Source: Bacillus sp. FJAT-22090
Lineage (GTDB): Bacteria; Bacillota; Bacilli; Bacillales_A; Planococcaceae
Reading direction: 5' to 3'
NCBI RefSeq assembly: GCF_001278755.1
Contig: NZ_CP012601.1
Span: 2,232,001 to 2,296,000 of the forward strand
Length of the DNA stretch: 64,000 bases
In this document: piece by piece, positions 1-64,000 of the stretch
Numbering within the stretch: position 1 is the first letter of the stretch
Layout of the letters: each line of letters begins with the position of its first letter
Position numbers and translations under genes: made by a program
The notes under the pieces: generated by a model
Told to the model about the DNA's origin: nothing
Seen by the model: only the letters and a program-made list of their open reading frames with translations
Database searches by the model: none

Positions 1-159
1 TTTATAAATTCCTGTCAAATTGAGCGAAGTGGAAGATGCATTATGCACTTCTACACGCACTTGCTTAGAATAGCTTTCTTGTGTATACGCGAATGCCGTA
101 TTAGATGTAGCTAATGTAAGTAAAGCGATAGATAAAACGGTCAATCCTTTTTTGAACAT
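1..159 (-). CDS. SpoIID/LytB-like exported protein, 5' part only
   Basis: Partial gene that runs off the left edge; only the first 53 codons are visible. They give a signal peptide (Met-Phe-Lys-Lys start, hydrophobic core, cleavage after AFA) followed by KQVRVEVHNASS and a LTGIY motif. This resembles the start of SpoIID/LytB domain proteins, which modify peptidoglycan or stimulate amidases. The ATG lies one base past the stop of the upstream SH3b gene, and its ribosome site (GGTGAAG) is inside that gene, so the two are translationally linked. Identity is inferred from a short stretch and from the amidase neighbour; another exported wall protein is possible. Confidence 0.55.
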   Translation of the reverse strand, partial: MFKKGLTVLSIALLTLATSNTAFAYTQESYSKQVRVEVHNASSTSLNLTGIYK

Positions 160-160
160 C

Positions 161-859
161 TTACTTCACCTCAGTTAGCGTACTTAGCACCCAACCTTTT
201 GTACCTTTTGCGGTTTGCACATTGTACCAAGTTTCACCAGAAGCATTTTTGAAAGAGCCTAAATATTTTAATGATGTACCTTTTGCAACTAGTTCAATAG
301 ATGCATAATTTGTAGTTGCACCTTTTCTTACATTCACAGCTTGTTTAGTTATTACATTTGTGGGTATATAATCAGTAGGCTTTGTTGTTGAAACGTCACC
401 TGAGAATACCCAGCCTTTTACAGCAGCTGAAATTTCAACACGATACCATACTCCAGAAGCAGATTTGTGTTGGTCAATAACTGTTAATCCTTTATTTGCT
501 CCAAAAGTAGCTAAAACTTTATAGTCACGACTTGCTCCGCTATGCACTTTTACACTATTAGTAGTTGTATAGACTACTGATGGTAAATCACCAGGTACTG
601 TAGGAGTCGTCGGTGGTGTCACTACGCCTCCACCTTCTGCAACCGCTTTTTGTAATTGTTCGATTAAAACTTTTTGTTCTGCAACTTGTTTTTCAAGTGA
701 TGTTACTTTTGTTTGTATTGGATTTAACTGTGCTTGTACCCATTCAACTGAAGCTAACAATAAGTTAGAGTCCGCTTTTGTTGATGTTGGAATATTGATG
801 GAGATAAGTAAGCTTAAACCAAGTACTGCACCAATAGTTGCTAAAAATTTCTTTTTCAT
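161..859 (-). CDS. Exported protein with coiled coil and two SH3b domains
   Basis: The 232-residue protein has a signal peptide (about 1-29), a short coiled coil (about 45-75, heptad-like LEKQVAEQKVLIEQL), a Thr/Pro linker (80-92), and two bacterial SH3 (SH3_3) domains at about 96-155 and 168-230. Each SH3b shows the family pattern of V.VHSGAS or VNVRKGAT followed by W(Y) and KGWV. SH3b domains bind peptidoglycan or other wall material. No catalytic domain is present, so it may be a targeting or scaffolding partner for the amidase upstream (17 bases away) and the LytB-like protein downstream. The ATG has a good GAGGAAGG site. Confidence 0.85.
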   Translation of the reverse strand: MKKKFLATIGAVLGLSLLISINIPTSTKADSNLLLASVEWVQAQLNPIQTKVTSLEKQVAEQKVLIEQLQKAVAEGGGVVTPPTTPTVPGDLPSVVYTTTNSVKVHSGASRDYKVLATFGANKGLTVIDQHKSASGVWYRVEISAAVKGWVFSGDVSTTKPTDYIPTNVITKQAVNVRKGATTNYASIELVAKGTSLKYLGSFKNASGETWYNVQTAKGTKGWVLSTLTEVK

Positions 860-876
860 TTTTACCTTCCTCTCAA

Positions 877-3660
877 TTACTGATTAAAATAGTTTTCTAA
901 TCCTTTACGAATTCCGATTGCCGCATTTTTTTGAAACTTAGCTGTTTTTAATTGTGCTTCTTCAGTTGGATTAGAGATAAATGCTAACTCTACTAAAACG
1001 GAAGGTAACTCATTCATACGATTTACATAGAAGGATTCTTGTTTTACCCCTCTATTATATGTTCCGATAGCTTTTACAAGATCGGCTTGAACACTTTTTG
1101 CAAGTGTATAACTTTTTGGTCCATTAAAGTTTACTGAAGCGTTGTAATATGTCGTTGTTCCTTTAGAAGTAGCAGCGAAAGCATCTGCATGAATACTAAT
1201 AAAAGCATCATAATCAGATTTATTAGCAATATCAGTACGTTGTTTCAACTCTAGGAAAACATCCGTACTTCTTGTGAGTACAACTTCAGCACCTGCTGCC
1301 TCTAATTCTGCTTTTAAAGCTTTTGCTGTTGCCAATGTAACATCTTTTTCTTTTGTCTTATTCGGACCTACAGCACCAGGATCTTTAGCGCCATGTCCAG
1401 CGTCTAAAATAATTTTCTTCCCAGCTAGTCCTTTAGGAACTACTTTAATCGTTAGTTCTTTATCATAGTCACGGATTGTGTAAGTATAATTAGGGTTGAA
1501 GGTAATTGTTAATACTGATGTACCTCCAGAAACCTTTTCTACTTTCATACTGTCAACGCCAGTAACCTTCGATTTTATCTCATTAATTTGTGATAGATTA
1601 CCAGATACCTTTAAAACATTTTTAGCTGGAATTGAATAAGAAATATTAAATTTAGATGGTTTGGACCATACAAGATAGTTTTGACCATTGCGTACTTCTG
1701 TTCGTCCATTTGTCAAAGAAATTGGAGATGCATCTGATAAAACCGACGCTTGAATCCAACCACGTTTTTGGTTTTGTGTTTCAATATTTACCCAGCCATT
1801 TAATGTGCGTAATACGCGAACAGGTGAGCTTAAATAAATAGTATCAACCTTTTTCGCAGTAGCACTTGCACCATTATAAACTGTAGATGTTTTAGTGCCG
1901 TATTTTGTAGGGATGTTTACATTTACTTCAAAATCTGGGATCCATCCTACTTGTCCATTTGCTGTACTTATCTGAAGCCAAACAGTGCCATCAGTCACTT
2001 TCTGACTTAGGATTGTGAAGGATGTGTTTTTGGCTAATCCTACGATGACTTTAGAATTGAAAGTGCTATCTGCATAAACTAGGGCATTATAACGCTGAAT
2101 TACCCCACTGTCTCCATAATCCGGTACATCAACAGATGAGTCTTCTAAAGTAATAACAGATTGATGTAACCATGCATCACCACTAGTAGTACTTACTTTA
2201 AACCACTTTTCACCTACAGCATCCACAGCATATTCCGGTGAAAGGAATGAGTCATTCATTTTTGATTGTGTAACAACTTCAAAGTTTAATCCTGGGCCTG
2301 AACGCATATTTGCAACCGCAACGGAGACTTTCAAATGCGTGTCTTCTATTACATGTTCATTTCCATCCACTGGTGGAGTTTCATCTTCTCCTGGAGTTGA
2401 TGAAACACTTTCAAATGCAGATGCTGAAATCCATCCTTTTTTAGCTGCTGCATATGTTACTTGATACCATTTTTCTTTTGCTGCATTTGTAAACTCTTGA
2501 TGTATAGGTAATTTAGTTCCTACATTTATCGTAGCAACTGTTTTATAGCTATTTGTAGCACCAGAATGGACAGTAGATTTTCTAAGAACTGTTTTATTTG
2601 CAATAGATGTATCTTCAAAAGCAGATGAGCTGATCCAACCTTTTTTCCCTGGAGCATAAGTTACCTGCATCCATTTTTCCTTGTAAGCATTTGTGAACTC
2701 TTCGTGGATCACTAATGTCGTTCCTGGTTTCGCAGTAGAGACAACCGTATAATTTTTAGTTGCTCCTTTATGAATTGTCGTTTGATTAACAACTTTTTTC
2801 GAAGTAGCAGTTTGTCCCGCAGTTGCTTTCAAAGCAAATAAATCAGATGTTACCCAACCTTTTTTACCTTTATATTCTACATTGAACCAAACTTCTTTAT
2901 TCGCATTCGTGAATGCATTAAGTATCTTCAATGAAGTGCCTGCTGGAATAGTTTCAACTACTTTATAAGATGTAGTTGCACCACTTCTCATATTAGAAGC
3001 ACTTTTACCGATAACTTGAGTTGTTCCTACATAACTAGTTCCATTAGTGATTGAACTACTTTTTACTGCGGTCGTTGGAGCTTGTCCAGCTGCAGTATTC
3101 AACGAAAATAAATCGGACTTCACCCAACCTTTTTTACCTTCAAATTCAACATTGAACCAAACTTCCTTTTGAGCATTCGTGAAAGAATCTAATACTTCTA
3201 ATGAAGTTCGTGTTGGAATCGTAGCAACTACTTTATAAGAAGTTGTGGCACCACTTCTCATTTCCGAAGCACTTTTACCGATAACTTGAGTAGTTCCTAC
3301 AAAGTCCGGCTCAGTAGTTGTTACAGTAGTCATTTCTACTTGTAAATAGTCACTAATAATCCAACCTTCTGTAGAATTAAAAGAAACTTTGTACCATATC
3401 TCGCCTTTACTATTTTTTTCAGTTGCAAGAATGGAAACAATTTGGTCAGTATTTACTTTCGTAATACTATTAAACTCGGTTCCTGCTCCAATTCTAATAT
3501 TGACATTATCTTCGGTAAGTATTGCCTTTTTCCCGATAAGTTGATTAGATGCGACAATTTCATTCGAAGCAGCATATGTGGAGAGTGGAGTGCTCACGAA
3601 AACATTCATTGGCAAAAGGACAGAAGTTGCTAAAACAGAAGATGCAATTACTTTTTTCAT
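877..3660 (-). CDS. N-acetylmuramoyl-L-alanine amidase with eight SH3b repeats
   Basis: A 927-residue exported autolysin. After a signal peptide (about 1-31) come eight SH3b modules to about residue 650, then an AMIN-like stretch (about 670-745), then a C-terminal Amidase_3 domain (748-927). Expected zinc ligands are His756 in DAGHG, Glu771 and His824 in SIHAD, with catalytic Glu891 in VLVELAF, so the enzyme looks intact. It cleaves the MurNAc-L-Ala bond of peptidoglycan. Modules 2 and 3 are nearly identical, as are 4 and 5, which indicates recent internal duplication. The start has an AGGAGG site. It heads a probable three-gene operon with the SH3b and LytB-like genes, an arrangement like lytABC. 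Confidence 0.92.
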   Translation of the reverse strand: MKKVIASSVLATSVLLPMNVFVSTPLSTYAASNEIVASNQLIGKKAILTEDNVNIRIGAGTEFNSITKVNTDQIVSILATEKNSKGEIWYKVSFNSTEGWIISDYLQVEMTTVTTTEPDFVGTTQVIGKSASEMRSGATTSYKVVATIPTRTSLEVLDSFTNAQKEVWFNVEFEGKKGWVKSDLFSLNTAAGQAPTTAVKSSSITNGTSYVGTTQVIGKSASNMRSGATTSYKVVETIPAGTSLKILNAFTNANKEVWFNVEYKGKKGWVTSDLFALKATAGQTATSKKVVNQTTIHKGATKNYTVVSTAKPGTTLVIHEEFTNAYKEKWMQVTYAPGKKGWISSSAFEDTSIANKTVLRKSTVHSGATNSYKTVATINVGTKLPIHQEFTNAAKEKWYQVTYAAAKKGWISASAFESVSSTPGEDETPPVDGNEHVIEDTHLKVSVAVANMRSGPGLNFEVVTQSKMNDSFLSPEYAVDAVGEKWFKVSTTSGDAWLHQSVITLEDSSVDVPDYGDSGVIQRYNALVYADSTFNSKVIVGLAKNTSFTILSQKVTDGTVWLQISTANGQVGWIPDFEVNVNIPTKYGTKTSTVYNGASATAKKVDTIYLSSPVRVLRTLNGWVNIETQNQKRGWIQASVLSDASPISLTNGRTEVRNGQNYLVWSKPSKFNISYSIPAKNVLKVSGNLSQINEIKSKVTGVDSMKVEKVSGGTSVLTITFNPNYTYTIRDYDKELTIKVVPKGLAGKKIILDAGHGAKDPGAVGPNKTKEKDVTLATAKALKAELEAAGAEVVLTRSTDVFLELKQRTDIANKSDYDAFISIHADAFAATSKGTTTYYNASVNFNGPKSYTLAKSVQADLVKAIGTYNRGVKQESFYVNRMNELPSVLVELAFISNPTEEAQLKTAKFQKNAAIGIRKGLENYFNQ

Positions 3661-3765
3661 TTGTTCCTCCTTGAAACGTGTATTTCTTCCATTTTAATAG
3701 ACAAAATTAGATAAAACAATCCAACGAATGTAATTAAAACCATTGTAACAAGACTGTAATATAAC

Positions 3766-3789
3766 TTTAGGTAATAAAAATTACCTAAA
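3766..3789. repeat. Perfect 10-bp hairpin upstream of the amidase
   Basis: TTTAGGTAAT, a four-A loop, and its exact complement. It lies about 105 bases upstream of the amidase ATG. It could be an operator, a 5'-leader hairpin or a weak terminator; no run of T follows on either side that would settle this. Confidence 0.5.
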
Positions 3790-4059
3790 TTATGGTTGAT
3801 TAAGACCTATTTGCTAAAAAATAATAAAAAATTGGCGAATAATGTCATGTTAAATAAGGAAGATAAAGAGTCATAAACTAAGACAACAGAAAGGTTTTTC
3901 AACTTTCTCATAAATAAGTTCCTTCTCGAAACGACTGTTTGTTTTTGAAGAGGGATTGGTAGCTTACACTAATATTCTAGCTACTATTTTTTGATTCAGT
4001 TAGACTTGATAAGATTACACTTATCCAACATAAGGATTTCATTTTTATTACAAGACGTA

Positions 4060-4740
4060 TATATGATGTGTTAAAGAGACGTCTTCCAAGTGGTAGACAA
4101 TACGATAAAACTGGTAGTATTCTTCTGACCGGTTTATTGCGTTAGTCATCCATAAAGCACCGAAGCGTTTAGATGAAGTACAAGTTCTTGTGATTGCTAT
4201 AAGAACGCAATGGATTGCCCCTAATCCAACAACAGTATCTCTTTTTATTATCAAGAATTGCTTTTGATAGGAAACAACAGCGAGGCGCCTTCCAAGTGGT
4301 AGCCGAAGCGATAAGACTGGCAGTGCTCTTCTGCCCGGCTTATCGTGGGAGGCAACCACATAGCGCCGAAGCGTTTTAGAAGAAGTATCAGTTCTTATGG
4401 TTGCTTTATGCACAAATTGATAGCCCTTATCCAACATCGTAATCTCTTTTATAATGAAGAATTGCTTTTGATGGGAAGCAACAGCGAGGCGCCTTCCAAA
4501 TGGTTGCCGAAGCGATAAGACTGGCAGTGCTCTTCTGCCCGGCTTATCGCGGGAGGCATCCACAAAGCGGCGAGGCTTTTTAGTAGAAGTACCGGTTCTT
4601 ATGGTTGCTATCATATTTAAATGGTCGCTTTAAGCCCACAATTGATTGCCCTTTTCTAACATTTTTATTATTTATAATTGCTTTTGATAGGTAGCAATAG
4701 CGACGTACGTCTTTCAAGGGGTAGTCGAAGCGTGGTAGTG
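4060..4740. repeat. Four degenerate tandem units of about 210 bp with internal palindrome
   Basis: The landmark AATTGCTTTTGAT recurs at 4256, 4460 and 4676 (spacing 204 and 216), and CTTCCAAGTGGTAG-type sequence recurs at about 4081, 4288, 4494 and, altered, 4712. Each complete unit contains an imperfect inverted repeat: CGATAAG pairs with CTTATCG around a GGCAG/CTGCC core, flanked by GGCGCC-like and GTGG arms. It is more GC-rich than its surroundings. The units differ by scattered substitutions, so the array is old rather than newly amplified. The palindrome suggests a mobile REP/MITE-like family or a structured RNA; neither is proven. Confidence 0.7.
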
Positions 4741-4791
4741 GGAATTTCACGTTTAGCAAATATTAATAAAACATATTATTCTTCAACAAAA

Positions 4792-4820
4792 AAACGAGTG
4801 GTCATTACGACCACTCGTTT
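4792..4820 (-). terminator. Rho-independent terminator after LCP gene
   Basis: AAACGAGTGGTC and its exact complement (12 bp) around a five-base loop, followed on the minus strand by a T-rich run. It begins at the stop codon of the LCP gene and therefore ends the polymer transcript here. Confidence 0.85.
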
Positions 4821-5866
4821 CATTTGCCTATTGATAAATCATTTACTTGCGTTGTTTTATTATTTGTTTCACTTGATGCATTTTGTCCGAAGTCATCTAA
4901 ATTAAGTTTGAGTTGATTTTTTACCTCTTCCAGAGAATCTTCTCTTGGAATGAAATAATAATATCCACTACTTGTATCGTTATCGCCTTCTATTTGTAAC
5001 TGCTCAATTGGAGAAGACTTAATCTTTTGATACATTTTAATAAGACTGAAGTATTCAGAAGTAGGAATGTTCGTCTTTACATTGTTTCCGACATCACCGA
5101 TCATGTCGTCAATTTTTGTAATATTACTTATGCTTGTGCCTTTGTTGATGATCTCCTCGATGACTTGTTTCTGACGAAGATTACGTCCCATATCACCTTG
5201 AGGATCTTTTTTACGCATACGCACATAAGCAAGCGCTTCATTTCCATTTAAATACATTGGACCTTCTGTGTACGTCTTCCATTTTAAACTACCTGTAAGC
5301 TGAGCCTTAAATGTAAATGGAACCTCTACATCTACTCCCCCTACTGTATCAACGATGTCTTCAAACCCCTGGAAGTCGGTTGAAACATAATAATCAATAG
5401 GAATATCAAGCAATTCTTCTACTGTATTAACAGTATAGTTTATACCACCATTCGCATACGAATGATTTATTTTATCTTTGTAGCCGAGATCCGGGATATA
5501 AACTTTCATATCTCGAGGAAGGCTTACCATAGATATTTTTTCGGTCTTTGGATTGATGGTTGCCACGATAAGTACATCTGCACGACCATATTTTGCTTTT
5601 TCTTGATTTTCAATCCCTGCTAATAAAATTGTAAACGCGGAGTCTTCGGCTTTCGCATTTTCAAATTTCTTTGTTGTATCATCTTTTGCTTCTTTTTCAC
5701 TATCAAGAGGTTCATACATTTTAGAGGTTGCATTTTTTGTCTCGAGAGATAAATTAATAGCAAAAACGATGACAGACGACAACAATAGCATACAAACGGT
5801 TAATACTGTATATAAAACTTTTCTTTTGGTCTTTGATTTACGTTTTGTTCGACGTGAAGTAGCCAT
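4820..5866 (-). CDS. LytR-CpsA-Psr family wall glycopolymer ligase
   Basis: The 348-residue protein has a single N-terminal membrane segment (about 18-38) and an extracellular LCP domain. It shows the family signatures RADVLIVATINP, SLPRDMKVYIP, KINHSYANGG and RMRKKDPQGDMGRNLRQKQ, which hold the Arg and Asp residues that bind the polyprenyl pyrophosphate. LCP enzymes move lipid-linked polymers onto MurNAc of peptidoglycan. It is the last gene of the polymer cluster before a strong terminator, so it is the natural candidate to attach the polymer made by the genes upstream. The C-terminus is Asn/Thr-rich and probably disordered. A second LCP gene is at 32725-33633. Confidence 0.93.
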   Translation of the reverse strand: MATSRRTKRKSKTKRKVLYTVLTVCMLLLSSVIVFAINLSLETKNATSKMYEPLDSEKEAKDDTTKKFENAKAEDSAFTILLAGIENQEKAKYGRADVLIVATINPKTEKISMVSLPRDMKVYIPDLGYKDKINHSYANGGINYTVNTVEELLDIPIDYYVSTDFQGFEDIVDTVGGVDVEVPFTFKAQLTGSLKWKTYTEGPMYLNGNEALAYVRMRKKDPQGDMGRNLRQKQVIEEIINKGTSISNITKIDDMIGDVGNNVKTNIPTSEYFSLIKMYQKIKSSPIEQLQIEGDNDTSSGYYYFIPREDSLEEVKNQLKLNLDDFGQNASSETNNKTTQVNDLSIGK

Positions 5867-5949
5867 TTTCTTTCCCTACTTTACTTATAAAATATAATCT
5901 AACCAATTATACAAAAATTTCATCGTCATGTATATTGAAAAGACTATTA

Positions 5950-7167
5950 CTATTTAGTAAGGTTGTGCAAAAGATCTTTGACAATAGATGACCAGCTATA
6001 TTCATTAATTGCTAGTTTCCGACCATTCTCCTGCATTTCCCTTCTTTCTTCTTCTTTTAATTCGACAAACTCAAACATCGTAGTAGCAATAGAATCGACG
6101 TTTTCAGGCATTGCAACTAAACCAATACCATTTTTAGATACAATTTCTGCACTTTCCCCTTTACCACAATACAGAACAGGTACACCTGAAGAAGCCGCTG
6201 GGAAAATTTTAGACGGGCGAGCACCTTCAAATAACTCTAAATCCCGTAATGGAACTATACTAACGTCTGTAACAGAAAATAGTTTTGGCATTTCTTTTAA
6301 AGGAAGATGTCCTAAAAATGTCATATTCAAAAGACCAAGTTCTTCTTTAAGCTGATGTAGTTTTTCTTCCTCAGGTCCAGCACCTGCAATTAAGAAATGT
6401 ACGTCTGGAGCAATATCCTGCATTTTTTTAGCAGCATATAAAATAAACTCCAAACCTTGTGCATATCCTAAGTTTCCACCATAAGAAAATACAAATTTAT
6501 CTTGTAAATTAAATTTTTCAACATATTCCGCATTTCTTTCTGCAGGTTGAAAGAAGTTTGTATTTACGCCATTTGGCAATACAAATACTTTGTCCGCAGG
6601 CTGCGAATGATTCATAATATACGATCTAATACCATCAGTTGCTGTTGCTATTTTCCAGGAATGTTTATAAAGGAAGGATTCTAAAATCTCCGCAAGTTTG
6701 ATAAAAAACTTGTTATTAACGAGTCCTAGCTTCACTGCTGATTCTGGCCAAACATCTGCCACATTAAATACAAACTTCGCACCTTTTAGTTTCGCACTCA
6801 ATAAACCAGTCAATCCTAAAAAGATGGGAGGAGAGTTTACTATGATGACATCTACTTTTCCAGCTTTCATTAAACCGTAAAATGAGCTAAATGTAAATGA
6901 AAAATAAGAAACTAAGCGCTTCCAAAATGTTCCCTTTTTAGATGGATAAATCCATGTACGATGTACTGGAATACCGTCCCATTTTTCAAATTCATATTTT
7001 TTTCCCTTATATTCATCCGGAATTATACCGTGTGGATGATGAGGAAAAGCAGTCACTACTTGGATATCATGCCCTTGAGCTAGCAGTTCTTTACTTACCT
7101 CATATACACGGATTTGCGGAGCACCTGTTTCAGGTGGAAAGTGTTGACACAAATATACAATACGCAT
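5950..7167 (-). CDS. Glycosyltransferase family 4 (WbuB/WcaI-like)
   Basis: A GT-B fold transferase of about 405 residues. The N-terminal acceptor domain begins MRIVYLCQHFPPETGAPQ, typical of WbuB-like GT4 enzymes; the C-terminal donor domain contains FSYGGNLGYAQGLE, IAGAGPEE and EGARPSKIFPAASSGVPVL, with the E-x7-E region near the end. I prefer the ATG at 7167 because GGTGA sits about six bases before it; a GTG at 7176 is too near its signal. Probably adds a sugar to the lipid-linked repeat unit at the cytoplasmic face. The donor cannot be told from sequence. Only 13 bases separate it from galU. Confidence 0.9.
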   Translation of the reverse strand: MRIVYLCQHFPPETGAPQIRVYEVSKELLAQGHDIQVVTAFPHHPHGIIPDEYKGKKYEFEKWDGIPVHRTWIYPSKKGTFWKRLVSYFSFTFSSFYGLMKAGKVDVIIVNSPPIFLGLTGLLSAKLKGAKFVFNVADVWPESAVKLGLVNNKFFIKLAEILESFLYKHSWKIATATDGIRSYIMNHSQPADKVFVLPNGVNTNFFQPAERNAEYVEKFNLQDKFVFSYGGNLGYAQGLEFILYAAKKMQDIAPDVHFLIAGAGPEEEKLHQLKEELGLLNMTFLGHLPLKEMPKLFSVTDVSIVPLRDLELFEGARPSKIFPAASSGVPVLYCGKGESAEIVSKNGIGLVAMPENVDSIATTMFEFVELKEEERREMQENGRKLAINEYSWSSIVKDLLHNLTK

Positions 7168-7180
7168 AGCTATCACCGTT

Positions 7181-8044
7181 TTATTCTTTCAATTTATTCT
7201 TCAAATAAGCAAGTAACGGTTCTTTTAAATCGTCACGCTTCAATGCAAAGTCAAATGTTGCTTGTAAAAATCCAAATTTATCTCCAACGTCATATCGTTT
7301 TCCTTCGAATATGTAAGAGTAAATAGATTCTTTTCTTAGTAATGAATCAATTGCATCAGTTAACTGAATTTCACCTTTTGCATCTGGTTGTACTTTTTCC
7401 AACTCTTCAAATATACCTGGTGTTAAAATATAGCGTCCAACAATAGCTTGGTTGGATGGTGCATTTTCAATAGAAGGTTTTTCAACTAATCGTTTCACTG
7501 AAAATAAATCATTTTCTGCTTCACTATAGTCTACAATTCCGTACTTGTTGACATCTTCTGTCGGCACTTCATTAACCCCAAGAATACTGCTTTCTACCTG
7601 TTCATACTTATTAATCATTTGTTTTAATGCAGGAACTTCTGCATCAATAATGTCATCTGGAAGTAAAACAGCAAATGGTTCATTACCGATAAACTTTTTC
7701 GTGCACAGAATAGCATGTCCTAATCCAAGTGGCTCTTTTTGACGCATATAATGTATGTCCACTAAGTTAGAAATGTTTTCTACTGTTTCAAGTAACTCTA
7801 GTTTACCTGTTTTTTTCAAAAGCAATTCCAATTCAATCGATTTATCAAAATGATCTTCCATCGATTTTTTATTACGACCGGTCACAATAATAATATCTTC
7901 AATTCCAGAAGCGATTGCTTCTTCAATAATATATTGTAAATTTGGTTTATCTACAATTGGTAGCATTTCTTTTGGCAATGCTTTTGTTGCAGGAAGGAAA
8001 CGAGTTCCAAATCCTGCTGCAGGAATAACCGCTTTTTTAATCAT
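7181..8044 (-). CDS. galU: UTP-glucose-1-phosphate uridylyltransferase
   Basis: Makes UDP-glucose from UTP and glucose-1-phosphate. The 287-residue protein begins IKKAVIPAAGFGTRFLPATK, the nucleotide-binding loop of GalU, followed by KEMLPIVDKP and LPDDIID, VEKP and KGEIQLTDA motifs; the length is normal. Start: the ATG at 8044 is chosen because AAAGGGG lies seven bases upstream, while two earlier in-frame ATGs overlap that site. Its place between glycosyltransferases suggests that glucose, or a sugar derived from UDP-glucose, is part of the polymer. Whether it is the only GalU of the cell cannot be judged here. Confidence 0.95.
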   Translation of the reverse strand: MIKKAVIPAAGFGTRFLPATKALPKEMLPIVDKPNLQYIIEEAIASGIEDIIIVTGRNKKSMEDHFDKSIELELLLKKTGKLELLETVENISNLVDIHYMRQKEPLGLGHAILCTKKFIGNEPFAVLLPDDIIDAEVPALKQMINKYEQVESSILGVNEVPTEDVNKYGIVDYSEAENDLFSVKRLVEKPSIENAPSNQAIVGRYILTPGIFEELEKVQPDAKGEIQLTDAIDSLLRKESIYSYIFEGKRYDVGDKFGFLQATFDFALKRDDLKEPLLAYLKNKLKE

Positions 8045-8092
8045 GTTCATTCCCCTTTTCATTTATCAGTCAGTATTGAATCAACTGTCTGA

Positions 8093-9157
8093 TCAATATT
8101 TATTATATAAAGAAAGCATATAATGCGCATTATCTATCCAGCTATAATTTTCTTTTACATGGTCCACTCCAGCTTTACCCATTGAAGCTCTAAGGTCACT
8201 ATTTCTAGCTAGCTTTTTAAATGCTGCTGCTAGCTGATCTGGACTGTTTTTATCCGTTACGATGCCAGTTACGTCTTGAACGACTACTTCTGGCAAGCCG
8301 CCAACATTGGAAACAACAACCGGTACACCACAGGCCATTGCCTCAACTGCTGCTACACCGAAGCTTTCACTATCCTCTGTAGAAGGAACAGCAAAAATAG
8401 ACATTTTACGAATGACATTAGGTACTTCCGTATTCGGTACTTTTCCAGTGAAGGTTGTAACCTCATCAATACCTAAATCTTTTGCAATTTGCTCATATTC
8501 AGCTCTTTGAGGGCCGTCTCCTGTAATAATAAGCTCAGAATTCGGAAATTCCTTATGGAACAACGCAAAGCCTCTTACTAAATCGGCTATACCATATTTG
8601 TCTTCTAAAGCTTTAACTGTCCCAACGATAATTTTTTCGTCCGCTTCAGCTACTTCTTCAGAAGGGTAAAATTGTTCAATATCTACACCAAAAGGAGTTA
8701 CTTCTACTGGACGATTTGTGTATAGATTAGTTTCTTTCGCCATAACACGACTTGTGGAACAAATAGCAGTTGCTTTACTTAACGTAAATTCGATTAGCAT
8801 TTTATTTAATCTGCCTTTTTTAGGGAATACAAAAATATCTTTTCCCCACACTGACACAAAATACTTTTTATAGTTAACCATCGCACCTAATAAGCCGTAG
8901 CTTGATACAAAGTGTGAGTGTAAAATATCTGGATTCCAATCTTTTAGCATCTTTTTCAAGGCTGGTGCTGCTGCCAAGTAGGAAGCTTTACCAGGTAATA
9001 CTTTTGGTAAAATTTCTGTAGGTATTAGTTTAGCATTGTCTTCAGAGTAATGATCTTTAAATGTATACACTTTTACTTCAATACCTTGTGACTGATAAAA
9101 CAAAGCCCATTTTTGTGTATGAATTGATTTACTTGGAGCTAATAATGCTATTTTCAT
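8093..9157 (-). CDS. Glycosyltransferase family 4
   Basis: The 354-residue GT-B enzyme starts MKIALLAPSKSIHTQKWA. In the donor half it has VGTVKALEDKYGI, ITGDGPQR, FTGKVPN and the E-x7-E motif region EDSESFGVAAVEAMACGVPVV, diagnostic of retaining GT4 transferases. It has no signal or membrane segment and so acts in the cytoplasm on the lipid-linked intermediate. An AGGAGG site precedes the ATG, and the ATG overlaps the stop of the upstream gene by ATGA, so the two transferases are translated together. Sugar specificity is unknown. Confidence 0.92.
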   Translation of the reverse strand: MKIALLAPSKSIHTQKWALFYQSQGIEVKVYTFKDHYSEDNAKLIPTEILPKVLPGKASYLAAAPALKKMLKDWNPDILHSHFVSSYGLLGAMVNYKKYFVSVWGKDIFVFPKKGRLNKMLIEFTLSKATAICSTSRVMAKETNLYTNRPVEVTPFGVDIEQFYPSEEVAEADEKIIVGTVKALEDKYGIADLVRGFALFHKEFPNSELIITGDGPQRAEYEQIAKDLGIDEVTTFTGKVPNTEVPNVIRKMSIFAVPSTEDSESFGVAAVEAMACGVPVVVSNVGGLPEVVVQDVTGIVTDKNSPDQLAAAFKKLARNSDLRASMGKAGVDHVKENYSWIDNAHYMLSLYNKY

Positions 9158-10269
9158 TTTATGCCTCCTATCAGCGCATGCGCCGCTTGTTCGGCACGTT
9201 CATTCCATGCATGCTTCTGTAAAAACGATTGTTGAATATTTCTTTTATATGTTGAAAAATGTGGTTTGATTGATTGCATTCCTTGAACGAGTCCTTCTGC
9301 ATCGTCGGTCGTAATAACTCCATATGGACCTGACTGGATAAAGTCTTCTTGTGCGGAACAATTTGTTGCGATAATTGGTAGACCTGCAGTTAAATATTCC
9401 ACTAGTTTTATCGGAACAGCAAAATCATTGTAGATTGATCTTTTTCGAGGAATAAAGGCAAAGTCTACTTCTTCATATACTTGTTGTAGTTCTGCACCAC
9501 TAACATGCTTTAATGAAATATAATCTTTGTTTATCTTTTCTTTATCTTCTTTACTTAATTGGCCAAACTCATCTTCACGACAAACAATTATTAATTCACC
9601 TAATACACTGTCTTTATTTAACAGATTGTAAGCATCTACTAGAGTTGGCAATCCATAATCCACATTGTTAATGCCACCAACATAGATTCCCTTAAACGGT
9701 TGTTGAATCTCATTTGTATTTACACGAATTTCAGTAAACCGTCCACCTGGTGGAAGTGCCATTTTCTCAGTGCGTATATTTACATACTGACCCATAGCAT
9801 CGCTTGGTAAAAAAATTGTATGCACATATTTTTCGTAAAATTTTTCTTCCATTTTATAAATAGTTTGCATGACGAATTTTTTCAACCCTTTTAATGAATA
9901 AAGTTCGTCAAACTTCCAATAGACATCTCGATAAAAAACACCGATTGGTACATTAAGATTCTTCAACGTTTGAAATACATCTTTATCTATTTTCCAATCC
10001 TGTGGTTTATGACCTGGATCGGTTAGCCAAAGAGGAATCGTTTGGTTTTCCGAATAGCAAAACAATGTTTGCTCGTGTTTTTTCTCTTCAACAATCTTGT
10101 TCCAAAGCACACGTCTTTCTTTACTAGTTCCAGATATAACAATCATTTCAAGTTCATACTTTTTTGCATATACTTCAAATGCCTTCATCATTTCAACTGG
10201 TCGTAATGCAGAGCCACTTTTTGGGTTGGAAGCGACTGTAAAAGGATAATAGATAATTATATTCTTCAT
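9154..10269 (-). CDS. Glycosyltransferase, GT-B fold
   Basis: A 371-residue protein starting MKNIIIYYPFTVASNPKSG. The C-terminal half looks like a GT4 donor domain: IYVGGINNVDYGLPTLVDA, IIVCREDEF, FAFIPRKRS and FAVPIKLVEYLTAGLPIIATN. The N-terminal half is less typical, so it may be a divergent polymer-specific transferase. The start at 10269 overlaps the polymerase stop as ATGA with GTGAAGG in front; the longer open frame reaching 10377 would lie in the polymerase gene and is rejected. With the ATGA overlaps at both ends, the polymerase and two transferases form a tightly coupled set. Confidence 0.8.
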   Translation of the reverse strand: MKNIIIYYPFTVASNPKSGSALRPVEMMKAFEVYAKKYELEMIVISGTSKERRVLWNKIVEEKKHEQTLFCYSENQTIPLWLTDPGHKPQDWKIDKDVFQTLKNLNVPIGVFYRDVYWKFDELYSLKGLKKFVMQTIYKMEEKFYEKYVHTIFLPSDAMGQYVNIRTEKMALPPGGRFTEIRVNTNEIQQPFKGIYVGGINNVDYGLPTLVDAYNLLNKDSVLGELIIVCREDEFGQLSKEDKEKINKDYISLKHVSGAELQQVYEEVDFAFIPRKRSIYNDFAVPIKLVEYLTAGLPIIATNCSAQEDFIQSGPYGVITTDDAEGLVQGMQSIKPHFSTYKRNIQQSFLQKHAWNERAEQAAHALIGGIK

Positions 10270-11654
10270 GCCTTCACTCTTTTCTTCTTCACTTTGCTCA
10301 TCAGAAAACTCCATATTACCGTAAAGTATTGTTCTAAAATATATAATCCAGCTAAAACAACTGTCGTCATAATCCAAATAGGGTTAAATAAGAAATCGGA
10401 AACCCCACCGACAAGAGTTCTTGGAATATTAATTGTAAAATATACAAATAATGCGATGACAACTGGTGTTTTTCTTAATCTCAAAAAGAGCATATAAATG
10501 ATTTGAATGATTGCCGCAACGTAAATAATTGCAGCAATGACACCAAAATATCCATAAGTAGCAAAAGCTTCTCCTAAGAATATTGTATTTAATACTCCAC
10601 CAGTTCCTTTATCCACGTTCTCAGGAAAAACGTTTTCCATCATCATTCGAGCAGAACGAACTTGTTCCATATCAAAAAAGCCAATGATAAAAGAAGGAAG
10701 TCCTTTTGCTTCTAGTAAAGATAGTGAATGAGAGAACGAATCCAAATGTAAGAAAAAAGGCGAGATTTGCGCCAAGATTATTCTTCCGATTGGACCAGTA
10801 TTATAAGCTAAAAAGCTTTCTACCTCTGTCACTCCTTGTATAGCAATATACATACCGATTAAAAGTATAGCACCAGCAATAAGGTAACCACTTATCTTTT
10901 TCCAATTAAGTTTTAAGCTATTTGAAAAAACTCTCGTAAGTATTAACATGATGACATAAAAGAAAATTGGAGATTTAGCTAAATCATATGTAGAAATTAA
11001 TACTGAAAATATGAAAAGCGTAAAAAATAGTGTCTTCCAAATTATTTCTCTTGTTTGAATTGCATATACATACGCAATGATCGATAGTATTGGCGTTAAA
11101 GCAATAGCAAAGATATTCCGGATGTACACGTTTCCACTAAACCCTCTTGATGCATCAATACGCATCTTAGCAAGATCCTCTGTATTTCCCTTTAATAGTT
11201 CAAAAAAAGGAACTGAATGCGTCTTTAATAAAGTATAAGCAACAGCTAAAACAGATATTGCAGCAAGAGCAGTAAATGCAAGCTGAAATATTCTCTTATT
11301 CTTATCTACACTTGTACGAACGGGTTCATGTAGGTATCGTTCAAATTCTAATTGTGCATTAAAACCAAAAAGTCTCCCTACAACTAGCTGCGTAAGTGGG
11401 AACAAAATCATTAATATCGTCAATAAAACAAATCCAATGATCCGATATTCCTCATGGTCCATTCTTTTGATCATATAATAATCATCTATTCCTAATGCGA
11501 TTAATAATCCGCCAATATAACTGGAGATAAGGAATGAATAATAATATATTATAGAAATCATATTTGGCTTTACAAGAGAAAGGCTTCCAGAAACCTTTTG
11601 GAAAAGGTATGTGGAAGCCACCACAGTAAAGAGCCATATGCTAAAAATTAACAA
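10266..11654 (-). CDS. Oligosaccharide repeat-unit polymerase (Wzy-like)
   Basis: The 462-residue integral membrane protein has about twelve hydrophobic segments and a long extracellular loop (about residues 295-355, containing MEQVRSARMMMENVFPENVDKG). This matches O-antigen or capsule polymerases, which join lipid-linked repeat units outside the membrane. Wzy proteins share topology more than sequence, so the call rests on topology plus the flippase, chain-length regulator and transferases around it. The start is TTG at 11654 with AGGTG six bases ahead. Upstream lies a palindromic element, which suggests the cluster may have been assembled from modules. Confidence 0.82.
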   Translation of the reverse strand: MLIFSIWLFTVVASTYLFQKVSGSLSLVKPNMISIIYYYSFLISSYIGGLLIALGIDDYYMIKRMDHEEYRIIGFVLLTILMILFPLTQLVVGRLFGFNAQLEFERYLHEPVRTSVDKNKRIFQLAFTALAAISVLAVAYTLLKTHSVPFFELLKGNTEDLAKMRIDASRGFSGNVYIRNIFAIALTPILSIIAYVYAIQTREIIWKTLFFTLFIFSVLISTYDLAKSPIFFYVIMLILTRVFSNSLKLNWKKISGYLIAGAILLIGMYIAIQGVTEVESFLAYNTGPIGRIILAQISPFFLHLDSFSHSLSLLEAKGLPSFIIGFFDMEQVRSARMMMENVFPENVDKGTGGVLNTIFLGEAFATYGYFGVIAAIIYVAAIIQIIYMLFLRLRKTPVVIALFVYFTINIPRTLVGGVSDFLFNPIWIMTTVVLAGLYILEQYFTVIWSFLMSKVKKKRVKA

Positions 11655-11686
11655 TGCTCACACCTACTTTAAATTCATCAATTACT

Positions 11687-11766
11687 CCTCGGGGCAATTG
11701 CGCATAGATTTTTAACGGGTTCGCTCAATAAGTTCCCCATCAAAAATCTGTTGCATCCGCTTGAGG
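11687..11766. repeat. Imperfect palindromic intergenic element
   Basis: An 80-base imperfect inverted repeat between the epimerase and polymerase genes: CCTC pairs with GAGG at the ends and AGATTTTT (11706-11713) pairs with AAAAATCT (11742-11749) inside, with mismatches between. It is directly followed by a second hairpin. Probably a REP-like unit or a processing or attenuation structure; there is no clear T-run. Confidence 0.5.
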
Positions 11767-11775
11767 CTATAACTC

Positions 11776-11798
11776 AATTCAGCTTAGGTTGCTGAATT
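11776..11798 (-). terminator. Hairpin overlapping the epimerase stop codon
   Basis: AATTCAGC and its exact complement (8 bp) around a seven-base loop. It overlaps the TAA of the epimerase gene (11797-11799). No T-run follows, so it is a weak terminator at best or an mRNA-stabilising hairpin. Confidence 0.4.
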
Positions 11799-12861
11799 AA
11801 GCTGTATATTCCTTTAGTAAAGCTAACACTTTTTCAGCTGTTTTTCCATCTCCAAAAACAGGAGAATATGATGGAGTCACTTGCTTTTGTACTGCTTCAA
11901 CTATTCTAGTCGTATCTGTACCAGTAAGGATATTCGCGTCTTCTATTAGAGTTTCTACCCACTCAGTTTGATCTCGTACTGTCACACATGGAACTTCGGC
12001 AAAATATGCTTCTTTTTGAACTCCACCAGAATCAGTTACTATTTTTTTAGCGTTCATTTCTAAAGAAAGCATATCTAAATAACCAACTGGTTCAATAACT
12101 TGTAAGTTAGGGATTTGGTCCAATTGGAATCCATAATCCTCTAGTTTTTTCTTTGTACGCGGATGGATCGGCCAAACTTTATTGTCAGGAATTTGACTAA
12201 ATGCATCTAAAATCGATTTCATACGATCAACATCATCCGTATTTTCAGCACGGTGAATCGTAATGAGTAAATAATCTTTTGCTCGTAACTTTTCACGTTC
12301 TAAAATAGAAGAGGTGGATTCCGCAAGTGTTTTATTGTATAAAACTGCGTCATACATAACATCACCAATATTATAAACGCCATTCGTAATGTTTTCGTTT
12401 GTTAAGTTTTGGATAGCAGTATCTGTCGGGCAAAGAAGCAAGCTCGACACATGATCTGTTAAGATACGGTTTACTTCTTCTGGCATTTTCATATTAAAGC
12501 TTCTAAGACCTGCTTCGATATGCACGATTGGAATATGAAGTTTTGCCGCAGCTAGTGCACCTGCAAGTGTAGAGTTAGTATCCCCATATACAAGTACAAA
12601 ATCCGGTGTTTCTGTTAAAATAATATCTTCAATTTTAGCAAGCATTTCGCCAGTCTGCTTTCCGTGATTTCCAGAACCAATACCTAAATGATAATCTGGT
12701 TTGGGAATGTTCAACTCGTCAAAGAAGATATCAGACATATTTGCATCATAGTGTTGACCCGTATGCACGATAAGCTCAGTAACCTCTTCTCGTAATACAC
12801 GCGAAACAGGAGCTGCTTTAATAAATTGTGGTCTTGCCCCTAGAATGGTAAGAACTTTCAT
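11797..12861 (-). CDS. UDP-N-acetylglucosamine 2-epimerase family (WecB/WbpI type)
   Basis: Non-hydrolysing C2 epimerase of 354 residues. Motifs are ARPQFIKAAPVSR, VHTGQHYD, VYGDTNSTLAGALAAAKL, HIEAGLRSFNMKMPEE, HRAENTD and TDSGGVQKEAYF, which form the UDP-sugar site. It could make UDP-ManNAc (WecB/MnaA), but WecB proteins are usually near 375 residues while WbpI, which epimerises UDP-2,3-diacetamido-glucuronate to the manno form, is about 354. The other four Wbp-type enzymes are in the same cluster, so I favour the WbpI role. The ATG overlaps the stop of the asparagine-synthase-like gene as ATGA. Confidence 0.85.
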   Translation of the reverse strand: MKVLTILGARPQFIKAAPVSRVLREEVTELIVHTGQHYDANMSDIFFDELNIPKPDYHLGIGSGNHGKQTGEMLAKIEDIILTETPDFVLVYGDTNSTLAGALAAAKLHIPIVHIEAGLRSFNMKMPEEVNRILTDHVSSLLLCPTDTAIQNLTNENITNGVYNIGDVMYDAVLYNKTLAESTSSILEREKLRAKDYLLITIHRAENTDDVDRMKSILDAFSQIPDNKVWPIHPRTKKKLEDYGFQLDQIPNLQVIEPVGYLDMLSLEMNAKKIVTDSGGVQKEAYFAEVPCVTVRDQTEWVETLIEDANILTGTDTTRIVEAVQKQVTPSYSPVFGDGKTAEKVLALLKEYTA

Positions 12862-14456
12862 TTTGTAATCTCCTTTATCATTTGAATCATATCTTTTACG
12901 ATAAACGAATTAATATTGTATGGATGCTCGTATTTTTGACCATCTCTTTTAAACGTTAGTGATTTGACGTATTGTTTATACGTTGGATAGATTCCATACC
13001 ACTCCATTGGTTCATCAAAATATTTTCGATAAAGATTTTTCATTCGATATATTTTGCGCAATAAAGGATAGAGTAATCCATATTTATTTCTCATCGAATT
13101 TTCAGGACCTGGCTTTTCTGGTAATGGATAATAATCCGGATACATTTTGTGCAATGTGTAATCGTACAAATATTTTTTATACTTCAAATCAACTGGAACC
13201 TTACTGAAAAAGTGAATCAATCGGTCATCCCACAATGGAATCGACCATCCTTGTCCAAAATATTCATAAACTCTAACAGAGTTTATAATAAACTTTGATT
13301 GTCTTTCTCTCCAGTTCCACTCATCAATAATAGAAGTCACACGCTCATTCGTGTAATTTGAGTAAACTTCTATATCTTTTATGAGCCCTCTACCAATAGT
13401 AGTCGAAGCATAGCTTTTCTCACCTGAAAGCTCCCATAATCGGAAATGTTTATTCATGATAAAGGTTTGGATTTCACTTACTTCAAAATCTTTATTTACA
13501 ATCGATTCGTATGGTAAATGTCCACCAGCCAAGTAATCTAATGAGTGCCCTGGTAAAAATACGGCATCCTTTAGATTTTCCTCTTGAACTAGAAGCTTCG
13601 TACTTGGAAAATCTTGAAGATGCGCTACAGAAACTCCGTTACTGGAATACACAACGTAGTCTTTCCAATCTGTTGATCGATACATTTCTTCCCACATCTT
13701 TTTATCATATGCGAAATATTTCCACTTAAGGCCTAGACGATCCGCAATTTGCTTACTCACTGTGGATTCTCCATTACCGGGTCGACCATATGTAAAGGTA
13801 GTAATAGAATCTTTCAACCCTCTTTCTACCAACATAAGAGCGATCAATCTTGAATCATATCCACCACTTAGTGGAATGACAATTTGTTTACCTTGTAATC
13901 TATCTGCCAAATCGTCAAACAATGAATGAAACACATGTTCAAGCTCTTCTGCAAATGAATCAATGGATTCTGGTTCTTTCTCCAACACATACGAATAATA
14001 ATAAGTTTGTTTTGCTTGATCCGTCAATGTGACTGTTGACACGGCAGGCACTTGGTACCAATTTTCATACAAAGTCTTATCTCTAAAAACAAAGCCTGTT
14101 ACAAGAAACTCCTCTTCCGATTCTTTTCTCAATTTCATGCCTTCATGAGGCTCGATAAAGTCTTGGACTATCCAGTTTCCTTCTTTATCTGTTGAATAAA
14201 AAAGTGGAATGGATCGTTTCATATCCGTAACAAGCGTTGTCTTGTTTTCATTCATAAAAATTAGAGCATATTCTCCGTTCCATCGAGCAAACTCCATGGA
14301 AAAAAGATCATCATTGTTAAATAGGCTCGCAAAATTTTCATGGGTGACATATTGATTTTCATAGTAGAAATAACCTCTAAAAAAACCTTCATACCCCACA
14401 CCTTTAATAGGATAAAAATCTTTATGCCTAAGGTTAGTTATACATTTTTTCGACAT
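12858..14456 (-). CDS. Asparagine-synthase-like amidotransferase without N-terminal Cys
   Basis: A 532-residue homologue of AsnB. The C-terminal synthetase half has the ATP-pyrophosphatase loop PLSGGYDSR (about residue 196) and a TFTYG motif. The N-terminal half keeps the Ntn-hydrolase-like fold pattern (ARWNGEYALIFMNENKTTLVTD) but lacks the Cys2 nucleophile needed to hydrolyse glutamine. It would thus use free ammonia or another partner. Such enzymes occur in polysaccharide clusters, where they amidate uronic acids; WbpS in Pseudomonas O6 is the precedent. Here the likely substrate is the diacetamido-uronic acid made by the neighbours. That role is an inference. It is 13 bases from the flippase gene upstream and overlaps the epimerase gene downstream. 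Confidence 0.8.
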   Translation of the reverse strand: MSKKCITNLRHKDFYPIKGVGYEGFFRGYFYYENQYVTHENFASLFNNDDLFSMEFARWNGEYALIFMNENKTTLVTDMKRSIPLFYSTDKEGNWIVQDFIEPHEGMKLRKESEEEFLVTGFVFRDKTLYENWYQVPAVSTVTLTDQAKQTYYYSYVLEKEPESIDSFAEELEHVFHSLFDDLADRLQGKQIVIPLSGGYDSRLIALMLVERGLKDSITTFTYGRPGNGESTVSKQIADRLGLKWKYFAYDKKMWEEMYRSTDWKDYVVYSSNGVSVAHLQDFPSTKLLVQEENLKDAVFLPGHSLDYLAGGHLPYESIVNKDFEVSEIQTFIMNKHFRLWELSGEKSYASTTIGRGLIKDIEVYSNYTNERVTSIIDEWNWRERQSKFIINSVRVYEYFGQGWSIPLWDDRLIHFFSKVPVDLKYKKYLYDYTLHKMYPDYYPLPEKPGPENSMRNKYGLLYPLLRKIYRMKNLYRKYFDEPMEWYGIYPTYKQYVKSLTFKRDGQKYEHPYNINSFIVKDMIQMIKEITK

Positions 14457-14469
14457 GTCTTTTCCCCCA

Positions 14470-15885
14470 TTACTTTCTGTTCACAAAATATTTATCCATT
14501 CGAACAAGTAGTATTAAGATAATAAATACTATCCATACTCCTACAATTAACCAGCTATTTAAATCTTCTAATTGTACATATACAATGCTAAGTGTTGCCG
14601 CTATTAACCAAAATATTGTCCAAGCCATTTTAAATCCTGAGAATGGCACATAATAAAGCTTTTGACTTCTGCGGAACACTATAAATAATGCTAAACAATA
14701 TGATCCTACATACGAAATAACAGTACCCCATATTGAAAAAATCGGTACGAATATAAAATTTAATATTAACGATACAACTGCCGCGATTCCAAATGCGATA
14801 GAAATATGTTTCGTTTGTTTCGTGTAAAATATCCCTGTTGAGACAATCATATAATAAAAACTTAAAAATGTAGCGATAGAGATTGGTGCTACATATTGAA
14901 ACGCAATTCTAAATTTCTCTGGCATAACCATAATAATCCATGGCATAGCAGTAGCTAATAGTAAAACTCCTAAACTACCTATCAATAAGAATGCGGCATA
15001 TAAAGTAGAAAATAATTTTGGACTACTTTCTTTATCTTTTAGCGACATTGAAAATGGTCTCCAAGCTAGTTGTATTCCACTAGTCAGTAAAGTAATGAAT
15101 GTAGCAAATTTGATAGCTGTACCGTAAATCCCTACATCAGATATAGTTGCATATGCTGTTAAAAAGTAATTATTTGCATTTGCGATTATCCAAAAAGCTA
15201 AAGATGCAGGAACCAAAGGAGCGGCATAAACTAAGATTTTCTTTAAAATATTCCAATCAAACAAAGGGCGTAAGTATACTCTTACTGGTTTTATTAAAAC
15301 TAATACAATAATTCCTACACTTATTAATCTTGCTAATAGTATACCTTCAAGTGAAGTCCAAACGAACATTAAGAAGAGAATAGAAACGATGGCTATCAAA
15401 AGCATCTTTCCAACAGTTGTAGCTACCACTCTCTTAGTATGAAATTCATATCTTAAAATCGTTAATACTAGTGTTACTATAGTGTCTAAGCAAAGTGTTC
15501 CAAGTGCAATGTAGAATAATTGAGAGTATCCATCAGAGTCTAATAATAATGAAGAAAGCCAATCTCCACCAATTAAAAATACGACGAATAATAAGATAAC
15601 CATCGTTAATCGGAAAGTCATGACGGAACGAACATATTTTTCGCGTGTTTCTTTATCTTTATACTCAAAATAATAATATGCTAAAGCCGAATCGGTACCA
15701 AATATCACTAAGAATGTAAGCATTGATACATTGGTATCGACAAGCTGAAGCAACCCGATTTGCGATGTATCATCTAAATAATGGGCATATAAAGGAAACA
15801 ATATAAAAGCGATGAGCTTCGTTCCTACATTCATAAATGCGTAAAGGAGCGAATCCGCTCCTAAACGTTTTAGCTGAGAAAACAC
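14470..15885 (-). CDS. Polysaccharide flippase (Wzx, PST family)
   Basis: The 471-residue protein has about twelve to fourteen transmembrane helices and begins MFSQLKRLGADSLLYAFMNVGTK, typical of the MOP/PST superfamily. It moves lipid-linked repeat units across the membrane for the Wzy-like polymerase. The GTG start immediately follows the TAA of the acyltransferase gene with no gap, and GAGGA is about ten bases ahead, so translation is coupled. Confidence 0.9.
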   Translation of the reverse strand: MFSQLKRLGADSLLYAFMNVGTKLIAFILFPLYAHYLDDTSQIGLLQLVDTNVSMLTFLVIFGTDSALAYYYFEYKDKETREKYVRSVMTFRLTMVILLFVVFLIGGDWLSSLLLDSDGYSQLFYIALGTLCLDTIVTLVLTILRYEFHTKRVVATTVGKMLLIAIVSILFLMFVWTSLEGILLARLISVGIIVLVLIKPVRVYLRPLFDWNILKKILVYAAPLVPASLAFWIIANANNYFLTAYATISDVGIYGTAIKFATFITLLTSGIQLAWRPFSMSLKDKESSPKLFSTLYAAFLLIGSLGVLLLATAMPWIIMVMPEKFRIAFQYVAPISIATFLSFYYMIVSTGIFYTKQTKHISIAFGIAAVVSLILNFIFVPIFSIWGTVISYVGSYCLALFIVFRRSQKLYYVPFSGFKMAWTIFWLIAATLSIVYVQLEDLNSWLIVGVWIVFIILILLVRMDKYFVNRK

Positions 15886-16617
15886 TTAGAGAAGTTCCTC
15901 CTCAGGTACATTTTTCAAGAATTTTGCAGGGAAACCTTTTATGACAGTTTTTTCTTCCGTATCTTTTGTAACAATTGCTCCAGCTGCAACAAAGGTTTCT
16001 TCTGCAATTGTAATTCCAGGAAGAATAATAGATGCTCCACCTACGCGAGCTCCTCTTTTTACAGTTGCACCTTTAATTTTATCAAAACGTGCTTCTGTTC
16101 TACCCATAAAGTTATCATTTGTTGTCGTCACACATGGTGCGATGAATACTCGATCTTCTAAAGTAGAATGCGCTGTAATATAAGAATTCGATTGAATTTT
16201 AGTACGGTCACCAATTTTCACGAAGTTTTCTACTGTAACATTACGACCGATTATAACAAATGAGCCAACTTCAACATCTTCACGTACAGTTGCAAGGTCA
16301 GCGATTAGTGTACTTTCACCAATCACTGCACCTCTATATATAATTGTATTAGCTCCAACAGTACATTCTTTTCCAAGTTGTAGAGGCGGAATTTCTTTTG
16401 TAATTTGCATCGTGCTAGTTTTAGCAGGTTTCGGTTGTTTTCCTACTACAGCTCCATCATCAATTGTTGTACCATCACCGATAATTGAGCCAGCATGAAT
16501 CGTTACACGATTACCTACTCGAACATTGTTACCAATTTTCGCGCCTTCTTCAATGACTGAGAAATAACCAACAGTTGTATTTTCGCCAAGTTCAGCAGTT
16601 TCATGTATAAAGTTCAT
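15886..16617 (-). CDS. Hexapeptide-repeat sugar N-acetyltransferase (WbpD-like)
   Basis: A left-handed beta-helix acyltransferase of about 243 residues with many [LIV]-G-x4 hexapeptides (GENTTV, IGNNVRVGNRVTI and others). The central part with ITAHSTLEDRVFIAPCVTTTND resembles WbpD/WlbB, which acetylates the 3-amino group of UDP-GlcNAc3NA using acetyl-CoA. It is longer than WbpD (about 190 residues) because of extra N-terminal coils. ATG at 16617 is preferred: AGGAG is eight bases upstream, whereas the GTG at 16623 is only two bases from it. It follows the dehydrogenase gene by 12 bases. Confidence 0.82.
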   Translation of the reverse strand: MNFIHETAELGENTTVGYFSVIEEGAKIGNNVRVGNRVTIHAGSIIGDGTTIDDGAVVGKQPKPAKTSTMQITKEIPPLQLGKECTVGANTIIYRGAVIGESTLIADLATVREDVEVGSFVIIGRNVTVENFVKIGDRTKIQSNSYITAHSTLEDRVFIAPCVTTTNDNFMGRTEARFDKIKGATVKRGARVGGASIILPGITIAEETFVAAGAIVTKDTEEKTVIKGFPAKFLKNVPEEELL

Positions 16618-16629
16618 GTTCACAGCTCC

Positions 16630-17946
16630 TTATAGTTTGATATAACGATTTGGAGTTTCAATACCTTTAAATGCATTACGAGTATCAAAAATTACTTTTG
16701 ATCTTTTCGCGATGTTTTCATAATCAAAAGCAGTATGATCCGTTGCTAAGACTACGATATCTGCCTCATCTAGAAGTTCATCCGTTAATTCAGTCGTTTC
16801 TAAAACTTGACCATTTACTCTGAACTTCCCTACATGCGGGTCAACCGTTTTGAACTCTGCACCATGGTGTAATAACAATTCAACCAATTTTAATGATGGA
16901 GATTCGCGCATATCATCAATATCTTTTTTATAAGCAACTCCAAGCAATAATACTTTTGCGTTACGCAGTGCTTTACCTTCATCGTTTAATATTTGCATTG
17001 CTCGAGTGATAACATAGTCTGGCATAGAGTTATTAATTTCACCAGCTAATTCGATTAATCTAGTGTGGTAGTTATATTCTCTAGCTTTCCATGTTAAATA
17101 GAAAGGATCGATTGGAATACAGTGTCCACCTAGTCCAGGACCTGGGTAAAACGCCATGAAGCCATATGGTTTTGTTTTTGCAGCATCAATAACTTCCCAA
17201 ACGTCAATTCCCATTTTTTCACATAAAATAGCCATTTCGTTTGCAAGGGCAATATTAATATGACGGAAGGTATTTTCAAAAATCTTTTCCATTTCAGCAA
17301 TTGCTGGGCTGGATACTTTATGAACATCCCCATCTAAAACACTGCTATAAAGTGCAGCTGCTACATTTGTACATTTTTCCGTTATACCACCAACAACTTT
17401 TGGTGTATTTTTTGTATTAAAGCTTTTATTACCTGGATCAATACGTTCTGGAGAATAAGCGATGAAAATATCTTCTCCAACTGTAAATCCTTTATCTTCT
17501 AATGCTTTTCTAATAATTTCTTCTGTTGTACCAGGATACGTTGTTGATTCTAGAACTACTAATGTACCTTTTTTAGCATATTTAGCAATTTCATTCACTG
17601 AGCTTTCAACGTAAGAAGTATCAGGTTGTTGGTAAATATCTAATGGAGTTGGTACACAAATTGCTACGGCATCTACCGAGCTAATAGAACCATAATCAGA
17701 AGATGCTTTTAAGTGACCTGACTCTACCATATCTTTTAAATCATGATCTACTACGTCTCCGATATAGTTAATACCTTCATTAACTTGTTGTACTTTTGAT
17801 TCTTGTACATCAAAACCGATTACATTGTAACCAGCTTTTGCTTTTTCAACAGCAAGTGGTAATCCAACGTAACCTAATCCCACAACACCAATTGTAGCTG
17901 TGTGGTTCTCAATTTTCGCTAATAGTTCTTCATAGTATGTAGACAT
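16630..17946 (-). CDS. wbpA: UDP-N-acetyl-D-glucosamine 6-dehydrogenase (WbpA-type)
   Basis: Nucleotide-sugar dehydrogenase of 438 residues, the first oxidation in the route (UDP-GlcNAc to UDP-GlcNAcA, two NAD+). It shows the Rossmann motif VVGLGYVGLPLAVEKAKAG, VPTPLD, ESTTYPGTTEE, the catalytic Cys in GPGLGGHCIPIDP, and a C-terminal GVAYKKDIDDMRESPSLKL. The VGEDIFIAYSPERIDPGN block fits the UDP-HexNAc dehydrogenase branch (WbpA/WecC) better than UDP-glucose dehydrogenase. Nearby WbpB-, WbpE-, WbpD- and WbpI-like genes support this. Substrate choice between GlcNAc and ManNAc cannot be fixed by reading alone. Confidence 0.88.
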   Translation of the reverse strand: MSTYYEELLAKIENHTATIGVVGLGYVGLPLAVEKAKAGYNVIGFDVQESKVQQVNEGINYIGDVVDHDLKDMVESGHLKASSDYGSISSVDAVAICVPTPLDIYQQPDTSYVESSVNEIAKYAKKGTLVVLESTTYPGTTEEIIRKALEDKGFTVGEDIFIAYSPERIDPGNKSFNTKNTPKVVGGITEKCTNVAAALYSSVLDGDVHKVSSPAIAEMEKIFENTFRHINIALANEMAILCEKMGIDVWEVIDAAKTKPYGFMAFYPGPGLGGHCIPIDPFYLTWKAREYNYHTRLIELAGEINNSMPDYVITRAMQILNDEGKALRNAKVLLLGVAYKKDIDDMRESPSLKLVELLLHHGAEFKTVDPHVGKFRVNGQVLETTELTDELLDEADIVVLATDHTAFDYENIAKRSKVIFDTRNAFKGIETPNRYIKL

Positions 17947-18090
17947 AATTGTCTCTCCTTTATTATCAATAAGAATGGAAAACTTGTTTTTTTATTTGCA
18001 CCATTATTAATGTGGTATCTGCAACATTCTAACGCTTCTTTAACCGATTAGAAAGTAGAAAGTATTCTATTTAGTAACTGTCTAGACTTC

Positions 18091-18190
18091 AGGCGCCATC
18101 AGCTCGAGGTCAAATGCCAATTTTCTCCGGTGGCTGAGGAACTGCCTCCTCGAAAATTGACATTAGCTTGTCGCTGATAAGCAGGCGCCT
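18091..18190. repeat. GC-rich imperfect palindrome with AGGCGCC ends
   Basis: A 100-base element in the 257-base gap between the WbpB-type and WbpA-type genes. AGGCGCC at the left end pairs with GGCGCCT at the right, and CAATTTTC (18118-18125) pairs with GAAAATTG (18152-18159), with ATCAGC/GCTGAT segments between. It has no promoter or T-run I can recognise. The GGCGCC arms recall the units at 4060-4740. Likely a dispersed repeat; a structural RNA role is possible. Confidence 0.65.
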
Positions 18191-18203
18191 TTCGCTTTTC
18201 CTA

Positions 18204-19217
18204 TTAAGAGAAAGAAATACGTTTTCCTGTTTCGGATGATTCAATAATAGCTTCGATCAAACGAACTGGATTATATCCGTCTATACCACTAACAGCTGGC
18301 TCACGATTTTCATTTATTGCAGCTACCATATCCTCAATAATACAATCGTGTCCTTTTTTACCCCAAGGATCGTTTTGTATACGTGATTTTAAAGATTCTA
18401 CTTCCTCATCTTTATAACCTTCTACATCCCACGTTTCAATATATAAAGCATTTTTCCCACTAACTTTCACACTAGCAGTTTCTCCAAAAATAGAAAGGGA
18501 TTCTTCAAGGTTTTGAGGATAGATGGTTGTAGCAGCTTCTATTACGCCAAGTGCCCCACTTTCAAATTCGACAATTCCAGTAGCAACGTCTTCTGTTTCA
18601 ATATCACGGAATCTTGTTGCGACCAAACCTTGAACCGATTTCACTGGGCCCATAAACCATAAAAGCAAATCCAAATTATGTATTGCTTGATTCATTAGAA
18701 CGCCACCGTCAAATTTTTTCGTTCCTCTCCACGGAGCTTGATCGTAATATTCTTGTCCTCTGTTCCATCGAACAGTTGCATTTGCATGGCTTATCTTACC
18801 AAAACCATTAGCATCCATCAGTTTACGAACTTCCATAATTGCCGGACGGTATCTATTTGGATGAACAATTGCAAGTTTTACACCCTCAGAGTTTGCTACG
18901 TCCATCATCTCTTTCGCATCTGCTGAATTTAAAGCCATCGGTTTTTCTGTAATTATATGTTTTTTATACTTTGCAACAATCTTAGTCAAATTAGCGTGAA
19001 GACCAGATGGCACACAAATATTCACTACGTCAATTTGAGGGTTGTCCGCAAGCATTTTATCTAAGTCAGTATATTTTAATACGTTTTCATCATCTATTAT
19101 TAGTCTATCTGGGTTTGTATCACAAATGGCAAATAAGTTTGCGCCTTCTGTATTGCGAATAGCAGCTATATGTTTATCTGCGATGAAACCCATACCTACA
19201 ATTGCAAATTGAATCAT
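18204..19217 (-). CDS. wbpB: Gfo/Idh/MocA oxidoreductase, WbpB/WlbA type
   Basis: NAD-dependent 3-dehydrogenase of 337 residues. Rossmann start IVGMGFIADKHIAAI, then TEKPMALN with the catalytic Lys, and the WlbA-like segment HPNRYRP...VRWNRGQEYYD...WRGTKKFDGGVLMNQAIHNLDLL, where the His is catalytic. WbpB oxidises the C3 hydroxyl of UDP-GlcNAcA to the 3-keto sugar for WbpE. The start overlaps the Wzz-like stop (ATGA), with GAGGGAG upstream. Specificity for the WbpB reaction is supported by the full set of partner genes. Confidence 0.87.
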   Translation of the reverse strand: MIQFAIVGMGFIADKHIAAIRNTEGANLFAICDTNPDRLIIDDENVLKYTDLDKMLADNPQIDVVNICVPSGLHANLTKIVAKYKKHIITEKPMALNSADAKEMMDVANSEGVKLAIVHPNRYRPAIMEVRKLMDANGFGKISHANATVRWNRGQEYYDQAPWRGTKKFDGGVLMNQAIHNLDLLLWFMGPVKSVQGLVATRFRDIETEDVATGIVEFESGALGVIEAATTIYPQNLEESLSIFGETASVKVSGKNALYIETWDVEGYKDEEVESLKSRIQNDPWGKKGHDCIIEDMVAAINENREPAVSGIDGYNPVRLIEAIIESSETGKRISFS

Positions 19218-19951
19218 GCTCTTTTACTCCCTCTTGCTTCTAAAATGTATTTCCATAAAGATAAAATAAAGATTGTCAATAATAACCCTAAGACTAATCC
19301 TGCAATCGCACCTTCTAAACCATAAGATTTAGTTTTTACAACGGATGTTTTTGCCAACTCAGGATGTTCGAATGCAATAATATCATTTCTTACACGTTGC
19401 TCTGTAGCCATTGCATTTGTTAAATCCATCTCAGCAGCACTTAACAAAGTTGTGTAATTATTTATAACAGTGAGATTATCAGTGCCCGCCAAAGCAGTTT
19501 TATATGCTTCAATTGTTGCGTTTAAAGTTTTTACACGTTCTGACTGTGCAGATGCATACGTTTCGGTACCTGTAATAATTTTATCATCTTGTTTCATTAA
19601 GGCTTCTAACAATTGATCATTAAATTGGGTAAGCTCTTTTGTTACTGTTTCTTCGTTATCACCATAGACTTCTGTCTTAATATAACTTCTAGTTGGAACA
19701 AACACTTCTGATTTCCCTGAGAAATGTTGACCATATTTAGCCATAATATGGTCTGGATTTGTTAAAGCCTCTAGTTTCACTGAACCAGTGAATACTGTAC
19801 TTTTACCAACATAATCGCCATCTTTAGGAATAAGCATTGAACCAAAATAGCCTAAAATGGCTGCAATTAATGGGATAATGATAAACCATACTTTCTTTCT
19901 CCAAAAAAATTCTAATGAATCGTATAAACGATAGCTTTTATTTTCCGTCAT
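19214..19951 (-). CDS. Wzz-like polysaccharide chain-length determinant
   Basis: A 245-residue membrane protein with a Wzz domain: N-terminal transmembrane helix (about 21-42, after SLEFFWRKKVWF), an extracellular mainly helical region with a coiled-coil portion (about 110-190), and a C-terminal helix (about 215-237). It lacks the tyrosine-kinase (Wze/CpsD) part and no separate kinase gene is nearby. Such proteins set the polymer length together with Wzy. It follows a hairpin and is translationally coupled to the WbpB-type gene. Confidence 0.85.
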   Translation of the reverse strand: MTENKSYRLYDSLEFFWRKKVWFIIIPLIAAILGYFGSMLIPKDGDYVGKSTVFTGSVKLEALTNPDHIMAKYGQHFSGKSEVFVPTRSYIKTEVYGDNEETVTKELTQFNDQLLEALMKQDDKIITGTETYASAQSERVKTLNATIEAYKTALAGTDNLTVINNYTTLLSAAEMDLTNAMATEQRVRNDIIAFEHPELAKTSVVKTKSYGLEGAIAGLVLGLLLTIFILSLWKYILEARGSKRA

Positions 19952-19987
19952 TTCACTTCTCCTTCAAAAAACATCTAAATATAGGCA

Positions 19988-20021
19988 GGTAGAGGGAAAC
20001 GTGTTAACGTTCCCCTCTACC
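19988..20021 (-). repeat. 15-bp hairpin between aminotransferase and Wzz-like genes
   Basis: GGTAGAGGGAAACGT pairs with its complement with one mismatch around a four-base loop. On the minus strand no T-run follows, so it may stabilise or partly terminate the transcript and lower the expression of downstream genes. Confidence 0.5.
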
Positions 20022-20035
20022 AAATTGCCGTTTTA

Positions 20036-21148
20036 TTATTTCGCAAAAAACTCAGCAATCTTCTCTACAACGTATTGTTGTTGTTCCTCTTTTAATTCTG
20101 GGAACATCGGTAAAGAAAGTGCTTGATCTGCAGCTTTTTCTGCTTTAGGGAAATCCCCTTTTTTATAGCCTAAGCTTTCAAAAACAGGTTGAACATGCAA
20201 TGGTAGAGGGTAATAAATCATCGTTGCAACACCGTTTTCTTTTAAGTAAGCTTGTAATTCATCGCGGCGTTCAGTCAATATTGTGTATTGGTGAAATACG
20301 TGATAGAACCCTTCTGCTATTACAGGTGTTTGAACATGTTCAGACACTTTTTCATTTAGTAAGTTTGTGTAGAATTCTGCATGCTCTCTGCGTTGTTCAC
20401 CCCATTTATCTAAATGAGGGAACTTCACATTTAATACAGCTGCTTGTATCTCGTCTAAACGGCTATTATACCCAAGAACGCTATGATAGTATTTTGGTTT
20501 ACTACCATGCACACGAATTACTCTACTTTTTTCAGCGATATCATCGTTATTTGTAACGACCATTCCACCATCACCATATGCACCAAGGTTTTTAGTCGGG
20601 AAGAAACTATAAGTAGCTGCATCTCCTAATTGACCAACTGAATATTCACCTTGTTTAGCTCCAATTGCTTGAGCTCCATCTTCAACTACAATTAGGTTAT
20701 GTTTATCAGCGATTTCACGAATGCGCACCATATCTGCCATTTGACCATATAGATGTACCGGAATAATCGCTTTTGTTCTATCTGTAATATGTTTTTCAAT
20801 TTCTGCAGGATCAAGATTAAACGTTACTGGATCAATATCAGCATAAACTGGAGTTGCTCCAGCTCTTACAATTGCTCCACCTGTTGCAAAAAATGTAAAA
20901 GGTGTTGTAATTACTTCATCTCCAGCACCAATTCCAGCAGCTTGTAGAGCAATATGTATTGCATCACTACCATTTCCACAACCTATACCATGAGAAACAT
21001 TACTATACTTAGCGATATCCGCTTCCAGTTTCTTCACGTTATCACCTAGAATAAATTGTGAACTACTCATAACACTATCTAATGCTTCCAATACTTCACT
21101 TTTTAAAGATGCATATTGCTCAGATAAATCTAACATTGGTACTTTCAT
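20036..21148 (-). CDS. wbpE: DegT/DnrJ/EryC1 aminotransferase, WbpE type
   Basis: PLP-dependent sugar aminotransferase of 370 residues. Hallmarks: LDLSEQYASLKSEV at the start, GCGNGSDAIHIAL, EDGAQAIGA, and the PLP lysine in SFFPTKNLGAYGDGGMV. It ends in a small domain with NSRLDEIQAAVL and MFPEL. WbpE converts the 3-keto sugar from WbpB to the 3-amino sugar with glutamate as donor. It is separated from tagO by a palindromic region and from the Wzz-like gene by a hairpin, so it may have its own promoter in the gap 21149-21357. Confidence 0.9.
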   Translation of the reverse strand: MKVPMLDLSEQYASLKSEVLEALDSVMSSSQFILGDNVKKLEADIAKYSNVSHGIGCGNGSDAIHIALQAAGIGAGDEVITTPFTFFATGGAIVRAGATPVYADIDPVTFNLDPAEIEKHITDRTKAIIPVHLYGQMADMVRIREIADKHNLIVVEDGAQAIGAKQGEYSVGQLGDAATYSFFPTKNLGAYGDGGMVVTNNDDIAEKSRVIRVHGSKPKYYHSVLGYNSRLDEIQAAVLNVKFPHLDKWGEQRREHAEFYTNLLNEKVSEHVQTPVIAEGFYHVFHQYTILTERRDELQAYLKENGVATMIYYPLPLHVQPVFESLGYKKGDFPKAEKAADQALSLPMFPELKEEQQQYVVEKIAEFFAK

Positions 21149-21254
21149 TTCGTTTACACCAACCTATCATTAAATTAATTATATATGTGAAAAGCACAAA
21201 ATCCCTTTTATAGGTAATTCTCTTTGTCTGATTGAAAACGCTTGTCATTCGAGG

Positions 21255-21310
21255 CAACCTAAGTTCGCGACATCCCTGTCGCAACGGTTGCATGACCCAC
21301 ATCGTGTGGG
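21255..21310. repeat. Compound hairpin element (GCGACA and CCCACA stems)
   Basis: In the tagO-wbpE gap there are two perfect 6-bp stem-loops: GCGACA-TCCC-TGTCGC (21267-21282) and CCCACA-TCG-TGTGGG (21296-21310). CAACC (21255-21259) and GGTTG (21286-21290) enclose the first. The GC-rich, ordered stems resemble dispersed Bacillales repeats of unknown role, from memory. An open frame running across it (21120-21326) is not a credible gene. Confidence 0.6.
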
Positions 21311-21357
21311 CCGCGCGCTGCCACAATATAACAAAACGCTTCTCATCAGTCTAAAAG

Positions 21358-22422
21358 CTAGTTGCGCTTATACCCAACAACCTTCCGGAACACAGAAATA
21401 ATTGGTCGATAATCTTCGTTAACAAGACCAATTTTTTCTGCAATAATTTCAAACGCGATCAAGATAAAGACAAGGATAAAAATTGCCCATCTTAATGTTA
21501 ACGTTTCAAAAGTAATGGCAGCGATACTAAATATCAAACCAAATCCGTATATTACTAATACCGTATCTCGATGTGTTAATCCAAGCGCTAATAATCGATG
21601 ATGCAAATGTGATTTATCTGCAACCGATATCGGCTTTCTATTTACAAGTCTGCGTATTATGGCAAACGATGTATCAAAAATTGGTACTCCTAAAATCATA
21701 ACTGGTACAACAAAGCTAAACAATGTCACACTTTTGTACAATCCTAATAACGATAGAATGGCGATAGCATATCCTAAAAACATAGATCCTGTATCACCCA
21801 TAAAGATTTTCGCTGGGTAAAAGTTGTGAAAAAGAAATCCAAGTGTACTACCTAACAATATTAAGGAAAGAGTTAATATTAACATTTTATCTGCTGAAAA
21901 TGCCAGAAATGCAATACTAGCAAATACAATAGAGGAGATACCTGCTGATAACCCATCTAAACCATCTATTAAGTTGATTGCATTTGTAATTGCCAAAATC
22001 CAAAATAATGTAACGAGATATGAAAATATCCCAAGATCAAATACACCTAAAAATGGGATATTTAACACTTCAATTGTTAGACCACTTCCCATTACTGCAC
22101 AAGCAGCAAGAATCTGGCCTAATAATTTTATTTTCGCAGAAATTTCATATTTATCATCTATTATTCCCAAAACAATGATAATCAATGCACCAACCATAAT
22201 ACCAGTGATTTTTGCTTCATATAATCCTGCCACAAAATATCCAACTGTAACTGCAATGAATATTGCGAGTCCACCTAATCTTGGCATCACGTTTTGATGA
22301 ACCTTCCGTTTGTTAGGTTTATCTACAGCCCCAATTTTATGTGCCAGTTTTATAACGAGTGGAGTAACAGCGATAGCAGTTACCAGGGATACGATAAAAG
22401 CAAGAAGTAATTTTATATCCAA
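21358..22422 (-). CDS. tagO: Undecaprenyl-phosphate GlcNAc-1-phosphate transferase
   Basis: The 354-residue MraY/WecA-family membrane enzyme with about ten to eleven helices. Motifs: IGAVDKPNKRKVHQ, MPRLGGLAIF, the catalytic Asp pair in GIIDDKYE, NAINLIDGLDGLSAG, FMGDTGSMFLG, and HLHHRLLALGL. It transfers GlcNAc-1-P to undecaprenyl phosphate and so starts wall teichoic acid, teichuronic acid or SCWP synthesis. I take the TTG at 22422 (AAGGA eight bases ahead; N-terminus MLD as in B. subtilis TagO); the ATG nine bases earlier nearly touches the ribosome site. As the first gene of the cluster it should set the reducing-end sugar. Confidence 0.93.
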   Translation of the reverse strand: MDIKLLLAFIVSLVTAIAVTPLVIKLAHKIGAVDKPNKRKVHQNVMPRLGGLAIFIAVTVGYFVAGLYEAKITGIMVGALIIIVLGIIDDKYEISAKIKLLGQILAACAVMGSGLTIEVLNIPFLGVFDLGIFSYLVTLFWILAITNAINLIDGLDGLSAGISSIVFASIAFLAFSADKMLILTLSLILLGSTLGFLFHNFYPAKIFMGDTGSMFLGYAIAILSLLGLYKSVTLFSFVVPVMILGVPIFDTSFAIIRRLVNRKPISVADKSHLHHRLLALGLTHRDTVLVIYGFGLIFSIAAITFETLTLRWAIFILVFILIAFEIIAEKIGLVNEDYRPIISVFRKVVGYKRN

Positions 22423-22560
22423 AAATATCATCCTTGTCTTTTTATTTAAGTTTCCTTTTTATTTCTACTCAACCAATAGACGAATCAGCAACATGAAAGT
22501 TTCCTCAATTAATGATTATACTATAAAAATAGAGTTGTAACCAAGTTTAATATAAATAAA

Positions 22561-22607
22561 GAAAAGACTGACTTTTCGCTTCATTATAAGCGATAATCAG
22601 TCTTTTC
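22561..22607. terminator. Terminator after the 22681 gene
   Basis: GAAAAGACTGA pairs with TCAGTCTTTTC (11 bp), with a second CGCTT/AAGCG stem inside. T-runs exist on both strands, so it can stop minus-strand transcription from 23094 before tagO and also work in the other direction. Confidence 0.75.
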
Positions 22608-22680
22608 TATACACTCCATATAAAGGTGAATCTTTTTGCTTACTTACTTTACTCCTCAGTAACTAGCATATTTGCTGTTC

Positions 22681-23094
22681 TCATGAGAAATCTGGCCAAT
22701 TTACTTGAAACTCGTCTCCATCAATTTGCTCAAGGGTACGATACTTGAATGGTAGCAATTCATCCATTTCTAATTCTTCCATTGCGTTTTCAAGAGGGTA
22801 TAATTGAAAACTATCATCATCTTCTACAATTAAATAAGCACCTGCAACTTGTCCCTTTTCTTTAATGTTGATTCGTATGAAAGCAGGAAAATACAAATCA
22901 TTTTTGGACTGAATAATAGAAGATGCAAGAATTACATTTTTACCATCTTGAACTACATTGTCTTGATCAATTTTTTCAAACACTTTTAGAGCCCATGCTT
23001 GGCGTTTGTAATAACCAATTACTTTTGGTGCATGTTCTTCTGCCGATGAACTAGGTGAATTTTTACCCACCTTATTTTTTTCTTCCGAAGCCAT
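22681..23094 (-). CDS. Uncharacterised 137-residue cytoplasmic protein
   Basis: I do not recognise a family. The N-terminus is charged and Ser-rich (SSSAEE), probably disordered to about residue 25; the rest has alternating beta-type segments (KVIGYYKRQAWALKVFEKI, YFPAFIRINIKEKGQVAGAYLIV) and an acidic end. No signal peptide or membrane helix. It is a monocistronic gene with a terminator after it, between tagO and the surface-protein operon. Codon use matches its neighbours. Confidence 0.7.
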   Translation of the reverse strand: MASEEKNKVGKNSPSSSAEEHAPKVIGYYKRQAWALKVFEKIDQDNVVQDGKNVILASSIIQSKNDLYFPAFIRINIKEKGQVAGAYLIVEDDDSFQLYPLENAMEELEMDELLPFKYRTLEQIDGDEFQVNWPDFS

Positions 23095-23211
23095 GTATTT
23101 CCCTCCACAGTTAGCAAAAATCCATACTAATTACGTTAGCACAAATCCAATTTCTTGGCAACAGCTACTACTTTTTACTTATAACCATATGATAGGTTAT
23201 TGGTTACAAAG

Positions 23212-25707
23212 TCAGTCTTTATAAATGGATTGAATATCATCAATAATTATTTCACCATTTGATTTATTCGCATTTTCTGTTTGCATGTAACGAATTGGAA
23301 GATCCATTTTTAGTGGATAAGACAAACCTGTCGGTAGGTTTGCTTCTACAAATCTCCAGTCAGTCCAATTTACATTTTTATCAAAGTCAAGATGTACTAC
23401 TTTTCCAGTTGCATCTTCAAGTTGTGCTCTCAACCAGTTACCTTTTCCATCACCTTTAACCCACATACCGATTTTTTTAGCAGGAGTACTGATTGTTAAT
23501 TTAGTTTTTGCGTTAACGTATGCTCCGGAAGTTCCTGAAGTATTCGTAAAATCATAAACTAGTTTAATAGCTTTCGTACCGTCTCTATCATTCTTAGCTT
23601 CCTGAACAGAAACAGATTTCACACGGTCTCCTGTTGCTTCATAATTAAAAATACCTTTATTAAAAGATTCTAATATAGTTGGAGCAACATTACCTACAAT
23701 TACAGGAATGGTAATAGATTTTGTTCCATACTTCACTGTAATTGTACCAACACCATCTTTATTTTGAGCAGTAAACTTTCCATTAGCTTGTACCGTTCCG
23801 ACAGTCGAAGTCCAGTTAAATGCAGATGCTTCTGTTAAGACTGCTTGTCCATTTTTCATTCCTTTTACAGAAACTTGTACCGTTTGTCCTTTTGCTACTT
23901 CTAAGAAACTATTAGATGGAACAATACTATCTAGAGTATTTGTTACTTTGATTTTGATGTTCGTTGTTTTTCCATCATAAGTTACTACCCCTGAATAAGT
24001 TCCTGGAGCCGCTGACACTACTTGTTTCCCACCACTTGATTTTAAAATGGATGAAGTAACTTTTCCATTCCCAGATACAGCCACCGGATTCATGTATTGA
24101 TCGATTCCTTTTACAGGAACAGATAACTCTGTGTATGCAGCTCCTTGGAATACCTCCATTACATTGGATGCTGGTGTGATTGTATATAAAGGACCTGTTT
24201 TATATTTACTAATAAATAATAAACTGTTTGATACCGCTCGCTCATTTCCATCGGATGGTTTATTATCTACAGTTACTTTGCTATCACCAAGATTTCTTGT
24301 AACTTGAGTAGAAGAACCACCGCCATCAAAGGTCATGGCATAATTTGCACCTAAATCTTTCATCAATTTAGCCGTGTTTTGTAACGTTAAACCCTTACTT
24401 TCAGTTGTTCTTCCATCTATAACGGTTGTAAATATACTTCCGTCGTTCCTGACACCAACAGCTGTTCGCGGTGCTACTCCTGCAACTTTAATCGTTTGGA
24501 TCGTACCGTTTTTCACTAAATGATAACGTCCACTCACAGCTTCTCTTACTTCGTTCCATTCAGCCGGAGTAAATGTTGTTTGAATCTCAATTTTATCCCC
24601 AACTTCCACATTTTGTAAGAATTGACTTGCAAAATTATGTCCAGATAAAATGATTTCTCCTTTATTTAAAGGAGCATTTCCTACTCCAGAAACATTCTCA
24701 ATTACTGTTCCAGTTAAAACTTCCTGTCCATTTAATTTACCTGATTCTACTTTCACTCTAACTTCTGTACCAAGCTCATTCGTATTGGTTGTTGCTGCAA
24801 AGTCTCTTGTATAAACTACTAAATGATTCGCTAATCTTTTTCTATTAACAGAGTTAATAGCATAAGATTGACCGTTCACAGAAACACTCATCGATACTTT
24901 GGGAGCACCAATAATCGCTTTATTGTCTCCTTTAATACCTAAAGCTGCTAATTCATTTATGTTTGTTTGTGGAGTGGAAACAATGGAACCATCCATCATC
25001 ATCAAATCAATAGGCTGACCTTGCTTATCAAAATAATCGGCGTTCACTCCCGCTACAACATGGTAAGAATCATTTTGTTCCACACTATTCGCTTGGGAAG
25101 AAGTTGTTTCAAGACCAATTAATTGGTCTTTAGCAAGTTCTGTTTTAAATCCGATATTAGATGTTTTGCCATCATATTCAATCATAAATACGTTTTGTGC
25201 ACCAATCGCACCATCTATATCAAAGTACTTTTTACGTATTCCTGGTGCAAGTTGAGTTACAGATTGACTCAAGACTTTACCACCTGTAAGGGTTGGTGTA
25301 GCTTCAGTTGGGAATAAATTTGATGAATTACCTGGCACTGTATTTCCTTGTGCATTTGCCAACTCTTTTAATTTTGCTTTAGAAGGCGTTTTGTACTCCA
25401 CATAGCCTGCCATTTTCGTAATGTACATATTACCGCCAAGTCCGTATTGACCGCCATATAAGTTATCATAACGGTACACTCGATACTGCTCGCCTACTTT
25501 TAAAACTCTTTCAAACACTAAACCATTTGAAGTACGTTTCCAAAGATTGATCGGTTTTACTACTTTAATTTTACCGACTTGACCAGGAACCATTAAAATA
25601 CCGTCCCAATAAACTTTGGTAGTTTGTGCTTCTGCTTGGCTTGGTTGGAAAATTGCACCCGTGACGATAGCAAAAACAATAAAAAAGTATAGCATTTTTT
25701 GTTTCAT
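23212..25707 (-). CDS. Exported phosphodiester glycosidase (NAGPA domain)
   Basis: An 831-residue exported protein. Signal peptide (1-28), an N-terminal beta region (about 30-105), a NAGPA/DUF2233 domain (about 215-500) with GVNADYFD, RTAVGV and FDGGGSSTQV, then Ig-like regions (about 515-670) and a C-terminal jelly-roll carbohydrate-binding-like domain (about 675-831). NAGPA domains remove sugar phosphodiester caps, and bacterial members are linked to wall polymers and exopolysaccharides. The GGAGA ribosome site overlaps the stop of the upstream beta-propeller gene 16 bases away, so they form one operon. The substrate is unknown; the adjacent polymer cluster is an obvious candidate. Confidence 0.88.
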   Translation of the reverse strand: MKQKMLYFFIVFAIVTGAIFQPSQAEAQTTKVYWDGILMVPGQVGKIKVVKPINLWKRTSNGLVFERVLKVGEQYRVYRYDNLYGGQYGLGGNMYITKMAGYVEYKTPSKAKLKELANAQGNTVPGNSSNLFPTEATPTLTGGKVLSQSVTQLAPGIRKKYFDIDGAIGAQNVFMIEYDGKTSNIGFKTELAKDQLIGLETTSSQANSVEQNDSYHVVAGVNADYFDKQGQPIDLMMMDGSIVSTPQTNINELAALGIKGDNKAIIGAPKVSMSVSVNGQSYAINSVNRKRLANHLVVYTRDFAATTNTNELGTEVRVKVESGKLNGQEVLTGTVIENVSGVGNAPLNKGEIILSGHNFASQFLQNVEVGDKIEIQTTFTPAEWNEVREAVSGRYHLVKNGTIQTIKVAGVAPRTAVGVRNDGSIFTTVIDGRTTESKGLTLQNTAKLMKDLGANYAMTFDGGGSSTQVTRNLGDSKVTVDNKPSDGNERAVSNSLLFISKYKTGPLYTITPASNVMEVFQGAAYTELSVPVKGIDQYMNPVAVSGNGKVTSSILKSSGGKQVVSAAPGTYSGVVTYDGKTTNIKIKVTNTLDSIVPSNSFLEVAKGQTVQVSVKGMKNGQAVLTEASAFNWTSTVGTVQANGKFTAQNKDGVGTITVKYGTKSITIPVIVGNVAPTILESFNKGIFNYEATGDRVKSVSVQEAKNDRDGTKAIKLVYDFTNTSGTSGAYVNAKTKLTISTPAKKIGMWVKGDGKGNWLRAQLEDATGKVVHLDFDKNVNWTDWRFVEANLPTGLSYPLKMDLPIRYMQTENANKSNGEIIIDDIQSIYKD

Positions 25708-25723
25708 TTAATTGGAATTCTCC

Positions 25724-28009
25724 TTACTCTTGTTGTTTTTTCTCTCGATTTTTTTCAATTGTGTATTTCCATAGATTACTGCCATCGTAATAATAAAGGT
25801 TTCCGTTCATGTCCTTCTCAAGTCCATAAACCCCTTTGTCCTTCAACCATTCGACTTGTAAATCTTTTGTAACTCTAAAGAGTTTTCCTTCTACACTTCC
25901 GTAAATATAGCCATCGTCACCCTCAACAATTTGTGCGTTCCGGAACCGTCCAGAAATTAAAGGTAATAATTCAACATATTTTATATCTGTCCATTCATCC
26001 GTATAAACGAAAAGTTTACCGTCTGCCATTCCCCACACTTTATTCTCTTTATCTACTATAAGACTTGTTATCATACTAGAATCGAATGGTAGGTGAATAT
26101 ACTTTTTGTCTTCTGGATTACTTCTATTAAAATAAAATAATCTTGCTCCCCTTGGATTTACTTGTTGATTCGCATGGATAGATGTCCCACCGAACACTTC
26201 TGTTCCTCTACTTACGAGCGAAACAATACTCTGGTTATATATATAGTTTTCATATATTTCCATTTTCTCTGTATCTGTATCGTAAAATGCTAAAGCACCA
26301 CCACCAACACTTGCATCTGGCAATGTTCCAAATATAATTTCTTTTCCATCTTTATAAGGAGCTACAGCAGTTGTTCTTTCTTGACCGTATTGGTTCATAC
26401 GAATAACTTCTTTTGGGTTTGCTGTATCCCATGGTTTTGAACGATCATAAACTAGCAATCTAGCAAGTGGATATGCACCGATATAAAGCTTATTATTAAT
26501 ATCAAACATCGATTCAATTTGACTAATATTTCGGTACAATTCTTTGTTCCCAGTTGCTACATCATATACTCCGAGTCCACCTGACATATAACCATTAGCA
26601 AATATTTTTGTCCCATCTGAGCTTGAAGCCAATGTATATAATTCTACCGGCTGTTCAGGTAATTCAAATTGAAAATGTTTCATTTCAGACGTCTGTGGAT
26701 TGTATTCAAATAGCTGACCTAAATTATCAACCATTCCAGATAAAATCCATTCCTTTGGTTCCTCTTCTATCGGTACTTCTTCCACTGGTTCTTCAGTTAT
26801 TGGTTCTTCATCGACAAGTTTCTCTAAAGTAGAATCGATTACTGAGGGAGTGCTTTTCAGTAACGTCTTATTAGGAAGAAGAACATTAGAATCTTTCTCA
26901 TCTATAACTTCTTTTTGAGTTTTATCTTCTTTAGTTTCATCTATTACCTCTTCCGATTCTTTTAAGATGAAATCTAAGTTGATGGCTTCTGTACCTTTTG
27001 GTAAATATAATCCAAGTTCTGTATGTTCTTTTGTTTCAAAATCGTATTTTATTAATTGTTCTGCTTTTGTATAATATAGTGATTTTCCATCTGGAGATAA
27101 TGTGGAAACAGTTTTTGATTTTAATTCAAACTCATCTACTATCTTTAGAGTCTTTCTATCAAATACAACTGCAACATTAGATGGATATAATCTTGCGACT
27201 ACATAATCATCAGTTAAGATTAAATCTTGTGCGTATTTTTCAGACATATATTTTGCTGGTAAAAAGGAAGTGAAATTTTTTGTTTTAGGCTTTTTTACTA
27301 ATAAATCCATTGGTGAGCCGATCGAAACAAATATCTCGTCTGTTTCTTCATCTGCTACAATCGCTTTAACAAATTCTTTTCTTTTACGAATTTGCCCAAA
27401 CTCTTCTATCTCTTTTGTTTGTGTATCATAAGCAACGAGTGATCCACCATAAGCAGATCCTGCATAAACTTTATTTCCAGAAACGATTAGATCTTGAATC
27501 GAAGTATCACTTTTATTCGAAAAAATACTTCCATGCTTTTCAAATTCCTCCGTGTTAGGATCATAACTATAAAGAACACTCGCAACAGATCCACCAATCC
27601 AAAGCTTTCCGTTCTCATCAACGTCTAATCCCCAGGCGCTTTTTGAATCTTCTAATGTAAATGTATGTACTATTTCTTTCGTTTCATAGTTTACAACTAC
27701 TAACGCTGCTGGAGATCCGTGCATGATGTAATAAATAAAGTAGTCTCCCTCATTATTTGCTGCAATTTTAGATGAAATTGCGGAAGATTTAAAAATTAAA
27801 GGACCTAAGTTTTCATACCCTTCCTCTACCACTACTTCTTCCACTGGCTCTATCTCTACGACATCTTCTAACCATTCTTCTGAATTATCTACTTCTACGG
27901 ATTCTTCTGTATTTATTTGTTCCTCAGTCTTAATCTCTTCTGCACTTGCAATATTTCCCGTTGGCGTTGCTATCATAGCGGCAATAATTGGTAAATAAAA
28001 ATTCTTCAA
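25724..28009 (-). CDS. Exported beta-propeller-like protein with acidic linkers
   Basis: A protein of about 761 residues. The chosen TTG start (28009) gives a signal peptide starting LKNFYLPIIAAMIATP; GGGGG lies about ten bases ahead, while longer frames add an unlikely N-terminus. The body consists of repeated blades of the YVTN/SMP-30 style (for example GKLWIGGSVASVLYSYDPNTEEFEKHG, VYAGSAYGGSLVAYDTQ), broken near the middle by a Glu/Val/Pro-rich acidic segment (EEPITEEPVEEVPIEEEP). A shorter paralogue is at 30582-32525, and secA2 lies between them. The role is unknown; scaffold or polymer binding at the surface is plausible. It heads an operon with the glycosidase gene. Confidence 0.8.
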   Translation of the reverse strand: MKNFYLPIIAAMIATPTGNIASAEEIKTEEQINTEESVEVDNSEEWLEDVVEIEPVEEVVVEEGYENLGPLIFKSSAISSKIAANNEGDYFIYYIMHGSPAALVVVNYETKEIVHTFTLEDSKSAWGLDVDENGKLWIGGSVASVLYSYDPNTEEFEKHGSIFSNKSDTSIQDLIVSGNKVYAGSAYGGSLVAYDTQTKEIEEFGQIRKRKEFVKAIVADEETDEIFVSIGSPMDLLVKKPKTKNFTSFLPAKYMSEKYAQDLILTDDYVVARLYPSNVAVVFDRKTLKIVDEFELKSKTVSTLSPDGKSLYYTKAEQLIKYDFETKEHTELGLYLPKGTEAINLDFILKESEEVIDETKEDKTQKEVIDEKDSNVLLPNKTLLKSTPSVIDSTLEKLVDEEPITEEPVEEVPIEEEPKEWILSGMVDNLGQLFEYNPQTSEMKHFQFELPEQPVELYTLASSSDGTKIFANGYMSGGLGVYDVATGNKELYRNISQIESMFDINNKLYIGAYPLARLLVYDRSKPWDTANPKEVIRMNQYGQERTTAVAPYKDGKEIIFGTLPDASVGGGALAFYDTDTEKMEIYENYIYNQSIVSLVSRGTEVFGGTSIHANQQVNPRGARLFYFNRSNPEDKKYIHLPFDSSMITSLIVDKENKVWGMADGKLFVYTDEWTDIKYVELLPLISGRFRNAQIVEGDDGYIYGSVEGKLFRVTKDLQVEWLKDKGVYGLEKDMNGNLYYYDGSNLWKYTIEKNREKKQQE

Positions 28010-28132
28010 ATTGGAATTCCCCCCTATTTTATATAATAATATTAACATCATTTGGTAACTTTTTAAACTTATTCTTGTAATATAATTGAAATAATAGCAA
28101 TTCAACTAGAAAATGCTAGCTTTATTTTTTCG

Positions 28133-28141
28133 TGATATAAT
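28133..28141 (+). promoter_or_regulatory. Extended -10 promoter for secA2
   Basis: TGATATAAT, a TGn-TATAAT extended -10, about 33 bases before the secA2 start. The -35 region is poor (ATGCTA), as is usual with extended -10 sites. It lies in the divergent gap with the beta-propeller gene, so the two transcripts start close to each other. Confidence 0.6.
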
Positions 28142-28174
28142 AGATTTTGGAATATAAAAGTAGGGAGAATGAAA

Positions 28175-30544
28175 ATGTTACATTCTATTAAAAAAATGAT
28201 TTCAGGCGAAGTCATTGAACTTAAACAGCTTAAAAAAATAGTTTCTAAAATAAATACTTTAGAAGATTCTTTTACAAATAAAACAGACGCGGAACTGAAA
28301 GCTTATTCTGACCTGTTTAGGGAACAATTAAATAGTGGTGTTTCACCAGAAGAATTAATTGTGGAAGCATTTGCGGTTGTTCGAGAAGCTTCCAAACGTG
28401 TACTAGATAAGCGGCATTATGACTCTCAGCTAATGGGAGGGGCAGTTTTAACTCAATCTCAAATAGCACAAATGCAGACAGGAGAAGGAAAAACCTTAGT
28501 TGCTACCCTCCCTGCCTATGTTATGGCTCTATTTGGAAAAGGAACTCACATTATTACAGCAAACGAATACTTGGCAAGTCGAGATTACGAACAAATGAAG
28601 CCTTTGTTTGAGTTTTTAGGTTTGACAGTTGGACTTAATGTTTCAGGTATGGAAACAGATGAAAAGCAAGCTGCTTACAATTGCGACATTACTTATGGGA
28701 CTGGAACAGAATTTGGTTTTGATTATTTAAGGGACCATATGGTTAAAGGCGATGACCAATTAGTTCAAAGACCATTGTTTTATGCTTTGATCGATGAAGT
28801 AGATAGTATATTAATAGATGAAGCGCGAACTCCTTTAATTATTGCAGGGAAATCGAATGCAAGTTTAAACTTATTTCCAATTATGCATCTTGTCATCGAC
28901 TCTTTTCAAGATGATGAAGACTATAAGTATTATCCTGAAACAAAACAAATCGTGTTGCTCGATAATGGCGCAGACCGTTTAGAAGCAGCTTTCGGCATTG
29001 ATAATGTATACGATAGCGAGCACCGTGAATTTATGCATATTGCAATGCAGACCCTTCGAGCTAAAGTTGTTATGCGTAAGGATGTAGATTATATTGTCAA
29101 AGATGATAAGATCATGATTGTCGATCCATACACAGGTCGTATTATGGAAGGCCGTACATTTAGTGATGGGTTACACCAAGCATTAGAAGCAAAAGAAAAG
29201 GTTACGGTGAAAGAAGAGAATAATACGCAAGCTTCTGTTATGATTCAGCACTACTTTAGATTATATAAACATGTATCTGGTATGACAGGAAGTGCTGTTC
29301 CTTCACGTGATGAATTTTGGGAAACGTATAATTTAAGAGTAACTGAAATTCCTACGAATAAACCAAATAAACGTGTAGACATGGACACACTTGTATACTT
29401 AACTGCTAAAGATAAAATGAAAAAAATTGTAGAAGAAACACAAATATACCATGAGACAGGACGCCCGGTATTAATAGGTACTACTTCTATAGAACAATCA
29501 GAAAAATATTCTGCTCACTTATATGAATTGGGCATTGAACATTCTATCTTAAATGCAAAAACTGTAGAAGACGAAGCAGAACTAATCGCAAGTGCAGGAC
29601 AAATGAATAAAATTATGTTAGCAACGAATATGGCTGGTCGTGGAACAGACATTATGTTGGGTGAGGGTGTAGCAGAGCTAGGTGGTCTACATATTATCGG
29701 CACCGAGCTCCACAGTAGTGCTCGTATCGACATGCAGCTTCGTGGCCGTGGAGGTCGTCAAGGTGATCCGGGTAGCACTCAATTTATTGTTTCACTTGAA
29801 GATGAGCTTTTCCATTACTACGATGAAGAAGAGTTTGCTAAGTATAAAGGTAAAGTGAAAACGGATAGCACCGGCTTAATTCTTTCGCCTAATCCCACGA
29901 AGTTTGTATATAATGTACAAAAGGTTATTGAAGGTATTCATTTCTCTAGTAGATCTCATCTATTAAAATTGGATGATATTAATAACGATCAACAAAAGGT
30001 AATGTATAACTACCGTGAAAAAGCATTAAAAGTAGAAAATATGCAATCGTTAATTATTGATGCAATGCATGAGCGACAAAGTAAGCTAGTGGAAGACCTT
30101 CTTGATTTGAATATAGACGATGCTACGCATTCTTCCATTTTCAATGAAATTTTAGACGAGATTAAAATTATTTCCATGCTAACCTCTAATGAAGAAAATA
30201 GATACGCTTCTTTAGATAAGGAAAACAAAGAACAACTTAAAACAGTATTAGTTGAGGTTTATAATAATGCATTGGAAATTTCAAGCTCTACTAGTACTGA
30301 AGATGAAATTTGGAAGAACATCCAACCTATATATATGGAGATTTTAGATAGATTATGGATTACCCATTTAGACAATCTCCATCATTTAAGAGAAGGTATA
30401 AGTATACGAGGATATGGTCAAGAGGATCCATACCGACTGTATTCTTTTGATGCTCTTCAGATGTTTAATGAAATGCTTCATTCCTTCTTCCGAGATGTTA
30501 TTCGGTATTATTTACAACTGAATGCAACAAAAGTAGAAGAATAA
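28175..30544 (+). CDS. secA2: Accessory secretion ATPase SecA2
   Basis: A SecA-family motor of 789 residues. It has the Walker A QTGEGKTL, YGTGTEFGFDYLRD, DEVDSILIDEARTPL (Walker B), the preprotein cross-linking region, NMAGRGTDI, and RGRGGRQGDPG. It ends right after the helical scaffold (FFRDVIRYYLQ) and lacks the C-terminal zinc motif of housekeeping SecA; the length (about 790) equals B. anthracis SecA2. SecA2 powers export of a small set of proteins, S-layer proteins among them. The ATG at 28175 is seven bases from AGGGAG; the ATG at 28169 is too close. Flanking exported beta-propeller genes are candidate substrates. Confidence 0.9.
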   Translation: MLHSIKKMISGEVIELKQLKKIVSKINTLEDSFTNKTDAELKAYSDLFREQLNSGVSPEELIVEAFAVVREASKRVLDKRHYDSQLMGGAVLTQSQIAQMQTGEGKTLVATLPAYVMALFGKGTHIITANEYLASRDYEQMKPLFEFLGLTVGLNVSGMETDEKQAAYNCDITYGTGTEFGFDYLRDHMVKGDDQLVQRPLFYALIDEVDSILIDEARTPLIIAGKSNASLNLFPIMHLVIDSFQDDEDYKYYPETKQIVLLDNGADRLEAAFGIDNVYDSEHREFMHIAMQTLRAKVVMRKDVDYIVKDDKIMIVDPYTGRIMEGRTFSDGLHQALEAKEKVTVKEENNTQASVMIQHYFRLYKHVSGMTGSAVPSRDEFWETYNLRVTEIPTNKPNKRVDMDTLVYLTAKDKMKKIVEETQIYHETGRPVLIGTTSIEQSEKYSAHLYELGIEHSILNAKTVEDEAELIASAGQMNKIMLATNMAGRGTDIMLGEGVAELGGLHIIGTELHSSARIDMQLRGRGGRQGDPGSTQFIVSLEDELFHYYDEEEFAKYKGKVKTDSTGLILSPNPTKFVYNVQKVIEGIHFSSRSHLLKLDDINNDQQKVMYNYREKALKVENMQSLIIDAMHERQSKLVEDLLDLNIDDATHSSIFNEILDEIKIISMLTSNEENRYASLDKENKEQLKTVLVEVYNNALEISSSTSTEDEIWKNIQPIYMEILDRLWITHLDNLHHLREGISIRGYGQEDPYRLYSFDALQMFNEMLHSFFRDVIRYYLQLNATKVEE

Positions 30545-30547
30545 AGT

Positions 30548-30580
30548 AAAGGTCAGTACCAATTTTCGGTACTGACCTTT
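30548..30580. terminator. Bidirectional terminator between secA2 and propeller gene
   Basis: AAAGGTCAGTACC and its exact complement (13 bp) around a seven-base loop, with T-runs on both strands. It serves secA2 (plus) and the convergent gene at 30582 (minus). Confidence 0.9.
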
Positions 30581-30581
30581 T

Positions 30582-32525
30582 TTATTTGTTATATCTCAAA
30601 ATATCTCCTGCGGTTGTAAAATAGATGTTACCGTCAGCCCCTAGTGCTACCCCGTTAGATTGTTGAGTACCCAACAACTCTAGCTTAAAGGATGTGGAAT
30701 GAATACGAAATAATTTATTCTCAATAGTTCCATAGATGAACCCGTCTTTTCCATCCACTAAAGATCCATTTCTAATTTGTCCACTTGTACGACTTACTAC
30801 AGGTATAGTCTTGGATTTCATCGTCTTTGAATTATATATAAATACCGTTCCATCTGCTACTCCCCAAATAGTTGAAGAGGGGCCAGTGATCATTGCAGAA
30901 ATAAGTCTAGGCTTTGCGATTGGGGAAGGTAACTCCTCTGGCTTCGCATTAATATTGTTTGCTGGAATTCTAAAAAATTTAGCAATTCCGATTCCACCTG
31001 ATTTACTATTCGCAAATGTAGAAGTTCCCCCATAAAAATAACCATTTGAATAAGTTAATGCTACAATACTTTGATTTGGAAAAGGTGCTTTTCGATTAAC
31101 TACCTTTTTAGTATTCAAATTATAATAGCTTAAGCTTCCGGATACTGTTCCTTGTTTTGGATGCGACCCTACCGCAAGGACTTTTTCATTAGGTGCTATC
31201 GCTAATGAAATCGGTCTATTCTGCCCATTCTGTGAAACAGAAAAAACCGTTTTTCCATGCGGATTCGTTTCAGGATGATAATACATGACGTCCCCTGCAG
31301 GGTAAACACCCAAATACATTCCCCCGTTGTAAGGGGTCATACCCTCTACTTGTCCAATACTAGTAATTTGTGTTTTATTTTTCGTAATGGGATTTAAGAT
31401 AGAGACCTGGCCAGAAACATAGCCGCTTGTGAATATACTCCCCTTACCATCTGAGCTAATCGTATGAATTGGTACACTTTGTTTTGGTAGATTCAATTTT
31501 GAAATTTCAACCTTATTTTTAGTTTGATTATATAAAAGGTGAGTTCCTGTATTTCCTAATAGTCCAGTTAGCATTGTGTCTCCTGATGGTAATTTTACAA
31601 AATCCATTGAGACAGCTTCAGTCCCGGCTAAATTAATCTTCATATCTTTTGTAATACTTGATTTCGTATTAAATTGATATAAGCTGGTGGATGAATTAGT
31701 CATATACGAATAATAAACATTTCCATCTAAAGGAGAAGAAACTCCTCGTGAGCCGACTGCTAATTCTTTCATAAATTTGTTTGTTTTTGCATCAAAAACT
31801 AATACTTTTTTACTTGGACTAAGCTTGGCAAAAATAAGCCCTTCTGCAAAATCTAAGTCATAGACATCACTTTCAGTTCTATATTTAGCTGGTAAAATTT
31901 CGGTCTTTTTATTCGTTTTTAAATCCCAAACAATTAAGGAAGCTTTAGAACCAGATCCAACGAATAACCGATTACTTCCTGTTTGGAAAGCTAGACTTCG
32001 TGCATTTTTTTGAATCCCTGTTGCTGCTCCTATTGTTGCAAACTTTCCATTTTGAAATTTAAATACTTTTCCATTAGGAGCTGTGCTTCCATAAATCGCA
32101 TCCCCTACTACTTCTAGATCTAAGATAGATGTATGACTACTATCTGGTGTTCCATGGTTTATTAATTTCTTGTTCGCTGGATTATAACTATATAAAGCTG
32201 CGGTTGGTGTCCCACCAATCCATGCTTGTCCACTCTTGTCTGTCGTAATTGCCCAAGCAGCAGTTGATTTGGGTAATCTAACCTGATCTATTAATTCCTT
32301 TGAAGGTAGCTTATACACTGCAAGTACTGCTGGCTCACCTTGAAGAATTACATATTGATACGGAACACCATTTACATTTGCCGCTGCTCCACTCATCGCA
32401 ACCGTTCGCGCAAAAGGAGTATCTACTTTCTCAATCCCTCCCTTTGTAGCTGTCACATCTACACCTGTAGATAAAAGCATAAATACTATTCCAATGCTTA
32501 GCATAAATTTTCCGATTCTCTTCAT
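30582..32525 (-). CDS. Exported beta-propeller-like protein, paralogue
   Basis: A 647-residue exported protein with a signal peptide (about 1-27) and repeated blades such as GQAWIGGTPTAALYSYNPANKKLINHG, YGSTAPNGKVFKF and GFIYGTIENKLFRI. Blade order and several phrases (LAVYKLPSKELIDQ, FYGGTSTFAN) match the protein at 25724-28009, so the two arose by duplication; this one lacks the acidic linker. Convergent with secA2 and sharing its terminator. No catalytic residues are recognised. Confidence 0.8.
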   Translation of the reverse strand: MKRIGKFMLSIGIVFMLLSTGVDVTATKGGIEKVDTPFARTVAMSGAAANVNGVPYQYVILQGEPAVLAVYKLPSKELIDQVRLPKSTAAWAITTDKSGQAWIGGTPTAALYSYNPANKKLINHGTPDSSHTSILDLEVVGDAIYGSTAPNGKVFKFQNGKFATIGAATGIQKNARSLAFQTGSNRLFVGSGSKASLIVWDLKTNKKTEILPAKYRTESDVYDLDFAEGLIFAKLSPSKKVLVFDAKTNKFMKELAVGSRGVSSPLDGNVYYSYMTNSSTSLYQFNTKSSITKDMKINLAGTEAVSMDFVKLPSGDTMLTGLLGNTGTHLLYNQTKNKVEISKLNLPKQSVPIHTISSDGKGSIFTSGYVSGQVSILNPITKNKTQITSIGQVEGMTPYNGGMYLGVYPAGDVMYYHPETNPHGKTVFSVSQNGQNRPISLAIAPNEKVLAVGSHPKQGTVSGSLSYYNLNTKKVVNRKAPFPNQSIVALTYSNGYFYGGTSTFANSKSGGIGIAKFFRIPANNINAKPEELPSPIAKPRLISAMITGPSSTIWGVADGTVFIYNSKTMKSKTIPVVSRTSGQIRNGSLVDGKDGFIYGTIENKLFRIHSTSFKLELLGTQQSNGVALGADGNIYFTTAGDILRYNK

Positions 32526-32724
32526 AACTTCCCCCGTTTATCTTTCTATTTATCTCGTCCATTTTTATCAAATCTTAATAGGAAGTAAAGAGAGCAAAGG
32601 TATTATAAGCATATGTTTAATAAATTTTATGAATATCCATACTAAGAGTATGATTTTATAATAATTTAAGACTCTATTACATACTTATAACAATACATTT
32701 ACACCTAAAAGAAACGGGGATTCT

Positions 32725-33633
32725 ATGTTTAAGAAGAAAGTTATCTGGATTTCACTTATTATATGCTTTTTAATAGGGGTAGTCGTCTATGCAAGCAGTA
32801 TTTATAATGATGTTACCACAACAATACAAACCATCCACGAACCAGAAATACGAAAGGTTTCCGAGTTAAGAACTACAGAAGTCGAGCTAGTTAAGAAGGA
32901 ACCATTTTCCTTGCTCCTCCTGGGGGTCGATGAAAGAGAGGGAGACAAAGGACGTTCGGATACTATGATCGTTTTAACAGTTAACCCAACGACGAATTCA
33001 ACGAAGATGATCAGCATTCCACGGGATACATATACCGAAATTATCGGCAAAGATAAACTAGACAAAATTAACCATGCATATGCTTTCGGTGGAATTGAAA
33101 TGTCATTGGATACAATTGAGAACCTTTTAAATATCCCAGTTGACTATATATTACAAGTAAACATGGAGAGCTTTCTAGAAATTGTTGATATCATTGGGGG
33201 AGTTAATGTAGATAACCCAATTGCTTTTCAAGAAGGTGGATATACATTCAATGAAGGAATCATTCATTTAGACGGTGAGCAGGCACTTACCTATGTACGC
33301 ATGCGAAAGGATGATCCTCAAGGTGATTTTGGAAGACAAGCTAGACAAAAACAAGTACTTCAAGCCATTTTAAAAGAAGGAGCAACTGTTAATAACTTAT
33401 GGAAATACAAAGAGTTCTTAGCATCCATTCAAGAGAATATTCGGACCAATATGACCTTTGAACAAATGATCGATATACAAAAAGGATACAAAAATGCGTT
33501 AAATCAAATCGAAACTTTATCTTTTGAAAAGGGTGAAGGCACACGGATAGATGGTATTTGGTACTATGTGATGGATGAGCAAGAATTGAATAATGTGACT
33601 CTCCAGTTAAAGAAACATTTAGAAATTGAATGA
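32725..33633 (+). CDS. LytR-CpsA-Psr family protein
   Basis: A 302-residue LCP enzyme with an N-terminal membrane anchor (about 5-25). The domain shows FSLLLLGVDEREGDKGRSDTM, SIPRDTYTEI, KINHAYAFGGI, and YVRMRKDDPQGDFGRQARQKQ, all residues expected for polyprenyl-pyrophosphate binding. It is shorter than the paralogue at 4820 and lacks the Asn-rich tail. GGGGA ribosome site. It is single, divergent from the propeller gene, and close to secA2; it may attach a different polymer, or the same one at another time. Confidence 0.93.
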   Translation: MFKKKVIWISLIICFLIGVVVYASSIYNDVTTTIQTIHEPEIRKVSELRTTEVELVKKEPFSLLLLGVDEREGDKGRSDTMIVLTVNPTTNSTKMISIPRDTYTEIIGKDKLDKINHAYAFGGIEMSLDTIENLLNIPVDYILQVNMESFLEIVDIIGGVNVDNPIAFQEGGYTFNEGIIHLDGEQALTYVRMRKDDPQGDFGRQARQKQVLQAILKEGATVNNLWKYKEFLASIQENIRTNMTFEQMIDIQKGYKNALNQIETLSFEKGEGTRIDGIWYYVMDEQELNNVTLQLKKHLEIE

Positions 33634-33674
33634 TCTAACCGTCAGCTTATCCGATAATAGCGACAAACTTATTA

Positions 33675-33710
33675 AAATCCCAAAAGTCTAATTGCTGACT
33701 TTTGGGATTT
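33675..33710 (+). terminator. Terminator after second LCP gene
   Basis: AAATCCCAAAAGTC pairs with GACTTTTGGGATTT (14 bp) around an eight-base loop, followed by a T-rich stretch. Confidence 0.85.
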
Positions 33711-33716
33711 CTTTAT

Positions 33717-33935
33717 TCATTTATGCTTTTCTTTAAACCAATCACATGTCACCATCGCATCACCTATTTTACGCAAGGACCAAGTGTCTTCTATATAGAT
33801 TTTACTTAGTAAACCAATATGCGGCTTACTTTCTACTTCCAGTGCAATAACACTCTCATATACACGGATCATTTTTGTAGCAAGTGACTTGGCTTCGAAT
33901 GTTTGTAGCGACTCATAGAAGCCGTCAAATGTTCT
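33717..33935 (-). pseudogene. Possible gene remnant, about 72 codons, no start
   Basis: The minus strand has one open frame from just after a TGA at about 33936-33938 to a TGA at 33717-33719. It encodes a protein-like sequence (FYESLQTFEAKSLATKMIRVY, then PHIGLLSKIYIEDTW), but there is no start codon with a ribosome site near its beginning. It may be the tail of a decayed gene. I do not recognise the family. Apart from this and the terminators, the 392-base gap between the LCP and SbsC-like genes holds nothing I can name. Confidence 0.3.
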
Positions 33936-33991
33936 TCACCTACATCACACCCCTTCAGGACTATATATTTAGCTTCAACACATAAAATAAA

Positions 33992-34014
33992 ACCCTAAAT
34001 AAAATATTTAGGGT
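33992..34014 (-). terminator. Terminator after the SbsC-like gene
   Basis: ACCCTAAATA and its exact complement around AAA, with a T-rich run on the minus strand, 12 bases after the stop codon region of the 34026 gene. Confidence 0.85.
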
Positions 34015-34025
34015 CTTTAGTAAAC

Positions 34026-35099
34026 TTAGTAAGCATCATATATATCAAAATACTTCCAAGCATTATTCTCTTTTATCATTAAATAAACACTCGTTAGAGT
34101 ATCTGTTTCAGTTCCCTCTGTCATTCGATCCGTTACTTCTACATATGCGTATCCATCAAGAATAGATAACACGTTTACATCTAGCAATTCAAATTTCATA
34201 TTAAATTGATCAAATGCATCTTGGATGTCTTTTTTCAAATATTCATAATCTGGATAGGCTTCATTATATAAATTAAATACTCCCTCTACATCTTCTTTAT
34301 TAATAAGATCAGTAGTAGTTGCGAAAAATTGTTTCAGTTCTTTCTCTTGGGCTAAGAAACTAGCATCTTTTCGAATAGTTAAGCTATATTCATCAAAAAG
34401 AGTGTAGTATATTTCATCCTCAACTATTTTATCTAAACTGTTAAATAATTGATTCACTTGATTTTCAACTACTACTTGATTCGCATTTTGTCCTACTAAT
34501 GTATTTAACTTTCTCAAATCATTTTTTGCTGTAATCGTGTATTTAGCATCATCCAGTACTTTTTCAGCAGGTGCCTTAAAAGTAGCAAGGAAAGCATCCC
34601 GTGTTGATTTGCCATAAACTTTATATAATAATTTCGCTTGCTTTCTTATTTCTGCAGACAGCTCATGATATGTTTTTTCAGTAGAATCTGCAGTTGGTTC
34701 ATCTCTGTACTGTTGTTGAAACTTTTTCGTCAAGGCTGCGATTTTATTACCGGACGTAATGGCATCTACATACCCCATAGTACGTTCATAATGAACACCA
34801 ACGTTATCTTCTAATCTTTGTTCTAGCTTTTGTTTTTCAGAGCCACTCGTTGCTGAGATCTCTTTTTTCGCCTGTAAATAAGCTGACTTTGTAGCATTAA
34901 ACACCTTCATATCCGGTGTTTTTATAACCTTTGTCGTCTCATACGATATTTGCCATTTAAGCTCACCCGCGTACTTTTCAGCATTTTTTACAGCTGTTTC
35001 TGCTTTTGATAGTGAAGCAGCAGAAGCGTTTGAATATGGAATGAACATTGCAGAACCTAAAATCCCTAAAGCTAATGAATACGAAAGTATTTTTTTCAT
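34026..35099 (-). CDS. Exported protein with SbsC-like SCWP-binding module
   Basis: A 357-residue exported protein. Signal peptide starting MKKILSYSLALGILG, cut after AASA. The region of about 20-235 is helical and follows the N-terminal domain of the S-layer protein SbsC: an N-terminal paired helix, then TYHELSAEIRKQAKLLYKVYGKSTRD, the equivalent of the KTRTVILDRVYGKTTRD-type segment of SbsC. That domain binds secondary cell-wall polymer. The C-terminal part (about 240-357) resembles a small NTF2-like or DUF4440-type fold; this is uncertain. ATG at 35099 is preferred (GGAGA five bases ahead). Monocistronic, with its own terminator. Confidence 0.72.
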   Translation of the reverse strand: MKKILSYSLALGILGSAMFIPYSNASAASLSKAETAVKNAEKYAGELKWQISYETTKVIKTPDMKVFNATKSAYLQAKKEISATSGSEKQKLEQRLEDNVGVHYERTMGYVDAITSGNKIAALTKKFQQQYRDEPTADSTEKTYHELSAEIRKQAKLLYKVYGKSTRDAFLATFKAPAEKVLDDAKYTITAKNDLRKLNTLVGQNANQVVVENQVNQLFNSLDKIVEDEIYYTLFDEYSLTIRKDASFLAQEKELKQFFATTTDLINKEDVEGVFNLYNEAYPDYEYLKKDIQDAFDQFNMKFELLDVNVLSILDGYAYVEVTDRMTEGTETDTLTSVYLMIKENNAWKYFDIYDAY

Positions 35100-35220
35100 A
35101 AAAATCTCCATTTCTTTCTTAATTGAAAGGCGTATTTCACTATTACAATTTCATACAATTTATTCTATTTTAACTTAGGGAAAAGTAGAACACAATCCTT
35201 CTTCATGTTTTACACAATAA

Positions 35221-36381
35221 CTACTTTAGAATAGTTTGAATAAATTTTTCTAGACGGTTTAAACCTTCTTCAAGCACAGCCATAGAGTATGCATATGATA
35301 TACGAATATACCCCTCTCCATAAGGTGTAAATGTACTCCCTGGAACAACTGCAACTCCACCCTCTTGGAGTAACTTAGTTGCAAAATCAAATGAGTTCAT
35401 ACCGAACGCTTCAATAGAAGGGAAAATATAAAATGCTCCATTAGGTTTTTCAACTGGTAACCCAATTTTATTTAAACGTTCATATACATAGTCACGTCTT
35501 TTCACATACTCCACATTCATTTCAATTGGTGTGTCTTTTGAATTTGTTAGTGCTTCAATCGCAGCATGTTGAGCAGGTAAAGAAGCGCAAATTGAGTTGT
35601 ATGCATGCACCAACATTACTTGTTTCATAATTGTAGCTGGTCCCATTAAGAATCCAACCCGCCATCCAGTCATGGAATGAGATTTCGAAACACCATGAAT
35701 ATAAAAAAGTTTATGTTGAAGCTCTTTATATACCGCAAATGAATGATGTTCACCCGAGAAAGTATTTTCACTATATATTTCATCAGTCAGGATAAAGACT
35801 TCTTTTTCCTTCAGCATTTGTACTAATTCATCCATTGTTTCCTTTTGTATGATAACACCAGTAGGATTGGAAGGATTATTAAACAAAATTGCTTTTGTTT
35901 TTTCTGTAATAAGTCTCTCTAAATTTTTCGCTGATGGCTGAAACCCCGTTTCCGTCGTATCCAAATAGACTACTTTTGCACCACATAATTCAATTACCGG
36001 TACATAACCTGAATAGATTGGGGCTGGTAAAATTACCTCATCACCCTCCTCTAAAATCGTCCGGAAAATCGAGTCAATTGCTTCACTAGCTCCATTTGTA
36101 ATTACAATTTCATTTTGAGGATCATAAGAGAATCCATATTTATTCGAGAAAAAGGTATTGACTGCTACTCTAAGTTCTAGTAATCCTGCATTATGAGAAT
36201 ATCCAGTCAAATTCTGTTCAATTGCTCGAATCCCCGCCTCTTTTACTGCGACTGGTGTTGGAAAATCTGGTTGCCCAATTGTTAAATTAATAGCGTTCGG
36301 AAAGTTTACCAGTTGATTAGAAAACTGCCGAATTCCTGGTACTGTTAGTGTTTTAGCACGTGGATTTATGCTCAAAGACAT
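35221..36381 (-). CDS. patA: Class I/II aminotransferase (aminotransferase A)
   Basis: PLP enzyme of 386 residues, closely like B. subtilis PatA: LTIGQPDFPTP, NGASEAIDS, NNPSNPTG, LTDEIYSE, the PLP lysine in GVSKSHSMTGWRVGF, and GEGYIRISYA. PatA transfers amino groups to and from 2-oxo acids (N-acetyl-LL-diaminopimelate or related substrates in lysine synthesis). It lies 27 bases after the TRAP permease gene and could be read through from it, although it has no clear link to that function. Confidence 0.9.
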   Translation of the reverse strand: MSLSINPRAKTLTVPGIRQFSNQLVNFPNAINLTIGQPDFPTPVAVKEAGIRAIEQNLTGYSHNAGLLELRVAVNTFFSNKYGFSYDPQNEIVITNGASEAIDSIFRTILEEGDEVILPAPIYSGYVPVIELCGAKVVYLDTTETGFQPSAKNLERLITEKTKAILFNNPSNPTGVIIQKETMDELVQMLKEKEVFILTDEIYSENTFSGEHHSFAVYKELQHKLFYIHGVSKSHSMTGWRVGFLMGPATIMKQVMLVHAYNSICASLPAQHAAIEALTNSKDTPIEMNVEYVKRRDYVYERLNKIGLPVEKPNGAFYIFPSIEAFGMNSFDFATKLLQEGGVAVVPGSTFTPYGEGYIRISYAYSMAVLEEGLNRLEKFIQTILK

Positions 36382-36408
36382 ACTACTTCATCCTTCTTTC
36401 ACATTATA

Positions 36409-37692
36409 TTACTTAAAAAAACTTGGTAGCCATAAAGACAAACTCGGCACAAATGTAATAACGATTAAACAAATAATCATCGAGAATAGAAACGGAATAA
36501 CTGCCATGACTATTCTTTCAAACTTTACATTTCCTACACTGGAGGCTACAAATAAGTTTACACCAAGTGGCGGCGTGATAAAACCAATCGCTAAGTTAGA
36601 GACTAAAATAACGCCAAAATGTATTGGATCAATACCCACTGCAACAACAATAGGTAATAATATTGGTGTTAAAATTACGAGCGCAGATATAGTATCTATG
36701 AACATACCAACTATTAATAGTATGATATTAATCGCTATTAAAATGACAATTGGATTAGTAGATAATTCTGTTAAGAAAGTTGAAATATCATTTGGAACTT
36801 GTTCTAACGTCATAAAGTAAGCAAAGGAAACAGAAAGTCCAATAATAATCATTGTTGTTGCATTAATGACAACTGCTTCTCGAAAACATTCATAGACAGT
36901 TTTCCATGTAAGTTCTTTATATACATATAGTCCTACTATTAAAGAATAAACTACTGCTACTACCGCAGCTTCTGTTGGAGAGAAAAATCCCCCATATATA
37001 CCACCTAATATGATAACCGGAATAAGTAATGCCCATTTTGCATCAAAAGTAGCTTTTAAAACATCCTTAAATGAAAAAATTGCATTTTGTTCTGAAGTAT
37101 ACCCTCTCTTTTTCGCAATTATATAAGCTGTTATCATTAGAGCAATTCCAATTAGAATTCCTGGAAGAATACCCGCTAAGAACATACTTCCTACAGATAC
37201 ACTCCCTATTACTCCATATAATACGAAAGGAATAGAAGGTGGAATTATAACACCTATAGAGCCAGCAGATGCAGAAACTGCAGCCGCGAATCCTCCATCG
37301 TATCTCTTCTTTTTCATTTCAGGAATCATAAAACCACCGATTGCGGCAACCGTTGCTGGACCTGAACCGGATATTGCCGCAAAAAACATCGAAGCAACAA
37401 CAGTCACTAAAGAAAGTCCACCTACAATCCAACCTACCATTGCTGCAGCCATATCTAGTAAACGTTTGGAAACCCCGCCTTTACTCATCAGCACCCCCGC
37501 GAGCATGAAAAAAGGAATTGCCAATAAAGGAAATGAATCAAGAGAAGTAAATGCTTTTTGTGCAATAATCCCAAGGGGTAATGTAGAACCAAAATAAATG
37601 GCAACTAGAGCTGAAATTCCAAGAGAAATGGCAATCGGTACACCGACTAATAAGCAAATGAATAACGTTCCAAATAATAATGCTACTGTCAT
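36409..37692 (-). CDS. dctM: TRAP transporter large permease (DctM)
   Basis: A 427-residue membrane protein with about twelve helices. Characteristic segments are GVPIAISLGISALVAIYFG, SFPLLAIPFFMLAGVLMSKGGVS, GSGPATVAAIGGFMIPEM and GVNLFVASSVG. It forms the sodium-driven channel of a tripartite solute transporter with the DctQ and DctP genes just upstream; the start overlaps the DctQ stop by four bases. Confidence 0.94.
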   Translation of the reverse strand: MTVALLFGTLFICLLVGVPIAISLGISALVAIYFGSTLPLGIIAQKAFTSLDSFPLLAIPFFMLAGVLMSKGGVSKRLLDMAAAMVGWIVGGLSLVTVVASMFFAAISGSGPATVAAIGGFMIPEMKKKRYDGGFAAAVSASAGSIGVIIPPSIPFVLYGVIGSVSVGSMFLAGILPGILIGIALMITAYIIAKKRGYTSEQNAIFSFKDVLKATFDAKWALLIPVIILGGIYGGFFSPTEAAVVAVVYSLIVGLYVYKELTWKTVYECFREAVVINATTMIIIGLSVSFAYFMTLEQVPNDISTFLTELSTNPIVILIAINIILLIVGMFIDTISALVILTPILLPIVVAVGIDPIHFGVILVSNLAIGFITPPLGVNLFVASSVGNVKFERIVMAVIPFLFSMIICLIVITFVPSLSLWLPSFFK

Positions 37693-38198
37693 GCGATTAT
37701 CTCCTCATCTGCTGGTTTGTCATAGTTTCCTTTCCATACCTCCACTAGTTGTACAATTAATCGAATAGCCATTCCTAACCCCCCAAGTGGGATAGCTAAG
37801 TAAGCAATCCAAACTGGAATTTGCATAGCAGGTGCTAGTTGGCCATGTTCAATACTACTCAACACTAGTTCTGTTCCAAATACCGCCAAAAAGAGTGCCA
37901 TAACAAACCATATGAGAATTGAAATTGTTTCTAGTACTTGACGAAAAGTTCCATGGAAGCGTGTAACAAACGCTTCCACTCTTATATGTTGTCGTAATTT
38001 TACGGAATAGCTTGCGCCGATCCAAACTTGAAAAATATGAATATACCTTGCCATTTCCTCTGTCCAACTAGGAGCAGATTCAAAAACTTTTCTACCAACT
38101 ACTTGTCCAAAAATTAAGGCAACCATAATAACAAGTGACCAAACAAGGAGGATTTCTTCAAACTTTGCAAATTTCTTTAACATAAAAATTTTTCCCAT
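37689..38198 (-). CDS. dctQ: TRAP transporter small permease (DctQ)
   Basis: A 169-residue protein with four membrane helices and the DctQ signature SWTEEMARYIHIFQVWIGASYSVKLRQHI. It is the small membrane subunit between DctP and DctM, and its stop overlaps the DctM start. AAGGGG stands five bases before the ATG at 38198. Confidence 0.93.
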   Translation of the reverse strand: MGKIFMLKKFAKFEEILLVWSLVIMVALIFGQVVGRKVFESAPSWTEEMARYIHIFQVWIGASYSVKLRQHIRVEAFVTRFHGTFRQVLETISILIWFVMALFLAVFGTELVLSSIEHGQLAPAMQIPVWIAYLAIPLGGLGMAIRLIVQLVEVWKGNYDKPADEEIIA

Positions 38199-38210
38199 CC
38201 CTTCCCCTTA

Positions 38211-39236
38211 TTATTGATTGTTTGCATCCTCAGCCATTTTAACTAAATCTTCACCAATTTCTGAAACGTATTTATCGTAAACAGATTTCGTTGCATCTTT
38301 AAATTCTTCACGTTCTTCTGGAGTTAGTTCATTCACTTTCATTCCTGATTCTTTCAGTTTGTTTAAGAAATCTACGTCTTGTTCTTGAGCAAGCTTACGT
38401 TGTTCTGTTCGATATTCTTCAGAAGTCTTTACAACCAACTGTTGAAGATCTTCTGGTAATGAATTGAAAAATTCATTATTCATCAACAAAATAGTTGCGG
38501 CATAGACATGTGAAGTAATTGTTAAGTAGTCTTGTACTTCATAAAACTTGTTTGTGTAATAGAGAGAAATCGGTGATTCCATTGCATCATATGTTTTTTG
38601 CTGAAGTGCTGTATATAGCTCACCAAATGCAAATGGGGATGCGTTTGCACCGAATGCTTTAAATGTATCTGTATGGACCGGATTTTCAAGTGTACGATAT
38701 TTCAATCCTTTTAAGTCAGCTATGCCATGAATCGGACCGTTATTGTTAGACATATGACGGAAACCATTCTCAGCAAAAACAAGTCCCTTCAAATCATTGT
38801 TCTCCAATTCTCCAAGTAATTGTTCTCCAAGAGCACCATCCAACGCTCGGTATGCAGCGTCATGATCATTAAACAAAAATGGTAAATCGAATACCATAAA
38901 TTTTTTATTGAAAGATGCAAGAGGTGCTACGGCTGGAATGGTCATTTCAATATTTCCAAGTTGAACTGCTTCAATCGCTTCTCGGTCTGAGGCATATAGT
39001 TGTCCATTTGGATATAACTCAACTTTTAACCTACCATCAGACTCTTTTTCAAGTTTTTCTTTAAAAGTTTCTGCTGCAATATGAGAGGATTGCTCTTCAG
39101 AAACTAAGTACGCGATTCGAATTGTGTAAGAACCTTCGGACTCCCCTGTACTAGATGTAGTTACTGTTTCTGTAGGTCTTCCACATGCGGATAGTGTTAT
39201 AACAATAATCAGTAATAATGCGAATAATTTTTTCAT
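38211..39236 (-). CDS. dctP: TRAP solute-binding lipoprotein (DctP family)
   Basis: The extracytoplasmic receptor, 341 residues. Lipobox LSAC at about residue 20; then the DctP pattern RIAYLVSEEQSSHIAAETFKE, GNIEMTIPAVAPL, FDLPFLF, and the conserved acid-binding Arg in KGLKYRTLENPVH. DctP proteins bind C4-dicarboxylates, keto- or hydroxy-acids. Since a GntR regulator precedes it and an FAD-linked 2-hydroxyacid oxidase lies divergently, lactate, glycolate or a similar acid is a plausible ligand (inference). ATG at 39236 overlaps the regulator stop as ATGA; GGGGGAAATGAA precedes it. Confidence 0.92.
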   Translation of the reverse strand: MKKLFALLLIIVITLSACGRPTETVTTSSTGESEGSYTIRIAYLVSEEQSSHIAAETFKEKLEKESDGRLKVELYPNGQLYASDREAIEAVQLGNIEMTIPAVAPLASFNKKFMVFDLPFLFNDHDAAYRALDGALGEQLLGELENNDLKGLVFAENGFRHMSNNNGPIHGIADLKGLKYRTLENPVHTDTFKAFGANASPFAFGELYTALQQKTYDAMESPISLYYTNKFYEVQDYLTITSHVYAATILLMNNEFFNSLPEDLQQLVVKTSEEYRTEQRKLAQEQDVDFLNKLKESGMKVNELTPEEREEFKDATKSVYDKYVSEIGEDLVKMAEDANNQ

Positions 39237-39901
39237 TTCATTTCCCCCTGAGTACAATATGATAAAAATCTTTTTTCTACATTATCTAGGTGACTTGTCA
39301 TAAGTTGTTTAGCTAAATCTTTTTGATGATTTTGAAGTGCTTTTACTATCTTTGTATGCTCGTGGTAAGCTTCCTCCGCACTCACTTGTAACGTATTGGA
39401 AAGAATCAGAAATGCTCGATTAACTCCAGCATTAGAATCATGTATAAGCTCCACTAGCTTCTTATTGTCTCCAATACTTGCAAGAATTAAATGAAACTCT
39501 CGGTCTAAATCGATAAATGAATGAAAATCATTACGATTTATCGATTCTAATTGTTCTTCCAAATTGTTTTGTAAATCATACAGTATTTTTTCAGAGACTT
39601 TATCTGTATTTTTATCGATATTGTAAATTTCTAAAAGTCTTCTAATTTCCATATAATGTAGCCCATCAACGATTGAAAAAGTAGCTACAGTTGCTGGCTT
39701 TGCTTTATTTAACTGTATAAGCCCTTCTGCTGCTAACCTCTTTAATGCTTCACGAATTGGAGTACGACTGATTCCTAGATCCATTGCCAATTTTTCTTCT
39801 GGTAGCTCTTCGTTTTGTTCAAGCTTTCCGGCGATGATTGAATCTTTTATACTCTTAAATGCTTGATCTGCAAGAGTTTCTTTTGGAAGTATCTTTTTCA
39901 A
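39233..39901 (-). CDS. GntR-family (FadR subfamily) regulator
   Basis: A 222-residue repressor or activator. N-terminal winged helix (about 10-75) with DLGISRTPIREALKRLAAEGL, and an all-helical FCD effector domain (about 90-215) with conserved DREFHLIL and the metal-binding Asp/His pattern. The start is a TTG at 39901, four bases after AGGAGGGGG; the longer frame to 39937 would place residues inside the ribosome site. It is the first gene of the TRAP operon and is divergent from the FAD oxidase gene, so it most likely controls both from the palindromes between them, with the transported acid as effector. Confidence 0.88.
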   Translation of the reverse strand: MKKILPKETLADQAFKSIKDSIIAGKLEQNEELPEEKLAMDLGISRTPIREALKRLAAEGLIQLNKAKPATVATFSIVDGLHYMEIRRLLEIYNIDKNTDKVSEKILYDLQNNLEEQLESINRNDFHSFIDLDREFHLILASIGDNKKLVELIHDSNAGVNRAFLILSNTLQVSAEEAYHEHTKIVKALQNHQKDLAKQLMTSHLDNVEKRFLSYCTQGEMK

Positions 39902-39917
39902 ATGTCCCCCTCCTTCC

Positions 39918-39932
39918 TGTATACTGTATACA
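39918..39932. promoter_or_regulatory. Candidate GntR operator
   Basis: TGTATAC-T-GTATACA, a perfect inverted repeat 17 bases upstream of the regulator start. FadR-type GntR proteins commonly bind GT-N(2-3)-AC-type palindromes of this kind. Its place next to the ribosome site fits autorepression. Confidence 0.6.
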
Positions 39933-39950
39933 AGCATAATATATTATGCT
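39933..39950. promoter_or_regulatory. Perfect 18-bp palindrome in divergent promoter region
   Basis: AGCATAATATATTATGCT reads the same on both strands and directly abuts the 15-bp operator. Its TATAAT-like core (TATTAT on both strands) could serve as overlapping -10 boxes of the divergent promoters, or as a second operator. Confidence 0.5.
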
Positions 39951-40002
39951 ACTATTCTTGTAAACAAAAATTTTGGAATTATTAGAAAGTTAGGTGTTTT
40001 TA

Positions 40003-41358
40003 ATGATGTTGAATAGTTTGATTGAAAAACTAGGAAACAAAAAAGTGAGTCAAAGTGAATCAGAGTTATATCGCCACAGTAGAGATGAATCTTCACATCC
40101 CCGGGTAGAACCAGATTTTGTGTTTTTCCCAGAAAATGTGGAGGATGTTGTGAAAGTACTTCAATTAGCAAATGAATATGATGTTCCAGTAACGCCATAT
40201 GGTGCTGGTTCTGGCTTAGAGGGCCAAGCTATTCCAATTAATAAAGGGATTTCAGTGAACTTCGATCAAATGAATAAAGTAGTGGAGTTTTTCCCAGAAG
40301 ATTTGATGATTACAGTAGAACCTGGAATGACACGTCTTCAGCTAAATGAGTATGTAAATAAACATGGACTATACTTCCCAATTGACCCAGGTGCTGATGC
40401 TTCTATAGGAGGTATGGTTGCAACCAATGCAAGTGGTACTACAGCAGTACGTTATGGTTCGATGCGCGACCAAGTATTGGACTTAGAAGTAGTTCTAGCA
40501 AATGGAAGTATTATACATACTGGTTCAAAAGCGAAAAAATCATCTTCTGGTTATCATTTAAATGGAATTTTCACTGGTTCTGAAGGAACTCTAGGTATCA
40601 TAACGAAGGTTACAGTTAAACTGCATGGTATTCCCGAAAAAGTTTTAGCTGCACGTTGCACATTTGAAACTCCAGGTGAATGTGCAGAAGCTGCTCAAGC
40701 TGTTCTATCAAGTGGTATTCAAATAATGCGTATGGAACTAGTGGACTCTGAAAGCATAAAACAAGTAAATGAATACGGAAATTATACATTTCCAGAAGCA
40801 CACTCCCTTTTCTTTGAATTTGCTGGCTCACCGAATATCGTGGAAGAAGAAGCTACAGTTGTAGAAGAACTAATGAAAGAATTTGGCTGTAAAAACTGGG
40901 AACGCGCAAATTCTTCGAAAGAACGTACAGAACTCTGGAAAGCACGTCATGAAATGGCATATGCATATAAGCATATAAAAGGGAAAGTATCTACGGGATC
41001 GGATTCATGTGTTCCTATTTCAAAACTCGCTGAAATGGTTGTATTTGGTCGTAAAATACTAGAAGAAAGCGGACTAATAGGAGGAGTATTTGGACACGTT
41101 GGCGATGGTAACTTCCATACGCTTGTTATGTATGATCCAGATAATTCAGTAGAAGTTGAAAAAGCAGAATATACAAATTCACAAATTGCGTTGAAAGCGA
41201 TCGAACTTGGTGGTACATGCACAGGTGAACATGGGGTAGGTCTAGGGAAAATGAAATACCAAGTTGCCGAGCATGGGGAAGCTGTTGAATTAATGAAATC
41301 AGTTAAAGCGTTATTTGACCCAAAAGGCATTCTAAATCCTGGAAAAATATTTTATTAA
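40003..41358 (+). CDS. FAD-linked 2-hydroxyacid oxidase/dehydrogenase (GlcD/D-LDH type)
   Basis: A 451-residue flavoprotein. FAD_binding_4 domain (about 40-180) with PYGAGSGLEGQAIPINKGISV, GADASIGGMVATNASGT and GTLGIITKVTVKL, and a C-terminal FAD-oxidase domain with GDGNFHTL and the ELGGTCTGEHGVGLGK motif. It oxidises D-lactate, glycolate or a similar acid and passes electrons to the respiratory chain. No GlcE/GlcF partners are adjacent, which favours a single-subunit D-lactate dehydrogenase type. ATG at 40003 is preferred (AGGTG six bases ahead). Divergent from the GntR-TRAP operon, together a probable uptake-and-oxidation unit. Confidence 0.9.
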   Translation: MMLNSLIEKLGNKKVSQSESELYRHSRDESSHPRVEPDFVFFPENVEDVVKVLQLANEYDVPVTPYGAGSGLEGQAIPINKGISVNFDQMNKVVEFFPEDLMITVEPGMTRLQLNEYVNKHGLYFPIDPGADASIGGMVATNASGTTAVRYGSMRDQVLDLEVVLANGSIIHTGSKAKKSSSGYHLNGIFTGSEGTLGIITKVTVKLHGIPEKVLAARCTFETPGECAEAAQAVLSSGIQIMRMELVDSESIKQVNEYGNYTFPEAHSLFFEFAGSPNIVEEEATVVEELMKEFGCKNWERANSSKERTELWKARHEMAYAYKHIKGKVSTGSDSCVPISKLAEMVVFGRKILEESGLIGGVFGHVGDGNFHTLVMYDPDNSVEVEKAEYTNSQIALKAIELGGTCTGEHGVGLGKMKYQVAEHGEAVELMKSVKALFDPKGILNPGKIFY

Positions 41359-41460
41359 TAATAAGAAAAACGCTTATCGAACGCTTTAAAGCAATACGTG
41401 TGAGACATTTCATTTGGGAAATTTTATAAAATTTCCTACTACTGATTAATGCCAGGAAAA

Positions 41461-41600
41461 ATACGTCCATATAAATTTTTTCCGTCCACATAAAAAGTTT
41501 TCTGTCCGTATAAAATCTTTTCTGTCCACATAAAAAGTTTTCTGTCCGTATAAAATCTTTTCTGTCCACATAAAAAGTTTTCTGTCCGTGCAGTAAACTT
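41461..41600. repeat. Seven-unit tandem array of 20-bp repeats
   Basis: Units start exactly every 20 bases at 41461, 41481, 41501, 41521, 41541, 41561 and 41581. Two types alternate: one with GTCCACATAAAAAG and one with GTCCGTATAAAATC. Inner units are identical within type, so the true period is 40 and the array has grown by duplication of a two-unit block; the first and last units are worn. Each unit has a GTCC core and an A-tract, which gives phased A-tracts about two helical turns apart. Confidence 0.9.
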
Positions 41601-41655
41601 TTGAACACTAAGTTTACGGTAGTTGAATTATATAAACTTTCATTATCTATTAAAA

Positions 41656-41693
41656 AAGGACTGTACAACAAATTACGTTGTAGTACAGTCCTT
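41656..41693 (-). terminator. Terminator after VOC gene
   Basis: AAGGACTGTAC and its exact complement (11 bp), with an inner ACAAC/GTTGT stem, followed on the minus strand by a run of T. Confidence 0.85.
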
Positions 41694-41699
41694 GCTATT

Positions 41700-42128
41700 C
41701 TATTGAGGCATTTGATCGGTTTCAAGGCTTAGTTGCCACTCGATACCGAACTTGTCCTTCACAGAACCGTAGCATTTACTCCAGAAAGTTTCTTGGAGCT
41801 CCATCCCTACTTTTCCGCCTTCTTTAAGTGCTTCAAATGCTGATCTAATTTCATTTTCATCTCTACTTACAACTGCTAAGCTAATATTATTGCCTTCAAT
41901 AAAAGGAGAACCAGGAAAAACATCAGAAAACATGACATTGCTTCCACTAATATTTAGTCGAGTATGCATAACTAAATCTTTTGCTTCCTCTGGTAGCGTG
42001 TAATCGGGACTTGGTGGCGCTTCACCGAAAGTCATTATTTGTGGCTTTTCTGTTTTAAAAACTTCTGCGTAAAACTCTGCAGCTTCACGACAATTTCCAT
42101 TAAAATTAAGATATACATCAACAGCCAT
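41700..42128 (-). CDS. VOC-superfamily (PhnB/glyoxalase-like) protein
   Basis: A 142-residue metalloenzyme fold. Contains VYLNFNGNCREAAEFYAEVF, MTFGEAPPSPDY, the LNISGSNVMFSDVFPG segment, and KCYGSVKDKFGIEWQLS, all typical of the PhnB-like branch (sometimes labelled 3-demethylubiquinone methyltransferase). The biochemical role of this branch is unsettled. ATG at 42128 has AGGAG eight bases upstream; the GTG at 42137 overlaps that site. Monocistronic. Confidence 0.88.
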   Translation of the reverse strand: MAVDVYLNFNGNCREAAEFYAEVFKTEKPQIMTFGEAPPSPDYTLPEEAKDLVMHTRLNISGSNVMFSDVFPGSPFIEGNNISLAVVSRDENEIRSAFEALKEGGKVGMELQETFWSKCYGSVKDKFGIEWQLSLETDQMPQ

Positions 42129-42244
42129 TTGATACACTCCTCTACTTTTTAATGTTATTCATGTAATAATGAATGACAAGATTATTGTAGCATTTGTCTG
42201 TTTGAAAAAATATATACCTCTGTTAATTTTATGAAAAAAATTGT

Positions 42245-43228
42245 TTAATAAACTTTATCACCATTAAAAATTGAATTTTTAACGATAACATAATCTACAT
42301 TTCGGATAGCTTCAAGTTTATTTCCTCCAGCATATGAAATAGAAGATTGAAGATCTTGCTCCATTTCTTTCAATGTATCCTCAAGTGGCCCTTTGTGTTC
42401 TACATACATTTTTTTGCCTTCTACATTTTTCTTTTCGCCTTTTTGGAATTCAGAAGCAGAACCGAAATATTCTTTATAGAGCTTTCCATCTTTTTCGATT
42501 GTTTTTCCTGGAGACTCTTCGTGACCAGCAAATAGTGATCCAATCATTACCATAGATGCACCAAAGCGTACAGATTTAGCGATATCACCATGCGTACGGA
42601 TTCCTCCATCAGCAATAATCGGTTTGCTTGCAGCCTTTGCACACCAACGAAGTGCTGCTAGTTGCCAACCACCCGTCCCAAAGCCTGTTTTAATCTTCGT
42701 AATACATACTTTACCTGGACCAATTCCTACTTTAGTTGCATCGGCACCAGCATTTTCTAATTCTCTAACCGCTTCTGGTGTTCCAACATTACCTGCAATA
42801 ACAAAGCTAGCTGGTATATGTTTTTTAATATGTTGAATCATATTAATTACTGCATTCGAGTGTCCATGTGCAATATCAATTGTTATAAATTCAGGTACTA
42901 TTTGTTCCTCTGCTAATTGCTCAATAAATGAATATTCTTCTTCTTTAACACCTACACTAATTGAAGCGATTAGTCCTCGAGATTGCATATCTTTAATAAA
43001 AGAAATCCGCTTTTCTGGTTCAAAACGATGCATGATATAGAAATAACCATTTTCCGCTAAATAATTTGCGATTTTATCGTCAATAATAGTCTGCATATTT
43101 GCAGGTACGACAGGCAGCTTAAATGTATGTCCACCTAAAGTAACAGTTGTATCACATTCAGAACGGCTATTAACAACACATTTCGCCGGAATTAATTGAA
43201 TATCTTCATAATCAAATACATTATCCAT
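42245..43228 (-). CDS. guaC: GMP reductase
   Basis: A 327-residue IMPDH/GMPR-family enzyme that turns GMP to IMP with NADPH and frees ammonia. Features: [11 protein letters not shown] at the start, [37 protein letters not shown] with catalytic Cys, [33 protein letters not shown], and [11 protein letters not shown]. It lacks CBS domains, which excludes IMP dehydrogenase. ATG at 43228 is preceded by GGGGTG. Purine salvage; possibly controlled by PurR (see the candidate boxes upstream). Confidence 0.95.
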
Positions 43229-43246
43229 GCTTAACACCCCTAAATA

Positions 43247-43281
43247 CGAATATTAATTATCTAGATGAACTAAAATGTTCG
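43247..43281 (-). promoter_or_regulatory. Possible PurBox pair upstream of guaC
   Basis: On the minus strand a CGAACATT half-site and an inverted AATATTCG half-site flank 19 bases, just upstream of guaC. This resembles the inverted CGAAC-type PurBox pair of Bacillus PurR operators, although the spacing is somewhat larger than usual. Weak evidence. Confidence 0.3.
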
Positions 43282-43418
43282 TCCATCGGATAATTTACAG
43301 CAAATTCATGTAAATGTCAAAGGTTTTAAATTAATAAAGGACAATTAATTTGATTCCTTATTAACTTAAAACATCCGTGACATAAGTTTCTCTTAAAAGG
43401 GTAAAGGTGAAAATAGAA

Positions 43419-43523
43419 ATGAAGGATTCTATTCTTGAAGCAGGCGCTAGCGGACAGGCAGACAAAAAATTATTCCATTTAATTAATAAGATACTTATAA
43501 CACACGGTTATTTTCAACCATAA
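43419..43523 (+). CDS. Possible 34-residue small protein
   Basis: A short frame in the 385-base gap between guaC and the YyaL-like gene: ATG with AAAGGTGA about eight bases ahead, ending in TAA. It encodes a partly amphipathic peptide (LFHLINKILITHGY). I see no clear terminator or known family, so it may be chance. The rest of the gap holds the guaC leader region and the AAGGTGG site of the next gene. Confidence 0.3.
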   Translation: MKDSILEAGASGQADKKLFHLINKILITHGYFQP

Positions 43524-43622
43524 GAATCACATCGTTTAAAGACATCAAGATGCTTAGGAATACCAAATAGTTTTTAGTGGAAACATATTAGAAAAAATTT
43601 CCCTAAAGAAGGTGGTTTTAAT

Positions 43623-45440
43623 ATGACTACTAATAAAAATATTACCAATCGATTAATCGCCGAAAAATCTCCTTACTTATTACAACACGCACATAACCCT
43701 GTTGATTGGTTTCCATGGGGTAAAGAAGCTTTTGATAAAGCGAAACTCGAAAACAAGCCAGTATTCGTAAGCATCGGCTATAGTACTTGCCATTGGTGTC
43801 ACGTGATGGAAAGAGAATCATTTGAAGATCAAGAAGTTGCTAATCTATTGAATAAGTACTTTATTTCCATAAAAGTAGACCGAGAAGAGCGTCCTGATAT
43901 CGATTCCATCTATATGAATGTATGTCAGATGCTTACTGGTCAAGGTGGGTGGCCACTTCATGTGTTTTTGACTGCAGATCAAAAGCCTTTCCATGCTGGA
44001 ACTTACTATCAGAAAGAAAGTAAACATGGGCGTACAGGAATGCTCGACCTTTTACCACAAATCTATAATATTTATATGAATGAACAATCCCAAGTTGTTC
44101 ATATTAGCAATAAACTTACGGAGGCCTTAAATGAAGTTCCTCCATCAAATGAGAGCTCTATTCCACCTAATACAATTGACCAAGCCTATCAACAGTTAAC
44201 TGGCAATTTTGATACGCAATATGGTGGTTTTGGAACTGAGCCTAAGTTTCCCTCCCCGACCAAGTTATTATTCTTATTGCGATATTATTATGCAAATAAA
44301 GATGATAATGCGTTAAATATGGTGGAAGCGACCCTTGATGGAATTGCACGTGGAGGGATATACGATCATATTGGATATGGTTTTGCTCGATATTCCACAG
44401 ATGAAATGTGGCTTGTTCCACATTTCGAAAAAATGCTATATGACCAAGCGTTACTGTTACTTGCCTATACGGAAACATATCAAATTACGGAAATTCCTCA
44501 ATATAAAGAAATTGTTTATAACACGATTGAATTTATCGAACGGGAGATGACTCATCCAGATGGAGGTTTTTATTCGGCTATTGATGCGGATAGTGAAGGT
44601 ACAGAAGGTACTTATTATATTTGGTCGTTATCAGAAGTATTGGATATATTGGGTGAACACGAAGGAAATCTGTTTGCTAAAGCATATGATCTTACAGAGG
44701 AAGGGAACTTTGAAGGTAAAAATATCCCTAATTTAATTTATTCTGATGCAAAATCCTTAGTAGAGGAATACGATATTTCTTTGGATGAGTTAGAAGAGCG
44801 TTTGGAAGCATCACGTAAGTTACTATTTAATAAACGTCAAACTCGGGTATATCCTCATCTTGATGATAAAATACTTACCTCTTGGAATGGACTACTTATT
44901 GCAGCTCTCGCAAAAGCTGGTGCTACCTTTGCAGAATCAAGATTTATTGACCTTGCAACTAAAGGAATACAGTTTATAGAACAACATTTAATGAAAGAGA
45001 ATGTGCTATATGCACGCTACAGGGATGGCGAAGCGAAGCATTTGGCTTACTTGGATGATTATAGTAATATCATTTGGGCTGTAATCGAATTACATCAAGC
45101 AACTGGGAACGAAGAATATATTGGGAAAGCAACAAAGTTAGCAACTACTCTATTTACCCATTTTGAAGACAAGGAAAATGGAGGTTTCTATTTCACAAAT
45201 AAAGAAGCAGAAAAGCTAGTTATACGTGAAAAGTCTGCATTAGATGATGCAACACCTTCAGGAAATGGTACAGCAGCGATGCAGCTTTGGCGATTAGCAA
45301 AAATTACAGAAGATATGGAGCTACTGAAAAAAGTCGAACACCTTTTTTCCGCATTTACAGACGATGCTATTCAGTACCCATCTGCTGTTCTTTCCACATT
45401 AAGTGCACAACTGGGCTTTATGGTTGAAGCCGTGAAATAA
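43623..45440 (+). CDS. yyaL: YyaL-like thioredoxin-domain protein, C-terminally frameshifted
   Basis: The 605-residue product contains the DUF255 thioredoxin-like domain (about 1-165) with [17 protein letters not shown] and the CHWCHVME motif, followed by an alpha/alpha-barrel similar to N-acylglucosamine 2-epimerase (about 180-590) with [15 protein letters not shown] and [12 protein letters not shown]. Family members usually run to about 680 residues. Here translation stops at 45440, and the expected C-terminus continues in another frame (45437-45616), so the gene carries a single-base shift near its end. Whether the short product works is unknown. AAGGTGG site before ATG. Confidence 0.88.
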
Positions 45441-45616
45441 AATTAAGTGGTGGTCCTGCTTCAGAAATACTACACTACTTACACAAAACATTTCGACCGT
45501 ATGATCTCTGGACACATGATAAGGCAGCTACATCGCTTTCGGTTCAGATCTGTCAAAATAACGTTTGCCACACCCCACTAACCAATTTGGAACAGATTAT
45601 GCAAGAGTTGTCATAG
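45437..45616 (+). pseudogene. Detached C-terminus of the YyaL-like gene
   Basis: Reading one base back from the main frame gives 59 codons starting [15 protein letters not shown] and containing VQICQNNVCHTPLTNLEQI, which corresponds to the conserved CQN.(A)C..P..(D)L end of YyaL/SSP411 proteins. The break falls in the A-rich run at about 45435-45445, a typical place for slippage, so it is either a natural frameshift or a sequencing error. No start codon or ribosome site of its own. Confidence 0.8.
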
Positions 45617-45955
45617 AAGGGCAAAAGGCACTTAATTAGTGCCTTTAAATCGAAGAAAAGAAGGTATTTGGATAATTGTTCTCCTTTCTTATTTTGAACT
45701 CTCGTCATCAATTTCTATTACCTTAAAATTATTCTGCCTCAGTAAATAGAAAACAAAAAAAGGGTAACATTTCATTGGATTGGAGAAGCGTCCGCTTGAC
45801 TCCTGCGGCAAAAGCGAGACAAACGAGACCCTGCAGGAGCGTAGCGACGAAACGCTCGGTGCTCGCCCGCGGAAAGCAAGCGGTAAGCTTCGGAAAACCC
45901 CATCTATCCTATATAAAATAAATTCGAGTTTTTTTACATTCTGAAGACACTTTAT
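45617..45955. other. Intergenic stretch with GC-rich palindromic element
   Basis: Convergent gap after the YyaL-like gene. Besides AT-rich sequence it holds the palindromic repeat at 45785-45901 and a weak hairpin near 45943-45965 that may end the minus-strand gene at 45956. No gene seen. Confidence 0.6.
45785..45901. repeat. GC-rich multi-stem palindromic element
   Basis: A 117-base element, far richer in GC than its surroundings. Outer stem: GAAGC (45785-45789) with GCTTC (45897-45901) and CCGCTTG (45792-45798) with CAAGCGG (45887-45893). Inner stem: CTCCTGC (45800-45806) with GCAGGAG (45833-45839). Another: GAGCGT with ACGCTC near 45837-45857. From memory, very similar elements are scattered in Bacillaceae and Planococcaceae genomes. 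Probably a dispersed, non-autonomous repeat or a structured RNA. Confidence 0.75.
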
Positions 45956-46177
45956 TTAGTGCTTTTTAACTTTTCCATTATACTCCAGATGGAATTCCTT
46001 TCTCCCATCCATATATGCTTCTATCAATATAATTCGTTCACTTAATTCGAGTATAGCCTGCATAATTTGATGCTGCTCCATTTTGTTTATATTCGAATAC
46101 AGTTCCATATATTCTACTGATTCTCCTACTCTTCTTAGACTCTGATTCATAGCCTGTACAAAATACTCAATTTTCAC
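45956..46177 (-). CDS. Uncharacterised 73-residue helical protein
   Basis: Small, probably cytoplasmic protein with predicted long helices (FVQAMNQSLRRVGESVEYMEL, MQAILELSERIILIEAYM) and a charged tail. No family recognised. I choose the GTG at 46177 because GGGGG lies eight bases ahead; the ATG at 46192 overlaps that site. Convergent with the YyaL-like gene. Confidence 0.5.
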   Translation of the reverse strand: MKIEYFVQAMNQSLRRVGESVEYMELYSNINKMEQHQIMQAILELSERIILIEAYMDGRKEFHLEYNGKVKKH

Positions 46178-46407
46178 CTGGCATACCCCCATTCCTATGT
46201 ATACGTACTATATTAGATCGTTTTAGAGTTGTTTCAAGTGTCAGAATTATTCGTATTTTTTATCTATGCCATTTTGAATGGTTTTAATCAATTACTTTTC
46301 ATTTTTGCTTATGTTTAATCAATCAAAATTTTATTTTCAGACTATATTAGTAAATAAATAGACCGTTTCTAAATATACTAGACTTAAAGGGTTGAGGAGG
46401 AGAATGG

Positions 46408-46551
46408 TTGTATCCTAATTATGTTGATTCGGAAGAAATGGACATGAGACAGAATTTAGATTTAATTGCTTCCCTTAATATGATTGCAGAAGGAAGTCCA
46501 GTTCATCTCCTTGATGAACAAGAGCTTGTACAAGAAGACAATAAGATTTAG
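46408..46551 (+). CDS. Small 47-residue acidic protein, TTG start
   Basis: A frame starting with TTG and a near-ideal GGAGGAG site five bases ahead; it ends at TAG 46549-46551, three bases before a strong terminator. The product begins with YPNYVDSEEMDMRQN and is acidic, with a helical middle (LDLIASLNMIAEG). The combination of ribosome site, full frame and terminator makes it a likely real monocistronic gene. No family recognised, no signal or membrane segment. A TATACT -10-like box lies at 46373-46378. Confidence 0.65.
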   Translation: MYPNYVDSEEMDMRQNLDLIASLNMIAEGSPVHLLDEQELVQEDNKI

Positions 46552-46553
46552 TT

Positions 46554-46576
46554 CCCCACATTTGTGGGGTTTTTTA
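46554..46576 (+). terminator. Terminator after the small TTG-start gene
   Basis: CCCCAC-ATTT-GTGGGG followed by a run of seven T, a classic rho-independent terminator. Confidence 0.9.
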
Positions 46577-46647
46577 AATAGATTTATAATCGGTCTTTTC
46601 CACCGATAAGTAAATAGACGAATAATTTAGAAGAAAGGAAATTAAAC

Positions 46648-47781
46648 ATGAATAACGCGCTAGAAGATATAAGGCCAATTGTGGAATCGGTTTTTCACCA
46701 TCTGCATAATAATCCGGAGGTTAGTTGGAAAGAAGTTGAAACTACAAATTATTTAGTTGATTTGTTAGTTAACGAGGGGTTTGATGTTACGACTTTCGAT
46801 GATTCCACTGGACTTCTTGTTACTCTTGGAAATGGCAAGCCATGCGTAGGACTGAGAACAGATATGGACGCCCTTTGGCAGGAAGTAAATGGTGTATTCC
46901 AGGCAAATCATTCTTGTGGTCATGATGCACATATGACGATGGCAGTTGGTACACTGCTATTATTAAAAAAACTAGCTGTACCTCAGCAAGGAACTTTGAA
47001 AGTATTGTTTCAACCAGCTGAAGAAAAAGGAACGGGAGCCCTTTCGTTTATTGATAGAGGTTTGGTTGATGATATGGACTTCTTATATGGCGTTCACCTT
47101 CGGCCTATTCAGGAATTAGAACAAGGTTACTGTTCCCCAGCCATAATCCATGGTGCCGCAAAGCTTTTGAACGGGAAAATCCACGGGATCGAAGCACACG
47201 CCGCTCGACCACATCTTGGTATAAATGCTATTGAAGTTGGTGCACAAATTGTACATGCAATTCAGGCAATCTACTTAGACCCAATGGAGTCTTATTCGGC
47301 AAAGCTCACAAGATTTCAAGCCGGAGGAGAATCAGGAAATATTATTCCTGGAAATGCTGAATTCAGTATAGACTTAAGAGCGCAATCTAATGTAGCAATG
47401 GATGAGCTGATTTCAAAAGTGGAGAACGCTATCCTCTCTATTGCAGCACTTCATCAGATTACAATCGACTACCATATAGAAACGGAAATTGTTGCTGCAG
47501 AGGTAGATGCAACAGCAGTCGAAATATTGAAAGAGGCAATTATTCATACAGTTGGAGAAGACTTTTGTGTACCTCCTATTGTTACACCTGGTGGTGAAGA
47601 TTTTCATTACTATCCTGTAAAAAGACCTACCATAAAGGCGACAATGCTCGGACTTGGCTGTGATTTAGCTCCAGGATTACATCACCCAAATATGAGCTTC
47701 AAGCATGAATCAATCTTCACTGGTATTGAAGTACTTGCCCAAACAATCATTAACACATTTCAAAAGGAAATGAATGAATGA
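46648..47781 (+). CDS. amhX: M20 family amidohydrolase (AmhX-like)
   Basis: A 377-residue zinc amidohydrolase close to B. subtilis AmhX: FHHLHNNPEVSWKE, GLRTDMDALWQEVNGVFQANHSCGHDAHM (metal and catalytic Asp/His), FQPAEEKGTGA, GAQIVHAIQAI and TPGGEDFHYY. It cleaves N-acyl amino acids or a similar amide bond. It precedes an N-acylamino-acid racemase-like gene by 90 bases, which suggests a joint D- to L-amino-acid salvage. GAAAGGA site before the ATG. Confidence 0.9.
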   Translation: MNNALEDIRPIVESVFHHLHNNPEVSWKEVETTNYLVDLLVNEGFDVTTFDDSTGLLVTLGNGKPCVGLRTDMDALWQEVNGVFQANHSCGHDAHMTMAVGTLLLLKKLAVPQQGTLKVLFQPAEEKGTGALSFIDRGLVDDMDFLYGVHLRPIQELEQGYCSPAIIHGAAKLLNGKIHGIEAHAARPHLGINAIEVGAQIVHAIQAIYLDPMESYSAKLTRFQAGGESGNIIPGNAEFSIDLRAQSNVAMDELISKVENAILSIAALHQITIDYHIETEIVAAEVDATAVEILKEAIIHTVGEDFCVPPIVTPGGEDFHYYPVKRPTIKATMLGLGCDLAPGLHHPNMSFKHESIFTGIEVLAQTIINTFQKEMNE

Positions 47782-47871
47782 ATCCGATGAAGATGATAAA
47801 CCGATAACAAATGGTACAATATTAATCGTTAATAATATTTACCATGCCACTGATCTCAAAGGAGTAATAAT

Positions 47872-48981
47872 ATGATCATTAAAGAAATTAATTTACGCAA
47901 AATGAACATGACGATGAAGTCACCCTTCACTACTAGTTTTGGTTCGATGCAAGTAAAAGAATTTCTATTATTAGAAGTAACAGACGAACTTGGAAACACA
48001 GGTTGGGGTGAATCGACTGCTTTTTCGGCTCCTTGGTATACAGAAGAAACCGTTGAAACGAATCTTCACATCATTAGGGACTTTTTGATTCCACTTGTAT
48101 TAAACAGAAACTTTGTGCATCCAGATGAAGTAAGCGAATTATTTGCTCCTCTTCGCAAAAATAATATGGCTAAAGCAGCAGTTGAAGGAGCAATTTGGGA
48201 TTTGTATGCTAAGAGAAATAAAGTAACACTCGCAGATGCACTTGGTGGCACTGCAGAAAAAATTGAAGTTGGAATTAGTATAGGGATTCAAAAAAGTACA
48301 GATGAATTAGTCGAGCTAGTGGGAACCTATATAAAAGAAGGATATAAACGTATAAAGGTAAAGATTAAACCAGGAAATGATATAGAAATTATTCGCGCAT
48401 TACGAGGTGCTTATCCAGATGTTCCACTTATGGCAGATGCGAATTCTGCTTACACCTTAAAGGATCTAGCGTTATTACAACAGTTAGATGAGTTCAATTT
48501 AATGATGATTGAGCAACCACTTGCCTCAGACGATATTATTGATCATGCAAAACTACAAAAAGAATTAAAAACGCCTATTTGTCTAGATGAAAGCATTCTG
48601 TCCATGGAAGATGCACGCAAAGCAATCGAGCTTGGAAGCACCAAAATTATTAATATTAAGATTGGACGCGTAGGTGGTTTAACCGAATCGAAAAAAATCC
48701 ATGATTATTGTATGGATAAAGGGGTTCCTGTATGGTGTGGTGGGATGCTCGAAGCTGGCATAGGACGCGCACATAATATAGCACTTACAACACTTCCAAA
48801 CTTTCTTCTACCAGGTGACACATCAGGCTCTTCTCGTTATTGGGAGGAAGACATTATTAAACCGGAAGTAGTAGCTGAGGATGGCTATATAAATGTGCCA
48901 AAAGCTTATGGCATTGGTTATGAGCCAAATCTAGATGTGATGAATCGTTATACAGTAGAGCAATTTTATTTTAAAGGTTAA
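47872..48981 (+). CDS. N-acylamino acid racemase / o-succinylbenzoate synthase
   Basis: A 369-residue enolase-superfamily enzyme. N-terminal cap [14 protein letters not shown]; catalytic acid-base lysine pair in [10 protein letters not shown]; metal ligands in DANSAY, EQPLA and CLDES; second lysine in [10 protein letters not shown]. This matches the MenC2 branch that includes OSBS and N-succinylamino-acid racemase (NSAR). No other men genes are near, while an M20 hydrolase is directly upstream, as in the Geobacillus kaustophilus NSAR locus; hence I favour the racemase role, or a dual one. AAAGGAG site before ATG. Confidence 0.88.
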
Positions 48982-48991
48982 TTGAACAGAC

Positions 48992-49026
48992 AAAAAGTCC
49001 AGATTCAATAGAATCAGAACTTTTTT
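48992..49026 (+). terminator. Terminator after the racemase gene
   Basis: AAAAAGTCCAGATTC pairs imperfectly with GAATCAGAACTTTTT around AATA, and ends in a T-run; also usable in the other direction for the gene at 49031. Confidence 0.75.
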
Positions 49027-49030
49027 GTTG

Positions 49031-49801
49031 TTAGTTAATTTCTAACCTATTTGTGTTTGTTGCTAATAAATTATTTAATTTGTTTTCAGTAGCATTTACT
49101 TGTGCTACTAAATCTTGCAGAAGAGGACTATTTTCTACCCCTTCCAATTTATTCTCTAATGCTCTAATTTTTTTCATTTTAAGGCTTAAATTTTTTGTAT
49201 CTCCTTTATCCAATGAGTCATTCACATTTTCTAAAGCTATATAGATTGTAATCGGAAGAACTAGTTCAGAACGCTTTTCTTGTGCTGGAAGTTTATAAGT
49301 TGAAATTAACGAGTCACGATTTTGTTTTCCATCAACTTTATAAAATATGGACGTTCCTCTTCTTAATTCTCTAGAAAGTAAATGAAAATATTTTTCAAGT
49401 GCTTCCCAATCTTTTGCTGCTTTTGCAGATTCTATTGCTGAAATTAAAGGTAATATGGTGTTTTTTCCATATACATTTGCTTGTTCATAGGAAACTAAAG
49501 GGATTGATTTCTTTACTCCTTCCTTTCTGTTTACTTTTGTTTTGTCTATTTGGTTGGCTTTTATTTTGTTTTCGTTATAATCTTTATCTCTACTTTTATC
49601 GTCAAAGTGTCGTTTGTCTCTTTCTTGATTTTTAAATTTTTCCATCATTTGATGTGATTGTTTCCAATCTCCTGAATGGTTTCTTTCCCACTCTTTATCT
49701 CTTCCATCGTCTCCCTGAGCATTTCCGACTAATGGACCTCCGATCAAAGATGCCGATAACAGCGTAGTTGCTGCAGTAACTATTAATGTGTTTTTCTTCA
49801 T
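49031..49801 (-). CDS. Exported protein with SbsC-like SCWP-binding module
   Basis: A 256-residue exported protein. Signal peptide (1-28), a highly charged linker (about 30-95, rich in Asp, Lys, Arg, Glu, Asn), and a helical domain (about 100-245) with YFHLLSRELRRGTSIFYKVDGKQNRDSL followed by KLPAQEKRSELVLPITIYIALENV. This is the second half of the SbsC N-terminal module also seen at 34026 and 49964, but the first half is replaced by the charged linker. Likely a wall-polymer-binding adaptor. AGAGGAGG site. No catalytic part. Confidence 0.7.
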   Translation of the reverse strand: MKKNTLIVTAATTLLSASLIGGPLVGNAQGDDGRDKEWERNHSGDWKQSHQMMEKFKNQERDKRHFDDKSRDKDYNENKIKANQIDKTKVNRKEGVKKSIPLVSYEQANVYGKNTILPLISAIESAKAAKDWEALEKYFHLLSRELRRGTSIFYKVDGKQNRDSLISTYKLPAQEKRSELVLPITIYIALENVNDSLDKGDTKNLSLKMKKIRALENKLEGVENSPLLQDLVAQVNATENKLNNLLATNTNRLEIN

Positions 49802-49917
49802 ACAAAAATTCCTCCTCTTTCTTTTGGAAAGTAAGTACTGTCTTCTGTATTAAGATTTAATTTTGACTCTTATTCTAAATATCCTATTTTCAATAAACTA
49901 AACATTTTAAATCAATA

Positions 49918-49957
49918 AAAAATTCCTCTCCCTATTGCTAGAAAGAGGAATTTTTTT
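49918..49957 (-). terminator. Terminator after the 5'-nucleotidase gene
   Basis: AAAAATTCCTCT pairs with AGAGGAATTTTT and is flanked by T-runs; located directly after the 49964 stop. Confidence 0.8.
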
Positions 49958-49963
49958 ATTGAT

Positions 49964-52276
49964 TTATTTTTTTACGTCTACAATTCTGCCTTCTACTTCA
50001 TTCTTAACTGTTTTCAATAATTGAAGTTGTTCTTGAAGATTTTCCCAATCTGAAAGACCTAAATCTGTTACACGGCCTTCTTCATAAGCCTTTTTGAATA
50101 CATCATAGCCATCTCCACCTTTTGCAGTGAATGCATTTGTAGCTATGACATATTTTTCATCATCTTTAAGTTCTACAAAAGTACCGTCAGCACCTTTGTA
50201 TTTAATAGAAACAACACGTTCTCCAGTAGGCTTAGATGAGTCAAATTCCACTTTTGCTCCAGAAACATGTAAGAAGCCACCATTTTCTTTTGGATAAGAT
50301 TTGAAACTAATTTCAAAAGCCGCTTTTAATTCGGCACCGGTTACTTCCATTGTTGCTAATGTATTACCAAACGGAAGCACTGTAATTACTTCCCCAACAG
50401 TAATCGGACCAGCATCAATTGAAGCACGAATTCCTCCACCATTTTGAAGAGCCATAATTACTTTATCATTATACTTCTTCGCTTTTGAAAGCATTCCGTC
50501 TGTAATGATATTTCCAAGTGCTGTCTCGTTTTTACGAACGCTCGGATCCGTGTCTTCTTTAACACGAGGATTTGTTAGTTCACTTTCTGCTACTGCACCA
50601 ATTTCTTTTACTTTAATTTCTTCAATTTTTTCAGAGTAAGTTTTTAATAATGCAGCAGCTGCTGGATCTTCTGTTTGATCTTTGATTGGAATTAATTTTC
50701 CAGCATGACTAACAACTTTACCCTCTTTATTGAAGTTTACATCAAGTGTTCCTAAAAACTCACTGTACTGATAAGCTTGTACAATTACAGTAGGATCTTT
50801 TACTGCACCGTTTTTATCTTTATTTACTATTACAGGTTTATCTAGTTGTGTATGGCTATGTCCACCAACAATTACGTCAATCCCATTAACTGCCGCTGCT
50901 AGTAATAAATCGTTATCATAAGTTGGATTATCATCATAACCAATATGAGTTACTGCGACCACCTTATTAACACCTTGTTTTTCAAATTCATCTACCATTG
51001 TTTGTGCTGCTTTAATGTAATCAGTAAATGTCACATCTTTTGGACTTGAAATATCAACAGTTTCAGCAGTTGTTAAGCCGAATAAACCAACTTTTTGGCC
51101 ATCAACTTCTTTAATAATACCGCTATAAATTTGACCATCTTTCGGATCAGAAGAAACGTTTACATTGAATAATCCTTTTAGATTCACATCTTTGGAGAAG
51201 TCTGCATTTGCACTAACGAATGGGAAATTAGATTTTTGAATAAATTCGCTAAGCGCTTTATGACCTTCTGGAGTCGATCCTAAATCAAATTCATGGTTAC
51301 CAAAAGTCATTACATCATAATCCATTAATTTCATTAGTTCTAAATCAGCTTGTCCTTTAAACTCGTTAAAGTAAAGAGTACCAGAGAATACATCACCAGC
51401 ATCGATTAATAGCGCAGATGGTTTTTCAGCACGCACTTCTTTAATTGCAGTTAAGCGCTTAGGAGCCTGTTGCGTATTTGCGTGTGTATCATTTACATGC
51501 ATAAGAGATAATGTAAATCCAGGGTTAACTTCTGCATTTACTTTTTCAACGAACGCAAGTAGTTCTTTTACTGCTGGAAGCTTTTGTTCACTAGTTAATC
51601 TCTCTAGTAATGGTTGAATAGATTCAAGAACTTTTGCAGCTTCTTTTTCTTTTCCTGCTGCAAAAAGCGCCTGTGCTTGAGTAGCTTTCATATAAACTGT
51701 TACCGGAACCATTAATTCTGAACGTTTTAGATCAGCAGGTTCTTTATATTGATCTAATAGTAGATCGCGAGCAGCCTTCCCGGAAAAACGATATAGGATT
51801 GCAGTTCTCGTTTTTAATTGAGCTGATAGTTTATGATATTCTTTTTCAAGTTTTGCCCAGTCTTTAGCAGACTCTGCCTTTTTAATTTCGTTCATAATTG
51901 GTGTTAAATATTTATCTGCATAGTTATATGCATCAATATAAGGAACAAGTCCTTTCGTTACTCTTTCTTGGTACAGTTCATCTAAACTTTTCAGTAGTGA
52001 AGATTTATTTTTAGCATTGGATTTGATGATTTCATTTCTTGCCTTTTGATAATTTGCTTTCGCAGTGTTTAATGCTTTATATGCATCAGCACTTGCCACT
52101 AGTTTACCTGACTGTGCAGGTACCACGTATGAGTATGAGGCATTTTTAATGTCTTTTCTTGCATTGTCCACTATATTCTGTAGAGAATTAGCTGCAAATG
52201 TAACACTTGAAGATGCGAATAATGATGTTGCTATAACTGCCGCAACTGCTGACTTTTTGACCTTACTGTTTTTCAT
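49964..52276 (-). CDS. SbsC-anchored 5'-nucleotidase/cyclic phosphodiesterase
   Basis: A 770-residue exported fusion. Signal peptide (1-28); an SbsC-type N-terminal module (about 30-250) with VPYIDAYNYADKYL and YHKLSAQLKTRTAILYRFSGKAARDLL, strikingly like the SCWP-binding region of Geobacillus SbsC; then a calcineurin-like metallophosphatase domain (about 257-490) with HVNDTHAN, DAGDVFSGT, TFGNHEFDLG and VVGGHSHTQ; then a C-terminal 5'-nucleotidase domain (about 530-740) with NGGGIRASI and KGGDGYDVF. It should hydrolyse extracellular nucleotides while bound to the wall polymer. Next to the stand-alone module gene at 49031. Confidence 0.9.
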   Translation of the reverse strand: MKNSKVKKSAVAAVIATSLFASSSVTFAANSLQNIVDNARKDIKNASYSYVVPAQSGKLVASADAYKALNTAKANYQKARNEIIKSNAKNKSSLLKSLDELYQERVTKGLVPYIDAYNYADKYLTPIMNEIKKAESAKDWAKLEKEYHKLSAQLKTRTAILYRFSGKAARDLLLDQYKEPADLKRSELMVPVTVYMKATQAQALFAAGKEKEAAKVLESIQPLLERLTSEQKLPAVKELLAFVEKVNAEVNPGFTLSLMHVNDTHANTQQAPKRLTAIKEVRAEKPSALLIDAGDVFSGTLYFNEFKGQADLELMKLMDYDVMTFGNHEFDLGSTPEGHKALSEFIQKSNFPFVSANADFSKDVNLKGLFNVNVSSDPKDGQIYSGIIKEVDGQKVGLFGLTTAETVDISSPKDVTFTDYIKAAQTMVDEFEKQGVNKVVAVTHIGYDDNPTYDNDLLLAAAVNGIDVIVGGHSHTQLDKPVIVNKDKNGAVKDPTVIVQAYQYSEFLGTLDVNFNKEGKVVSHAGKLIPIKDQTEDPAAAALLKTYSEKIEEIKVKEIGAVAESELTNPRVKEDTDPSVRKNETALGNIITDGMLSKAKKYNDKVIMALQNGGGIRASIDAGPITVGEVITVLPFGNTLATMEVTGAELKAAFEISFKSYPKENGGFLHVSGAKVEFDSSKPTGERVVSIKYKGADGTFVELKDDEKYVIATNAFTAKGGDGYDVFKKAYEEGRVTDLGLSDWENLQEQLQLLKTVKNEVEGRIVDVKK

Positions 52277-52518
52277 AACTTACCTCCTAGTTAATGATGA
52301 AACAATTAATCTATTAGTAGATTTATATGTACCCACTATTTCTAAATTAACTGAATTACCAATATTTCGCAAGTAAAAATTCTGATAATTTTCGGTGAAG
52401 GATTTGTAAAGAAATGAAAGGATTGTTCGGAAATTAAACAAATATCTCCATTTTTCCCTAGGAATTTTTTTCATACGACATTTTCTACTCTCTTTTAATG
52501 ATTACTCTTATGATTCTG

Positions 52519-52527
52519 TGGTATAAT
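52519..52527 (+). promoter_or_regulatory. Extended -10 promoter of proline dehydrogenase gene
   Basis: TGGTATAAT (TGn-TATAAT) 32 bases before the ATG at 52559; the -35 is weak, as expected with an extended -10. The rest of the 282-base divergent gap holds nothing I recognise. Confidence 0.6.
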
Positions 52528-52558
52528 AAAGCATCAAAACAGAGATGGGAGTATCATT

Positions 52559-53539
52559 ATGTTAAGAGATTTTTTTATCGCATTATCTGAAAATCAACTA
52601 TTAAATGGAGCAGCAAAAAAATATGGTCTAAAAATGGGTGCACAGCATGTAGTTGCTGGTACAAATGTTGAAGAAACAATTGAGAGCATTAAAAAACTAA
52701 ATGCAGTAGGAATCTCTTGTACTGTTGATAATTTAGGCGAATTTGTATTTAAAAAAGAAGAAGCTTTAGAAGCAAAAAACCAAATTATTGCTGTTATTGA
52801 AGCAATCGAGGAGAACAAAGTAGACGCTCATATTTCCTTGAAACCTTCTCAGCTTGGCTTGGATATAGACTATGATTTCGCTTTAGAAAACTTAAAAGAA
52901 ATCGTGTCAATTGCGCATAAATATGGAACATTCATCAATATTGATATGGAATCACATAAACACTTGCAACCATCTTTTGACATCTTGGACGAGCTTTCAA
53001 AAGACTACGACAATGTAGGTACAGTAATTCAAGCGTATTTCTATCGAGCAGTAGAAGACATTCAAAAGTATAAAAACTTCCGCCTTCGTATTGTAAAAGG
53101 TGCATATAAAGAGCCAGAAGAATATGCATACCAAGCAAAAGAAGACATTGATAAAAACTATATTGAATTAATTGAATGGCATTTATTGAACGGTAAATTT
53201 ACTTCTATCGCAACACACGATCATAATGTAATTAACCATGTAAAACAATTTATTAAAGATAACAATATTCCGAATGATAAATTCGAATTCCAAATGCTTT
53301 ATGGATTCCGTACAGATATGCAATTAGAACTTGCAAAAGAAGGCTATAACTTCTGCACGTACGTTCCATTCGGTCAAGATTGGTACGGTTACTTCATGCG
53401 TCGTTTAGCTGAACGTCCACAAAACTTGAACCTTGTTGTAAAACAAGTATTCAACAAAAATACGAACACGTTAATCGGAATCGCAGCTGGTGCTTTCGCA
53501 CTTGGAAGAATGACAAAACGCAATAAAAACAGACGCTAA
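52559..53539 (+). CDS. putB: Proline dehydrogenase
   Basis: A 326-residue FAD-dependent PRODH with a TIM barrel: KPSQLGLDIDYDFA, NIDMESHKHL, RLRIVKGAYKEPEEYAY, ATHDHNVI, EFQMLYGFRTDMQ, and YVPFGQDWYGYFMRRLAERP. It oxidises proline to pyrroline-5-carboxylate at the membrane. The single-domain form is normal for Bacilli (PutB/FadM); no P5C dehydrogenase gene is adjacent. GGGAG lies seven bases before the ATG. Followed by a strong terminator. Confidence 0.94.
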   Translation: MLRDFFIALSENQLLNGAAKKYGLKMGAQHVVAGTNVEETIESIKKLNAVGISCTVDNLGEFVFKKEEALEAKNQIIAVIEAIEENKVDAHISLKPSQLGLDIDYDFALENLKEIVSIAHKYGTFINIDMESHKHLQPSFDILDELSKDYDNVGTVIQAYFYRAVEDIQKYKNFRLRIVKGAYKEPEEYAYQAKEDIDKNYIELIEWHLLNGKFTSIATHDHNVINHVKQFIKDNNIPNDKFEFQMLYGFRTDMQLELAKEGYNFCTYVPFGQDWYGYFMRRLAERPQNLNLVVKQVFNKNTNTLIGIAAGAFALGRMTKRNKNRR

Positions 53540-53544
53540 TAATC

Positions 53545-53588
53545 AAAAACACTGCACCGCCACAATAATGTGGCAGTGCAGTGTTTTT
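53545..53588 (+). terminator. Terminator after proline dehydrogenase gene
   Basis: AAAAACACTGCAC pairs exactly with GTGCAGTGTTTTT, and an inner GCCACA-ATAA-TGTGGC stem continues it; T-run follows. Confidence 0.9.
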
Positions 53589-53617
53589 ATTTTATTGAAA
53601 AAATGTTATTTACATGG

Positions 53618-53662
53618 TTACAGGAGTGTTACTGGTGCCTGTCACCAGTAACACTCCTGTAA
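53618..53662. repeat. REP-like palindrome, copy 1 (perfect 20-bp stem)
   Basis: An exact 20-bp inverted repeat (arms 53618-53637 and 53643-53662, five-base loop) with the core GTTACTGGTGCC. The same core occurs at 57263-57311 and 63517-63549. Since a REP-associated transposase gene lies at 57494, these are probably its substrate palindromes. Confidence 0.8.
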
Positions 53663-53666
53663 TAAA

Positions 53667-53708
53667 AAAACACCTCATTCTACGGGGAATGGTAGAATGA
53701 GGTGTTTT
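53667..53708. terminator. Perfect 17-bp hairpin, bidirectional terminator
   Basis: Arms 53667-53683 and 53692-53708 (AAAACACCTCATTCTAC and its exact complement) around an eight-base loop. A- and T-runs at both ends allow it to work in both directions. The gap 53540-53959 holds three strong hairpins and then AT-rich sequence; the plus-strand frame at 53792-53992 is not credible. Confidence 0.75.
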
Positions 53709-53959
53709 GGTATATTCCTTGTTATCGCTCAAGGTTTATTTTATTTAAATCGCCGTAAATTTTATGCCTTCTACTTCGTTTTCTTCGCTCTGTGAAAACT
53801 GTTTTATCGCTGTTTGTTTCCCCAATTATACTGAAGTTTTTGAACTTGCTCCTTCTAAACAAATTCATCAACTTTACTTACTATTCACTTGTTAACTTAA
53901 TAGTAAACCAATTAAATGAGAATACGCAGAGAGTATTATTAGAAATTGATGAGAAATTC

Positions 53960-55075
53960 TTATTCCCATGTGACCGTAAGAATTTTCCCTGAAATTGCAT
54001 GTACTTGGATAGTAGCCTTTGTCTGTTTTGCTTTCGTCGTATCTTTTGAATCACTCTCAGGTAAAGTTGCTTTCATTACAATTAAATAATATCCGCCTTC
54101 ATTTGTTTTTACGAATGAACTACTTTCTACTGTACCCTTCACTTGTTGTTGAGCAGTTTTTATCGCTTGATCTTCAGAAATCAATACAGTCGTTGGTTTT
54201 TCCGGCTTTGATTCAGCTTCTGGTTTTTTTGTTTCCGTTTGAACTGACTGTGACGGTGGTGCCACTACTTGGGTATCCCCCACTTTTGTCTCTTCAGTCT
54301 TAGAAGATTCTGGTTTAGTAATGGTTTCTTCCTTTGCCACTTCTGTTTTACTTGTTTCTGGTTTAGTTACTTCTGTTTTGATAGATTCCGTTTTTGCAAC
54401 TTCCTCTTTCGGCTTTTCTTCTTTTGTTTCTTCTGTCTTAGAGGCTTCTGGTTTTAAAACATCTTTTAAAGCATCTTTTATTACTTCTTTTATTGGTTTT
54501 TCTTCCTTTACAACAATAGAAGGCTTGTCCTCTATTTTTATTTGAGAAGACAGAACACCCTTCGGAGTAATAGTTTCAGCTAATATTGATTTTTCTTTTG
54601 TATCTAAGATTGTACTGGAACTTTTAGGCTTTTCATTAATTATAATTTTCGTAGGTGGCTTTACTATATCCACCTGTGTCAAAGAATTAGTAGTATCATC
54701 TATTTTTAATAATGGTTCTTCTAAAATTTCAAGAGTTTTTTCTGATGTAACATCTATCGACTCTTCCTTTTTATCATTTGCGTTCTCTACGACAAACTCA
54801 TCTGTTTCCTCAAGAGAATATACATCTCCAGTAACTGCGTTCATCTCCACCACATACACAGAACCGCTTTTTGTAATTAAAGCCTTGTAAACATCTTGTT
54901 TCATCGTTACACCCGCAACTTCTGCATCAAACATTCGCTCAAGATGGGAGCGGGCTTCATTTTCAGATATCGACTGTTTATTATTTTCGTTGATTACTAG
55001 TAAAACTACGATTCCACCAGCGACTAATATTGCACTAAAAACAGGTACGAATCCTTTTCTTTTGAAAAATTTCAC
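53960..55075 (-). CDS. Membrane-anchored protein with two PepSY domains
   Basis: A 371-residue protein: N-terminal membrane helix (about 9-28), a PepSY domain (about 36-95, SENEARSHLERMF to MNAVTGDVYSLEE), a long Lys/Glu/Thr/Ser/Pro-rich disordered linker with short repeats of the ETSKTE and KEEVAKTE type (about 100-290), and a second PepSY-like domain at the end (about 296-371, SEDQAIKTAQQQV to VHAISGKILTV). PepSY domains often inhibit proteases or act in sensing. It follows the histidine kinase gene by 38 bases and so probably acts at the surface with that system. Confidence 0.82.
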   Translation of the reverse strand: MKFFKRKGFVPVFSAILVAGGIVVLLVINENNKQSISENEARSHLERMFDAEVAGVTMKQDVYKALITKSGSVYVVEMNAVTGDVYSLEETDEFVVENANDKKEESIDVTSEKTLEILEEPLLKIDDTTNSLTQVDIVKPPTKIIINEKPKSSSTILDTKEKSILAETITPKGVLSSQIKIEDKPSIVVKEEKPIKEVIKDALKDVLKPEASKTEETKEEKPKEEVAKTESIKTEVTKPETSKTEVAKEETITKPESSKTEETKVGDTQVVAPPSQSVQTETKKPEAESKPEKPTTVLISEDQAIKTAQQQVKGTVESSSFVKTNEGGYYLIVMKATLPESDSKDTTKAKQTKATIQVHAISGKILTVTWE

Positions 55076-55113
55076 TCACACTTCCCCCCTCAAACCATCA
55101 TACTTCACGAACA

Positions 55114-56475
55114 TTAGAATTCGATGAGAATTTGGCTTTTCGGAATAAAAATATGAATTGTTGTTCCAAATCCTACTACGCTCTCAATTGTTAGCTCCGC
55201 AGAAATTCTTGTAGCAATATCTTTTGCAATTGCCATTCCCAGACCAGTTCCACCTGTTTTTCTATTTCTATCTTCATCTACTCGGTAAAAACGGTCATAT
55301 ATACGTTCTAAATCTTTTTTAGGAATTCCATTTCCGTAGTCCATAATAGAAATAATGGTTCCTTCTTCATTTTCGGTAATAATCGTTTTAATTTCTTTTT
55401 CACTATATTTTCGAGCGTTATCTAAAATAATGAAAAGCAGCTGTCTTAATTGTTCTAGATCGGTGTTTGCATAGATGGGACCTTCCCCTTTTAACAAAAA
55501 CTTCCGATTATATGCAGTACGCATAGAATGCAATGTAGTTTCAACCAATTCAAACACATCAACCGTTTCAAAGTTGCGTACGGATTGCTCATTGCTCTTT
55601 GCAAGTAAAAGCATTTGAGAAATCATTTCTTTCATTCTACTCGTCTCATTAATAATTGCTTGAACGGATTCGTTGGCAATTTCTGTGTTATTAAAGCCAT
55701 GTCGAGAGAGCAATTTCGCATAGCTCTCAATAACTGTCAATGGCGTTTTCAATTCATGAGAAGCATCTGAAACAAATTGTTCCTGTTTGTTATAATTTTG
55801 TTCCAACTGCTCCATCATTTCGTTAAATGCAATGCCCATTTGCGTCATTTCATCCTTACCATTTGGTGGAACAATAATTTTTTCGTACTTTCCAGAAAGT
55901 CGACTTTGAGACATTGTATTTATTAACTTTTCGATTGGATTTGTTATAATTTTCCCAAGAGTAATACTGGAAATGGTCATTAGAAGCATACCTGTTAACG
56001 TAACGCCAAGTAATATTAGTCTTAAAAATTCTAAGTTATTATCAACGTCATCTAACAGTTTCAATGTCTGTACTTCATTTACTTTTCCATCAACCCAAAT
56101 TACTGGTTTACTTATAGTAAGAACAAGTGTCCCTTTAAAAGTTCCTATCGAGTATCGTTCCCCCGCTTCAAACTCCGGCACATAGTTATTTACATCATCC
56201 AGCGTTTGTACAAATAATTTCATTTCACCATCATTATTTTTCACACTTATAGCACCTTTTACAGGAATAAAAGCACGCAATATGGTGGCAGCATCATCTT
56301 CTTTTTCCATCTTACTTAGTGCAGTAATCAATTCGTCTGCGTCCGAATTTAGTTGCTTATATTCAGTATCATATGCCATTTTTTCAAATATAAAATAGAT
56401 TCCTATATTCATTAAAGTTAAAATTACTAATGTTAAAAACGTGGAAAATAGGTGAATTTTTGTTTTAAGCTTCAT
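55114..56475 (-). CDS. Sensor histidine kinase (HAMP, HisKA, HATPase)
   Basis: A 453-residue kinase: membrane helix (about 9-30), extracellular sensor (about 32-150), second helix (about 152-175), HAMP (about 172-225), HisKA with phospho-acceptor His in VSDASHELKTPLTVIES, and HATPase_c with DNARKYS, DYGNGIP and GGTGLGMAIAKDI. An intact EnvZ-type sensor. The start overlaps the response regulator stop by 11 bases. The signal is unknown; the PepSY protein that follows may be part of the sensing. Confidence 0.94.
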   Translation of the reverse strand: MKLKTKIHLFSTFLTLVILTLMNIGIYFIFEKMAYDTEYKQLNSDADELITALSKMEKEDDAATILRAFIPVKGAISVKNNDGEMKLFVQTLDDVNNYVPEFEAGERYSIGTFKGTLVLTISKPVIWVDGKVNEVQTLKLLDDVDNNLEFLRLILLGVTLTGMLLMTISSITLGKIITNPIEKLINTMSQSRLSGKYEKIIVPPNGKDEMTQMGIAFNEMMEQLEQNYNKQEQFVSDASHELKTPLTVIESYAKLLSRHGFNNTEIANESVQAIINETSRMKEMISQMLLLAKSNEQSVRNFETVDVFELVETTLHSMRTAYNRKFLLKGEGPIYANTDLEQLRQLLFIILDNARKYSEKEIKTIITENEEGTIISIMDYGNGIPKKDLERIYDRFYRVDEDRNRKTGGTGLGMAIAKDIATRISAELTIESVVGFGTTIHIFIPKSQILIEF

Positions 56476-57172
56476 GCTTAGACTCCTTCAAAACATAACC
56501 AACCCCACGAATAGTTTGAATTAGAGAGGACTTCTGATTCTCTTCGATTTTTTTTCGAACATATCTTATGTATACATCAACTACATTTGTATCTCCATAG
56601 TAATCAAAGCCCCATACCGCATCTAATAGCTGTTCCCTCGTTAACACTTGGTTAGGGTGTTTCATCATATAGAGCAATAGATCATATTCTCGAGGTGTTA
56701 AATTAATAGATTGCCCATTTCTAGTAATCTCTCTCGTATGTTCATTTAATATCAGTGACTCAAATATATGTATGTTTTCGTCCTTCAAAGGGAGAACAGG
56801 TGCAGTTTTAGAAAAGCGAATAGCAGAACGAACGCGAGCTAGCAGTTCCTCTATCTCGAAAGGCTTCGTCACGTAATCATTCGCACCCAGATCAAGACCC
56901 GTCACCTTATCCTCTATATCACTTTTAGCAGTGAGGAGAATCACAGGTGTATCCGATTCTGTCGCTCGTATTCTTCTAAGAACATCGAGTCCCTTCAATC
57001 CTGGCAGCATCAAATCAAGCAGAATCAGATTCCACGCTTTCTCTCGATATTTTATTAACCCATCAGTACCGGTGTAAGCTATTTCTACCGCGTAGCCTTC
57101 GAATTCTAGCTCTAATTGCAAAACACGTGCAATATTCTCTTCATCTTCAATTATCAATATCTGCTCCTTCAT
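56465..57172 (-). CDS. OmpR/PhoB-family response regulator
   Basis: A 235-residue regulator: receiver domain (1-115) with EDEENIARVL acid pocket, phospho-acceptor Asp in NLILLDLMLPG, LLTAKSD and TKPFEIEELLARVR, then a winged-helix DNA-binding domain (about 135-232) with LTPREYDLLLYMM and VWGFDYYGDTNVVDVYIRYVRKKI. ATG at 57172 has GGGAGG seven bases ahead; the longer frame to 57301 runs through a palindrome and is rejected. First gene of the three-gene signalling operon. Confidence 0.95.
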   Translation of the reverse strand: MKEQILIIEDEENIARVLQLELEFEGYAVEIAYTGTDGLIKYREKAWNLILLDLMLPGLKGLDVLRRIRATESDTPVILLTAKSDIEDKVTGLDLGANDYVTKPFEIEELLARVRSAIRFSKTAPVLPLKDENIHIFESLILNEHTREITRNGQSINLTPREYDLLLYMMKHPNQVLTREQLLDAVWGFDYYGDTNVVDVYIRYVRKKIEENQKSSLIQTIRGVGYVLKESKHEA

Positions 57173-57262
57173 TGCTTTGCCTCCCCCACTTTTCTTCCAT
57201 TTTATCACATAACACGCTTCTCCGGTCATCCTACAATAAGGATGCACAATGAGGAGAATGTG

Positions 57263-57311
57263 TGTTACAGGAGTGTTACTGGTGCCAGGCACTAGTAACA
57301 CCTATGTAACA
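57263..57311. repeat. REP-like palindrome, copy 2
   Basis: Arms 57263-57285 and 57289-57311 match at 19 of 23 positions. Shares GTTACAGGAGTGTTACTGG with copy 1 and the GGTGCCAGGCAC centre with copy 3. It lies in the divergent gap 57173-57493, about 180 bases upstream of the transposase gene; the rest of the gap is AT-rich and holds the AAGGAGG site. Confidence 0.75.
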
Positions 57312-57493
57312 AAAGTACTTTTTTCAACAAGGTTTTAAAATTTTATTTTGGATGTTTAATTATTAGCAAAAATTCATTCTTGGATAATTAACTCTATCAA
57401 AATTAAATTGTCGCCGAAAGATGCAAATTATGACAATTGTTCTAATTTTAGTTTTGTTATATGGTGTAGGAAACTTAAGGAGGGTGTTATCCA

Positions 57494-58087
57494 ATGGGCA
57501 GAATGAGAAGAATTTGGCAGCCAGAGATTTATTATCATGTGACGATGAGAGGGAACAACCGTCAAAATATATTTTTGAATGATGGGGATTTTGCTCTTTT
57601 TTTCCGTGCACTTGATTACACTTATGCTAAATATCCTTTTACAATTATTGCGTATTGCTTAATGAACAATCACTATCATTTATTGATTCGGTCTCCAGTC
57701 GAGCCGTTGTCCAATGTCATGGCTATATTGAATAAAAGGTACTCGGAATTTTATAAAAGAAAATACAATTATTTTGGGCAACTCTATGAAACGCGTTACT
57801 ATGCAAGTATGGTATCGGACCCAATTAGTCTATTAAATGTAAGTAGCTATATTCACCAAAATCCACTAAATACAACAAGAGAGCTAGTAGGAAAAATGGA
57901 AGACTACAATTATAGTTCATATAAATACTATTATCATCAAATAAAATCGGCACACCCTTTTTTAGATACTGACTTACTTCCTTCATTAATAGCATCTTAT
58001 CCTGAAATACAACCTCCAGATTACTGTACTTATTGTGAGAATTTTAGAATTCATTTAGAAGAAAAAAATCCCCTCTTCATCAACTAA
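57494..58087 (+). mobile_element. REP-associated tyrosine transposase (RAYT, Y1/HUH)
   Basis: A 197-residue IS200-like single-strand transposase. The start RRIWQPEIYYHVTMRGNNRQNIF, the HUH motif variant NNHYHLLIR, and the catalytic Tyr region SYIHQNP fit the RAYT/TnpA_REP family. RAYT proteins nick REP palindromes in single-stranded DNA and are usually not flanked by insertion-sequence ends; none are seen here. A related palindrome lies just upstream and two more are within 6 kb. AAGGAGG site ten bases before the ATG. The gene appears intact. Confidence 0.92.
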
Positions 58088-58112
58088 TGCTGACTTAAGA
58101 GAGGATGTTTAG

Positions 58113-58907
58113 TTACGCAATAATTTCAGTTTCTTCTACTACAGACAGTAGAGGATTGTTAGCATTACATGCTTGCACGAAAGCTGTGAAAATCGGACGA
58201 ATCGAGGCTACTTGGCCCTCCATCATTTCAGGATGCCATTGTACAGCAACTACAAAGCGAGAATCTTCCCATTCTATCCCCTCGACAATTCCATCAGGAG
58301 CAGTCATCGTTGTTTTAAATCCTTTACCTAATTCTTTCACTGCCTGATGGTGAAAGCTATTAACACCAATTTCTTCAACTTGGTAAATATCGAAAAGCAT
58401 AGATTCTTTTTCAATTTTCACCGGATGAAAGGCATGATGTCTCACGGCTTTAGGTACAGAGTGATTAATTCCTTCTGGTTTTTGAGATGACAAATCCTGA
58501 TACAGAGTTCCTCCTGTTGCAACTGTTAATAATTGCATCCCTCGGCAGATTCCTAGAACAGGCAATGTCGTTTCAAATAAAACCTTTTGAGCAAGCCTCA
58601 CTTCATGAATATCACGTTTCGGCTCAATCATTCCTAATCCGAAGAGTGGATATTCCCCATAAAAGTTTGGATCTATATCTGATCCACCTGAGAATAATAC
58701 ACCATCCAATTTTTCTAAAAGTGGAGTTAACGTTTCAATATCCTCTGTTATAGGCAATATAACGGGTATTCCACCAGCGCGTTCAATTGCAACGATATAG
58801 TCATCCGCAAGTAATTGCCATTCTTGATGTTTAGCACCAATACCTGCTTCCAACCCTGCTGTATCATTTGATAAATAGTTAGCACAAATACCTATAAGTG
58901 GTTTCAT
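58113..58907 (-). CDS. Class I glutamine amidotransferase (PuuD-like)
   Basis: A 264-residue peptidase C26 family protein, probably gamma-glutamyl-GABA hydrolase. Shows FSGGSDIDPNFYGE, the nucleophile Cys in LGICRGMQLL, and the catalytic His-x-Glu in VAVQWHPEMM. It hydrolyses gamma-glutamyl amides, as in putrescine breakdown; no other puu-type genes are near. ATG at 58907 has GGAGG eight bases ahead. Convergent with the transposase gene. Confidence 0.88.
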   Translation of the reverse strand: MKPLIGICANYLSNDTAGLEAGIGAKHQEWQLLADDYIVAIERAGGIPVILPITEDIETLTPLLEKLDGVLFSGGSDIDPNFYGEYPLFGLGMIEPKRDIHEVRLAQKVLFETTLPVLGICRGMQLLTVATGGTLYQDLSSQKPEGINHSVPKAVRHHAFHPVKIEKESMLFDIYQVEEIGVNSFHHQAVKELGKGFKTTMTAPDGIVEGIEWEDSRFVVAVQWHPEMMEGQVASIRPIFTAFVQACNANNPLLSVVEETEIIA

Positions 58908-58950
58908 TTTTATTCCTCCGCCCAATGCACTTACAAAAAGCTTGTTTATT

Positions 58951-60027
58951 TTATGCGTTTAATTCTACTACCCAACCAAATGGATCTTCCATACTTCCTT
59001 TTTGAATAGCAGTTAATGAATCATAAAGTTTTTTAGATAGTTCCCCAGTTTCGCCGTTATTTACATAAAACAGCTCGCCTTTCCAACGAAGTTCACCAAT
59101 TGGAGAAATTACCGCCGCAGTTCCTGTTCCAAACGCTTCATCTAATTTACCATTAAGGTATGCTTCTCGAATTTCTTCCATTGAAACTCGACGTTCAGTT
59201 ACTGGAACACCCCAATGTTTTAACAACTGGATAATCGATTTTCGCGTGATTCCATCTAAAATACTACCGTTTAAAGCAGGTGTTACGACTTCTCCATTAA
59301 TTTTGAAGAACACATTCATGCTTCCTACTTCTTCTATATATTTTCGTTCAATTCCATCTAACCAAAGAACTTGAGAATATCCCTCGCGATCTGCGACTTC
59401 TTGTGCTTTTAAACTAGATGCATAGTTTCCTGCAGTTTTCGCAGTTCCAGTTCCTCCTGCAACAGCTCGAACATATTCACTTTCTACTAAAATCTTAACA
59501 GGGTGAATCCCCTCTTTATAATAAGAACCTACAGGTGACATGATAATGATGAAGCTATATGTTAGTGCAGCTGATACACCTAAATGAGGCTCTGTTGCAA
59601 TCATAAAAGGTCGAATGTATAAGGAAGTCCCTGGCTCATTTGGAATCCATTCTTTATCTATCTCAATTAATTGCTTTAACGCTTCAATTGCATCTTCTTC
59701 ATTAATTTTAGGCATGCTTAGTCTTTCACATGAGTGATTCATTCGTTTCATATTCTCTTCCGGACGGAATAAACGAATAATACCATCTTTTGATAAATAA
59801 GCTTTCATGCCTTCAAAAACAGTTTGACCATAATGCAAAATAGTTGCAGATGGATCTAAAGTTAATGGCTGATAAGGGATAATTCGATGATCATGCCAGC
59901 CTACTCCTTCCGTATAATCTGCGATAAACATATGATCAGTAAAGGTTCTACCGAAAAGAAGCTGATCCGCTGGCAACTTTTCTTTCGTGTTCTCATTTAG
60001 TGTAATTTGAATTTTTAGATTACTCAT
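58951..60027 (-). CDS. ilvE: Branched-chain amino acid aminotransferase
   Basis: A fold-type IV PLP enzyme, 358 residues, of the eukaryote/Bacillus BCAT2 type: GWHDHRIIPYQPLTLDP, LHYGQTVFEGMKAY, RPEENMKRM, GTAKTAGNYASSLKAQ with the PLP lysine, DGIERKYIEEVGSMNVFF and FGTGTAAVISPIG. It makes or degrades Leu, Ile and Val. ATG at 60027 is chosen with GGGGA about ten bases upstream. No T-box leader is visible in the 265 bases upstream. Confidence 0.94.
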   Translation of the reverse strand: MSNLKIQITLNENTKEKLPADQLLFGRTFTDHMFIADYTEGVGWHDHRIIPYQPLTLDPSATILHYGQTVFEGMKAYLSKDGIIRLFRPEENMKRMNHSCERLSMPKINEEDAIEALKQLIEIDKEWIPNEPGTSLYIRPFMIATEPHLGVSAALTYSFIIIMSPVGSYYKEGIHPVKILVESEYVRAVAGGTGTAKTAGNYASSLKAQEVADREGYSQVLWLDGIERKYIEEVGSMNVFFKINGEVVTPALNGSILDGITRKSIIQLLKHWGVPVTERRVSMEEIREAYLNGKLDEAFGTGTAAVISPIGELRWKGELFYVNNGETGELSKKLYDSLTAIQKGSMEDPFGWVVELNA

Positions 60028-60249
60028 GACGTACTTTTCCCCTATCAATTATAAAATTAGTAAATTGCAACTTCTTTCGGTGTGCAATATATTATATGCA
60101 ATTATACTACTTTTACGAAAATTAGAAATACCTTTTCTTCATTATTTTCAAAAAAATCTTTTAATCTATTGACTATTTGTATCCCTAGTCTTTTGATACT
60201 GATAGAAATCTCATATATTTGTAACAATTTCCTAGATATTGCCGATATA

Positions 60250-60274
60250 TTTGGTATGTATACTTACTACCAAA
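60250..60274 (+). promoter_or_regulatory. Inverted repeat before the 60293 gene
   Basis: TTTGGTA and TACCAAA separated by 11 bases, 18 bases before the TTG start and just before the AGGAGG site. It could be an operator, or an mRNA hairpin that shields the ribosome site. A TATACT box lies between the arms. Confidence 0.45.
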
Positions 60275-60292
60275 TAGATAGGAGGCATCATT

Positions 60293-61930
60293 TTGCATAA
60301 GTTTTTACCATACATATTAACTATTTTTATTTTATTACTTACATGCATGTCATTACCTTCTTTAGCAAATGCATCTACCCTCGTGGATGGACATTTTGTC
60401 GATGCGACTTATGAAGAGGTTGTTTTAGAGGATAAAACAATCGAAAAGAAGTTAACGAAAGTTACTTTAATCAACGACACAGGTAAAACGATTACCTTAA
60501 ATATCGATAAGTATACACCTCTATTTATCAATTCTACTTCTACAACAATGGACGCTTTTAAAGAAGGTATGTGGGTCCAAGCGACTGTTGAATTACGAAA
60601 AGTGAAAGAACTCAGAGGCTTTGCTGATATTCCTCAAGGTGAATCTAATGCGATAGGTGAGTTTCTGACAGGTACCGTTAATGAAATTGATAGAAACGGA
60701 AAATTTATTGCGATTAATTTAAAGAACAAGCAAACGAAGCGATTTTATTTGGACCAACACACACAAGTATTTAAAGACACGAAACTTGTTGATTTGAGCG
60801 TTCTCTTTGAAGGAGATCGTGTAAAATTAAACCTCTCTGATTATGATGCAGATACACTTTCATCAATCGAAGTAATAGTGGAAGGCATTCAAGTAGAGAA
60901 TCTTTATAAAGGAACAATTCAACAAATTGATGCGAATCAGAAAAAACTAGTTGTGAAAGAGGAAAAGGTATTTAAAAACTGGAACTGGCAATCTTCAAAT
61001 ATCGCTAATCCTAAAGCAATCTCATCTCGATCTTTTACTGCAAAAACTCCTATATTTGTTGGTAATAAAAAAATAGATCCTTCTCAACTTCGTTACTATG
61101 TAAACAATGAAGTTTATTATGTAACAATTAGCCAATTCGGCAAAGAAGTAGTCCAAAAAATAATTATTAAACAATCGAATGAGCGTACAATTCATGAAAA
61201 CTTATATTCTGTTGATACCGCTTCACAAAAAATTAGACTATCCAGTACTGGAAACATTCCATACCACAACGGGACAATTATCATTCGCAATGGACGTTTA
61301 GTGGACGCAAGTGCATTGACCCAAAGCGGTAATGCATATGTAATAACAAACGGTGTTACGTCTCATCAATATGCAAATATTATTCATATGACAAATGATG
61401 GCTTCCAAAGCCCTAGCTTGTCCAATCATGAAATTTACTTCGGACAAATTAATAATGTTGGATTAAATAAGTTACTTCTAACTAATGTAAACAAGTTGTC
61501 TAATAATTATTGGTACTCAACTTCTTTAACTAATCTGAATTTCAGTACTGATACGATAGTCGTGGAAGACTATAATAGTGCAACGAAAGATTTTACAAAT
61601 AGCACAAGTAAGTATGCTTATTTCTATGTAAAAGATAATCATGTAATCGCAGCTCATATAATAGGAAGTGGAAGTCCGGCATCATTTGTTTCTGTTGGGC
61701 GTTACGAGGTAAATTACTACTCTTATTACAACTATATCGACTTGATTGACGTAAGCCAATGGAACAATGGAAACTGGACAAATGTGAATCCACTTTATAA
61801 TTTAGACATTAGCCAAACTACCTTCATTAAAGAAGGAAAAGTTATCTCAGCTAGCGATATAAAAGTAAACAATAGATTATATATTCTTCACGACTCATAC
61901 TTGAAAGCTCGAATAATTTTAGTCGATTAA
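60293..61930 (+). CDS. Exported protein of unknown function, beta-rich
   Basis: A 545-residue exported protein with a signal peptide (cut near LANA|S). The N-terminal part shows repeats of a small beta-barrel-like pattern (GKTITLNIDKYTPLFIN, LTGTVNEIDRNGKFIAINL, YKGTIQQIDANQKKLVVKE), possibly OB-like; the C-terminal part is Tyr/Asn/Ser-rich. No known catalytic motif. TTG start with GGAGG seven bases ahead. Followed by an SLH-domain gene 81 bases on, so the two may be a surface pair. Confidence 0.7.
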   Translation: MHKFLPYILTIFILLLTCMSLPSLANASTLVDGHFVDATYEEVVLEDKTIEKKLTKVTLINDTGKTITLNIDKYTPLFINSTSTTMDAFKEGMWVQATVELRKVKELRGFADIPQGESNAIGEFLTGTVNEIDRNGKFIAINLKNKQTKRFYLDQHTQVFKDTKLVDLSVLFEGDRVKLNLSDYDADTLSSIEVIVEGIQVENLYKGTIQQIDANQKKLVVKEEKVFKNWNWQSSNIANPKAISSRSFTAKTPIFVGNKKIDPSQLRYYVNNEVYYVTISQFGKEVVQKIIIKQSNERTIHENLYSVDTASQKIRLSSTGNIPYHNGTIIIRNGRLVDASALTQSGNAYVITNGVTSHQYANIIHMTNDGFQSPSLSNHEIYFGQINNVGLNKLLLTNVNKLSNNYWYSTSLTNLNFSTDTIVVEDYNSATKDFTNSTSKYAYFYVKDNHVIAAHIIGSGSPASFVSVGRYEVNYYSYYNYIDLIDVSQWNNGNWTNVNPLYNLDISQTTFIKEGKVISASDIKVNNRLYILHDSYLKARIILVD

Positions 61931-61938
61931 GGGATGAT

Positions 61939-61970
61939 AGGACATGTTTTAGAATTTTAAATCATGTCCT
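61939..61970 (+). terminator. Weak hairpin between the two exported-protein genes
   Basis: AGGACATG pairs with CATGTCCT around a 16-base loop, with a short T-rich end; may attenuate rather than fully stop transcription. Confidence 0.5.
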
Positions 61971-62011
61971 TCGTTTCATAAACTACTCGAAAAGAGGTAA
62001 GGAATTAAACA

Positions 62012-63460
62012 ATGAAAAAATTTACTTTCAATCTACTAGCCTTATTGTTATTACTAACTATGTTAACCCCTTCTGCAAGCGCAAAAGCACCTGACTTTAA
62101 CGGTGGCGTGCTTGATGAATATGAATATGAAGAGGTATTTTTCTTAGGAAATTCTCCTGTTACTTTTTCCGGAAAAGCGACAGTTACCGAAAAAGAAAAT
62201 AAAAACCAATTAACTTCTACATATAAATTTACATTATCAAATATTTATGGAGACAAATTAACACGTAGCGTTGTATATGTTTCCGATTTAAAAAGCTATG
62301 AAACAAAAGGGCAAACTACTTCGAATACGAAAGTAAAAAGTTATTCAGAAAAAGTTACGATGAACGATTCGAACAAAACAACATTTACCTTGGATGATTA
62401 TCAATTTTCCCAAGGGTCTGTCATTGATAATCGACCAGCAACAGATTATTATTCAGGAAATGTAATTGCTCGTAAGATTTATATAAGAACTGCTAAAGTC
62501 GGTAAAATAACGGAGAAAAAAGAAGTAACTGTATATATGAGCGGTCGTGATGTTGGGTATAAAAATTTCTGGGGGTCTACTGATACTCAATTTATTGACT
62601 ATGAAATCGTTACTCCTGAGGGAACCTCATTTGTTACTAGCAAAGTTTCTGATAGTAAATCAAGAGTACTAGAGTACGAACCACATACCCCTTCTCTTTC
62701 AAGCTTTGTGGGTGGACATTCCGTAATTAGCTCTTCTAATATGGTCTCAGAATACACGTTTAATATGCCTTATCGCTATTCTGGTCCAACTACAGGGACA
62801 ATCTATTTAAATAAAGAAAAAACACCAAAAGTAGAGCGTTTAATTGTTCCGAAATTTCGCGACATCGCAAAACATTGGTCAAAACCAAACATTGAAAAAC
62901 TTTATTCATTGGGTATCTTCGACGAATCAAGTAACTTCTTTTCTCCAGATGCAGCAATGAAAAAAGACCAATTTACAGTGAGCGTTGCAAAAGCTGTAGA
63001 TTTGCGTGTATTAGAAGAAAAGCCAACAAAGAAAAACACAGTTAAAAAAGCTTTATTTGAAGACCTTGACCCAAAAGATCCTAACTATGTATATATCGAA
63101 AGCGCATTAAACAATGGAATTGTAAGCACTGTAAACGCTAAGAAATTCGGTGCGAAGAACTCCATCACTCGAGCTGAAGCCGTTACTATCATAGTTCGCT
63201 CACTTGGCCTAGAGGGTCGTGCACCTAGCCCAGGATATAAAACAAACTTTATCGATGATCATAAGATACCGAAAGAAGCAAAAGACAGCATCTATGTAGC
63301 AAGTGAATTAGGTCTAATCGACCCTGATAGAAAAAATCGCATTAACGCAAATGAAGTATTAACTAGAGGTAAAGCATCCCAACTTTTAGTACGTTATTTA
63401 AACTTCTTAGAATCTGACTTAAAACAAAATTATCGCGATGACATGCTATATTTCGACTAA
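62012..63460 (+). CDS. Exported protein with three C-terminal SLH domains
   Basis: A 482-residue exported protein. Signal peptide (cut after ASA), a beta-rich unknown N-terminal region (about 25-275), then three S-layer homology modules at about 282-335, 348-402 and 412-465. The first has FRDIAKHW and the TRAE-type motif is seen as ITRAEAV in the second and LTRGKAS in the third, so two of three motifs are close to consensus. SLH domains bind pyruvylated SCWP, which suggests the strain uses both SLH and SbsC-type anchoring. AAAGAGG site before ATG. Confidence 0.88.
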   Translation: MKKFTFNLLALLLLLTMLTPSASAKAPDFNGGVLDEYEYEEVFFLGNSPVTFSGKATVTEKENKNQLTSTYKFTLSNIYGDKLTRSVVYVSDLKSYETKGQTTSNTKVKSYSEKVTMNDSNKTTFTLDDYQFSQGSVIDNRPATDYYSGNVIARKIYIRTAKVGKITEKKEVTVYMSGRDVGYKNFWGSTDTQFIDYEIVTPEGTSFVTSKVSDSKSRVLEYEPHTPSLSSFVGGHSVISSSNMVSEYTFNMPYRYSGPTTGTIYLNKEKTPKVERLIVPKFRDIAKHWSKPNIEKLYSLGIFDESSNFFSPDAAMKKDQFTVSVAKAVDLRVLEEKPTKKNTVKKALFEDLDPKDPNYVYIESALNNGIVSTVNAKKFGAKNSITRAEAVTIIVRSLGLEGRAPSPGYKTNFIDDHKIPKEAKDSIYVASELGLIDPDRKNRINANEVLTRGKASQLLVRYLNFLESDLKQNYRDDMLYFD

Positions 63461-63465
63461 AAAAC

Positions 63466-63510
63466 AAAAAAATCCTCTCCAAAACCTTAATAGGTTGGAG
63501 GGGATTTTTG
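63466..63510 (+). terminator. Terminator after SLH gene
   Basis: AAAAATCCTCTCCAAAACC pairs with GGTTGGAGGGGATTTTT with a small bulge; A- and T-runs flank it. Confidence 0.85.
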
Positions 63511-63516
63511 TTTCAG

Positions 63517-63549
63517 AATTGTTACTGGTGCCAGGCACTCGTAACAATT
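63517..63549. repeat. REP-like palindrome, copy 3
   Basis: AATTGTTACTGGTGCC pairs with GGCACTCGTAACAATT (14 of 16 positions). It shares the GTTACTGGTGCCAGGCAC core with the palindrome at 57263, and sits between the SLH and GntP genes, 11 bases from the GntP stop. Confidence 0.75.
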
Positions 63550-63559
63550 TTGTCATTCT

Positions 63560-64000
63560 TCAGACAAATATTAACCAAAGAATCATAGTTACTATTATTG
63601 TAGTGATTCCTTGCAGTAAGGTAGCCATTGTTTGTGCTTTGTATGCATCCGTTACTTTCATTCCACTAAATTGTGTTACTACCCAGAAGTAACTGTCGTT
63701 TACATGGCTTACCGTCATTGCACCAGCTCCAATGGCCATTACTACTAGGGCTAGTGGAAGAGCTCCTTCAATTCCTAATGTAGGAAGCATTGGCGCTATT
63801 AAGGATGATGTTATAACAAGCGCAGCGGTGGATGAGCCTTGAGCTGTTTTTAGTGCTGCTGCAATAAAGAATGGAACTAATAAGAATAATGCACCATTTG
63901 CCAGAGCCCCTAAATCCATTTGTTGTAATTGATCAGCAACACCAGAATTTTTAATTACTGTTCCGAACGATCCACCTGCACCAGTGATTAATAAAATAGG
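63560..64000 (-). CDS. GntP-family gluconate:H+ symporter, C-terminal part
   Basis: Partial gene that continues past the right edge; 147 codons from the end are visible. The sequence shows ILLITGAGGSFGTVIKNSG, FFIAAALKTAQGSSTAALVITS, LALVVMAIGAGAMTVSHVNDSYFWVV and a final membrane helix, all diagnostic of the GntP/GntT C-terminal region. It imports gluconate or a related sugar acid. No start is visible; a Met at 63919 is internal. Confidence 0.92.
   Translation of the reverse strand, partial: PILLITGAGGSFGTVIKNSGVADQLQQMDLGALANGALFLLVPFFIAAALKTAQGSSTAALVITSSLIAPMLPTLGIEGALPLALVVMAIGAGAMTVSHVNDSYFWVVTQFSGMKVTDAYKAQTMATLLQGITTIIVTMILWLIFV

Follow-up and report, generated by a model that had tools for sequence, protein, structure and literature searches.

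The window analysed here, 64,000 nucleotides of the Bacillus sp. FJAT-22090 genome, carries a locus whose products probably synthesise and assemble a secondary cell wall polymer (SCWP) that resembles teichuronic acid and is of the Geobacillus stearothermophilus type. Enzyme assignments by family, the specificity residues of the epimerase, gene synteny and co-occurrence with the anchor domain are seen in the sequence; the reaction order, repeat-unit composition and polymer binding are predicted from them. At the core of the locus, a five-enzyme cluster very probably builds a wall chain with a rare acidic sugar, and the putative sugar product is UDP-ManNAc3NAcA. The five open reading frames claimed by the initial annotation were present at the following coordinates, and its family labels agreed with Pfam:

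11797..12861, - strand, putative UDP-GlcNAc3NAcA 2-epimerase, WbpI role (Ala16/Tyr92/Trp301)
15886..16623, - strand, putative hexapeptide sugar N-acetyltransferase, WbpD role, longer and QdtC-like (Hexapep, Pfam)
16630..17946, - strand, putative UDP-sugar 6-dehydrogenase, WbpA role (TIGR03026 449 bits, above cut-off)
18204..19217, - strand, putative UDP-GlcNAcA 3-dehydrogenase, WlbA class (3q2i/3q2k best in PDB)
20036..21148, - strand, putative PLP sugar aminotransferase, WbpE role (DegT_DnrJ_EryC1 425 bits, Pfam)

In the proposed route, the 6-dehydrogenase would oxidise UDP-GlcNAc at C6, the 3-dehydrogenase would oxidise C3, the aminotransferase and the acetyltransferase would aminate and N-acetylate the sugar, and the epimerase would invert C2 to yield UDP-ManNAc3NAcA.

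The epimerase is decisive for the route. It matched Epimerase_2 with 366 bits (Pfam). In the PDB comparison its best solved relative was the Thermus UDP-GlcNAc3NAcA 2-epimerase (427 bits), and 1f6d, presumably E. coli WecB, scored 143 bits. The catalytic Lys, Asp and Glu and the allosteric Gln/His are kept, in the motifs RPQFIK, YGDT, EAGLRS and GQH that align with the Thermus enzyme. In a WbpI-type epimerase, the Arg contacting the C-3' OH is replaced by Trp, and Ala and Tyr occupy two other sites (PMC10622841). All three residues were found in the window epimerase, and the trio also occurred in 40 of 42 aligned relatives. The controls were ordinary epimerases from the same bacterial family, the 30 top-scoring Epimerase_2 hits when 150 genomes were searched; 29 of them had Met/His/Arg, and the remaining one, a fragment, read His/Arg. 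The initial annotation had asked whether the active sites fit WecB/WecC better; for the epimerase, with Ala/Tyr/Trp at these sites, the answer favoured its own reading. A genome search for Epimerase_2 (PF02350) returned one match, with no second gene found. These findings support the UDP-ManNAc3NAcA route that had been proposed from the gene set.

The other four enzymes were assigned by family and nearest solved relatives. The 6-dehydrogenase has three UDPG_MGDP dehydrogenase domains (Pfam); every substrate-specific NCBIfam model scored it below its own cut-off, and its substrate is argued from the single epimerase gene. The 3-dehydrogenase belongs to GFO_IDH_MocA (Pfam) and matched 3q2i (208 bits) and 3q2k (206 bits), with the runner-up at 90 bits, more than 110 bits lower. 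We take 3q2i and 3q2k to be WlbA of Chromobacterium and Bordetella; the table itself gives dehydrogenase/oxidoreductase. The aminotransferase passed no substrate-specific curated model at cut-off, and WbpE (274 bits) is not its nearest solved relative, being outscored by 7b0d (365 bits), QdtB (361 bits), 2oga, 3uwc and 7n63. The acetyltransferase has 245 residues, whereas the WbpD/WlbB type has ~190, and it is nearer to QdtC (98 bits) than to WlbB (3mqg, 68 bits); therefore its acyl group or acylation site could differ. The enzyme roles given by the initial annotation stand. With 3q2i/3q2k, QdtC and QdtB nearer, the names WbpB, WbpD and WbpE denote a matching role rather than demonstrated orthology.

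We compared 80 loci picked by the 3-dehydrogenase alone. Within the fetched flanks, some of them cut by contig ends, relatives of all five enzymes were found in 40 loci, the epimerase was the sole absentee in 33, and others were absent in 7. A relative of the acetyltransferase, matching above 85% of the enzyme's length, was present in 73/80. The linkage of all five in half of the loci indicates that the set is not due to chance. The 33 loci with the four other enzymes show that those four alone do not imply a manno sugar.

Two other routes were considered. One is WecB/WecC-like: the epimerase would yield UDP-ManNAc, the dehydrogenase would convert it to UDP-ManNAcA, and the other three genes would serve a separate amino sugar. 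Among solved structures, the 6-dehydrogenase is closest to 4r16, which carries the name UDP-N-acetyl-D-mannosaminuronic acid dehydrogenase, and next to Cap5O, which we assume to be of the same kind. The wecB model also scored the epimerase at 325 bits, above its cut-off of 210. However, the single Epimerase_2 gene makes this route unlikely, and the Ala/Tyr/Trp pocket, the preference for the Thermus enzyme over 1f6d (427 vs 143 bits) and the linkage of all five genes in 40/80 loci also argue against it; we regard it as highly improbable. The other route, unlikely but less remote, leads to a related, different uronic acid, either because the hexapeptide enzyme adds a non-acetyl group or because the aminotransferase/acetyltransferase pair uses another keto sugar. 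The preference for QdtC over WlbB (98 vs 68 bits, and by fold too, from a poor model) and for QdtB over WbpE (361 vs 274 bits) points that way. Against it, scanning the cluster proteins yielded no gene of a dTDP-sugar route, the Trp/Ala/Tyr pocket suits a 3-acetamido uronic acid, and the set is kept in Geobacillus, for which passages of PMC8559796 describe a diacetamido-uronic acid polymer.

The UDP-ManNAc3NAcA genes lie among candidate genes for polymer assembly:

4791..4821, terminator-like hairpin directly past the LCP gene, - strand (14-pair stem, T-rich tail)
4820..5866, - strand, LCP transferase, polymer to peptidoglycan (LytR_cpsA_psr 162 bits, Pfam)
5950..7176, - strand, WcaI-like glycosyltransferase
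7181..8062, - strand, GalU, UDP-glucose supply (TIGR01099 388.5 bits, cut-off 326.8)
8093..9157, - strand, GT4 glycosyltransferase (Glycos_transf_1 139 bits, Pfam)
9154..10377, - strand, glycosyltransferase (listed ORF overlaps the Wzy gene; the real start probably lies later)
10266..11654, - strand, Wzy-type polymerase (TIGR04370 51.7 bits, cut-off 40)
12858..14456, - strand, asparagine-synthetase-like (AsnS-like) protein, between Wzx and epimerase (no Cys right after the initiator Met)
14470..15885, - strand, Wzx-type flippase (Polysacc_synt 52 bits, Pfam)
19214..19951, - strand, Wzz-like protein (two membrane segments by eye; position)
21358..22431, - strand, TagO/WecA-type GlcNAc-1-P transferase, initiating the lipid-linked repeat (Glycos_transf_4 144 bits, Pfam)

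Family matches bore out the TagO, Wzx, Wzy and LCP genes named in the initial annotation. Its Wzz-like label rests on the two membrane segments and the place between the aminotransferase and 3-dehydrogenase genes, the protein having no hit in either Pfam or NCBIfam at E 0.001. The TagO-like protein scored 176 bits with the WecA model, under the cut-off of 326. Terminator-like sites in the region numbered 14, against 9.6 expected from shuffles, and the LCP hairpin had the longest stem listed. TagO would begin the repeat by placing GlcNAc onto undecaprenyl phosphate, and three glycosyltransferases would add Glc, from the UDP-Glc of GalU, and ManNAc3NAcA. The unit would be flipped by Wzx, polymerised by Wzy under the Wzz-like regulator and attached to peptidoglycan by the LCP enzyme. 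About ten proteins that carry an SbsC-type domain would in turn be anchored to the wall through this polymer.

The order aminotransferase/Wzz-like/3-dehydrogenase, defined by a gene in the Wzz-like place between the other two, was found in 25 of the 80 loci. Wzx, epimerase and Wzy were also present in 21 of these 25, including 4 of 5 Geobacillus loci. Five Geobacillus genomes, all from other species, have clusters syntenic with that of the window; one of them (L020) had no Wzx match in the fetched stretch. GalU lies inside the window cluster, likewise in L010, L011, L014 and L016, but is absent from the fetched Geobacillus stretches; the AsnS-like gene is an extra of the window relative to those five loci. 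In passages of PMC8559796, the polymer bound by SbsC is built from GlcNAc, Glc and diacetamido-mannuronic acid. TagO, GalU and the five enzymes of the window are predicted to furnish these same sugars, those of the Geobacillus SCWP.

The SbsC-type anchor domain (SbsC_C, PF18058) gave 11 matches in the genome, 10 of them above cut-off, and 0/14 in controls. Window proteins with such matches are:

34026..35111, - strand, SbsC-type SCWP-binding domain protein (residues 52-183; PF18058 E 5e-33)
49031..49801, - strand, partial SbsC_C match (24.9 bits, family cut-off 27)
49964..52276, - strand, 5'-nucleotidase-type enzyme with SbsC_C (residues 57-181)

The first has a signal-like N-terminus by eye and aligns modestly (~30 bits) to solved SbsC, at residues 5-208 of PDB chain 2ra1 and 6-207 of 4uic/4uj6. 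Such surface proteins carry the kind of domain that holds such wall chains, and would bind the polymer. SLH proteins are also encoded, at two places in the genome. Among the 80 genomes with the 3-dehydrogenase, SbsC_C occurred in 22/25 syntenic genomes, 4 of the 5 Geobacillus genomes among them, vs 7/55 others; collapsed to genus and type, the counts were 10/11 vs 3/36, and because the genomes are related, the co-occurrence tests overstate independence. The seven non-syntenic genomes carry 1-3 copies each. The syntenic genomes without the domain were L020, L022 and L047; examined afterwards, L020 lacked Wzx and L022 the epimerase in the fetched stretch, and L047 was complete. In Fictibacillus the trend was reversed (0/1 syntenic vs 3/7 others), and six genomes of the family with a 55-70% epimerase had no SbsC_C above cut-off. 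In a same-genus draw, epimerase, AsnS-like gene and SbsC_C were all present in 9 of 12 genomes and all absent in 3. With the gene order including Wzx and Wzy and the anchor domain both found, we class the window as a putative Geobacillus-type SCWP locus, possibly an amidated variant. Synteny and SbsC-type proteins strengthen the wall polymer suggested by the initial annotation, whose gene set holds but which had overlooked the SbsC_C proteins and the AsnS-like gene.

There is a substantial, though not quite even, chance that the AsnS-like enzyme amidates the uronic acid carboxyl. The finished polymer would then contain ManNAc3NAc-uronamide, or else an amide with an amine substituent, and be less acidic than its Geobacillus counterpart; this would extend, not exclude, the Geobacillus-type explanation. 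The protein has the ATP-PPi motif SGG.DS and the overall fold of the asparagine/beta-lactam synthetase superfamily: PLSGG.DSR is invariant in 10/10 aligned sequences, and structure comparison aligns its predicted fold with asparagine, beta-lactam and carbapenam synthetases across most of the protein, with moderate model confidence (pLDDT 73.6) and TM near 0.5. The gene lies between Wzx and epimerase in the six loci of L002-L009 reaching that far and in L018 and L024, lies between Wzx and Wzy in G001, and is missing from the fetched stretches of the five Geobacillus loci. A precedent appears in passages of PMC7468200: the Wbp-pathway uronamide of P. gingivalis needs the asnB-like PGN_1234, beside wbpE and wzx, and in T. 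forsythia, where no homolog of asnB exists, the sugar is in the acid form. The WbpS-type amidotransferases (PGN_1234, H. pullorum, P. aeruginosa O6) likewise are asparagine-synthetase family genes adjoining Wbp-type genes, and the same passages place WbpS in TIGR03108. The window protein, in contrast, scored 37 bits against that model (cut-off 817).

WbpS amidotransferases are defined by the N-terminal Cys nucleophile of a glutaminase domain, and the AsnS-like protein has no Cys at this usual position. Cys5 is kept in 7/10 rows (the window and six Psychrobacillus-type sequences); L018 and L024 lack it, and the aligned part of G001 begins downstream of it. Cys5 might therefore be exposed in the manner of a propeptide-bearing enzyme. 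The enzyme could also act on another acid, and trees gave a weak hint that its gene travels with Wzx (2 label changes vs 3).

The P. aeruginosa and Thermus thermophilus WbpA-B-E-D-I pathway (PMC10622841) has the same five reaction types and the same epimerase specificity residues. The window 3-dehydrogenase differs in being nearest 3q2i/3q2k, the Thermus enzyme being absent from the match list at E 1e-10. Among Gram-positive wall polymers, the five-enzyme route was already proposed for the ManNAc3NAcA teichuronic acid of the Streptomyces griseus Utr locus, in passages of PMC13274773 that place this polymer on wall teichoic acid and predict growth by alternating single-sugar addition. The window instead has TagO, Wzx, Wzy and LCP; searches of its genome for WecG/TagA, TagB/F-type and CsaB-type families gave no match, with B. 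subtilis positive in all three.

Chemical and structural work on the S-layer anchor of the SbsC type and on the acidic wall polymer that it binds goes back a long time, and no gene cluster for an SbsC-bound polymer was found in passages of the open-licence PMC literature. The window locus is a concrete, conserved candidate cluster for such a polymer, which the co-occurrence of the reader domain makes testable. The AsnS-like gene predicts a change of polymer charge in some lineages. More tentatively still, in Psychrobacillus and a few relatives an AsnS relative, seemingly without the standard glutaminase nucleophile, may amidate or amine-cap ManNAc3NAcA, so that their SbsC-type domains would read a less acidic polymer.

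The genome of FJAT-22090 is one contig of 4.21 Mb, and the window lies within it. Judged by the 3-dehydrogenase gene, its nearest named kin are eight strains with 87-91% identity, seven labelled Psychrobacillus and one Bacillus sp.; a literature search pairing Psychrobacillus with cell wall polymer found nothing. The coordinates and family labels that the initial annotation had given to the five-enzyme cluster were correct in terms of ORFs and family matches. The main features are as follows:

from 22431 downward, minus strand: first part of the cluster, with TagO, aminotransferase, Wzz-like, 3-dehydrogenase, 6-dehydrogenase, acetyltransferase, Wzx and asparagine-synthetase-like genes
down to 4820, minus strand: second part of the cluster, with 2-epimerase, Wzy, two glycosyltransferases, GalU, a third glycosyltransferase and an LCP transferase
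4821-4791, directly 3' of the LCP gene: terminator-like hairpin with a 14-pair stem
34026-35111: SbsC_C protein (Pfam family match)

A promoter scan gave 52 sites, below the shuffle mean of 76, and no promoter is claimed. Three tandem copies of a ~204-base unit lie at 4013-4703, between the LCP and amidase genes; the 188-residue ORF in this repeat is probably spurious. A second, TagU-like LCP transferase is encoded at 32725-33633 (+) (416 bits; cut-off 441). On the upstream side of TagO, 22681-23094 (-) encodes a 137-residue protein with no family match; it has 69-80% relatives in L002-L009 (L numbers denote relative loci fetched via the 3-dehydrogenase) and 40-47% relatives in L014, L016, L017 and L019, likewise upstream of TagO. 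Also near TagO lies 23212-25707 (-), whose product carries a phosphodiester glycosidase (NAGPA) domain. Enzymes of the NAGPA type cut GlcNAc-1-phosphodiesters, a linkage type through which some teichuronic acids are attached to the wall; as an idea only, this protein could trim or release the polymer.

The best solved relative of the 2-epimerase was Thermus thermophilus UDP-GlcNAc3NAcA 2-epimerase (427 bits), followed by 4neq (340 bits), a Methanocaldococcus enzyme, and 1f6d (143 bits), presumably E. coli WecB. PMC10622841 describes how the Thermus enzyme fits a bulkier substrate, with Trp 307 for a conserved Arg, Ala 18 for Leu/Met and Tyr 96 for His/Gln. The window epimerase has Ala16, Tyr92 and Trp301 at the equivalent sites, and 40 of the 42 relatives in the fetched loci share these three residues; of the two exceptions, Leu replaces Ala in L055, while L065 has Val at that site and ends before the Trp. 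Among 30 control Epimerase_2 proteins (29-32% identical to the window enzyme), 29 had Met, His and Arg, and one fragment without the first site had His and Arg; these controls were the 30 best Epimerase_2 matches returned as loci by a 150-genome search, not a random draw, and most of those genomes hold further Epimerase_2 matches beyond those compared. The residues and the Thermus match bear out the WbpI-type 2-epimerase of the initial annotation.

The closest solved relatives of the 3-dehydrogenase were 3q2i (208 bits) and 3q2k (206 bits), presumably the C. violaceum and B. pertussis WlbA enzymes; the next match reached 90 bits. Chromobacterium and Bordetella WlbA are described in PMC10622841 as using a sequential mechanism and P. 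aeruginosa WbpB an alpha-ketoglutarate-coupled ping-pong mechanism. The aminotransferase scored 361 bits against QdtB versus 274 against WbpE, and the acetyltransferase 98 bits against QdtC versus 68 against WlbB; the structure model of the latter had a pTM of 0.50, its fold matches had an rmsd near 14, and only the ranking of these matches was used. The 6-dehydrogenase passed the general sugar-dehydrogenase cut-off only; its second-best solved relative, Cap5O, is a UDP-ManNAc dehydrogenase. Thus, the WbpA-B-E-D roles proposed for these four enzymes rest not on one-to-one orthology but on gene linkage and on the 3-acetamido uronic acid that the epimerase seems to require.

Loci were collected with the 3-dehydrogenase alone, and the best 80 of 344 were compared. 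Relatives of all five enzymes were present in 40, the epimerase alone was absent in 33, and others were absent in 7. Some of the 33 four-enzyme sets without a 2-epimerase inside the fetched flanks, which include L022, may supply GlcNAc3NAcA straight to other polymers. The gene order seen here (aminotransferase, Wzz-like and 3-dehydrogenase in a row) was found in 25 of the best 80 loci, including five Geobacillus, Anoxybacillus tepidamans and Bacillus methanolicus; 21 of these 25 had relatives of Wzx, epimerase and Wzy, and 16 also had the next two glycosyltransferases. No G. stearothermophilus strain was among the best 80 of 344. According to PMC8559796, the polymer ligand of SbsC is composed of GlcNAc, Glc and diacetamido-mannuronic acid; these are exactly the sugars to be expected from TagO, GalU and the five enzymes together.

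Other wall-polymer routes were weighed against this reading. A WecB/WecC route requires another kind of epimerase; the specificity residues argue against it, and a genome search found only this one Epimerase_2 gene, so the route was rejected. A wall teichoic acid built on the usual ManNAc-GlcNAc linkage unit was likewise rejected, as the genome had no WecG/TagA and no TagB/F family match. SLH/CsaB anchoring as the main use was rejected too, as the genome has no pyruvyltransferase match, although SLH proteins are present. One SLH-domain protein, in this genome without a CsaB-type match, is encoded at 62012-63460 (+).

Proteins with the SbsC-type polymer-binding domain are consistent with a diacetamido-mannuronic acid polymer. 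The 34026-35111 protein gave a modest match (~30 bits) to a solved surface layer protein over chain residues 5-208, its N-terminal part, and a protein of 745 residues from another part of the genome gave 75 bits to the same stretch of that chain. The structures 2ra1, 4uic and 4uj6, labelled surface layer protein in the structure table, are presumably SbsC. The polymer-binding domain of SbsC is listed as N-terminal in an excerpt of PMC12175726. SbsC_C had 11 matches in the genome, 10 of them above the cut-off, and none in 14 control genomes; the set includes two 5'-nucleotidase-type enzymes and four neighbouring proteins of 741-786 residues at C1:2423433-2435318, which are candidate S-layer proteins. 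Next to the polymer cluster and to a gene for an SbsC_C protein, 28169-30544 (+) encodes a SecA that falls just short of the B. anthracis-type SecA2 model (1034 bits vs cut-off 1085) and may export surface proteins.

Among the best 80 of 344, SbsC_C occurred in 22 of 25 genomes with this gene order vs 7 of the 55 others (Fisher p 9e-11), and in 10/11 vs 3/36 with one row per genus and type (p 6e-7); the genomes are not independent, and the p-values are a guide only. Within genera of these 80, the syntenic vs other counts were 3/3 vs 0/2 in Metabacillus, 1/1 vs 0/2 in Alkalihalobacillus and 1/2 vs 0/1 in Rossellomorea, and the opposite in Fictibacillus (0/1 vs 3/7). A post hoc look at the three syntenic genomes lacking SbsC_C showed that, within the fetched stretches, L020 has no Wzx and L022 has no epimerase, and that L047 is complete. 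In a family draw of 121 genomes (G numbers), SbsC_C was above the cut-off in 9, leaving out one match below it (G101); all 9 belong to this genus and also carry both the epimerase gene and the asparagine-synthetase-like one. Six genomes had a 55-70% identical epimerase but no SbsC_C above the cut-off, and 106 had neither. Within the genus, all three features were present in 9 of 12 genomes and none in 3. Three such draws were treated as identical genomes; their size and listed handles agree, with 86 to 91 unmatched rows unlisted.

The asparagine-synthetase-like gene, between Wzx and the epimerase, encodes 532 residues whose modelled fold (pLDDT 73.6) is that of asparagine and beta-lactam synthetases, and the motif PLSGG.DSR was invariant in 10/10 sequences. 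Class II glutaminases use a Cys nucleophile. No Cys directly follows the initiator Met here; Cys5 is conserved in the window protein and in six Psychrobacillus-type rows, is absent in L018 and L024, and the G001 row starts later. On this sequence pattern, the enzyme may work with ammonia or a different amine, or may expose Cys5 by loss of a short propeptide. The gene was found in 10 of the 121 family genomes (leaving out one 20.8-bit match in G006), all 10 with the epimerase. In G001 it lies with Wzz, Wzx and Wzy, and the epimerase is on a different contig; this location points to action on the repeat unit rather than on a nucleotide sugar. The notion that the gene moves with Wzx was too weak to keep: trees gave 2 label changes for Wzx and 3 each for Wzy, 3-dehydrogenase and epimerase, with rows that differ between the trees, G001 being in the Wzx and Wzy trees only. 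PMC7468200 reports that P. gingivalis needs an asnB-like gene, located next to wbpE and wzx, to make the uronamide form of a Wbp-pathway sugar. The window protein may work like WbpS, though it is not filed as WbpS because it scored 37 bits vs a cut-off of 817 for the family to which WbpS is assigned there.

The ManNAc3NAcA pathway as such is of an already known type, since a five-enzyme route for a Gram-positive wall polymer has been proposed in Streptomyces (PMC13274773), the sugar occurs in a polysaccharide of Cutibacterium acnes (PMC6598116), and a description of the Geobacillus polymer dates from 1999 (a title cited in PMC1262761). The present analysis adds the link of a conserved cluster to the SbsC-type anchor domain, together with a candidate amide-forming gene.
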